From Scatophagus argus (lineage: Eukaryota; Chordata; Actinopteri; Scatophagidae): 64,000 bases of DNA. The translations under genes and the position numbers were made by a program. This document shows positions 1 to 64,000 of the stretch, piece by piece. Position 1 is the stretch's first letter; the number at the start of each line of letters is the position of its first letter. The notes below the pieces were generated by a model, which saw only the letters and a list, made by a program, of their open reading frames with translations, did no database searches and was not told the origin of the DNA. Location: contig NC_058498.1 of NCBI RefSeq assembly GCF_020382885.2, forward strand, positions 7,228,501-7,292,500, read 5' to 3'.

Positions 1-1199
1 CTGAGTGAAGACTTGGCTGCTGGAGGTTTTTACGTCTTGTTGGAAAAGCATCAGTATTTTGGTTGGTTTTGGTCGTGTCATAAATAGTGTGACTAATATT
101 CTTGTCATGCTGTGTCTTCCTATTTCAGTTTAGGTCTGTTCAAGTAATATCACAGAAGCCGGTAGTGAATGTAGAGTCAATGGAAATTTGTATCCTGATG
201 CTATGTGTGTTGCTAAGTGCTAAGTGTATTTATCTCTTTATCGTGACTTAAGAAGCTCGTCACACACGTTTGCAGTTCAAGAGAAAATTCATGGGGAAGC
301 CAAAAAAATTAGGATGGAATTAGGGAATTAAAGGTTATTATTATTATTATCATTGATTAATCCATGAAATAATCGATTGTGCTGTCTATATAGTTAAAAT
401 AAGTTTTTTCACTCTAAAAGTGTATTTGGTTCCTAATGCGTCTGTTTGCTTTTTGGATGCTGAATTTGAGTAAGCACCACAAAAGTAGGTATGAGTTTAT
501 GAAGCTTTCGGGCCTTGTTGTGATATTGCGCCCCAGCTTGTCCACACTGCAGGGCCCGAAGGTCTTTGTTGTGGCAAGAAGGGGCTCAAGGCACAGTGGA
601 GCCTCATGTGTTGTGGCAACTATGCATTTCTGCTCTGTTGTCCACTGCGGATGTGGGCAGCAGCACAGACCTGTAGCCAGGAAGCTGAGGTTTGCACGCT
701 TCCTTTCTCTGTGATTTAACATCTTAAAATCTAACAGGAACACAAAGTCAGCATTGCCATTATGACTGATATGTTTCCAACACACTATGGCAGATATGGT
801 TTTAATTTTTAAAAACCCGATTGTTGATATTCAAGATCTAAACCCCAGCAGAGCAGCATTTTCATTGTTCCTCTTCTTTCTTTGCAGTTGTATTTGATTA
901 TTATATATAGCATGTTCAGACGCTGCTATTGTTGTGCCAACCTGTTGTGATCACCGTCGATTTCAGTTTTAACACCAACAGCCATTTTCCGCCTGCTATC
1001 ACTTGATCTTTCCACACTGCAATCAAAACCCTGCTTGATTTTAATCTCATCTTCGTCTCGTCTCTCCAGCTCAGACACCTGTACTAAAACCCTCTGTCAG
1101 ATTCCCAACAGACACATCACATTGTACATACGGCAGTTGTTTTAACAAAACAGTTTTCCTTAAAACTTACAAAGCAGAGCTTCTAAGGCAGAGGGAATG
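1..1199. other. Upstream non-coding sequence, no gene seen
   Basis: AT-rich sequence with only short open frames (under about 125 codons) that show no recognisable domain and no splice-consistent extension. I see no RNA gene. It probably represents sequence 5' of zap70 and may carry its promoter. Confidence 0.5.
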
Positions 1200-1472
1200 A
1201 TCTAGAACCGAGAAGCACCTGCGCAACTGAAGAGCAAGAAGCTGGAGAAAGGAGGCTGTGAAGGCGGACTGCGACTTCCTGTTGTGGCTTCTGTCACCAG
1301 TTTGTCAACTGCAAGCTTCATGCAGTGTTAAGGTGTGGGTGCTCTTTGCGAAATATCTCATCCAGACCTATGGCACCTCGCAGCTTCTCTGTGTAGAGCT
1401 GACGGCCCCGACAATTTATCGTAAACGACATTATTTCTCTGGGTGTAACATAGAAGAGAGGAGGAGGAGGAG
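1200..1472 (+). other. zap70: Putative non-coding first exon of zap70
   Basis: A purine-rich segment ends in GAGGAGGAGG followed by a good donor (GT at 1473-1474, gtgagt). The next plausible acceptor is at 1734-1735 (after a pyrimidine tract), which opens the exon holding the zap70 ATG. Human ZAP70 also has a 5' untranslated exon. The 5' end of the exon is not determined by sequence, and the start given is only a guess at its extent. Inference from splice signals, no transcript evidence. Confidence 0.4.
1272..1289. promoter_or_regulatory. Possible ETS-RUNX composite site near the zap70 5' exon
   Basis: On the minus strand the sequence reads CCACAACAGGAAGTC: an ETS core (GGAA) a few bases from a RUNX-like CCACA. 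Such pairs are common in T-cell regulatory DNA, and ETS factors are known regulators of mammalian ZAP70. The match is short and could occur by chance. Confidence 0.3.
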
Positions 1473-1735
1473 GTGAGTTTCTCAGGGTGATGAGTTCTTC
1501 ATTTTCAAGCTGTATGTTCGCTACTTTTTTGTAGTTTAGAAGATGAGAAATTCACATTGACCGAGCAGACAGTGGAGGAAAGGTAGGGGCTAAAGGGCTA
1601 AGAGGTCAGAGGTCACAGACTGGATTTAAATCTCTGAGTCCACTGGTCACACGTGGGGCTACTGGACCAGCATATGCCTTCGGCCTTTTTTAAATGAAGG
1701 CTTTGTTTGAATACTTTCCCTTTCTGTCTCTCTAG

Positions 1736-1795
1736 TTTCTTTCCGCCACCTACATCCAGACTCCAAGACAAAGTCCAGCTCTCCCGAGTCTCACC
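1736..1795 (+). other. zap70: 5' UTR part of the first zap70 coding exon
   Basis: Acceptor AG at 1734-1735 follows a pyrimidine-rich tract. The 60 bases to the ATG contain no upstream ATG. Confidence 0.6.
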
Positions 1796-4700
1796 ATGTC
1801 CAACGATCCGGCGGCCGAGCTGCCTTTTTACTATGGCTGCATCAGTCGCACAGAGGCCGAGCAGCAACTGAAGCTGGCTGGGATGGTTGACGGGCTCTTC
1901 CTGTTGCGACAGTGTATCCGCAGCCTGGGTGGCTACGTTCTGTCTATTGTGTTCAACCTGGAGTTTCACCATTATTCCATAGAGAAGCAGCTCAATGGGA
2001 CTTACTGCATTATCGGAGGGAAGCCTCACTGCGGGCCCGCAGAGCTCTGTGAGTTTTACAGCAAAGACCCTGACGGGCTGGTGTGCCTCCTGAGGAAACC
2101 CTGTCTGCGCTCCCCGGACACACCGATACGAACCGGCGCGTTTGATAACATGAAAGACAACATGCTGAGGGACTACGTGAGGCAGACCTGGAACCTGGAG
2201 GTGAGGCTCTGCTGAGACTGATTGGTGCTGTAGAAGGGTTACCTTCAACTCAAAACGAGTTCCTACTTGTCAAGGGGTTAAAATATGTTGCATTAAAATC
2301 AAACGTGTGAATGTAAAAGATGCTTTTAAAGATTAAAGGGTTGGTGTTGGAGGTGAAATGTAACCAATTACTATTTACTCAAAAGGTATAATTTTGAAGT
2401 ACTTGTACTTTACTTCTATTTTATCTTTCTTTTTATGTTTATTCTACTACATTTCAGAGGGAAATGTTGTAGTCTTTTAAGTTCACTTCATTGGAGTGCA
2501 TATTTAAGATAAGGGATAAGGACATAAAACACAGCACACTGGTAAAGTCATTCCCAACCTATTTTCAGATGTCAGCTGAGGAGACTTTTCCCCCTTTTAA
2601 CTTCTCAGAGGTCAAAAGAGGTCCAACATTTAACACATAATTAATTTATACATGTAGTTTTTTTGTCGTGAAGCAACATATTAGGCTAAAAAAGATTAGA
2701 AAAAGACTAAAGTGACAACAGATTTCTGTGTTAAAATGTTTTTTTTCTTCCTTTCTCTTTCCTGTTAATCATCACATGACCCATCAGTTTCATCCTGTGA
2801 CCCTTTTGAGAGGCGCAACCCCCATATTGAGAACAGCTGTACTTAACTGCATATAAGTACAGGAGGTGTTACCGCAGAATGAATATTATAATTTTGATAT
2901 TTGTACTGTATTTTACTGATAATTCTTTCACTTTGTAGGAAAGAAACTTAAACTTATTTGTAATTTTCACATTGTTGTGTTGGTCAGATTCTTGGAGTAA
3001 TCTGAAGGATCTGAGCACTTTTTCCACCTCTGGTCAGATCACCCACATTACAGAAAAACACATTTTGTCACAACTGACACATTGACATTCACATTTAGAG
3101 AATTATTTTTAATTTATACTCTTCACTGGGGTTTCTGTCTCTATCCTCATTCAAGGGAGGTAAAAATGATACTTGAAAAATCCATCAGCAATACTTCTCT
3201 CCAGTAAAAATGTCTCTGTTACTCTGGATAATCCAAAGAGTACAGTGTTAATAGTTTTCATAGGGACTATTTCTTTGTCATAAAGCGGATCCAATGAAAA
3301 CAGCAAGGGAAAAATATGTCAGTGCAATTTGGGTGAACTGACCCTTTAATGAGCAAAGAGGGCTTTGACTGAGGAAACCAAACACAACCTCAGTAAAAAT
3401 TTACAACAAGTGTTTAAGTCAGCAGCTGTCATACCAGCTGCGCATATTTGAAGATAAAAGATGCAAATTTTCCAAGCTTTGATGGGAATCAAAGACCCAT
3501 CAATAGTCTCACCTCAGAGCCTTCAAAATATTCCAAACATACACACACAAAAAAAGAAATTAAAAAAGTCAGGATCTCCAGGTGATTTTTGGAAGTTGCG
3601 CTTTTTCATTTGTGGTCACCGAAAAGCCTCCAAATTTTCTTTTTCTCAGTTTGAGGTCTGGCCTTCTGAAGTGCCACTTTAGTTCAAAATCCTGCAGGTT
3701 TTATGATTTGTGTCCTGCTGCAGACAGTCACACACAGAGACCTTTTATCACTGGTGGGCTTCATTTAAACAGCCAAACTACCTCCAGATGTTTGTGGACC
3801 CCAGCGGGGACCAGAAGGAGTCAGAAAAAATCATGATATTCACTCTCAGCAGTGGTGGAAAGTCACAAAGTACACTTGTTCAAAGACTGTACTTAATTTC
3901 TTGTATTTCACTTGAGCATTTCAATGTTCTGCTTCCGTATACCTCTACTCCACTACCTGTCAAGTTGAATATTCTACTTTTCACTCCACTACATTCATTT
4001 GACAGATAAAGGTACATTTTACATAAATTTTTTACAGAATCTTTACAAAATCTCACATATAAAACTATTGAAATGTATACAACATACTGCCAAAGATAAG
4101 TGTTAAGTGCTAAGTGTTTTGGCTAAGTGAACCTGTATTGGGGTAAAATCCTCTTCCTGTGTCTCTTCCTGTGCTCAGGGAGAAGCCATGGAGCAGGCCA
4201 TCATCACTCAAGCCTCTCAGCTGGAGAAACTCATCGCCACCACAGCCCACGAGAAGATGCCCTGGTATCACGGTAAAATCCCCCGTCAGGAAGGCGAGAG
4301 ACGTCTTTACTCCGGAGCACAACCGGATGGAAAGTTCCTGTAAGTAGCTCAAAGAGATGTTTTTGCATCTTTTGTCTTTTTTGTCAGCCGACCTCTGAAA
4401 ACTGAATGTCAAAGGTCTTTAGATTTCATAAGCAATGGTGTTTGTTTGTTTCTCAGAGTGAGAGACAGAGATGAGCCGGGCACTTTTGCTCTCTCCATGA
4501 TGTACGGGAAAACAGTGTACCACTATCGAATACTTCAAGACAAATCAGGGAAGTACTCCATGCCAGAGGGAACAAAGTTTGACACAATCTGGCAGGTGGG
4601 CCCTCAGTCATACTTTTCTCCTCTTTCACTCCCCATTAATTTTGTTACTGCTGATGTCTTTCCTGAATTAGCACTGAATGTTGCTTTAAATTCTCCAGCT

Positions 4701-7700
4701 GGTTGAGTACCTGAAGATGAAGCCTGATGGCCTGGTGGCTGTTCTCGGGGAAGCGTGTGTTCACGGCAAAGCTGCTGAAAGTACCAAACATCTTATTTCC
4801 TTTTCTCAGAAATATCAAAAATATGCACTTGCAAAAATCACTGAGTTTCCAGTTCATGTTTGTGGGGTTTTTTTTAAATATTCATCACTTTGCTAATCAT
4901 TGCTGCTGAAACTGTTGACAAAACTTTGATCTGTCTTGTTATCTTTCAGAGACACCCAGCCTTCCTGCAACAGTGAGTACTGACCACAGCTTGCACTGTT
5001 TAAATTTGCACTTTTTTTTTTTTCTTACTGTGAGATTCATTTTAATGCCCTGTTTTCAGAGGCGGGCCGGCACAAATGGATACACACCGCCACCTCGAGG
5101 TCAGTAACAAGAAGTACAACCAGCTAAAAAACATTTTCCAGTTATACTGCAACACTGTTTACAGTTGTGCACACATCACTGGCTGCTCTGTTATATGCAC
5201 CTTCTGCAAAATAACATTTAATTAGTTATTTAATGTTAATTTTATGTGCATAAGTTCCTGTCCCTACAGTTAAACTTAATGTAGTAGGCAAAGTATTTCT
5301 ATTATTTAATCAGTAAAAGTAGCTATACAGCAGTGTAAAAAATACTCCATGACAGGAAAAGTGCAGAAGTATTAGCTGCAAAATGTTCTTAAAGTACATT
5401 ATGGGGGAGAAAACATCATTATGGTTGTATTTTTGTGTGAGCAGCATTTTAAAGTTGTAGCTGCTGGAGGGGAAGCTGATTAACTGTTTAATATGTTATT
5501 GCGCATGTACAGCAGCAATCAACATATCAGTACAAACAGAATTGCCATTTTCATCCTATATGGTTTGTGCCTTCACTTTTCAGCTGTTGGAGCAGTCGGA
5601 GGGGCCTCGATGCCGGTTACCACTGTGCCTGACACAGAGGCGGACTTCAACCCATACCACAACCCCAATGAAGTGAAGAAGTTTAACATCCAGAGGAGTC
5701 AGCTGCTGATTGACGAAGTGGAGCTTGGCTCTGGGAACTTTGGCTCGGTCAAGAAAGGAGTCCTCAAGACTGATTCGTGAGGAAACATTAGAAAACAAAA
5801 GTTCTATTTCATTATTATTTTTGTATTTTTACTGAGCTCAGTGGCCTCCACGTGCCTCCCTTCAAAGGTCAGATGTTCGTCCTAAATGTTCTGTTTGTTT
5901 TGTCTCAGGGGCCAGATCGATGTGGCCATCAAAGTGCTGAAGAGTGAGAACGAGATGCTGGTGAAGGAAGAGATGATGAGGGAGGCAGAGATCATGCACC
6001 AGCTGAGTAACCGTTACATCGTTCAAATGCTGGGTCTGTGCAACGCTGAGAACCTGATGCTGGTCATGGAGATGGCCTCTGCCGGACCCCTCAACAAATT
6101 CCTCTCCACCAATAAGTGCGTTCAATTGAGCAGATGCCATCAGACACATTATAAGATTTGTGAAAGAGAATCGGATGTGAGCGAGGGGTTGAAGTTAATG
6201 TTAATGTGATGGATGTAATGGAGCAACATTTTGTTCAGATGCATACATATACATATGAAGAAATAGTACAGTATTAAAGACACAATCATTTTATTCAGTT
6301 TAACTTCAGTAAATGACAATATGACCAGTCATACACAAGTACATACACACAATCGCAGACATGTGTAAAAGGTTAAGGTTTCAAATTCATAAAATGGGAT
6401 AAGATTTTAAAGTTTTGAAGGCCTTTGTAATTTATTCTATTTATGTATTAGAAGTAGACATACAGCTAAAAACAAGTACATGAAGATGAGTAAACATGAA
6501 CACAGAATGATTATGCAAAACAAGTATGTGAAAGAATATACAAATATATCTAAAAAATAACAATGACCTACAGAATTCAAACATGTAAAAAGATAAACAT
6601 CCAAAAACGTATGTCTGGCAAAAATATGTTTTTTTTTTCTATCTTATCTCTTAAAACTTCTTATCATTCCTCAGATTTATGTTGTACCCTGAGGTTCAGA
6701 ATCAGGGACACCCTTGAGATCCTTTTCATTAGGAAAACCATACCTCTAAAAGGATTTTTTTTTTGTTAAATCACTATTGCTATTTTTGTCCCCACAGGGA
6801 TACTGTAGCTGTGGAGAACATTGTCACCCTGATGCATCAGGTGTCGATGGGAATGAAGTATCTGGAGGAGAAGAACTTTGTACACAGAGACTTAGCAGCA
6901 CGTAACGTCCTGCTCGTCAACCAAACTTTCGCCAAAATCAGTGACTTTGGGCTCTCCAAAGCCCTGGCAGCTGATCACAACTATTACAAGGTACACTCAT
7001 AGCATTGCAAGACAAAATGACACAAATGTAGAACCACTAAAGGATGTAGGTGCCGGGCTTATCAGCGATGCAGCCAACACAAATAGATAGTGTATCTTAA
7101 ATTGAATGCTTTTATTGACCTTCCTCTTTGCAAATACTAAACCAAATGTGTCACATGCTCTGTGCAAACAAAAGTAAACACTCAATTGATTTCCTTTTCA
7201 CCGGTTTACTGACCTACATCTGGAGAGAATGTCAATATGAGAAAGTCCCAGGAACCCATGAAATACAACTTATCATAATGTGCAATTCAGCAAGTCTTTT
7301 GTTTGAGAAATATTGGCCGGACACTCTCTAAATCAGTGGTTCACAAGCCACAGCACCCTTTCTTCATGGAAACCACCTCCCATCCCCCAAAATCCACCTC
7401 CGTCAATACACTTGCACATGACACAAACTAACAGCAGTTTTGTGTGAATTAACATCACCGAAAAGAAAGGAGTCAACACTTTCAGGCACTCTTGCTGTGC
7501 TGATGTAGGCTACTTCTGGTCATGCATTGACATGCTGCTTGTTGTCTTTTTTGCCATACAGGCACGTACTGCAGGTAAATGGCCTCTGAAGTGGTATGCT
7601 CCAGAATGTATACACTTCCATAAATTCTCCAGCAAAAGTGATGTATGGAGTTATGGTGTCACCATGTGGGAAGCCTTTTCCTATGGAGGGAAACCTTACA

Positions 7701-8693
7701 AGGTACCCATCATTTCTGCAGAGCACTACTTCATGTATCATGTTGCACACTCATTACAAAATACCCACCATCACAAGGATTGGTCTTGAGCATAAAACTG
7801 AATTACAGCTGTTTTTCTGTTTTAATTTTGTATAGAAAATGAAAGGACCAGAGGTGATGCGCTTCATTGACAGTGGGGAACGCATGCAGTGTCCACCAGC
7901 TTGTCCAGAGGAAATATACACCCTGATGAAAGAATGCTGGACGTACAAGTAAGAAATTAATCGTCTCCTGTGTATATTAGTTAGCTAAGCTTTACATAAT
8001 TATGGAGTGTAATTTGGATACAGATAACGAAATTCTTAATGTATCTAATAAGAGTTCAATTAAGTGTGCATATTGGTGTAGAGGTCTGGAGCATGTCAAA
8101 AGCAGATTGTACCCTGAAGATAGACTGGTTTGCGGTAGAGCTGAGGACATACAAGATGTTGTCGTCAGCATAAAAACAGACTTTGCAATTTCCTTCGGAA
8201 AATAATTATATCTGTAAAGACTAGGGGATTTGTTTTGAAAACTGAACTCATAGAGATATGGTTTGAACAGTTTGTAAGCAGAATCATCGCAACCAATGCA
8301 TCAAATTCCTTGGGGAGATTAACAAAGAGTGCAGCACAATGTTGCTTTTATCAAGCGAGATAACAATGTCATTCACAGCAGCACTGCAGCAGGTAGTGTG
8401 CTATGACCAGGGGTAACAGTCAGCAATAAAGACAATCCACCATACAAAGTGATGTACTGAGGTGCTCTCAGCTTTATACAGCACCTTGCTGTCTTCAGGT
8501 CTTATAAAATTGTCTTCCATTAATCATATCCTTTCTAACGGCGGTTTCTGGCCCTCACTGATCCTCTCTCACCAGGCATGAGGAGCGTCCTGATTTCAAG
8601 AAGGTTGAGGCGTCCATGAGGTCCTACATTTCTTCCAAGGCAGACAAGGACAAGCCTGAGGGAGCTGCAGCCGCTGATGAGCCTGTCAAGTAG
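1796..8693 (+). CDS. zap70: ZAP-70 tyrosine kinase, complete, 12 coding exons
   Basis: Cytoplasmic tyrosine kinase that binds doubly phosphorylated ITAMs of the T-cell receptor CD3/zeta chains and signals to LAT/SLP-76. Coding exons: 1796-2200, 4179-4339, 4457-4595, 4699-4780, 4950-4972, 5060-5099, 5584-5776, 5909-6115, 6798-6990, 7562-7702, 7836-7948, 8576-8693. All have GT/AG ends and consistent phase; total 604 aa (human 619). N-SH2 at about residues 10-100 contains FLLRQ, C-SH2 at about 164-256 contains GKFLVRDRDE, and the kinase follows: glycine loop LGSGNFGSV (331-339), ATP lysine K356, HRDLAARN with catalytic D448, DFG D466, activation-loop YY at 479-480. The ATG sits in CACCATGT. The short interdomain B and the N-SH2 sequence favour ZAP-70 over SYK. 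Interdomain B keeps Y278 (human Y292) and Y308 (human Y319) but has no tyrosine at the human Y315 position. Confidence 0.96.
2365..2520 (+). repeat. Fragment of a fish dispersed inverted-end repeat
   Basis: In zap70 intron 1. Contains the diagnostic strings TACTTGTACTTTACTT and CTACATTTCAGAGGGAAAT, shared with the better copy at 3851-4090 and others in this window. Confidence 0.55.
3851..4090 (+). repeat. Dispersed inverted-end repeat, 5' half
   Basis: Begins with GTGGTGGAAAGTCAC and runs through ACTCCACTAC and TTTGACAG blocks typical of this abundant fish element. It lies in zap70 intron 1, about 90 bases before exon 2. Confidence 0.6.
5265..5480 (-). repeat. Dispersed inverted-end repeat, internal fragment
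   Basis: In the zap70 intron before the exon at 5584. AGTAAAAGTAGC, AGAAGTATTAGCTGCAAAAT and TTAAAGTACATTATG resemble the second half of the same fish element family. Orientation is tentative. Confidence 0.4.
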
Positions 8694-9110
8694 ACAGAAA
8701 CAAGGCACATTCTGTCCCAGTGTTGCAACAAAGCATCCTTTCAACTGGCCATTAAACCACCAAAACAAAGAGCTTTTTATGAACGGTGCACACTGACCAG
8801 CTTCGACTACAGTGACAATACAGTTAAACAGGCCTCAGTGACAATAAATGTGCATTTTTAAGTTGGCCTTCAGTATGTCAGCCATATAAGGAGGACCTCT
8901 ATCTGTCTGTCTGTCTGTCACGGTTTGAATGTTAAGTGTTGATGTTGTTACTTTTATGAACGATCTAATTTTATATTCTGGTATTTTTAAAAACAGTGGA
9001 AGTATATGGTAAATATATAAATTGGTTTTTTTTTTTACTGCACCTGGCGCCACCTATGAGTAGTTTATTTCCTTTTTTGTGCCAAATAAACTATAAGTAG
9101 AATGAAACTA
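8694..9110 (+). other. zap70: zap70 3' UTR
   Basis: Runs from the TAG at 8691-8693 to poly(A) signals. AATAAA occurs at 8843-8848 and again at 9085-9090; the second is taken as the main end. A short (TCTG)n run sits near 8900. Confidence 0.6.
9085..9090 (+). terminator. zap70: zap70 poly(A) signal AATAAA
   Basis: Canonical hexamer about 390 bases after the zap70 stop. An alternative hexamer at 8843 could give a shorter 3' end. Confidence 0.55.
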
Positions 9111-10619
9111 ATTAAACTGTACACTTTAGTGTCAGTCTTTCAACATTCCTGCTAAGTCAGTGATTAATGGCAACATTTTAGTTTACTTGCAAGCAAAGTT
9201 AACTAATCGGAAAAGGGGAAGTCAATAATTTCTATTAACTGATGTCACATTTGATGTTATGAATGTTTATGAAAATAAAAAAAGATTATAAATGGGGTTC
9301 ATATAGGCTGACAACAAGGATTATTGCTGTCAGACTGCTCAAAGATAAAAAGATAAAACCAGACCAACATAAAAATCTGTAGCTTTATTAAGCATGTGGC
9401 AGGGGATTAACAGCTTAGAAACATGCCTTGTATACATGTGCACAGCACTACCTCTGGATCATCTGCATTAGTAAAAAATCTGCATAAACAGGAAGCGCAA
9501 AACGTGACATCTCGAGGAAGATTTTATGCAGTCTCAGTTTCAATATTCTCCAAAACAAATAAAAGGCTTAAGTGAAATAGCAGTTAGCAGTTTTCTACAA
9601 ATACTGCGATTTATGATGTTTTTTTCTTTATGTTTTTTTTTAAAAAAAGTAGTAACTGAGTGAATAGTCAAATAACCAGTAGTTCAAAGGGGATCTATAT
9701 GCTGAAATACATATCATCTGAAAAGGCTTGATTTAGATTTAAGGTGTAAAATCTTGAGCCATCAGATGTAATGCAGTTATTTCCTTTGGTTTTCCTTCAC
9801 TGATAATGTGACTGTGTCGTAAAATAAGTGAGCTTAGTTAGGCTGCACCCTTCCTTTCAGTATGAAAGGAAGTACTTCTGAGTTGCAAGGCAACAGTGAA
9901 GGGCAACACGACACCGGAAGCTGATGAATTAGTCTTCAAAGTAATGGCGTAAAAAAAAGGCCTAAATATTCATTGGCATCAGTGGAATGAGGTTTCAAAG
10001 TCTTTGGTGAGTAAAATTATGAATACCACAACTGCAAAATGTTACAGTACAAATTAAAGACTCGCATTCAATACTGCACTTCAGTAAAAAAAATAACAGT
10101 AAAAATGTACACTTATGTAATTATTGTCACAGTGTATAGAGGTACAGTAAGTCATAATGAAATGACAAAAGGAAATAAAAGACAGAAACCCCAATTGTCT
10201 TTTTTTTTTTTAATCTTCATTCCTATTATACTTCTTTTTAGATCAAGAGTGTACCATAACATCCTGAGGAAATTCCATAAACCTTATCAAACTGGTTCAA
10301 AACTGTATGCACTGAACAATGGCAATATTTTATGAGCTTATCTCATATCTTACCTCTGTGTTAAATGTTTGTCCCCTAAAATACACAAATAGACAAATAA
10401 TAAAATGCAAGCGTACAAAAGTACAGAAGTACCAGTACTATGAAACTGAACTTGCCTACAATACAGGGAGCAACTTTTCATTTCACTTAATGGGCACTAA
10501 CATATGGTGTGACATAATGTGGGCAAACTAAAAGCAGTAAATTTGTAGTTTACAACATATGTAATCTACTTGATCACATTTCTTGTTTAGTTACATGACA
10601 TGGGGGAAGGTGTACAATA
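9111..10619. other. AT-rich spacer between zap70 and mob3a
   Basis: No supported gene. Poly-T and poly-A runs are frequent, and open frames are short and featureless. A minus-strand AATAAA (TTTATT at 9379-9384) is present, but no minus-strand coding exon lies above it. Confidence 0.5.
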
Positions 10620-10881
10620 TTTTGGAGGTTCCGACCGGAAATCGCTATCAATGTCTCTAGTTTGACACCGATATGCTTTTCGTTTCGTAGGGAGGAGGCA
10701 GACGTTAGTTTCTATATTAAAGTGTCACGTTTGTTAGTTTGACAGTAATTTTACAACATGTATCGCATCATATATCCATAATGTAGTCTGGGCATGTTGT
10801 TGACGTAAAGCTATTGATCAGTTACCAGACAATTTTCGATAAAAGGTCGAAGGAAACTGACGGAACAGGAAGGCGGAACAA
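10620..10881 (+). promoter_or_regulatory. mob3a: mob3a promoter region and putative non-coding first exon
   Basis: Base composition shifts from AT-rich to CpG-containing. ETS-like CCGGAAAT lies near 10634, and a donor (gtaagt, GT at 10882-10883) follows AACAA. The start site inside this interval is not fixed. The exon would splice to 12063, whose acceptor AG is at 12061-12062. Confidence 0.45.
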
Positions 10882-12203
10882 GTAAGTTCGGTAAAGTCGC
10901 TTTCAACGGTGCGATTTCGTCACCCTTTTGATCACCCTTGTGGTATTATGAGTGTTTCCAGGCGGTTTTGTTTGAGATATAACGGCCATTAAATGTGAAT
11001 AACGTGGATTTGTATTGTCATGTCTGGGGGCATTTAGCTGAAAGCAACAAGTCCGGCCGAGTTAACGTTAGCTGGTCGCGTCACGAATAAACTTCGTACA
11101 GTCGTCATGTGCCCTGCTGTTTAATCTCTGGCTTTTATCCTCTGAAGTGTGCAATGAACGGTATAAATCCCACGTTACTGTGAAGTATGGGAGGGGGACG
11201 AATATGTAGAAGAGGTCTAAATAAACCCGGTAGTGCCCCGCTATATTGGTAACAGACGGTTTGACTTGGTTTTATTGTCATTCCGCAGATTGCTGGTTTC
11301 ACGGCAGAGTGTGTGCCGTGAAGAGGAAATGACTCATGTTCCCTTTAAGACGATGTTTCATATTTTAAGCTGTTGCGACTTGTCGTTTACCTGAGATGTT
11401 GGCCTCCTCACTTTTCCAACCATTTAATGATAGATATAATAACAATAAAAGTAAGTCATAAAGTAAAATGGCCTGTAATTTGTGCTAAATGTTAATTGTA
11501 AAATGTCGGCCATCTTTTTTTTTAATGAAAAGATTAACTTTATTAATTTAAATTTCATATTTGCACCAGACGGTGGGCGAGAGGCTTATGCTTTATTACA
11601 CTTCTGTATGCAACTTTAGGCCCGGAATAAAGCAAAAACTCAAACACTGATGCCATTGTCGTGTGATCAGCTCTCATGTATTGCATGTTTAATAAGCTTG
11701 AGAGACTCTAATAGAGCTGAAAAGATTGTTTGATTAATTAGTTAGTATATCAAAGCTTAAATGTCAAGCAATAAGTAGATCAGGATTCTTTTTTTCTGCT
11801 TTTGTGAACTCAATGTATTGTGGTCTTGGTATTTGTGATGAACATCTCTATTTTCTGCTGTACCAATTAATTATATGACTAATCCAAACAAACAAAAAAT
11901 CAGACAAATAATCAGTTGTGAAACCTGTTGTTGTTGCAGACTGTAATATTTTGTAAAGTTTAAAAAATAAGTAGTAACTAAAATTCAGGCTTTACTGAAA
12001 GTATGCTTTTCAATGAAAGGCTGCACATAGTAATCAAACTCTGTCCTTTTCTGCCTCTGCAGGGTCAAAGACTGAGTTGACACAAATACCAAAGGACAAT
12101 CCATAACAAAAACTCTGGTTGTTGACCCAACCTTTTGACTGCTTTCACTTCAACAGTAAATAATTCGCCGGAAGCGTTCAAACACATCGTCCGCCACCAC
12201 TGC

Positions 12204-12227
12204 ATGCAACCATGTCCTTGGCCCTGA
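12204..12227 (+). promoter_or_regulatory. Upstream ORF overlapping the mob3a start
   Basis: An out-of-frame ATG lies 8 bases before the mob3a ATG. It encodes only MQPCPWP and stops at 12225-12227, after the main start. Its context is weak (T at -3). Ribosomes that start there would read past the real ATG, so it could damp mob3a translation. Confidence 0.5.
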
Positions 12228-15200
12228 AACAAGTCTTCAACAAAGACAGGACATTCCGGCCAAAGCGCAAGTTTGAGCCCGGGACGCAGCGCTTCGAGCT
12301 GCACAAGAAGGCCCAGGCGTCTCTGAATGCAGGGCTGGACCTGAAGCAGGCAGTGCAGCTGCCCCACGGCGAGGACCTCAATGATTGGGTGGCCGTCCAC
12401 GTGGTCGACTTCTTCAACCGCATCAACCTCATCTACGGCACCATCAGCGACTCCTGCACCGATCAAACCTGCCCCGTCATGTCCGGTGGGCCCAAATACG
12501 AATACCGCTGGCAGGACGAGCACAAGTACAAGAGGCCGACGGCACTGTCAGCCCCCAAGTACATGAGCCTGCTCATGGATTGGATTGAGGTACAAATCAA
12601 CAATGAAAACATCTTCCCTACCAACGTCGGTAAGTGTTAAGGCTTTGGTCCTTTAAACTCTATATTGATATTCAGAATAGGTTTTGAGTGTCTTCTGAAA
12701 GCGTGTTTTTCCAGTATAAGAAACTTGTCAACATAATAGAAATCTTAAAGGGTTGCTTGGGGATTGCTTCAGACCCCTGAGTTGGTAGTGGACTCTGCTT
12801 GTGTGCAAACCAAGCCATCATCCAGTCTTAGACAATGACCACGGACTCCTAATGTCTCGAGTTATTCTCAATTATGCTATTTCAGTTCATTAACCGCTTC
12901 ATAACATGTCTGAAAATAACAATCTGTGCCCATTCCAGATCACAAGGGCTCAAAGTAGTGGCTTATAATTTTGTCTGAGCAGCAGTCAACTCCCCCGTGG
13001 TGTTCAGTCAATAATGATGTTAAACAAAGAGAAGCACAGTTGAGTAGCTGTGATGCTGTAACCCAGTGGGGAAGAGGAAAGCAGAAATGGAATGTAAAAA
13101 GTGATGTGTAATATTTCACAAATATTTCTCTTGTTTAAAATGCTGAATTATTTTGATTTTCCCATATCACAAGGGGAAAATATGTCTTTGTTTCAGCCAG
13201 TCACAACAGATGACAAAGGGCTGCCAGTAGATTGCTTTGTTTTAAGGGATCACAAGCCAAATGGTTTGGAATCACTGCTGTGATGTGCAGTTATTTGGTA
13301 TTTATTCCTGAATGATAAATATTTATTTTTCATTCCAGCACAAAGCTGTCAAAGTCACTTCAATGAAAAGAAAAATTAAAGTGAAATAAAATTCTGCTGA
13401 GTGAATTGCATTTAAAACCCAAAGCCACTGTCTCTGAAAAACAGATGACCACAAGATGCTCTAGATTCAGTCTGCGAGGCCACATTCATTAGATTATCTG
13501 CAGTGTGGCACGTACCAAAAGCTGTCAGTTAATCTTTTCTATTATCTCTGTCTGTAGCCCTGTGCATGTGTGCAGGCCCTGTGCTTGGCATCTGACTAAC
13601 TACAGAAACATCCAAGCAATGGATTAAAAAATGGGTCACACAATGTACAGTTGGCTATGAATAGAACCAACCTCTGACGCGGTTGTCCTCTGGAACAGAT
13701 TCCTAAAATGTTATTGATTTGGTCAAAAACAAAACGATGCACTGAATTAATCACTAGGTTGAAGCTGGCCCAAAGCAAGTGGTGTTGGTTTTCCATTCAT
13801 GTATGAAGTGATGCTGGTACCCAACCCGAGGTTCTCCAGAGGACAAACGAGGTTAAGAACACACATTGAATAATCAGTTAAAATACTCTACAACCAAGGC
13901 ATTAAACACATCAGTATTTCAGATGTGTTTCTCTCGGTGAAGCAACTAGCAAAAGGTCATCCACAGTGACCACAGTGTTCTCCCGTCTCCATCTGTTTGA
14001 CACCCAGGTACTCCCTTCCCTAAGACCTTCATGCAGGTGGCTAAGAAGATTTTGTCTCGTCTGTTCCGGGTGTTTGTCCACGTCTACATCCACCACTTTG
14101 ACCGCGTGAGCCAGATGGGGGCCGAGGCTCACGTGAACACCTGCTACAAGCATTTCTATTACTTTGTCACCGAGTTCAACCTCACGGACCACAAAGAGCT
14201 GGAGCCTCTGGTGAGTTAAAGGGTGGGCGGTGGTCCAACATGGAGCCGAATACAAAGTAAATGAGATAATGTGGGATTTCAAAGGCACAATCCTGTAGTT
14301 AAAGCAGAATTTTCAGCTTATTCTGAAGAAATTATTAGTGTCAGATATGATGGACAAAGTTATAAATCATACATAAATCATACATCTGCCAGTATCACAT
14401 CCAGCTGAGGTATTGCAGTAAAGTGCATGATAAAATAAAAATAAATAAATAAAATAAAATAAAATGAAGGTGTCTGACATGTCTTTAAGGCAGATTTCGA
14501 TATTTGACTCATAGCACCGTTTTGATACTGTGCTAAAATAGGTAAAAAAAAGTAAACTTGTCCGCTCCCCCTTGGTGGACAAGTTTCTAAATTAACCTAA
14601 AATCCGTCCTCCCCTCAATATGAGTATCCTCTACTTATAAGCTGACATATACGTCACTACTGCTGTATTCCCAATAAGCTAATATAGACAGAAAATAGCA
14701 AAGCAGTGGCTAAACTGTGTCCTGTTTTCAGTGATTGCTGGGTGGAGAGTGAAGTCATGAGGCTAGAAACATGAGAAAAAGCTGAGGGCTTTAAGGTGCT
14801 GACCGTGAATCACGGCGACGTTTGCAACATGTGAACATTTTGTCCAATTTCGAGGATGTCACTCTTTTCAGGATAGTGATAAGACATTCATTGGTCTGCA
14901 TGGCCCCAAACGCTTTAATGCTGTGATTGATCGAGTGCTGGTTGTTAATTGATTTTTATGACCCCTGAAACTCTGCACGTGTGACCAAAAGTTTACACAA
15001 CAAATCGGATGTTTACGACGTAGATTGGTGTGTGTGTGGATGCCCTTTTTTAATTTGCTGGGGTTTTTTTTGTCTTGTCATAGTGTGTGCTGTAAATAAC
15101 AGTAAATATAACATATATTGAAAAGCTGTATCTGTTGCTCTTTTGCCCCCCCTGTCACATTTTCTACATGTGCACTAAGTTTTGAGGAGTTGATCTGCTT

Positions 15201-15254
15201 TAACTTCCTGCGTTGTGTCTGCAGAAAGAGATGACCTCTCGGATGTGCCACTGA
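12212..15254 (+). CDS. mob3a: MOB kinase activator 3A, complete, 3 coding exons
   Basis: Member of the Mob1/phocein family, adaptors linked to Hippo/NDR-type kinase signalling; the MOB3 class is less well understood than MOB1. Coding exons: 12212-12629, 14008-14210, 15225-15254, phase-consistent, 216 aa (human MOB3 proteins 216-217). The N-terminus [18 protein letters not shown] and end EMTSRMCH are typical of MOB3. The likely zinc site uses C82 and C87 (SCTDQTC) and H164 and H169 (FVHVYIHHF). By residues it lies between MOB3A and MOB3B; it is assigned to MOB3A mainly because mknk2 is next to it, as in human. The final exon codes only nine residues. The ATG is in CAACCATGT and is preceded by an overlapping upstream ORF. 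Confidence 0.93.
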
Positions 15255-15628
15255 GGGAGCGTAGCTGACCTGCCGGACGAAGGCATCCGTCCATCTACAA
15301 GACTGCATCGGCGAACAATAACAGCAAAACAAATTTAAAAAAAAAAAGAGTCTATTTTTATATTTAAGTACTGTAATCTATTTTAGCCACATACTGTAGG
15401 TTTTAACGAAGAACCTTGTCTTATGAGGCGTTCTGTTCCTTATGAAAAGTTTTCAGACATTTTATGAGAGCACAGTATTAAGAGCTGTATGTTTGTGTTG
15501 ATGTTTTTCTATTTTATTTGAATCTCAATCATTCCAGGATGCTTCTATTTTTTTTTCTGTCTGTTTAAAATGATCTAAAATTAGTACGATTTCCTACTGT
15601 ACATCTATAAAATCCATTATGTTGTTAC

Positions 15629-15634
15629 ATTAAA
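15629..15634 (+). terminator. mob3a: mob3a poly(A) signal ATTAAA (candidate)
   Basis: Common variant hexamer about 375 bases after the mob3a stop, followed by T-rich sequence. No AATAAA was noticed nearer. Confidence 0.4.
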
Positions 15635-16799
15635 ACTATTCTCTATTATAATTTGAATTTGTTAATCAGTATTTAACACCATGACTAGTTTTCCTTTCCT
15701 TGAAAGTAATAATAGTGGGCTATGGCCTAGTCTAATTTATTGATTTTTTTTTTTTTTTTTTTTCTTGGTGAATCTGTCATTTAGTTTTCCCAGGATGTAG
15801 TCAGACGTGGTACTACAGTCGTTTAAAGGTCATACACATATTTGGAAATGAACTAAATACAGTAATTGCCTGCTGACGACTCAGACATTATCAAGTCCGT
15901 GTCATTGCACACTTTGGGCCTCTGGCCACCAGGCAGGTTCTCAGATGTCAAACCCCGCAGGTGTTTGTTGCACATACTCTTGGCCGTTGAAGGTCACACG
16001 AGACTCGAACCTCACATGACAATATCCTGGTGGTGGCACATGTTCAACAGATCATGTGTGAAACTGTCCACTGGGTGGCATCAGGCACCAAAACCCATAT
16101 GTGGTGAGATGCTGAAATCCTGCAGTTTATGTTGTAGCCCTTATGCAATCTACCCAGTGTCCCAGTTACTGTCCTGAAGAGGGGAAGTGGGGCCTTCAAG
16201 TCCTGATTTGGGTTAATGATTCGACTAAGCTGGTTATGTAAGAAACAGGCCAGATTGTACTGTGATGAATACAGAGAGTTTTTGTTTTGAATGGGCCTGG
16301 CTTTGCATGACTGGATAAACAACAGTCATGAATAGGCTTAAGAACAACATTGTTGGTCAGATTTAGAGGAAGTTATCTGTGGCAAGTCCTTTAAACATTT
16401 GATCAGTGGCTGTAATATCAACTAAAGACTGTAATATCAGTTAAAGATCAGTGTTGGTGGTTTAGATAATGTAAATAATGAGCACTCCTATGTAAACATG
16501 GTTACAGGATAACTTGTGGGAGCCAACAGCTGGTGACAGTCGTAAAATCTTAAGTACCGGTAGTTTATTTTGTAAAGGCACATTTTCCTTCGTTACTTCT
16601 CGGCTGGGGTCATGATCTTAAGACATCTAAAAAGTCCTCAGTGCCTGCATTTAAAATTTAGCAAAATAAATTAAAGCTCTGTCTGAAAAATGTCCTTGAA
16701 AATATTAAAAGTACACATTATGTACAGTATATATCTTATATCCACAACTTTCTGCAAGTTTCTGATTTACGTTCCTCCCACTGAATATGCAAATTTGAC

Positions 16800-16976
16800 A
16801 TACATTTCTAATATTGTCACTTGTATCATTATTTTAAAAAGCTGCAGTTGTCAGATAAATGTGGATGAGTAAAAAGTGCAGTATTTCCCTCTGAAAAGCA
16901 GTGAAGTGAAAGTGTAAAATAGCATAAAGTAGAAATACACAAGTAAAAAAGTACTCGGGCTTTCCACCACAGCTAA
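16800..16976 (-). repeat. Dispersed inverted-end repeat, minus orientation
   Basis: Reads toward the terminal TTTCCACCACAG, with AGCATAAAGTAGAAATAC and ACAAGTAAAAAAGTACT blocks that are the reverse of the copy at 3851. Confidence 0.55.
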
Positions 16977-19900
16977 AATACACTGTTTCCAGTCTCCCTC
17001 ACTCATTCAAGCTGGAACGAGACGACGTTTTGACACGTCAATATAAATCTTAATATTTCAACATGATGCAACTATCTACCTTATTAACATCAACCGCTGA
17101 TATGACCTCACTGCCTGCCTGCAACCTGATCCTCTTACGGGATTGTCCCTCCCTCCACCTCCTCCAAGAGGAGTCACTTCCTCAAAACGTTCTGTACGTA
17201 CACTGTTCTCTGGCAGCATGTGGTACGTGTGAGATGGGCTGCGTCTGCCTCTTGCTCTTCCCTCCCTTTACTGTGTGTTCTCTTCTGGAATGTACCAGGC
17301 AGCCCTTAAGGCCTCAGCAGTTGGAAGAAGAAAGGTACTGGAAAGAGGCCAAAGAAACAATGGGGGAGGGGGGACTTTTCAGGGTGCACACAATCGGACT
17401 AAAGCTTGTCCAGCTCTGACAGGCGGCGTCTGCCTGTTGTTTTGATGGCACGAGTGTTGTTATTATTCTACAAGTAGAGCAAGGGGTTTGGGAGATAACG
17501 TGACTCAGCAAATGGTGGAATGAGCACACACCCTTAACGGTTTTGTGGTTTAGCGAGTCAGTTGCCTCAAGCAGCGCTGAAGCTTGTAGGCAAGAAAAGT
17601 AACCATGACTGTAGGAGCACACAGCCGCAGAGGATGCACAGAATTTCCAGTAAAATAAGATGGATTATTTAAGAAAGAGGGAGGGGACAGGAGAAGTTTC
17701 TGTTTTTCTGTTGGTCCCAAACTGAGCCAATGCCCTTTATCGTTACGCTCATTTTTCAGTCAAAGATGCCCAACATTTGCTTATGCCAGCTTCTACATCC
17801 CCAAATATTTTGCTTTTCTTAGTCTTATGTGACGCCAATTTAAAAATATGTGGCTGATGGCCTGGCATGAATAAAACAAACTACTTGAAGATGTCACCTG
17901 CTTTCTGGGGTTTAACAGGCCAAACTGTTAGCTGATTAAATAATAAGAACATTATTAAACAAAGAAAATAACCGTAAGGCAGTAAAATCACATTGTAGAT
18001 TAGCTCATTTTGTATTTAAGGACTTTTACATCATCTGTTGTGAAATCTCGAAAATCAACATTTCCAACGACTATGTAAACAAGAGTGACTACGATCCAGA
18101 GGAAATAGCAATTTCCCTTTCTGTTGTGGACATGCAAGTGTTCCTCTGCGCTCTGTAATTTAGCCTGAAGTACGCACAAAGTACCACAAAGGGTGATTAT
18201 CATACAGTCATTGAAAAAGCAAACCGTGTCTATTCCAGTACGTCCTAAACCTGCTCCCTTCCCATTCATTTCTGTGAAGTAGCGCATGTGCGGTGAATTG
18301 TTACATGTAAACACTGAAGCTGTGTGTAGCAGGTGCTCATTCACAAATTAAATAGTGACACAGACACCGCAGCCCGGTCCAAGAAGTCCGTGTGTGCGAG
18401 TGATTAGTAACAGATAGCAGTTGGCGTATTGCCCAATGTGAAAGGAGATTCTAAGAATTCAAAAACATGATTTCAGACCTTCGGAGTGCTTTGTTATACT
18501 TGATTATGTAACAAGAACAAAGTGCAAAAAAAATGAAGAAAAAAAGAGGCAAAGTTGGAACAAAACAAATTCTGTTGCAAAATGTTTGGTAACTCCAACT
18601 GTGTTAAAGGAGTTTTGCTGGATATTTGATTAATTTCAGTGGTGCAGTACTCTGTCTTTCTACTGTAATACTCAAAGGGTATATGTTTTATGCCAGGGGT
18701 CATGTCTGAGTCTTTTCCTCACTGGAGGGAACTTGATTCTAGGAAGTTCGCTCAGGGAAGGCTTCTTAGAAAAGGTACAACCAGCACCCTGAGGCACTGT
18801 GACTTTACTTGAGAAAAGTATGCAGCTTATTGTAACAGTGTAAGACGACGGGCTGCTCCCACCACACTTATCTTCTCTGTCTTTGGCAGTTTTATGTGCA
18901 TGTGCCAGACGTGCGTTTCATGAATAGATTTGTAGGTATGACTGCACGTTGCGTATTCATGTGCACAGATTCATATAGCATGTAGTGTGCTGTTTGAATT
19001 AGACAGTAAAGGAATGTTTTTGCAAGAAATGCTGCTGGTTCAGTCCTGTTGACACATCAGTCAATGTGACTTTTCTAATTTAAGGTGTGGCTTTGTGCTT
19101 TTTTTTGTGTTTAAACTATTCCATGGTCATATAGCTGTAGGAATTGACCTGAGGAATTGAGGATAGCAGAGTTATATTGACACCTCTGTCTTAAGGCTAC
19201 ATGGTGTTTACTCAGAGTGAGATATTCAAACCCAAGACTCCATATTTTTAATGGCTGGACTATTGCATCAGATAGAATTATTGCAGTTCTAATCTTGTGC
19301 ATGATTTCATACAGATTTTCACAAAATTGCAGTGGTAAATGAAGTTGGTATTTCAGGAAAGTTTGAAACCAGAGAAATTAGTGCTGTACGGTTTGGAATA
19401 AAGTGGTATGATTCTGAACAATATCTGACTGTGCAGCATGAATTTGTGCTGACTGACTGGCCCGTCATTGGGTTAGTGAGGGGTTGAAACATCTTGAAAA
19501 TGGGTTGAATTTAAGTTCGCTGCGACTTACTGTGGACACGAGAAGGACATTCATTAAACACAAAGGAAAAGATGCGGATCCACACACTTTCTGAGAGCGA
19601 TGGCAACAGCACTACTGGTTGAACAAATATCTACATCCGCAGCTTTATCTCCGTGCTGCATCGGGATAATGTAGAGGACTCGCCTTGAGCTACTGCAGTA
19701 TCGTCACGAACAACATAAACAACAGAGATGCACCTCTGTTATATCACATTTCACACTGGAATAACCTCTGCCTATACAGACAGCCCCCTCCTGAGCGTCT
19801 CCTGATTGACTACCACTCACATCAGAAATGGGGTTGTTACCACCTCAAGTTATTTATGACGACCTCTCCCTCTTCCTTTTGACCTGTAGTGACACAGGCC

Positions 19901-20869
19901 CACCCCCCCACCCCCCTCACATCGACGTGTGTTCTTGTTTTCCTACTAAACTTTCGACTGCACCATGTGCTCCTGACTGGGGATAAGGCTGCCAGGAGCT
20001 TGCGTAATGTTTGCTATCATCAGGCTTATGTTTGAGGGGCAGAAGGTGAAAGGAGGAGGAGGAAGAGGAGGAGGAGAGGCAGAAATCCTCCAGTCACAAG
20101 ACATTTGACTCCTGAAAACAAACCGTACATGGTTTTAACTTGAACACCCATGATAAACAATAAATTAATGCTATACAGAGCAGGTCTGTTGACTGTGGAT
20201 TATACAATGGTAAATAAAAGCTTACATAAATCACACAGGACATACAGTTTAACAACAAAGCACGTGCTATAAAGCATTTACACTTCTTAGCATATAATGC
20301 AACATGTGGTGAAATGGTCATTTTCTGTCATGAGCATTTAGACTTAATTATCGACACGCACGTAAAAGAATAAGATCAATATGCGATAACAAAGGCATTT
20401 CCCTCTACTGTACCTCTTGTTTAATCTCCGGAGATACTGTTTGAACTTGACATGTCTGTGGCAATATTGCTTTGGCATCTCACAATTAGCAGATGAGTTA
20501 AGTGAGCTCACATTTCCACATGATCTGAGTTCTTGGATTTCTTTCATTATCACAACCATGAGATAGTGTCTCCCCTCGAGTCTGAACAGCCTCCTCAGCA
20601 GGCCCCAAAACGTGTCGCATCTGCCTCCTTGCAATTCACTAAAGGTGGGGGCTGCAACTAGCCGTGGTCCTCACCTTATCTGTAAGTCACTGTAACTAAC
20701 ATCCAAATGATAACTGCATTATGTGAATAATTGTTTGTATTTTAACTACACATCCCATGCCATTTAAGTCCAGAAACATGTTGTATACAAAATTGCTTTC
20801 TCCAAAAGCAAACAGACTTTTAAATCTATCAGTTAGTGTGATAAATATCGTAAAGTATCATAAAGTTGG

Positions 20870-21125
20870 ACATTAATGTTTCAGTGAAAGTACTGAGTGC
20901 ATGTAAAAAATGTGCTTAAGCACATATTTGAGCTACTTCCATCCATTTCCACAGCTTTTAAGAGGGAAATATTGTGCTTTTTACTCCAATGCATTTATTT
21001 AACAGCTGAAGAAACACAGGGTCATTTTATAAATGATGAAGTTTTATTACAGATTAAACTACATAACAGCTAACCTATAAAACTACACTGACGGGAGTCA
21101 TTCACCCTGCATTGAGGGGCTATTT
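20870..21125 (+). repeat. Dispersed inverted-end repeat, plus orientation
   Basis: Contains AGAGGGAAATATTGTGC, TTTTTACTCCAATGCATTTA and AGATTAAACTACATAACAG, matching successive blocks of the family. Confidence 0.55.
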
Positions 21126-22083
21126 TTACTTTCAGTGCTGCAAGTAGCCATCGTATTGATGCACATTCTCCTGCTTTTTTTCCCTTTGCTGCTTTTACCA
21201 ATAAAAACAGTCAACATCTGAAACATCTTCCAGATTGCATGTGAGTAATGGGAGTAAAACGTGATTTACTGAAATGCCACAACAGCTGAAGTCATGCCAC
21301 CGCTGTAGTGTGAGTAGATGCATGCAGTGACTCAGGCGGGGGATTTCTTTGAACACCCATCTGGCCACGGCCATTCATCACTGGGTGTAATAATAAAGTT
21401 TAAGGTCATAAAAGATTTGAATTTTTTTCCATTTCTAAGACACACAAAGAGGAAGAGGGGTGGTGTGTGTCTGCACTTTTTGTTTATATATTCAACATAG
21501 CACAAAGCTGACAAGTTGCTCTTCAATGTACTAGTTCCTATTTATGCTGTGGCCTTGACGTCTGGCGAAACAGTTATGATGATTTCAACTCCGTCACAGA
21601 TTAAACTTGTGGATCTGGTATGTCTACATGTTGCGCTAGTCCCGTCGCTCTCCACCCACAGTGAGATCTCCACATCTCTTTCATCAAAACAGCCCTATGG
21701 GCTGATTGTGCAGATAAGCACGTACTCGCCGTTTCGTTCCTCCATACGTCCCGTCGTGTGGCCTGTGAAACAAAACAGAGCTCACTGGCCGAGTACCATT
21801 TCGTGTGTATCACTACTTTCCGATGCCTTTTCCTGAAATAGACCTCGAATTTCACCCAATATGAGCTGTTAAACAACGATCATCATCAAGTCATTTCTCA
21901 TTTATTGTCTTCAATAACCCTCCGACAGGTTATTTATGCTTCTGGCTTTGATAAGTGGTAAAGCTATTGCACTGCGACGAAATGGAACCTAGCCACCATT
22001 TCCTTTTCTAGAAAACACATGATCAATCCAGTCCGTTGATGCAGCCCTGAGGAGGGAGGAGACAAGGAGGAGCCACCGGGAGG

Positions 22084-22092
22084 TTATAAAAG
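22084..22092 (+). promoter_or_regulatory. mknk2: mknk2 TATA box
   Basis: TTATAAAAG lies in a GC-richer stretch just upstream of the putative mknk2 first exon, so a start near 22112-22118 is expected. Clear TATA boxes are unusual for widely expressed kinases, which makes this worth noting. Confidence 0.55.
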
Positions 22093-22111
22093 CACCCACG
22101 CTGTGACTTGC

Positions 22112-22229
22112 TAGCCACCTTCCACGCACTTCCCGATCAGGCATCTCCCCCCGCGACCGTCCTCTGCGGCTTTTGTAGCAGTGGGTCAAACAACGACGCT
22201 AACACTGGAGCTGTAAAATCAACAACGGG
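22112..22229 (+). other. mknk2: mknk2 non-coding first exon
   Basis: Begins about 25-30 bases after the TATA box and ends at a strong donor (gtgagt, GT at 22230-22231). It has no ATG. It should splice to the acceptor at 22827-22828. The 22829-22988 part of exon 2 is 5' UTR, also without an ATG. Confidence 0.6.
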
Positions 22230-22988
22230 GTGAGTAAAACACGTAGCTTTGGCTAACTCTTATTCGACACTGTCTTTTTTTATTCGCCGAAGGTCGAATT
22301 TGTCTCGCCACACTACAGTATCATTGCAGTATTTACGGTAGCTGACCTTTGTCGTCTGATTTAAATCTGTCATTAACGGTCGGCTCGCGAGCTGACTCAG
22401 GAGCGTGTTAATATACAACTAACGTTAGCCTCCCAGTGGCTACTGCAGCGACCGCTAACGTGACTGCTAAACTGAGGACGGCGTAGCTTTCCGACATGTT
22501 CACTTATTCACATACCCAAGCTGTTGTATTGAGTTTCGTTGTGTAGCATCATCATATCGTGGTCTGTTTCAGTGGCCTTAACTATCGTAACAGTTAAGGT
22601 AAACGTGTGTTGTATTTGTTGCTAGCTGTTGCTGCACTGTTTTATTAGCACACGAACATGTGATGAATACTAACTAGCTAACCGCAGTCTTTCATAGTCT
22701 GGTTTGTTTGGTCATGGTGGCACTGAAACTTGGTGAAACTCTGGTGATTCCACGATGGATGTCAATGATTTGTTCTGGTAATGTGGGGTAGGCTTATAAC
22801 GCTGCTGTGTGTTTTGTATTGTCCACAGGGCTCCCGTTTAAAGCGCCTCAACAAGCTCACCAGCCAGCGCAGTGTGGTCACTTGCGACTTTCTCTGAAAC
22901 AACTTTCGGAGAAGTGCAAATTGATATACCAAAAACCACTGTCGCCGCCGCACATCAACCAAAAAAAATCTCCCCAAACAGAAGCAAA

Positions 22989-32643
<9,655 letters not shown>

Positions 32644-32943
32644 ACTTTGTCAACCCTGACCTCCGACCTTCCGTTAAGTTTCAAGTCCAGATCTAAGACT
32701 ACCCTGAGACTCTCCCTCTCCAGTTCTGGCCCCTCTCCCTCACTCTAGCTGGCCTTGGTTCCTCTGCCATTCAGGCTTTCTTGCCTCGCTGTAAAGGGAG
32801 ATACTTCTTGCAGCCCTTTCTCTAAATGCCTTCTGCCCTTCTGTAGCACTTCTGAAGCACATCAGCCCAGGGCCTGCATATAGCAAACACACGCAAATGT
32901 GCATGTCAGGGTTTGGGAGGAGGGCCATTTCATGATTTGGGGG

Positions 32944-32972
32944 AGAGCGAGAGAGAGAGAGAGAGAGAGAGG
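32944..32972. repeat. (GA)n microsatellite
   Basis: About 14 near-perfect GA units just after the mknk2 stop, in the 3' UTR. Confidence 0.85.
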
Positions 32973-34492
32973 GAAGTATTTTCTAAGTTATGTCCTTTTT
33001 TTTTCATAAATCTCAGTTCAGAAGAAATCAGAACACTTATCTTGAGACTAAGCTCAGACACCAAAGGACAACCTGCTGTGCTGCTCCCACGTTACAACTG
33101 GATCCACTGTGAATTAAGTTGGAATGTTCTCTTTGCCTGTATGTATACGCATAAATGGCCCATCTGCAGATACGTACAAGCTTATGCAATACGCCAAGAT
33201 GAAGGCTGTCCTGTCTCGAAGGGATTCAGCATAAGGGGTTGCAAGGGCTGTAAGCCAATGCTGTCGGTGCCTGGTGTGGTCCATTATGTGGCTAGGGACT
33301 TCAAAGATTTTTTTTTTTTTCTCTTTTCTGTCATTTAAGAAATTCCTCAATACTGAGCCTCTTCTGTAAGTGTCTGAGATCAAACACGCACTCATCTAGC
33401 TTGGTGGCCATGCACTTAATGCTCTTGGAGCAAAGAATGTTTGTCTGTACCCAGCCTGCCATTACTTATCTGTTGCACCGATACATACAGTTTATTATGT
33501 GATCTTACATGCTAAATTATAGGAGGACACACCTTTTCATTGTTTATGTGTGACAGTCAGGCAAGTCTAATAGTATTGAATTAAACTATTGCACTTGGGT
33601 TATGATGCAGGGCCACCTCTAAATAAGACTTCTGCGTTAGCTCTGAAGTTTAACTGATATGTTGGTATAAACTGGTGACGTTAAATGGCTTGGCAAGTGA
33701 AAGTGGGTCATTTACTTTCGTTGTAAAGAATTCATGATGTGTCCCGCTGTGACAACCACAACTTGTATTTTTTTTAATTTTTTTTTTGTCCTTTCTACGA
33801 TCAATTTATGCATTAGATTTAACCTTGAATATTTTGTCAGTAAAGGTTAAAACTTCTATCAGGGGTTTTGAAAAGCACATTTTGGCCAATGTGACCCATG
33901 TGTCATTTATTGATTTGAACACATTCATTTGGACCATCATCGTCTTCTTCAGGGGTTCACCATCGTCTCGTTCTTGACGAGACACCCCATTCAAAATGGC
34001 GACATTACAAGTTCTCATTGCAAAGTAAGAGGGAGAAGAGTTTTTTGTTTTGTTTTTTTTTCATAAAAGAAACATTAAAAAAAAAGGAAAAACATTCCAC
34101 AAAAAGAAAAACAACAAAAAAAAGTCTTCCACAGATGTGTAGCTGTATTAAGTTTACTTCATGTTTGAAAACTCCATGTCAATGTGCCACACTGATTTTT
34201 TTTTTCTTTTCTTTTTTTCCATTTTTATGGCTGTTAATAAGCTTTTATTTTCTATAAGGTGATTTTCATGCAGGTGCTGTTCAGTTCAGGTGAAACGCCG
34301 GATGTTTTCCTTTAAGTTTTTTTTTTTTTTTATGTTTTGTGTTTTTAAAAGTTCAGAGTATGGTGTACAAGGTGAAATGGACAGAGTTTAGTTGAGCTGG
34401 AGCGTTCGTGCCCAGTGAAGGCGAGTTTTTAAGTTGTTTTTTTTTTTTTTTTACGTGCAAGAGTCTGCAATAATCTTTTTTTTTTTTTCTGT

Positions 34493-34517
34493 TGTGTGTG
34501 TGTGTGTGTGTGTGTGT
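34493..34517. repeat. (GT)n microsatellite
   Basis: About 12 GT/TG units in the mknk2 3' UTR, preceded by a T tract. Confidence 0.85.
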
Positions 34518-35651
34518 CGTTGTTGTTCTTTTTGTTCAGATTAAGTTCATTAAGCTCATTTTGAAACTGACAGGTAATGGACAGGTGATGAGGTCTCACA
34601 ACACTGTAGCCATTTCACCAAAGAGGGTTCAAAGTCATGATATTGAACACGCGATCCATCACCTAGCAGTGAGAAGTGGGGACTTCTGATTGTCCACGTC
34701 TACTGTCGCCAGCACTGCAGTGACGGTACTCTGGAAATGGCTCCCTTGGTGTCAAAGGACCCATTATGCTGATAATATAGGACACTGTAATAGTTCTAAA
34801 ATACCATTCTACAGATGCATAGTTATGGGGTTTTATGTCTTATAATAAGACTTACTTGAATTTGTGTATGCAGCTGTTTCTTCTCCATTTGGGAAACTCC
34901 TATCGGTAATCTCAAAAGCATTAAGCTGATGATCAAGGCGATCTTGGTTTTAAATTTAACAATACAGTTCAGTATTCTGCCTTTTTCTCCCTTTTGAGCA
35001 TCAGACAAGTTAGTCCCTACTTTTTTGATAGGGTTGGATACTCAGAAACGCACAGACTTTGACCATACTCTGTAATATACTGAATGGTATAGTAAGAGTT
35101 TTCTTGGTCATGACCATTTCTACTTTTGTCAAACGGCAGTAGCTTTGTTTGGACTGCCTTTTATGGGGGTGGGAGGGGGGACAAAATGATATCCTGAAGC
35201 CTCGCAATTTTTTTTAATATTCCGAAGTCATTTTGAAGTAAGGAAGTATTAATATTCAGTTCATGGAAATGGGCAGTCCACCACCATCATCAGCCTCCTC
35301 ACGATTTGAATGTAGCCCACAGGCAAGCATTTACAATCCAGCAACATTGATAAAATGTTTAATAAACTGTTCCATTTCATGGACGTGGTGTGGGGTTGTT
35401 CCGTCTATGTTGATAAAGTCCTCAGTCTTTTCGAGAGCTGACACCTGATTTTAATACTGTCCGAATCACCCCAAGCCCATTGTAGACATGGGTAGTAATT
35501 TGAAACAAATACATCTGTAAAGTAAAAAAAAAAATATTTTGATTTAAAATAAGCACTTTACTGTACCATGTGAATGATTGCAGTTCACTCAAGGCAACAT
35601 TTCTGACAGTTGCTACAGAATTTTGTATTGTTTTTCTAAAAAAAAAAATAC

Positions 35652-35657
35652 AATAAA
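35652..35657 (+). terminator. mknk2: mknk2 poly(A) signal AATAAA
   Basis: Canonical hexamer after an A-rich run, followed within 25-60 bases by GT-rich sequence (GTCTGTCTGGTTACTGTGG), which is a good cleavage-site arrangement. Confidence 0.7.
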
Positions 35658-35689
35658 ATGCTTTGAACTACACACTCGTCTGTCTGGTT

Positions 35690-37440
35690 ACTGTGGTGTC
35701 TTTGTGTTTTGCTCAAAACCCTAAGGACTGAAGTAAAAACAACTGTACTTTCCCCCTTTTTCTGCCTCTCTAGTTTCATATTAACTGGCAGTCTTATCTT
35801 TTAGCCAAGGCTGAGGCCGTTTCATCTGATTCAGCGCCATAAATCCCTTTATCAGTAACACTCCCTGATATCCGAGCCGTCACATGGCTGTCCTTGGCTG
35901 TTGGTAAATATGAGCTCACTTGTCTCCTCGTGAGGTGGTTTCACCTTGCATCAGTCATGCCGAGAGCTGCGTCGGGGGGGCGCTCTTCACATCTCGACAG
36001 GCCTGATACGACCAGACTGATGCAACCTGCTGCAAGAGCTGCGGTTCTGCTGTGCCACCCCATGATTTCCCCTGGAAATACAGAATGACTCCTGCTTAAT
36101 ACCGGGGTATCATTTCAGCACTGCTGCAAGTCAGGATTTGTCATCCGGTGGTTAAACTAAGATAATGTAGGATTCAACCAGATGCACATGAGCTGGGTTT
36201 GGACAAGAACGAACAGAGAGAGATCAAAACCACAATAATAATTTAAAGAAGTCCATCATTAGACCAGTCAGCAGCAATAACAGTGTGTTTTTGATGACAT
36301 GAAGTTGATTCATCATTTTGTTCAAATAAAAATTTTGTGTTGACGGGACAAAAAAATATTTGAGATTAACAATGAATTACTCTGCTCTAATACTTTACCA
36401 CAGTGGTCACATTAACATTCTTTATCATTAACATTCCTCCATTCTTTCCCTTAAATGTGAATTTGCTGCAGAGAAATGACAAACAAATTAAGCAAAAGCA
36501 AAAGCAAAAAAAAAGCAAATTGCATAATTTCTATTTTAGTATTGCAAACGTCATACAGTACATGGGCAGGACGAAATTAAATGATGCAACAGCAGAGTGT
36601 TTTTCTGTGCAGTCTCCAGACAACATGTGGGCGATGGATGAGAGACCTCACAGGTGTTTGTCTCCCCCTAGTGGCCATTCCTCACAGATTAGAATCAGAA
36701 TTAGTCAGCCTGTTTTTTGTTTTTGTTTTGTTTTTACATACACTTTTTTCTGCATTTAACCCTGCATTTCTTGGTTGAACACACCCAGCAAGTTCCATGC
36801 AGTGAGCACACACACACACAGGAGCAGTTAGGGGGTTAGGTGCCCTGCTCAAGGGCACGTCAGCCGTTAATAATGGAAGGGGTAGGAGTGTGTGTGAAAT
36901 TAGCCCTTAAACATACAGCAGTAAAATGCAACATACACGTTAATGAAGCTGTAATAAAAACACCATATAAAACAGTAAAACACTCAGAGGTTGGGTAGGT
37001 GTCCTTAGCCAGCAAGTAGGAAAAAACACTTTATTTGTTTGATTGCATCAAACATAAAGCACAAAGGAGAGAACAAATCAACCTTCTGTGAGACACAGAT
37101 CATGCGATTTCGAGTCATGAGAGTCAATTCTCAGATGTGAACAGGGTCGATTCTTTTCCTTCATTATGCGCATGAAAATAGAAACTTTCAAAAACAGCCA
37201 AAGGACCAAATAAAACATACACATCACGGCCTTACAGAAAGATAGCTACGACACTCTCCCAACCCTGATGTCTTCAAGCGATTTAACAGAAGAGTAACAT
37301 TTAGCACACTCCTCACTGCCAATTCCTACAAAATAATCTATTAAAATCATCTACAACCACGTCCACTCGCTCTGCACTCAACCCATTAAACATCTAACCA
37401 GGTTACACATGCACCTGCTCAAAAGTAGAACAGGAAACCG
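35690..37440. other. Spacer between mknk2 and the rexo1 promoter region
   Basis: No gene supported. It holds one dispersed repeat at about 36685-36870; the rest is AT-rich and featureless to the eye. Confidence 0.5.
36685..36870 (-). mobile_element. Fragment of a fish dispersed retroelement
   Basis: AGATTAGAATCAGAATTAG, TGCATTTAACCCTGCATT and AGGTGCCCTGCTCAAGGGCA occur in the order seen in a widespread fish repeat. A (CA)n run at about 36811-36821 interrupts it. No open frame; family and orientation are tentative. Confidence 0.5.
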
Positions 37441-38105
37441 AAAGAGAGCGTGCAGCTGCCAATCACGTCACTGATTACCTGTCCAGCGCACCTGAGCAGG
37501 GCTGGGTCACGTGTTCGTTTGGCGTGCACAAAACGCCTGACGTACGTGTTCGCCTCGAGTCTGAGAGTGGAGCTGCAGGTAGGTATCGTGACACATTTCA
37601 GGAAGCGTTTGAGGCGTTTAAATGTTCGTTTTTATTGCTACTTAGGTGGATATTTGTTTCATAGGCTGACCAGGAAGAAAGAAATTAAGTTCTTGTTCGT
37701 GAATGAAATGCCGTATGTTTTCCTTCAGCAGACACAGTATCCGTAAGAAATGTTATTTTGCTGACAAACAATGTTTTTGTAGGCTGTGCTTTATCATTTA
37801 TATACGTGTTCATTTCAAGTTAAAGCATTTAAACACTGTCTAATTTATGGACGCTCAAAAAGTGTCGTCGGTCTTAACGTGAAAACCTGATTTCAGAAAT
37901 TCACAGACCGGGCTGACATTTTAAAGGGGTATTTCGATATTCTTTTTAGCGGCCTCTTTTAGCGTCCAACGACGAAGAGAAAATCATTAGCTGCTGTTTT
38001 CACCCAACTTTTTTTGTATACATTTCTTTTCCAGGCAGTCTGACCCAAGGACTTGAAGATAACCCATCACTGGACACCTGTGAAATAAAATGTTGAAACA
38101 CTTGT
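37440..38105 (+). ncRNA. Possible two-exon non-coding transcript upstream of rexo1
   Basis: A promoter-like stretch has CCAAT (37459-37463), ACGTCA (37465-37470), CACGTG (37508-37513) and TGACGT (37538-37543). It is followed by a strong donor (CTGCAG/gtaggt, GT at 37579-37580). A well-formed acceptor (TTTCTTTTCCAG, ending 38034) lies 450 bases on, and AATAAA follows at 38084-38089. Together they would give a short spliced polyadenylated RNA with no sizeable reading frame, ending about 500 bases before rexo1. It could instead be chance signals, or an alternative rexo1 first exon. Confidence 0.3.
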
Positions 38106-38454
38106 CTCACTTATTTTACGAAACGGACTTCCGAAACACGGCTCTACTATGAAGAGCGCGCACTGCCGTTTCTATTGAATAGCAGCAATTAGCTAATTAA
38201 CGTGTGCAGAAAGCTAGCAAGGAAAATGACGGGAAAAAAAACCGTAGCACCAGAAACACTATTCTATTATTGATTAATCAATACCCGCCTCACATTAACA
38301 CTTAAGTTCTGGGTTTGCAAGGACACACGTTGAAGGCGTCCTCTTGCTAACTATGTGACGTTTTGGCAACGCCTCGGGTTACAACTTTTAGCGTTAACTA
38401 TTGATTATTATCTGTGACGTGTTGGAGCGCGACACGTGTGAACTCACGCGAGAT

Positions 38455-38598
38455 TTCATTTTACTGGCCAATCCAACATGGCGCCGTAGGGACGTTGTTA
38501 TTGTTCCCTCTCTCCTACAAGCTATTGCAGCACGATTGAAACTACGCAGAAAACGGACCGACGCGTTCAGGCGGGCATGAGAGGACCATCTGGGGATA
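38455..38598 (+). promoter_or_regulatory. rexo1: rexo1 core promoter and 5' UTR
   Basis: CpG-containing stretch with CCAAT (38468-38472) and a YY1-like CAACATGGCGCC (about 38475-38486), both typical of TATA-less housekeeping promoters; no TATA box is seen. The same ATG begins a four-codon upstream ORF encoding MAP then TAG (38478-38489), if transcription starts before it. Confidence 0.5.
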
Positions 38599-41500
38599 AT
38601 GCTGAGGTCCACCGGTTTCTTCCGAGGGATTGACTGTCCGTTTTACGCGGAATACAGCGAGGGCAAAGGCAGCAAAAATGGGTGCAACAGACCGTACTGT
38701 CACTTCAGGCATAGCCAGCAGAGACGGCCGTCCTACGGAGCACCGGCAGACGTTAAACGGCAAAGAGACCTTCAGTCGGCACAGAAAGGTGCTGAGTATT
38801 ACTTTCTTAATTATTAAATTCGGAAGTAACTGTAATACTTTGACGTCTTATCGGGCAGAGTAGGCAGTGGGTCCGTGGGGGGAACTGGACCACAGTAGTG
38901 AGAAGGTGCCCAAACGGGTTAGCGAAACCGATAGCGCCGTAACGTGTGTTTTTTGTTGCAGTTGGCTGCAAATAACCACACTTCATGGCCAGTTCAATAC
39001 CCCCAGTGGCTGTAGTAAACTTGGGTACAACAAGGAACAACTACACAAATTGAACCAAAGGAAGCATGAACTAAAGTGACCCGTGCGTGCATGCGGCAGT
39101 GCTTGTAGTACAGACGAAGACAATATTGCAGAGGGCGAACAGATTGGCAGTGTGATTGGCTTGTCAAGTTGTTTTTTTGTTGACCCCAACTTTCCTAAGT
39201 TTAGCTTATGTTCACCATTCATACCCTAAGGAAACACTCTATAAAATTCATCCAATAGACGTCTGTGCATGTTATAGATGTATATGTTATGTTGTATAGT
39301 TTGTTAGATATTTAACATTTTAGGGCTAATATATCCACTGAGAAAGACCTTGAGATGTGGTGGAAAGTATTTGTGCACCTATCCAGCCAATGTTCTCATT
39401 TTCCCCATAAATCATGTTATAAATATAGATAGATAGATGGATAGATAGATACTTTATTGATCCCAAGGGAAATTCAAGAGATCCTGAGGGGAATAGCTGC
39501 CTAGCTGCATGTAACTGTTTGAATAAAGAATACAGTATCATGCTGCAGGGATTGCTCTGGTGCTAAAATCGAGTGAGTGGCCTTCTGTCACACGAAGGTA
39601 ACTTAGAGCAGAAACACTGAGTTATATAATCCCTGTGACAAAGAAACTGTTGTTATTTGGATTGGCCCCATCATGGTGGATGCTTAATAAGGTCAGTATT
39701 GTGGCAGACCAGATTGGTGCATCACTCAGTGAGAGAGAGTTAGTAAATCGACCTTTTCTTATTTTATTAAGACCGTTCATCTTGCATCCCTGTAGAACAA
39801 GGTTATGATCCCTTCAACCCCGAAGTTGTGAGGCCCCAGGAGGATCAGAATGGAAAACCAGCTGCCTCAGGAGACCTCAGCGGCGCTCTGGAGCTGGTCA
39901 ACAGGGCCATCGAGGAGGTCCGCAGCGAAGTGGAGAGGGAGAAGAGGAAGCTCTCACGCATTGGGGATGAACCATATGATCCCAGTGAGAGTACCAGTTT
40001 GTCTTCATCTGATGCTGCTAAAAGTAAAACACCCCCTTCACACATGGCCTATGACCCTGGGAGTTATCAGATGACATCAGAAGGCTATAATCCCACCCCT
40101 GGCTGCAGCAAGTACACCCTGGATTCAGACAACCAGGGGAAAAATAATAACTCCATGGAATATGTTCCTACTTCAGTGAAAAAGCCTTCATCTCGGACAC
40201 GTACACACCAGCCTCCCTCTCCTCCCCCTAGTCCGAAGTACTCCAACAGCACCTCGTCCTCCAAGTGTAAATACACAGTGGATAATACAAAACCATCTAC
40301 AGATATGGAGTATGACCCGCTGTCCAACTACTCAGCAGGAATCGCAGTGAAAAGCAAGAGGGACAAGGGTGCACAAGCTGTTAAGACCGAGGGGAGAAAG
40401 ACACCCAAACAGCTGGGATCAGATATGTCAGATGAGGACTGTGCTGTAGCTGTAAAAAAGCCACGGCAGCAGAGCGTTGACTCAAAAAAGTACACTTTCT
40501 CTGACTCTGATGGGGAGAGCTCTGGGACGGAGTATCGACCGATGTCACTTAGTAATCTCCAGCAGAGAAAAGGCAACAGTGGGCCACTTTGGGATGGTGT
40601 GGGCAAGGAGAGAAAAGAGAGAACAGAAAGTACACTTAATACTCTGACTCAGAGGAATAAGGAGGATTTGGTGGGGGACTCAGACATCCAGGGAGATCAT
40701 AAGGGAAAGGACGACCTAGAAAAAAAGAAGTCGACTGGTCAAACTAGTCACGAAAAAAGTGGCAAATCTGAGAAAGTGCACAAACTTGAAAAGGAAGTAA
40801 ACAAAACAACGGGAAGTAAGAGCAACGGCGGCAGCACTAAAGACAAAGGCTCAATAAAAACCTTAAACCAGGACTCTGCAAAGAAGGAGAACAAGAGTAA
40901 TGGAAAAAGAGATGATGGGAAAAACCCAGTTAAGGTTAAGACATCAGATAAAGTTCGGAGGGATGGTAGAGATGAAAAGAGAAACGATAAGATCAAAGCT
41001 GGAGAAAAAGTAAAAACAGACTCTGGCAAGCGAGATAAAAATTCAGAAAATGTTGCAAGGGAAAGCAAGAAGCCCAAGATATCAGACAAGGAAAAAGAAC
41101 TTAGCAAATATAAGGACAGCCCACATAAAAATGGTAAACTTGATAGCAATAAAAGAGAAAAGGATGTAAAGAAAAGTAGTAAAAGCAGTTCTAGTAGTGT
41201 GAGCAGTAGTAGTAACAGTAAAGGCAGTTCTGCAAGCAGTAAAGACAAGGTAAAGCAAAACATCAGCTCATCAAATGGGAAAAGACTTGAAAACAAAAGA
41301 TCCAGTCTGAGCCTTAGCCATGCAGATCTGTTTGGAGATGAGAGCCCAGAGGAGGCCGAACCGATAGAGGCGGACGATGACGACGAGGAACCTGAAGAAG
41401 TGCTGGTGAGAAAATCTGCAGACGCTTTAAAGAGGGGACGTCTGAACAAGAGGAAAGCGTCGGAGCTGACTCCGTCTTCCTCCGATGATGAAGATGATCA

Positions 41501-44500
41501 CGGCTGGCTGGAAGACAGCAGGGCAGGTAAGGACGGGGTCGACGAAGTCAGAATCGACCTGTCCAGTTTCCAGGATGATCTGGATTTTGACTCAGATCCC
41601 ATGGAGGAGTGTTTGCGGATCTTCAATGAATCAAAGGATGTGAAGAGGGAAGACAAGGGAAGGCAAGCCAAACAGGTATTGGAACTTCTTTCTTGCCGTA
41701 CTCCTGCACTGGTGTGTTTTTGTTTTTTTCATTTACCACGTGCTGAGTCATGTTTTATGAATTATCGGTTGGTGGGAAGGATTAATATGCCATGTTGTGT
41801 CCTCTCAGCCCTCCAGGGATTCAGAGGAGGAGAAAATCACAGAGAGCACTTTAACCACTCTCTTCCCTGGTCAGAAGAAGAGAGTCTCCCATTTTGTTGC
41901 CAAAGGAAGCGTAAGTTTGTCACTTTGACCTCACCCTGTTGTTGTAAGGATGCCTTTGATGGTCTTTTTGGACTGTTTATGGTAGCTTTATGAGAGCCTC
42001 AGTCGTGTAAATAATGAACGAAAAGTAGATGTTGACAGACACACTCCATAAAACGGCAAGTAAAGCACAAATGTAAGGGTGTTCAACTTCGTATAATGGG
42101 CTGTTTGTATTAGTTGATTTACAGTGATGTAATTGTGCACATAGCATACAGTCCTGTGGAATATCTGACCAGTCATGCTAATGTAAATGTGCATGCACAG
42201 TTTGGTACTTAACAGGTACATCGATAGACCACAGCATTAACACCACTGACAGGTGAAGTGAACAACATTAATCATCTGTTCACAGTGCAACGGGGGAAAC
42301 CTTGGTGTCTGGCAATGATGTGGCTGTTCTTTGACACTCACCACCCACCTAAACAATGCAGACAACGGCAACAGCTCTACCTGTCGGCAGCAGCATTAAT
42401 AAAATATGCTTCTTTTTTTATCAGAATGATGCGCCTTCCAAGTCTGTGGTGCGGCCGCAAAAGAGACTCACTGCGCAGGAGGTCTGCTTCCAGCGTATGC
42501 AGATGGCACAGCAGCAAGCTGCTCAACTTTCTGCTTCAGCCAAAGCTGCTTCACAAAGCTCCAGCCCCAGCTTTTCTGGAGAGAGGAAGAGAATAGCTCA
42601 CCGCCCCAACCCACAAATAACATCTTCTAAAACAAGTATGAGAGTCTCCACTACTGTAGCGGGAGTCAGCTCCTCTTTTTTTGCTTGACTATATCGCTGC
42701 TTTTCCCGGCTAATTTTTAATACGTTTGAGTGATAGTCTCCTTAAATAGATGTTATGGTCTCAGACTCTTTTCTCAGATTTCTATGAATGCAGCTGTTTT
42801 GACTGTTAGGGTAGAAAGTCACATGTATCGTGTGTGCCTGACTAGGCCCTGCAGATGTTAAACCAGCTGCTAGTCGAGTGCTGTCCCCCAGCCAGACCCA
42901 TCCAACTGTCAAGACCCAAACCACTGCCGGCATCTTGTCTAAAACCATGTCTACTGCCATGCAGAAGAGGGTGGCACACATGCCCACCATGAAGGTATCC
43001 GCTGGTCACAACATTTCATGCTATTGCATGTTTTTCTGAGTGTTTGTTTTTTTTCTTCTTGTGCCTGCACGTCCCTGAGTAATCGTGATGATTTATTGGC
43101 AAAGGTGGGCCACCTCTCTTAAGAGAAATCAAAAATGCATATTTTAACTCTTACCTGTAGGGCTGTTTATCTTTCTAGGATTGTTTTGGTGTCAGTTGCA
43201 GACTTTTGGAGATATCAGCTGTAGAGATTAGAAAAACTCAACAGCAATGTCTCTTTTCCAGAAAATCATGACCTGGTTACTCAAGAAAATCCACAGACCG
43301 ACTCTTCCTCGAGTAGATGCACGTTTCCTTTTTGGGCAGTGATAATAATATAGTTACTCCATGAATCTGCTTACAAAAGGGTGGGAGAGACATTGCCGTA
43401 GGGTTTTTCAGATGTATTTTTTGGCGCTTTGAGCACCACAAGCAAGGTGCCATCTAGTTCCATAATAATAGAGAGAAGGCAGATGTCTTCACATCTGATA
43501 TCATAATTCTGGGGTGAACTGACCCTTTAAAAGGGTGTAATTCACTGTCAGTATTTTTTTTCACTTTTTCAGAGCACTTCAATGAGGCGCCCCGTCATCC
43601 CCGCTGAGTTTGGGGCCAAAGTTCCCACCAACATCCGCCAGCGTTACCTCAACACTTTCATTGATGAGTGCGTCAAATTTTGCCCATCGGAGGACGCCGC
43701 CTTCCGGATGGTACAAAATATCACCCAGCTTTTACAACATGTTACCAGCTCTAATCTCATTCCGTAAGTGCTTCAGCTGAACAGGCTTTTAACAGTGACT
43801 AAGTGGGGTTTGACTGTTTCAGGCCCTGAACGAGGAGAAGCTGGTGTACGAGCGCAGCAGCAGTAAGAACATCTACCTCAACGTAGCCGTGAACACCCTG
43901 AAGAAGCTCCGCAGCCAGAGCAGCGCCTCTCCATCGCCTGTCACCAGTGTGTCACCTCAGTATTACACACAGTATTAGCTCTTAGCCGATATGTGCAGTG
44001 TGTTGTGATGATTTTGACACGCTGCGCAGTAAAATCAGTTTATGTCCTCACATGAACACAGTTGAGCATGAAAAATTATTTTAAGTGGTCGAACAGCGGT
44101 TACATGACATTTCGGTGGTAACTTTTATGTGTTTTTCTGCAGAAGACTCCAGTTTAGTTGCCAGGAGGAGGACCCAGTCCCACGAGGAGGTTCTGGGAGG
44201 CCGTCTCGCTGCTACAACCAGCTTCACTGTCAACAGGATGGGTAAACAGCAGGAGGAGAAACTGACGGGTAAGGGACAAGTTAGTCAGCACACTGAAAGA
44301 ATCTTTGTGTCAAGCAGAGACTTGTGACCTTTTGTTTGCTCTGTGATGTGTTTTGTCAGTTTACAGTAATAGTGAAACTGTTCATACACTCATGTGACAG
44401 CCACCGGGTTCTGTTTACTGCAGTGTCTCAACTCTCATGACCTGGTGCCAGAGACCAGAGGGAATATGTTTATTACACTGCAGGACTGCTGCAAGAGCTA

Positions 44501-47500
44501 CTGATAAACAGAAAATGAATAAATCTTCAATAGCAGTATGGAGCCCTTGCTGGTTACAGACGGTTTTTCAAAGGCCATTCACATTAGAATTTCATTATCT
44601 GAAAACTAGAGCTGATATGATCAACTGATCAACTGAAAGGTAATCAGTAATTTTTTTTGTTGATCAGTTATTTGTTTAGGTCATTTTTGGAGCAGAAATA
44701 CTTTGCTGTTTTTAAACTGAATATAATTTGGTACAGAACAGATTAACTGACCAGGAAAATATTAATATGTTGCAGCTCTGGTAAAAAATGTCTATTGGTA
44801 TCATCACTGACCAATGACGTGCCCATTTTATCTAGAAATAACGCTTTAAACGAACACGTGATGTGAACAGCTGGCTGAGGAGTTTTCTTATTTTGCTCAG
44901 TGAGTGTGTACATTTTGAAGATCAGATATCTGCACTTGCTAGGGGGCCGCCGTGATGACAGCAGGAGTGACGATCTGTTAACTCCACAGCAGGACAGACT
45001 TGATGTTCTCTGTAATTTGGTGGGAAAATCATGAGCACATGTCAGTATCATCATTGGCAAGCTGCAGCTCCGTGTTTATCGTCGATTATACCCGATACAT
45101 TTTGTCAGTGCATAGCAGGACTGTGCCATCATACAGGGGAAACGCATCAGGCTGACTCCATGAAATAAAACATAATAAATAAAATTAGAAAACAGTCTGT
45201 GACTCTAGCCAAGTGTTGAGTGCTTGCAATAGGTCATGTGGATAATTTCTTTCTATGTTTGTTTCTCCTCATGTATGTGGAGAAACAAGACAGACGTCAG
45301 CTTGTCTGAGCGAAGAAAACAAACAGTAAAAATCTGTTTCCAAGTTTTGTTTCTTCACTTCATTTTTAGTGGGGTTTTTTAAATTATTTTTATGACATCT
45401 CTGTACTTAGGCAACATTTGTTTTTCTTGTTGTTCTGTCTCGCTGTAGGAGCCACTCTGTACAGGAAGCTGAAGTCGTACCTGATGACGGAGGAGCAGCT
45501 CCAGGAGCACGGATACCCAAGAACCAACCCCGAGGCTGCAGGCAGAGCCATCATATACAACCTCCCGGAGAAAAAGGCCGTCTCAGACCGTGAGCGACGC
45601 CCCCACAGCTCTCTCTGTCATTTCTGAGGGCCGGCACTAAATTATGTTAACACTGGTTTATGTGGTCTAGCAGTTATTTAACTTTCAGCCGACTCTGTGT
45701 AATGTGTTTCCAGCCTTCAGCAAGATATGCTGTCGATGTGGAGCAGAATATAAGGTCAATGTCAACGGCAGCTGCGTACGGAAAGAGGAATGTAGTTTTC
45801 ACTGGGGGCGACTGCGCAGACAGAAAGGTAAGTTTGTTTGCATTTGTTTAGAGTAAATTGTCAGTGAAAATCAAAATCCGCCTTCTTTACCAAACTTTTA
45901 TTTTTTCTCCATCTCTGTTCGACTTTGTCTTCCCTGTCAGTCGCTGGAGGCTGGGAGACCAATTACAGCTGCTGTGCTGCATCAGTGGGCACGCCAGGTT
46001 GCCAAGTTTCCAAGGTACCACCCCGTTAGTTTTTCTTCTTTTCACTTTAACAAGTGAAAGTTATGGCTTAAGGGGCTAATGTAGAACAGGGGGCATTTTG
46101 GAAAGAAAATCTACTTTCAAACAGAAAACCGAACAGTGTAATGTAATGCAAGGCAAGTCAAAGGAGACAATAAAGCTTTAGAGGAAAGTTTAGTTTTGTG
46201 AAGCTCATAGTTTTGTCAGAAATGTTCATTCAGCTTGTGTCGACAAAAGAAACTTTTAAAACCTTGAATATTTTATACACATCTTAGTTACTGGTGCTGT
46301 CAGAAAGTTGACTAATAATTATCAGGTTGCTGCCTTCTCCCTTCACGCTTGTATATATTTTTCAGGGGTTGGTTTACATCATGTGTTATCATATTTACTT
46401 TGAGTTTTGCACATTATAATAAACATCCCTAGACTTAAAACATTTCATCTACCCACAGCAACATGTTCAGGATGGACGTAAAGAGTCATTAGACGGCTTC
46501 GTCACAACGTTCAGTAAAAGTCCCCCACCTGATGGCAATGGAGGGGTGTTTGCTCTGGACTGTGAGATGGTGAGTCCGACACAAGTTTCTGCTGAAACAG
46601 TAGCTGCCATCATGATCATGTTTGATTGGAGATTTCATTTGCTGTGGGCCAGTATAATACGAATGGGACATGAGAGTCTCTCTTTGCACAAATTTGGTTA
46701 TGTATGTTCCAATTCCAGAGTTTTATCATATTTTGTATTTAAGGTCGCATGAACTTGTTTTTCTCTCTTGTGAATGAATCAGTGCTACACAAAGCAGGGC
46801 CTGGAACTGACGAGGGTGACGGTCATCGACTCTGAGATGAAAGTCATCTACGATACTTTTGTCAAACCTGAAAGCAAAGTTGTTGATTACAACACGCGGT
46901 ACGTTTGTCTCTCGCAGGCTGACTCTGTGCGGGTCGTGTCTGCTTATGAATTAAACTGGCAATGAAAGTGACTGTCCTACATTTGTCTCTGAAGCAGTGG
47001 CACTATTGTAAAGGCAGCACACATCTGTATGTGCAGGTTTTCGGGTGTGACAGAGGAGGACTTGGAAAGCACCACCATCAGTCTGCGAGACGTTCAGGCC
47101 GTCCTGCTCAGTATGTTCAGTGCTGAATCCATCCTCATAGGACACAGTCTGGAGAGCGACCTGCTCGCTCTGAAGGTACCCACGTCTCTTCATTCATCTT
47201 TGTGACCTTTGCACATTAATGAACGCCCGCTATGAGTTCACACAACACTGAAGTCAAGCAGAGCAGTAAATCCTTGTGATATATTCTTACTTTAAAGGGA
47301 AAATCTGTTTATACGTTGGGTTTCATTTCCAGGATGAGACACCGAGTTTGTGCTGTTGAGCTGTTGGGATGATAAAAAAGAAACATACTTCATGTGGCCT
47401 AATGTTGTCTCTGTCTCTCGTACCTCCAGCTAATCCACAGTTCAGTCGTAGACACGGCCATTGTGTTCCCTCACCGCCTCGGCCTGCCCTACAAACGTGC

Positions 47501-49263
47501 CTTGAGGAACCTGATGGCCGACTACCTGAAACGCATCATCCAGGACAACGGTGAGAAAATCACTCAGAGCTAGCAGCAATTGATTTGTTGCTCTTTACAG
47601 GCTTTATGATAAGAGTTATGGGTATTATTATCCATTCATTTATGTCTTGACATATTAGCCGTCTGATGCATTTGTGTTATTTCATGACAATGCGTGATTA
47701 GTTGTGTGCATGCAGGCATTAAACAGGTCGATGCTGTGGTTGACCATGATAGCAAAGCTCAGAGAAACATTTTAACTGATGGGTGCAGAAATAATTTGAA
47801 ATAATTTGACTTCTTTTTTATTCCTCTGTATCCTGAGACTTGCATACAAAAAACAACTAAACATCAACTGATGGATCGTTATCAGTTAATCTTAACATGT
47901 TTTCATTGAAGCACAGCCTACAGAACCTTGCCTGCTAAGTTATTAGACATCAATAATCTTCTGGAATATATTAACTGTTAAATTAAGTCAAGTCAAAACT
48001 CCCTTACAAACTTCTGGGCAAAAAGCCAAAAACCGAGGATGAAGGTAGTCCTCGTTTGGACGGCTGGGGGAGACAAATGTGAAAAAAATCATCAGAAAGT
48101 TGTAAAAGTTAGTGGAAACATAGAAAAAACATCATTGCCTTTAACTGTAGAATTTTACAGGGTAGTAATAGTGATGTAGTAAATCCCGTATAAAGATGGC
48201 CAATAAAACAAGTCCCAGGAAAGGGTTCAATTAAGTGAGTCTAATTAAATTAAACTGAACTGCTATAAATTCAGACTCATAAATAATTATGTGTGGTGCT
48301 TCACATCATATCCAGGGGAAGCCAGTAAATCTGTCTGGTAGTCCTTGGTTAGTAGTTCAGTCTGGTCAATTTGTGCTCTTCTTCATTGCACTGCATGCAT
48401 GTGACCAGCAGGTGTCACTCATGCACACCGTGTCACCTGAAGCCTGAGTTTCAGTACGGTTAGCTGAAATGCCTGAAAGCTTTTCTGAACTTATGTGCCT
48501 GTTGATGATGTGTATTAAGATCTAATTCATCTAGCGCACGTGTGTCAAACTCAACTGGGAAAGAAAAGCAATTTGTTCATTACTTTAGTTCGTGACCAAA
48601 TACCTACAGAACCAGTGACTTTCCCACCTGCCTCAGCTGTACTTACTGTTTCGTGCTAGAAATTATCGGTCTGAACGATTATCGGATCCAGTATTCAGCA
48701 TTTTTCTGATTACAGATATCGGTGTATTTTCTGTCCGATTGCCAGTAAAATAAATCAGTTTGAACCCATCTTTGGTGTCGATGAAGATCCTGCCCGCAAC
48801 ACTAACTTGTTACATGAGTAATAGCCTATCATCAGCCAATCCATAAAGTAACTGGTAATAAAAGTCGTCAGAGAAATTGTGTGGGGTAAAGAATACAATA
48901 TTTGCCTCCAAAATGTAGCGTGATGGAAGTATAAAGTAGCAGAAAATTGAAATACTCACCTACAGTCCTTCAAAATTACAGTACAGTTCTTGAGAAACGT
49001 ACTTAGTTACATTTCATCAGTGGTTATTCTAAATTTTGACAGTTGAGTTTGATTTTCTTTGTTTTCGGTCTCCTTGGTCACTGATAATCATTGCTGATTG
49101 TTCAGCGCTGCAGTGTTCAGGTGTGTAAAAAAAAAACTAATAATAATTTCTGCAATTTGTTTGTGTGTTTTCAGTGGAAGGCCACGACTCGAGCGAGGAT
49201 GCGTCTGCCTGCATGGAGCTCATGATCTGGAAGATCAAGGAGGATGCGAAGGTCAAAAGATGA
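38599..49263 (+). CDS. rexo1: RNA exonuclease 1 homolog (Elongin-A-binding protein 1), complete, 16 exons
   Basis: Nuclear DEDDh-type 3'-5' exonuclease homologue that binds Elongin A. Exons: 38599-38788, 39796-41675, 41809-41910, 42425-42635, 42846-42994, 43573-43710, 43823-43946, 44143-44268, 45449-45589, 45714-45827, 45941-46014, 46459-46569, 46783-46898, 47037-47175, 47430-47550, 49175-49263; phases agree, 1274 aa (human about 1221). The N-terminus has a CCCH-like cysteine/histidine cluster (CPFYAEY...[10 protein letters not shown]). Exon 2 (1880 bases) codes a Lys/Ser/Asp-rich disordered region and [12 protein letters not shown] at about 569-580. A cysteine-rich segment (CCRCGAEY...HWGRLRR) precedes the nuclease. 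Catalytic residues: D1117 and E1119 in FALDCEM, D1200 in [10 protein letters not shown]1249 and D1254 in GHDSSED. All five are intact, so an active enzyme is expected. Confidence 0.96.
39425..39476 (-). mobile_element. 3' tail of a non-LTR retrotransposon, minus strand
   Basis: In rexo1 intron 1. Imperfect GATA repeats run into ACTTTATTGATCCCAAGG and GAAATTCA. The reverse complement (TTTCCCTTGGGATCAATAAA then TATC repeats) is a very common fish LINE/SINE-type 3' end. Confidence 0.65.
48830..49026 (-). repeat. Dispersed inverted-end repeat, minus orientation
   Basis: In the last rexo1 intron. GAATACAATATTTGCCTCC, AGTATAAAGTAGCAGAAAAT and a terminal ACTTAGTTACATTT match the reverse of the family's first half. 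Confidence 0.55.
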
Positions 49264-50358
49264 CCTCTGACCCCTCTCCTCAACTTTTCTCCGTTCCTGC
49301 CTTCGCGTCGGTCGCAGCGAGACGGAAAAGTTCAGGAGGCCTGCGCCTGCTTTTAGAGAGCTCAGGTCAACGTGTCAGGGGGAAAGTTGAGGTCAGATGA
49401 AAGTTTTCCACGGTGAAAGCGTGAGAGGAGGCTGCTGTGGTCACTGCCTGGGATGAATGAGAGAGCTGCCAGTCCCTTCGAAGCAACGAGAGCCCACATT
49501 AACAGTGTTTTCATTTGCTTATTGGTATTTCAGTTCTTAAAGATTACGTTAGTTTAAATGTATTTCTGTTTGTTCGAGCAGTGTCCTATAAGGCCTCAAA
49601 AATTTTATGAACGAAACCTTTCAATAGAAGAAAAATGAACAATGATGGATGATGAGATATTCTTGCCGGGCTGCATCTTCAGCCTTAATTGCACTATAGA
49701 AATGCTCTTGTTGTACAGGGCCCAAGTCTGAGTACCTCATCCGTGTTACAAAGCAGTCACTTCTAATGAATAACATGTTACTTAGTTATCCACTTAAGTG
49801 CATTGACGTCTTAGTCTGTTCAACTTTGCTATGTAAATGCACTCGTGCTTTTCACTTTGCACCTCGTTTCCTGTCACTGACGCTCTGTTCACGTTGCGGT
49901 TCTGGCCGATCTGATGGCTGATCTGTTGACTGGCTCTCACACCCAACTAATCCTATAATACTTGATCATATAAAATACCCTCAGCAGAAATGTAAAGTCT
50001 CTTCTGCTACCTGTTTGGTATAGCCAATGGAATATATCACTGTATTTTATAGTTGAGACTGACTATATCCACGATGCGTCTGTGTCATGTTCACTGCATG
50101 AGGTAAAACAACAGGAATCATTGTGATAGCTGGTATCACATGGTGTTACTCCATAAAAACACAGAAAATTAAGTTCAGTACTTGAATTAAGTTTAGGTTA
50201 TGAATTACAGACGATTATCATTTAGCGAGTACCAGCTAACCTGTGCTGTTTTATGTTGGAAATGACTGAAAAAAAACATACTTGAGTGCTGTAAATACGC
50301 TGTAAGCAGTTTCATTTGTATTTGTTCTTTCTTTTTTTTTGGTTGTTTATCTTTTTCT

Positions 50359-50364
50359 ATTAAA
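50359..50364 (+). terminator. rexo1: Possible rexo1 poly(A) signal ATTAAA
   Basis: The first common poly(A) hexamer I noticed after the rexo1 stop, about 1.1 kb downstream. The actual 3' end could use a weaker signal earlier. Confidence 0.25.
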
Positions 50365-50444
50365 AGGTATAAGTTAAAAGAGGTTGTTGCTGCGTCTTGA
50401 CGTCTCCACAGTCCCCATCTGCGCAACGGTCGAAAAAGCAAACT

Positions 50445-50690
50445 TAAGTTATTTTTACTCAAGTAAAGTACAATCCTGAGATTTTTGTGCTTCCATTTTA
50501 TGGTATTTTGTACTTCTACTCCACCAGGCAGGAAGACAATATAACAGACAGCCAATGCAGATTCATGAAAAGGCTAAGATGAGCTTAAAACGAGAGGGAA
50601 ACACTTGTAATACAAAACAAAATGTAATGCAAAATCATATTGTGTACTTTCTACAGTGCTACATTTATCTGTCAATTGTAGCTACTGCTT
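50445..50690 (+). repeat. Dispersed inverted-end repeat, plus orientation
   Basis: ACTCAAGTAAAGTACAAT, TTTTGTACTTCTACTCCACC and GTGCTACATTTATCTGTCA follow the family order, with an unrelated stretch of about 120 bases in the middle. Confidence 0.5.
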
Positions 50691-50869
50691 AACTGGTGAA
50701 GTAAAATTTTACCCACAAAAAAAGAAAAAAAATGTGTATCAAATGCTGCATGCTGGGATGTCTGCTAATGGGCTGATCGTGTCACTTAAGAAACCGGACA
50801 AGTTAAGTGAAGTCTCGGTTGTAGATTCATTTAACTCATTGTCGTATCGTAGTACTGCCCTAGTATCAC

Positions 50870-51000
50870 ACTTTAGTTCTCAGAACGTTTTGAGAACGTA
50901 GATTCAGGGTGCAGTTCCCTGAACGTTCCCCTGACGTCCCTTGATGTTTAGGTTTCCGTATAACCATGAGGGAACGCCGCCTTCCCGTCTTGGTTATAAT
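50870..51000. repeat. Degenerate GAACGTT-type repeat
   Basis: GAACGT occurs at 50883, 50894 and 50921, with GTTCTCA/TGAGAAC (50876-50882 and 50891-50897) forming an inverted pair. TATAACCATGAGGGAACG and TTGGTTATAATG follow. It resembles the GAACGTT-rich repeats of several fish genomes. Confidence 0.4.
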
Positions 51001-51884
51001 GTTATATATACGTTTCTGTGTTACTAGTGTGAAGTGGTCCACACATAAAGCGAGAAGTTTAAATGACCTTCAAATTAATACTCACTTCTGAAAGTATATC
51101 GTGCTGATGATGCTTTCACTCCGGGGCTTACGGTCGTTAACGGGAGTTTTCTTGCACTGTAGCTTTTGCTACCTCTGCTGCACAAATAGTTTTTGACAGT
51201 GTGACAGCTTTTTCTGCGCACTGCGCTGGGCCTCTTGCAGTCTATATGTCCCTTTAACAGCAGGTGCAGCGACCGTAATTCTCCTTTCTTCGGCAGATGT
51301 GTAAATTGGAAAAAAAATGGGAGAGAAACGCTAAAGTGAGAGGCCCATCTTTTCTTCGTTGTGTTTGCCCGTTAAGCTCCACCCGTCACATGTCAGTATG
51401 CATTTCCCCAGGCCGGGCCACAGACCCCAGGTATTAAAAGAGCCAGTTAGCTGGGATCAATACCTACACAATGTTGCAGTGACAGGGAGGGGGGCTTCCT
51501 AGTGTTTATTGAGTGTTGCAGAGATTTTGAGCATGTGGAGCAAAGCAGCTTAGAGGGGTCGTCTTCATTATCAAATTCGATCAGCGCCTCTCTTTTTCTC
51601 TCCCCCGTGATCACCTTTGACTAGTGGGGGTTACGAGGGGTGGGGTGGGGTTGGGGGGAGCTGCGAGCCGGGGCTCTGAAACCGACCCCATGCTGAGAGA
51701 TGGAGAGCTGCATTATCTCTGCGAGAGCCAAAGCAAATGAACACTTTGCTGCCGACTTCCTGAATACACTGAAACTATTAGTCGATCTATTGAATTTGTC
51801 AGCATCTATTCTGATTATGGATTGATCATTAAAAGAGACCTCAAATTTCCTGGCTAGAGCTTCTGTTCTGGGTCCAGATGTGAA

Positions 51885-51966
51885 GTGTAGTAGGTTCTTA
51901 GGGCATCTGGACTTGTTAGGGTCTTAGGGACCAGGGATCCTAACATGCTCTAAGAACCTACTACAC
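51885..51966 (+). repeat. Long near-perfect hairpin (inverted repeat)
   Basis: Arms 51885-51906 and 51945-51966 are 22-base inverted copies differing at one base. In a + strand RNA that mismatch becomes a G-U pair, so all 22 positions can pair. Inside, GTTAGG (51915-51920) pairs with CCTAAC (51939-51944), leaving an 8-base bulge and an 18-base loop. A 12-base direct repeat, GTCCAGATGTGA, flanks it at 51872-51883 and 52005-52016. It could be a miniature transposon or a small structured RNA; neither is proven. Confidence 0.6.
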
Positions 51967-52931
51967 AGACCATGACCTGGATGACTGAGAACCTTCATCG
52001 ACATGTCCAGATGTGAGCAATTCTCGAGTCATTTGCCAATTATCTCCTTGATTTATCATCAGGAAAAATAAATTCTCAGAACCAAAGCCGATGTCTCTTG
52101 ATGTCTTTTTTTGTTCAACCATCAGCTCTAAACCCAAAGACATTCAGTTTACTAGAAGACAAATGAAAGTCACAAACCAGAGAAGCTGACACCTGCTGAT
52201 GTCTGGCATTTTTGCTTTAAAAATGACTAAGACCTCTGATCGGTTATCAAACTAGCTGCGGATTCATTTTCCTTCAGGTTATTTGACCGGTAACTTCAGC
52301 TGTCGAGGTGTTGAGGAAAAGGCTGTTCATTTGTTGCAGCCTTTAATAACTCATTGTAGGTGACGCAATCTGCAGACATCTTTCAAAGTAAAAGATTTTA
52401 AACTTAAGAAGATGGAAGAAAGTGCGTTTGAAGAATCAGTGTACATCAGACAGAAAACTTAAAAGACAACATGTATCTGTAAAAGGTAAAATCTTCCCAG
52501 ACCGGTCAGTCGAAATACAAGGAAAAGAGCAAGAAGACTGAGAAAAACTGAGAAAATGTGATATGCTAAATATGAGAGTGTGGTGCTCAGCATCTCTTCT
52601 CCATCCCACTGAAAGCCTGCATGTTTACCACATTAAATGTACTCATTTTTCTGCTCTCGGTGGCTCCTCTTCTTTATTTTTCACTGTGTAACTTCATTCC
52701 TCTTCACTTTGGATGAAACTCAAACTTGGCTTGGAAGTGGACCAAAATCTTTGTTTACACAGTTCGTATAATCGCTGGGCCTTAAAAGCCGGTGCTGAAA
52801 AGATGATGGCTTAAAAGGGCCAGGGCCTGTTTTCTCTCTCTGTTGGTCTTGAGTTCGCCGCTCGCACCCCAGTCCTGCCCACTGCGGGTGCGCCCTTGAC
52901 CCTCAGGACATCCACAGCTGCCTGTCCTGCG

Positions 52932-52949
52932 CTCTCTCTCTCTCTCTCT
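52932..52949. repeat. (CT)n microsatellite
   Basis: Nine CT units. Confidence 0.8.
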
Positions 52950-52969
52950 GTCTTTACTCTATAGCTCTC

Positions 52970-53110
52970 TCACCCAATTAAGTGCCTGATCTTTACTCAG
53001 TCCCCTCATATTGATCTGCTGCTGAGGCTGCTTATTGCCGTGCTCCCAGGGGCAGCACAGGAGATCATAAGAAGCTAATTGGAAGGCAATAAGTCTGTAG
53101 GTCTTATGAA
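52970..53110. promoter_or_regulatory. Candidate conserved non-coding element
   Basis: Balanced-composition block between repeats with homeodomain-type cores: CCAATTAAGTG near 52975 and GCTAATTGG near 53075. No open frame. Proposed from appearance and position only. Confidence 0.2.
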
Positions 53111-53290
53111 GAAGGGAGTTATGAGATCCTAATGGGTTTCCTCACAGTTGTGGCTGTTGTAGAGCAATAAAATCACACTGATGGATTGGTTTTAAGCTTT
53201 TTGTGGCGGACATAAAATGATCTTCTCATTTAAATTCTGCTTGCTGAGCCAAAGCCAACTGTGGGTGTGTGTATGTTTGAGATCCTTTTT

Positions 53291-53310
53291 GTGTGTGTGT
53301 GTGTGTGTGT
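53291..53310. repeat. (GT)n microsatellite
   Basis: Ten perfect GT units. Confidence 0.85.
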
Positions 53311-53349
53311 ACTTGGTGTGTTTGCAACCGGGTCAATGTCACTCTAAGC

Positions 53350-53870
53350 CCTGAGTGTGTCATAGCCGGTGTCAGGACTCACAGCGTGATCCCGGCACTC
53401 AGAAGGGCTTAAGAAGGCCGACTGACCTGCCGCCTGCTCTCCCTGTCTCCCTCAGGTCAAAGGCCAGCCGGCCCTATCGATTCCCCCATGAAGAAGAAGT
53501 CTTTTGCTCCTCCGCCTGCTCTCCCACCTTCAGGCCCACATGCTCCCGGACTATCAGCGTGGCCCCAAAAGGCCTCTCAGTTGTGTTTTGCATGCCAATC
53601 GATCTGGTTAGTGTCCAGGGGGGGGCTGCCTTTGAGATAACTGACAACTACAAAGGTCCCCTCCTGACAGATCCTTGTCAATACAAATTTCCACTATTGA
53701 TAAGTAATTAAAGAAAGCCTGAACATAAGGGGAGTTTGCCGTCTGAAGCATCTGTTAAACAGGAGACATTAACAAAAACGTCCTGGTGACAAAAGAAGAA
53801 GACAATGACAAAAGATTAACCGTCCCTCCGCCCTCACTTTCTTTTCTTCAACTTCCTCCCAGTTTATCCA
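53350..53870. promoter_or_regulatory. Candidate conserved non-coding element
   Basis: GC-richer block of about 500 bases amid AT-rich sequence. It contains two ATCGAT cores (CTATCGATTCC near 53475 and CCAATCGATCTGG near 53597, Onecut-like), GATAAGTAATTA near 53700 and SOX-like ACAATG near 53803. A 118-codon frame across it has no recognisable domain. Confidence 0.25.
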
Positions 53871-55299
53871 AGGAGGGTTGAATTAAATTATTTAAATATG
53901 ATGCCAGAGGATCCACAAAACATATCCTGATTTGGTCAACAACTGATTTGGTTTTGTTCGTTGTTTTTTTCCCCTCACTGTTCAATAAATTTATCAGCAG
54001 TTCTAAGTACGTTTTTAAAGCATAAATGCTAGAAAAATAGCTTGTTCAAACTTCTGAAAGTTCCATCTTAATTTGCTGTTGTTCTTAATCTGTCTAATAG
54101 TTTGTGTTGAACAGTTAGTCATATGAAAGACGCAACTTGAGGATGTCACCTTATCTTTACAAATTTGCGATAAGCATTTTGAAACCAAAACAAACAGTCC
54201 GGAGAACAAATGGCAGATCAATCAATGATGAAAATCATTTATTTAGGCCCGTGTTTTGCTTTTTCAGCGTCATGTTATCGAATCGTTTTATTAACTTTGG
54301 AAGCTTGTGAAACCTAAAAACATAACTGACATCACATCTTTTGGTTGCACCACCTGATGAATTGCCTTTTTTAAATTTTAGGTTGTAACTACTGGCTTCT
54401 TACTGGTTGATAAATAATGTATTAAAGCTTTAAAGATCTGTAATGAGTCATTAATCCGTATAATTTTGGACTTGTCAAATTATGAAAAATCCGATTTGCA
54501 CATGTTTTTGTTTACCATTGCAATAAATGTTGGTAATCCTACAGTGAATACTCATCAGGGTTCTCACTTTCTAATTAAGTTCATATTCACAGCTTTTAAC
54601 CATCAAGTTTGCAGTTGTGAGTGTTAATGTCGTGTTGGCAGCCTGTCTCTGAAAATGGTCAAACCAGTCTAAGGGATTTTTCATAATCTGGCAACCTGAA
54701 AGTTGTTCTTGTTAATTCTAAACAGATTAGTAAATGATTCTTAACCTTTAATGAAGACATTAGTTAGAACTTAATTGCCTCTTTAACAAAACTCCTGGTA
54801 TGAAATGTTTTTGCAGCAGCAGCACAGAAACATACGTGACAGAGCTTTTATTAGCTAAACTTTCACAACTGCACGTTATTTGAAATCAAGCAGGATAAAG
54901 AGTGAAGTGACGGCGACGTTGCTGTAATTCCCTCTGCTGCATGTGACAGCGGTTATTAAACCTGTGCAGGTTTTCACCTGCTCTTTGGGGAGACTGTTGC
55001 CACTGGTGTGACTTTGCCTTTTGTCTTTTATTCACTTTAATCCATGCATGTGTAAGTGGATCCTCTGAGAGCAGGATAACTCCTTTTAAGCAGTTTTAAA
55101 CACTACAGGAGAGACTCAAATCCAGCAACTTCTCATTTACCTCTGCACCTAAGTCTTTAATGTAAAATACTCACATCGTGGTGATTAGACCTGCTGCACC
55201 AATGACTGTTTCTTACTTTGAACTCACAATACTGCTGATTAACTTCAGGGCCAAATGGAATATGATGTGAGTGTTGTTCAGAGCTCGCCTGTTGTTGTG

Positions 55300-55700
55300 G
55301 GAATGTGAAGATGGAGCGGTTTTCCATGACTGGGAATTGAGGAGCTAATTGAAGAGGTCATTACTCCTTTAGACTGAATCCCGGTGGACTTGAAGGGTAG
55401 GAGGTGAACCCGGCCGAGCCCTGCCTGGCCTGCAGAAGGGGAAATGATCTGGGGGTGGGGGTGGTGGTGGTGGGTTGGTGAGTGAGTCAGTGGTGGCTGC
55501 TCTGGGATGGGGAGGGTCACACACAACCACACTCTTTGTGTGCCTCTAATCCCCCCAGCCAACACAGCTTTGGCCAGGTTTCATCATGAAAGTGCCATGA
55601 AATAACTACTTTTTTTCTCTCCTCGCAGTAAATCTCCCCTAATCCTGCGGGCTGCGGAGACAAAGGCCTCTGGGACCTAATCCTGGAGCTTTTAGTGGAG
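55300..55700. promoter_or_regulatory. Candidate enhancer with three TAATCC sites
   Basis: TAATCC, the preferred core of K50 homeodomains (Otx, Pitx, Gsc, Dmbx class), occurs at 55547-55552, 55640-55645 and 55678-55683, i.e. three in 137 bases. GCTAATTGAAG lies near 55343. About 2 kb upstream of a K50 homeobox gene, this could mediate Otx input or autoregulation. Confidence 0.3.
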
Positions 55701-56099
55701 CTGAGGGGCTGGCCGACAGAGCCTCTTCTAAATGACTTATTTCTATCGGACACTAATATAGCTTGACAGCCAAGAACAACGAAAGGAGGAGGAGAAAAAA
55801 AAAAAACCAGGAGGGGAAAAAAGTGCACAAACATTTTCACATATTTTGGAAGTTTGAGCAGCTGAGCACAAGTGTGAGAGGACGACGTGGACCGAGGTGA
55901 TTTGTGCACAGCCTCCAAGTACACAACACTCAGGACATCTCACATGCTTATCTGTGAATACTCATAAAATATGAAGTCACTTGTTTACATGTGGCTGGTT
56001 GGCGTGCAGGAATGTACCTGTGGCATCTTATTTTGCATCAAAATGTGTTTGCTGGATGAAGATGTGAAGTGAAACGACTCTGATCACAAAGACTGTGCA

Positions 56100-56830
56100 A
56101 CAAGTTGTACTCACTGCAAGACTTTTTATTTTGTGTACAATCACATTTAAATAAACTTAACGAGAAGACATCTAGAAAATAGAAATCTGTACTCAGAAGC
56201 TTTACGTAAAAGTATAAATACCACAGTGTTGTAAGCTTAAACTGTAATGACATATGATACTTTATTTGTTGATTTGTCTTTATATTATTAATCTGAACCT
56301 GCAAAGTAATTGGGTTAATTTGTATAATATTCACCTCTGAACGGTAGTGGAGTTGAAGTATAAAGTGGTAGAAAATGGAAATAGAAGTACCTCAAAATTT
56401 AACTTAAGCACAATGCTTGAGTACTCAGCTACTTTAGTAAAAGTAGCAACGGCACCCAGAAAAGTAAAATGTCTTAATTACAAATTGCACTTAATTAGTA
56501 TACTTAAGTAATATTAGCAATATGGTGTTATGTGTCCATAGTGAGAGTGCAAAATGGTGCATTTCAGATTATTTAAACATTATCCTAATGCATTAATGTG
56601 TGAACAGTGTTTTCATTTAGCTGCTGGTCATTTCCATTTTCTGAGAATTTTAAGGACTCATCCTTGCTGGATCAAGAAGATCTATAACAATACATCATAT
56701 TTTATATGCTTATAGATTTTGAAGGTAACGTCTGAATCTACAAAGCAACTACTGATTCTATCTGTCAGATAAATGTAGTAAAAAGTACTTAATTTGCCTC
56801 TGAAATGTGGTTAAGTAGAAGGAAAACGAG
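56100..56830 (-). repeat. Dispersed inverted-end repeats, minus orientation, in pieces
   Basis: GAAGTATAAAGTGGTAGAAA, GAAGTACCTCAAAATTTAAC and TTGAGTACTCAGCTACTTTA (about 56350-56450), and AGTAAAAAGTACTTAATTT with GCCTCTGAAATGTGG (about 56775-56815), match the reverse of the family. Probably two insertions or one broken copy. Confidence 0.5.
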
Positions 56831-57430
56831 GCCTAAGGTGACACTAACACTAGATGAAATACTTTACTTTAAGTCTCCTATTTAGCATCCATAAGCAGTA
56901 TATAAACACTTCATAAATGGTTTAAAAACACTATAATGTAGTGACAAGCAGGTGCAAGTGTTTCATAAAGACATAATCAATGACAATATAGTTAAACCAC
57001 TGTGTAATAATATAAATTACGTCTATGGAAGTCTGACAAATTCTTTACATTTGTTAAAACACTTAAAAATGTCCATACATCTGCATTATAGTGTGTTTTA
57101 AATGATTAACATTTTGTGGCTATAGTCTGAGTAACCTCAGCAGCTCTAAAAAGCACTAAATTTAGCTCAGTTTTGCACCATTGGAGCCCGGCTCATAGTG
57201 GAGCGCTTCATTTGGCTGGTTTCGCTCGATTCGCTTTTCTCTTCCTGGGAAGGCTTCTAATTTAGCTCAGCTGGATCTTAAGAAATTGTTCTCATTGAGC
57301 AGCTTTCAGATTAACTTCACACGGTGACAGTTTATAGGCAAAATATGGTGCCTGTTAGCAAAACAAACCCTTAGAGAAAAACCCCCTCTGAGGGGAGGCT
57401 GTCAAAGCCAGCGGTATGGGAGAAAGAGGA

Positions 57431-57724
57431 CCGAGAAGGAGAGCACAATCAAAGGCTGTTATTTTAATCTGTCCTGCCTCGGAGATTAGTCCACCACATT
57501 GTTTTAATTGTTTTAACGGGAGGGAATGAAACGCTCGCTTATGGGAGGGGGGTCCTTGGCATAAATCTCTCAAGTTCAATAGTTTCAAAAACTTGAGCCC
57601 CTTGCAGCCCCCCTCTATTCCCTCATCCCACCTAATCCCGGCTAATACCTTTCTTTCTATTGGCTAATGGCTGAGGGGAGCCTGGGTAAATGCTTCTTAA
57701 ATAGTCGTGGGTGAGAATGGTTTC
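57431..57724 (+). promoter_or_regulatory. Proximal promoter of the Dmbx-type gene
   Basis: Contains a TCF/LEF-like AATCAAAGG (57448-57455 region) overlapping a SOX-like ACAAT, two ATTGTT sites near 57498-57511, one TAATCC (57643-57648), an inverted CCAAT (ATTGG, 57659-57663) and a TATA-like TTAAATA (57697-57703). The last would place the start near 57725-57735. SOX/POU/Otx-type input would suit an anterior neural gene, but single motif matches are weak evidence. Confidence 0.4.
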
Positions 57725-57861
57725 GGAGAATTAGATCTGTGCCACGACGTGGATAATAAGGCCCAAACCGGACTAGGACATACCGGACTACAGCTCACCA
57801 AGGTCGACCGCTGTGCGTAAAAGCGCCTCTGGATCTCTACTGCTCAGGGTCCGGATCTCAG
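57725..57861 (+). other. Non-coding first exon of the Dmbx-type gene
   Basis: Starts about 25 bases after the TATA-like box and ends CGGATCTCAG before a donor (GT at 57862-57863, gtaaac). It would splice to the acceptor at 58288-58289. No ATG in the exon was noted. Confidence 0.45.
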
Positions 57862-58296
57862 GTAAACGGGACATTGAAAAAACAAAAACCAAAACAACCA
57901 CCCTGCATGGACAGGAAAGACTTTAACAATGTTTTCATCACGGAGAAAACCCGTCCTCATTGTGTGATGGGCATCAATGAAATCTGCTTTTTTTAAAAAA
58001 AAGTTTAAAACGCTGCTTTTGTTGCTTTAAAACGCAAAACATCAATCAGCTCATAAAATACAGAGATAACAATCTGAACAGTGGCTAGAAAATAAATACG
58101 TTAAAACAAATACATTAAGGAGCTTTGTCTCTAATAGTGACCAATGTGTCGCAGCAACAGCTTTGATTATTCAGTCTGCAGTCATTGGTGGCTTGACGCC
58201 GTAAATTTAGTCGTTACTGAGTGTTTGAGGAGAAAGTTTGCCAACAGGACTGCATCCCTCAGTCGGGTTTTTGTTTTCTGTGTCCTCAGAGTGAGT

Positions 58297-60535
58297 ATGA
58301 ACTCGTTGAATTTCTGCGGGACGTCCGGCGGTGTGGCGTATCCCCTCCCCGGTGTTCACTCCGTGCTGTTCGACCTGCACCACCAGATGGCGGAGCAGTA
58401 CCACGTTTACTCTGCAGCCGGCCCCGCAGTGCACACCCTCTCTGTGGCTGAGAGACTGGCAGGTAGGCGGGCCGCCCTGGTCCTGGTCCTGCACTGGACC
58501 AAACACTTCACACACACGGGTGAATGAGAAACTGGAGTTTAAGCAGTTTTAATTTTAGTTTAAAAAAAACTAAAACCCAGTTCAGGTGCCTGTTGGTTTA
58601 ACACATCCAGGATTATGCTATGACAAATTTTAACATGTGACCAGTAAAATACAGTGAAACTCTTCTATACTGTACAAGTAATTCATTCAGATCCAAGAAT
58701 AAAAATAATCAACAGATCAATCATGATGCATTGTTACAGATTAAGACTTTATTGGTTCCCCCAATGGATATATTTAAACCAATAATTATAAATAATGCAG
58801 TAATATAATGCAACACATTATTCTGAAATGGCCTATTCTGAGTGATGAGCACTTTCATATTTGGTGCTTTACTATAGTTGGATGCTTCTACATTTAATTC
58901 AGTAAACATTTGAATATGGTACCTTTACTTTATGTCTACAGGGATTTAATCATCGAGCAGTGTATAAATAGTGTGTATAAATAATGCACTAAATTGGTTT
59001 TAAAAGGACTCAGCCTCAACCAGCCTGTCCCAGCATTGCAATGCTGCTTACAAATTAATGCATTTTGTTGCATTAATTTATTGATTATAGCTACTCATGG
59101 ACCACTCAAGAGAAATTATAAATGCTGGACTTGTAATGGTTAAGTGTGGTGCTGCTACCCTGATTTAAGAGAAGACAACTCCTGCTGATGTAAAACCTGC
59201 CATGATTTTATACTCTGCAGATTTACATCAGAAAGAAGGTCTAAAATCAGCCCAAACTGAGCCTATCCAGGTCAAAACCTCCCATCCAAGACAGAAAAAC
59301 AAAATGGAAACATATGGGGGGGAGAGCTTCTCCCGTCATGCTTCTTGTTACATGTTGTTGTTGAACTTGCTGTTGACTCAGAGTATATTTTTGTGTTGAC
59401 ATTTGTGTGTGTGTGTGTGTCTCTTTCTGTCCTGCCAGAGCTTATTCTGGAAGCTCGCTACGGCAACCAGCAAAAGCAGCGCCGCAGCCGCACGGCGTTC
59501 ACTGTGTCGCAGCTGCAGGCTCTGGAGAAAGCCTTCCAACAGACTCAGTACCCAGATGTCGGGATGAGAGAGAGGCTGGCCGTCTGCATCAACCTGCCCG
59601 AGGCTCGTATTCAGGTGAGAGCGCACACTGCCTGACTTTGAACAAGCTGAAACCAATTATTCAAGTTTGCAGCTGTTAATTTAAAATAAGCATTAAGCTG
59701 AAAAGCATGAATAAAACCCTGCTCCATTTATTAAAAATTCTCAGACATGTAAGTTTATTAGGAGGAAGAAAGTGGATGAGATGAATCTTAGGAAAGCAAA
59801 TACTTTAATATACATTGTTGTACATACCTGAATATGTATATCAATATACACTGTCTTTTTAATGCATACTTTCAGCTCATTTTTCAGTTAAGATTTCAGT
59901 TTATGTTTCGCTGTACAAAGCTTTTCTTATCTGCCTCTTTGAGCATCGTTATGTTCTTTGTTTTATGATGTGTGAGCGATTAAATGTTTGTAAAGTACTT
60001 CACCTGTTTCCTCATCCAGGTGTGGTTTAAAAACAGGAGGGCAAAGTTTCGAAAAGGTCAGAGGTGCTCCCCACCCTCCAGAGACCACAGTCTGGAGGAG
60101 GCGCCACAACACAGCAAGGAGGGACAGGACGAAGGCGGGGCCGAAGACAAACAGGACATCACTGCATCACACATCAGCAACAACATGCGTCTTCCTCGCT
60201 GTCCTCCTCCTCCTCCTCCTCTTGTGGATAAAACCAAGGATGTTTGCCCACCTCTTGCTCCTTCAGACTCTGATCTTTCACGTTGCTCCCTCCGAATTCA
60301 CTCTCCTCAAGTTTTCCCCTTCGCGACGGGGGAGCACTACAGCCACCCACCTCACCGGCCGGTGGTGGGAGTCTTGTCCTCTGATCTCGCCCTCCCTCCG
60401 GTGTTCTGGCCTGTCATACAGCAGCCCAACGCCGCTGTGGGGTTTCATCCATCGTCAGTTGCTAAAAACTGTAGCCTCTCCCTTCTGACTGCTTGTTCCA
60501 ATAAAAGTGCGCCTCACCCTCACCTGGGGCTGTAA
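58297..60535 (+). CDS. dmbx1-like: Dmbx-family K50 paired-like homeobox protein, 3 coding exons
   Basis: Sequence-specific nuclear transcription factor; DMBX1 acts in midbrain/diencephalon development and can repress Otx2-driven transcription. Exons: 58297-58462, 59439-59614, 60020-60535, phase-consistent, 285 aa. The N-terminus matches DMBX1 in order: MNSL start, a DLHHQMAEQ segment, and [20 protein letters not shown] just before the homeodomain. The homeodomain ([19 protein letters not shown] ... [12 protein letters not shown]) has Lys at position 50 and, from memory, differs from DMBX1 at about 11 of 60 sites. The C-terminus is short (human DMBX1 about 380 aa), has a six-proline run and no visible OAR motif. 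ATG 58297 is favoured by similarity and by the acceptor at 58289; an in-frame ATG at 58144 would matter only if that splice is not used. Confidence 0.85.
58560..59200 (+). repeat. Dispersed inverted-end repeat fragments in the homeobox intron
   Basis: GGCCTATTCTGAGTGATGAG (about 58830), CCTCAACCAGCCTG and ATGCTGCTTACAAATTAATG (about 59010-59060) match internal blocks of the fish element family, but not in their usual order. Two nested or rearranged copies are likely. Confidence 0.45.
59404..59420. repeat. (GT)n microsatellite next to a splice acceptor
   Basis: About eight GT units end 18 bases before the acceptor of the homeobox exon at 59439, within its pyrimidine-tract region. Confidence 0.8.
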
Positions 60536-60963
60536 CTGTAGACCAAACACCTATAGCACAAGGTCTTTGCTCCTTGTGGGATGAGGTACGCCTGAAGCAA
60601 CCCTGTGTGGGAAAAGAAAGGATAACAAGGTAGAAAAGCACTTATGGCCTTGTTCCTGTAAACCTGACTGCAGACAATGTGGAGAAGGAGGGTTTCTCTG
60701 AGCTTTATTGAGTGGAGGTTAAAGCTGTACAGTCTTCAGAGTTTATTTTTTTTATTTTGCTGACCAACTCTGATTGTTTTTTTCCACTTGACTTTGCTTG
60801 AACAAGGTTGTAGTTTTGTTTCCAGACAACAAGCAGTAAAAAACACATTTAAAGACGCCGTCGTCTCCACTACATTACCAACTAGCCACATAGCAGTAAT
60901 GATGGTAAACACATGTGAGAGAAATTCCTTATTGTAAGTAGGCACTTCAGCACAGAAATGTGA

Positions 60964-60969
60964 AATAAA
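60964..60969 (+). terminator. Poly(A) signal of the Dmbx-type gene
   Basis: AATAAA about 430 bases after the stop, followed by T/G-rich sequence. Another AATAAA (60500-60505) lies inside the last codons of the frame and would truncate the message if used. Confidence 0.55.
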
Positions 60970-60999
60970 ACTATTTGTGCCTGGATTCTCTGTTGTTCT

Positions 61000-61900
61000 C
61001 TCTTGGTTTTTGTGTGATTTAGTTGTGTAGGATGGGTTTCACTCACTTTTGACACATCTAAAAGACTGCAACAGAAAGATAGATTACTTGTACTCAAGGC
61101 AAAGATACAGACTCTTTGATGTAAGATATCAACAGTGGAACTGTATTGCAGTGATATGATCATGATCCACATGTAATCACTGGGGTCTGTGCAATCATTT
61201 TATATCTGATTTTGGACATTTGCCAGGCAATAATATATATCAGTATTGGGAACATATTGTTGTGACGTTGATTTCATGGCATTACACAATCCCAATTGGA
61301 TGTCTGTGAAGTTCTTTTACATTTAAAAATATATATATATATCTTTTGGGTGCACTGTCAACAACAACTTAAACATATTTTACATGGGCTTTGGTGTTTT
61401 GGGATATAGTATATTAGTATATTAGTATTTAAATCACCGGGCCAGGGAGGGAGACATTAATAAGCTTTCATGTGACAGAGACCAAACATTAGAAGGTTTA
61501 CAGGACTATGAAGTAAGTTAGGGTTTTAAAACTCATCAAAATCCCTCCTCAGTGAATAAGTGACATAGCTTATGTTTGTCAGTCCAAAAACCTAAAAGTT
61601 ATCAGTGCAGATGTAACAGTCATAACTTTGAACAGATCCGTGGCATAAAATGATCACTTTTAAAGATATTTAGGACAATAATCACCTATTCTGTGTCAAA
61701 TCAATAAAGTATGAAAAAATTATGTTGCACACGTTTACCGGGTTGCAGATGTTTGAACGCCTTTCACAAAATCGTAGCGTCAGTTCTAACAAGGCTGCAA
61801 CATTTATCGGCCAATTTAAAGCGGCTGCTGATTGAGCTACGCAAGCCTGATGTTTTGTCCTATTCCCCAAACCAGTTGCGTAAGTTTTTCGGAGTATTGC
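61000..61900. other. Spacer after the Dmbx-type gene
   Basis: AT-rich; includes a short (AT)n run near 61331-61340. No gene, RNA or clear mobile element seen. Small open frames on both strands near 61700-62000 have no recognisable features. Confidence 0.5.
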
Positions 61901-61914
61901 AGTGGTGGGAGGCA

Positions 61915-62055
61915 GCGTGACGCTGTGCCTCAGTATCGGCAGCTGAGGGAGGCTTAAAGAGACAACAGCAAAATCATAGCAACTTGGGGGAGAGAAAGAT
62001 ACCCACGAACGAGGAACCATGACTTCGACTACATTTCACTAGCAGGAATTTAAAG
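61915..62055 (+). other. Putative non-coding first exon of a gene continuing past the window
   Basis: GC-richer stretch ending TTTAAAG before a donor (GT at 62056-62057, gtaaca). The only ATG (62019) opens an eight-codon frame (MTSTTFH, stop at 62040-62042), so the coding start must lie in a later exon outside the window. The CpG-containing DNA downstream resembles the first introns of mob3a and mknk2. The gene cannot be named. Confidence 0.4.
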
Positions 62056-64000
62056 GTAACACGCTCTCCTTTGGCAACAGATGTGTATTACTGGCTGTTG
62101 TTTTGTTAAAGACACCATCTCGCCGTACGTTAATATTCGTGCTAATGTTTCGTGCGCTAACTTGCTAACTGGCTAGCTAGTGAGCTAAGCAGTAAGAGAT
62201 CCCTGGCTGCCAGTCGGTTGTTTAGGATTAAGGAGTTGCCCGGCAGTGCTCGGGATAATGGCTCTGGCTGGGATCTGAACACCAAACGATACTCTCAGGT
62301 GAAACAACGATCCATTTTATTGTAACGTTACTTCAGTCAATGACATTAAGTAATTACAACGTCGCTTGGGACATTGTTATTTGTCAGTTATTAAGCATTT
62401 ACTAACTAACAAGGTTAATGTAACGTTAGCATAGGATATGTCAATCAATGAATATTTCATGTTCTGTTCTGTTTGGACTTGTTCAGTTTGCATTAGTTCG
62501 ATAACGATTAACTGGCTTGTGTTCTTATGGTACAGTGTTATTAACAGATTAACGTTGCTAACGTTACATGTTAGGTTAGCTGGTTTTCATAAGGCGTTGG
62601 GCCAAGTGGAACCGTGTTTTTGGTAGGTGCTAGCTATGGTATCTTAACACTGCTGTGTGACATTTTGGTTTAACACTATCGTTAGCTTCAACATGAAGCT
62701 ACTCTATATTAATTTACAATTAAGACTGCAACTACATTGTACCCGAAACCGGTTCAAACGAAACAAATTGGCTACGATTGAAGCTCAAGCTAACTTGAGC
62801 TTGCTAACTAACGGCAAGATAGCCTGAGAGTATCTGGCCTTGTCCGCCGAACCAGCTAGCATAGTTTAATGTTAGGCTGTTGAAGACACCTATCGACGGG
62901 GCTTTCTTCTGTAAGATTTCGATTTCCTTCCTTCCTTGTAATGGAAAGCGAACTTCGTGCTATCAAAGAGAGGATGTTGGCAATAACTACTTTGAATCAC
63001 CCGAAAAACTAATGCGAAATGACAGCTGCCAAGCACAGTTCGGTAGTACGCTATTAGCTTTATTATAAGCTCCAAAAGGCAGCTATTCTGTACCACGACA
63101 GGGAAAACTTGTCAGTCTGGTCAAGGTACTAACGTTTATTGTCAATTGAGGTTGTACTTTGGTAGTTGGATTCTTATTCACAACGTTTTAAATCGTCCTG
63201 AGCCGTGTTATCTCTGTTACTGTATTGACTACAATACTGGAGCAAGCGGACGGTAGAGCCACAGTCTACCCTCGGATTTCGGTTTGGCCAGGCATCGTGC
63301 ATAATTTCGCCACCACTGTATTTTTAAGAGCTCCCTCAAAACTTGAAATGTATGAGTACTTACTCGCTAAGTTTTAACAAGTTGGTAGCCATAACAAGCA
63401 GCTAGCATAAAAAAAACAATAGACACTTCCTGAAATGAGGCAGTCTAGACATATGACCTAGGAAGCCTAAAAGTTATTTAGATCTATGTTGTGTTCTCAT
63501 ATTCGGATATTAAGTCGCGTTTGTTTTAAATGTATACAGTTGTTGGGGTGGGGGTCATCTTGGCAAATGAAGTGCGTGCCATAATACACGTTGTGATTAT
63601 TTCTCACTTTTAGGTTTTACTCACCTTGTCCATTGTACTTTCAATCTTGTGACCAGGTAGGCTGGTGTAATCTTTTACAGCAAATATCGCTATGCGTCAT
63701 GCTATGAGGAAGACATGATGACAGTGTAATGATTGACTGTACATCTGGCCTTTGAAAGTGTTCTTTTTCTCAGACCTGCTGATTGCTTTAGACTTACATA
63801 TTATTTTGCCCGTGCATTTTAGAGTTTATGGTGTATTTAGAATGTTTCGGGCTTCAGCTACTGTATTTTCAATATAGCCGTGCAAGAAAATATTATCTCC
63901 CCCTTTATTTGTGGAATAAACTTTGTGCAGACCACTTTACAATCACAAATGTCTCATGTGAATGATTTTAATAAATATTTTGTTTTACCTTATCGTTGTT
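62056..64000. other. Probable first intron of the gene starting near 61.9 kb
   Basis: No coding exon recognised to the window end. The first 800 bases are rich in GCTAAC/GCTAGC-like words, including TAACGTTAGC at 62421-62430. A perfect 9-base inverted repeat, AAGCTCAAG/CTTGAGCTT with a 4-base loop, sits at 62781-62802. Confidence 0.4.

Follow-up and report, generated by a model that had tools for sequence, protein, structure and literature searches.

A second Dmbx gene beside mknk2 in the fish Scatophagus argus, very probably an ancient duplicate of dmbx1

The 64,000-nucleotide stretch of Scatophagus argus contig C6 analysed here (C6:7228501-7292500, the window) carries an intact homeobox gene, dmbx2, which is very probably an ohnolog of dmbx1 from the early vertebrate genome duplications (1R/2R) and thus a second Dmbx gene of vertebrates. 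This reading draws most strongly on synteny. In the proposed history, an ancestral block mob3-mknk-dmbx would have been doubled in 1R/2R to give the daughter blocks mob3c-mknk1-dmbx1 and mob3a-mknk2-dmbx2. The teleost duplication would later have copied dmbx1, found here on C6 and C13, while dmbx2 is found singly; DMBX1 would have been kept, and DMBX2 lost, in humans. We infer the 1R/2R timing of the dmbx split and the loss in tetrapods from a comparison within one genome, that of Scatophagus argus.

The coding exons of dmbx2 lie at 58297-58462, 59439-59614 and 60020-60535 on the forward strand, from the ATG at 58297 to the stop codon at 60533-60535, and encode a product of 285 residues. Its two introns, 58463-59438 and 59615-60019, both have GT-AG borders. 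The first coding exon as a whole is placed at 58290-58462, its start predicted from an acceptor AG at 58288-58289; it carries the N-terminal Dmbx motif and ends in a phase-1 donor. The second (59439-59614) holds the ELILEARYG motif and homeodomain positions 1-46 and ends in a phase-0 donor, and the last (60020-60970) holds homeodomain positions 47-60, including K50, a C-terminus lacking OAR, and the stop. An AATAAA at 60964-60969 (forward strand) is the putative polyadenylation signal. Upstream, a 5' noncoding exon is predicted at 57725-57861 (forward strand; donor CAG/GTAAAC), with its beginning as the presumed start of transcription, and the sequence has a putative TATA-like element, TTAAATAG, at 57697-57704 on the same strand. 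Pfam recognizes a Homeodomain in the protein (E 2.9e-22), with a sub-threshold Homeobox_KN match overlapping the region. The homeodomain is of the paired type, with WFKN at positions 48-51 and therefore lysine at position 50, and the contact residues R5, K50, N51 and R53 are retained.

Three Dmbx loci stand apart in the genome. The search covered 570.7 Mb in 48 contigs, with the first 138 residues of dmbx2 as query and the best 150 of 233 candidates scored. Among the 142 matches listed, the window gene is accompanied by C13:15251608-15251814 (71%) and C6:15386823-15387008 (75%); the next eight loci by E-value reach 44-56%, and no other match listed exceeds 60%. A match to coding exon 1 by itself occurs, among the same 142, only at the window gene. 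Across 46 homeodomain columns dmbx2 and dmbx1 are identical at 36 (78%), and dmbx1 shares at most 64% with the other loci of the set. The N-terminal motif AERLA..ILEARYG is present in dmbx2 as in both dmbx1 copies, and the introns, one after AERLA (phase 1) and one before VWF (phase 0), agree with dmbx1 in both phases; the use of this motif and of the AERLA intron as family features derives from the C6 and C13 dmbx1 genes. The sequence-only reading had described a gene with the DMBX1 N-terminal signature, a K50 homeodomain and matching exon phases, and the three-coding-exon structure bears this out.

A homeodomain tree was less informative. It had 14 rows and 46 columns, with one dmbx1 row standing for two identical copies; L009 and L010 (from the window) and L011 and L012 (dmbx1) were omitted, and L003, L005, L006 and L008 were absent because they gave no match at E 1e-3. 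The row nearest to dmbx2 by path is dmbx1 (0.25 vs 0.62), on a branch without significant support: the clade of the two has an AU p of 0.44, and among the starred sets, which comprise at most half of the rows, none contains dmbx2. The tree lacks significant support near dmbx2 because dmbx1 hardly changes. Otx-like genes are K50 genes with an intron at homeodomain position 46/47. These points would suit an origin from a different paired-type K50 gene, of Otx or Gsc type, but such a gene would have to match dmbx1 at 36 of 46 homeodomain columns, where other loci stay at or below 64% to dmbx1, and also share the AERLA..ILEARYG motif and both intron phases. We give that alternative next to no chance; at the sequence level, the resemblance of dmbx2 to Dmbx is far above chance.

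The neighbours of dmbx2 are ordered mob3, mknk2, rexo1, dmbx2, all on the forward strand, as Pfam, matches to solved structures and the genome search agree; the claim that dmbx2 shares its strand with mob3a, mknk2 and rexo1 was thus correct. The mob3 gene has two coding stretches between 12212 and 14225, the second of them (13996-14225) placed from a DNA match; its first 140 residues match Pfam Mob1_phocein (7.4e-43), and it is 73% identical to the other MOB3 locus, C6:15440011-15440430. None of its 18 solved-structure matches named a MOB3, and the labels MOB3A and MOB3C are applied because of the adjoining kinases, mknk2 and mknk1. The kinase gene occupies 24022-32541, with ends taken from DNA matches to mknk1, and has MKNK2 as its best solved-structure match. 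For rexo1 (39771-47570), the joined exons at 43.6-47.6 kb contain EloA-BP1 (9.3e-49) and RNase_T (3.2e-05) by Pfam and include the best genome match; a 740-residue frame at 39771-41990, in which no Pfam family was found, is given to rexo1 by position only. Ahead of mob3, on the same strand, lies a ZAP70-type tyrosine kinase gene (1796-2200), with putative further exons, read by eye, to about 8690; its first SH2 exon scores 266 bits to ZAP-70 vs 197 to SYK.

A second block, at 15.387 Mb on C6, has mob3, mknk1 and dmbx1 on one strand, in the order and relative orientation seen in the window. In reverse-complement coordinates of the 100 kb examined, mob3 lies at 5571, mknk1 at 11140-13603 and dmbx1 at 58630-60535; the corresponding window positions, all on the forward strand, are 12212 for mob3, 24244-32108 for mknk2 and 58297 for dmbx2. 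Between mknk and dmbx lie 26 kb in the window, where rexo1 intervenes, and 44 kb in the dmbx1 block. Across the genome, MKNK and MOB3 each have two strong loci, and each block contains one MKNK and one MOB3 locus; the dmbx1 locus on C13 has no mknk or mob3 in the 80 kb examined. The sequence-only reading had proposed a DMBX1 ohnolog in an MKNK2/MOB3A block. It had also held that absence of a separate dmbx1 next to mknk1 and mob3 in the same species would count against this. That dmbx1 is present at C6 15.387 Mb, and the proposal gains support from the colinear block and from the orthology of the kinases.

Compared with solved chains that we take to be human, the kinase in the window reaches 508.8 bits with MKNK2 but 462.1 with MKNK1; for the kinase of the dmbx1 block the scores are 491.3 with MKNK1 and 448.7 with MKNK2. 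Each kinase is thus reciprocally closest to its own namesake, and the duplication of the block therefore predates the split between fishes and humans. This age is shown for the kinases; from the matching positions we infer that the dmbx genes parted in the same event. An exon of mknk1 (L041, C6:15426001-15436000) encodes the catalytic loop HRDLKLEN, vs HRDLKPEN in mknk2 of the window.

Both mob3-mknk-dmbx blocks lie on one contig, at C6:7.23-7.29 Mb and C6:15.35-15.45 Mb, 8.1 Mb apart. Taken alone, this could suggest an intrachromosomal copy, but the kinase orthology argues against a recent one; the shared contig perhaps reflects fusion or rearrangement in fishes.

The two dmbx1 copies provide a measure of what a teleost duplicate looks like. 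Each has four coding exons, joined from the genome, encoding 391 residues on C13 and 395 on C6. The C6 protein has an OAR motif (Pfam, 1.7e-05), and the C13 protein carries the identical OAR sequence at its end. The copies differ from each other at none of 60 homeodomain positions and are identical across 77 core residues, vs 11 differences of 60 in the homeodomain and 14 of 76 aligned core residues between dmbx2 and dmbx1, with one residue deleted before the homeodomain in dmbx2. The homeodomain is, as had been remarked from the letters of the window, more diverged than would be expected of a recent teleost duplicate, and dmbx2 by these counts appears unlike a recent copy of dmbx1.

A third copy of dmbx1, made within teleosts (3R or later), evolving fast and rearranged to a place beside mknk2, would also appear diverged. 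The homeodomain tree is compatible with such a copy, dS fails to separate dmbx2 from the dmbx1 pair, and the window shares its contig with one of the dmbx1 genes. This explanation is nevertheless unlikely. Its new site would have to be the paralogous one, 26 kb beyond mknk2, with the order and strand that dmbx1 has 44 kb beyond mknk1. In addition, dmbx2 shows no affinity for either dmbx1 copy: of the 38 ungapped columns that distinguish the two, it has the C13 residue in 9, the C6 residue in 8 and another in 21. Nesting of dmbx2 inside dmbx1a or dmbx1b has no support, although the 46-column homeodomain tree, without significant support either way, would be compatible with it. Dating by dS was rejected, as all three pairs, the dmbx1 pair included, are near saturation (NG86: 1.37 between the dmbx1 copies, 1.16 and 1.30 between dmbx2 and each of them; YN00 returned a value for one pair only).

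Noncoding sequence also argues against a third teleost copy. Apart from the dmbx1 coding exons, the two dmbx1 loci have 13 same-strand matches in common. Of these, 11 are colinear (10 without the match at 72450 in C6 reverse-complement coordinates, whose C13 partner overlaps that of another match), and none of the 13 was found in the window at E 1e-5. These 13 elements of the C13 and C6 dmbx1 loci (L023-L028, L030-L035) are candidate enhancers that would have persisted from the teleost duplication onwards, and may include exons of other genes. Compared directly with the dmbx1 loci, the territory of dmbx2 (47600-64000) yields five matches that reach E 1e-5. The homeodomain exon accounts for one of them, in C13 only; the matches at 56735 and 48787 are a repeat with further copies in the window; and that at 48595-48651 is single and weak (57 bp, 79%). 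The fifth joins 58764-58915, in a dmbx2 intron, to a point 11 kb past the C13 gene (L023; 65%, E 3.8e-9), 89 bases from a copy of that repeat, and could be either a repeat remnant or an old element common to both loci. Copies of one diverged interspersed repeat occur in the window at 2477, 4003, 16849, 48787, 56311 and 56735, with further ones in L023 and L036.

The preferred reading, a retained 1R/2R ohnolog, concerns a gene that lacks part of the dmbx1 architecture. No OAR motif was found in the dmbx2 protein by Pfam, even at E 10, and a search of the 64-kb window with the last exon of dmbx1 for a hidden OAR exon found none (best E 1.4). The terminal exon of dmbx1 has no counterpart in dmbx2, whose C-terminus is divergent and poorly conserved. 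Both features, the absence of an OAR exon and the weak conservation of the C-terminus, would be expected of a pseudogene or decaying relic without function in this fish, but 285 codons are open over three exons with canonical splice sites, the DNA-contact residues are kept, and core dN/dS is low: dN is 0.114 against dmbx1, vs dS of 1.16-1.30 (NG86), which suggests constraint. Moreover, a zebrafish gene named dmbx2 is listed with genes whose expression falls with age in the brain of telomerase mutants (PMC12686574). A functionless relic is accordingly very improbable.

The retained residues permit some prediction of function. K50 homeodomain proteins, Otx and Dmbx1 included, target TAATCC-type sites. 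Because Dmbx2 retains R5, K50, N51 and R53, we expect it to be a sequence-specific transcription factor that binds sites of this type. By analogy with Dmbx1, it is most likely a repressor acting in a neural setting; Dmbx1 is described as a repressor (PMC2954992, citing Kimura 2005), and the same article states that cells of the midbrain and retina need it to leave the cell cycle. With the OAR exon and the elements common to the dmbx1 loci both missing, the control and expression of dmbx2 are expected to differ, and the comparison suggests altered control relative to dmbx1. Four TAATC[CT] sites, the K50 homeodomain target, lie upstream of the predicted start between 57308 and 57638 (at 57308, 57465, 57483 and 57633; no strand assigned). 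The stretch 57300-57760 has four such sites; when the window, this stretch included, is cut into 138 non-overlapping pieces of 461 bp, 1 of them has that count. The stretch was chosen after inspection, so the count is a lead only. Tentatively, and at somewhat less than an even chance, Dmbx2 would be the missing second Dmbx of the jawed-vertebrate ancestor, lost toward tetrapods, which may act outside the midbrain and retina programme of Dmbx1 and compete with Otx and Dmbx1 for TAATCC sites.

If dmbx2 is a kept ohnolog, some of what Dmbx did ancestrally may now fall to a gene absent from mammals, and knock-downs of dmbx1a and dmbx1b in fishes would leave a related gene in the background. Dmbx would also be a third family added to the MOB3-MKNK paralogy block. 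Expression of Dmbx1 has been used in arguments on the origin of the vertebrate midbrain, and teleosts have at least two paralogs, dmbx1a and dmbx1b (2010; PMC2954992). According to the hagfish genome paper (PMC10972751), Dmbx acts in cranial neural crest and lacks a 1R or 2R paralogue of similar function. A catalogue of human homeobox genes lists DMBX1 as the sole Dmbx gene, at 1p34.1 (PMC2211742). Novelty is lower than the sequence-only reading supposed: the zebrafish gene zgc:101100 is already named dmbx2 in a 2025 paper, which has it down-regulated earlier in the ageing tert-mutant brain (PMC12686574). In the results seen from the open-access literature, outside which most subscription journals lie, no account that treats a vertebrate Dmbx2 as an ohnolog was found. 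The kind of gene is thus known, and named in zebrafish, and its origin seems little described.

Among known systems, the arachnid Dmbx2 (PMC6107062) is likewise a second Dmbx gene in a setting of genome duplication; it belongs to another phylum, probably arose by an independent duplication, and has the name alone in common with the fish gene. Zebrafish dmbx2 (zgc:101100) is alike by name and most likely the ortholog of the window gene. The closest comparison is with the C6 and C13 copies of dmbx1. They differ from dmbx2 in having a terminal exon with OAR, another C-terminus, and a place in an MKNK1 rather than an MKNK2 block with no rexo1 in between; they share with it K50, the N-terminal motif through to ILEARYG, two intron positions with their phases, and a position downstream of mob3 and mknk.
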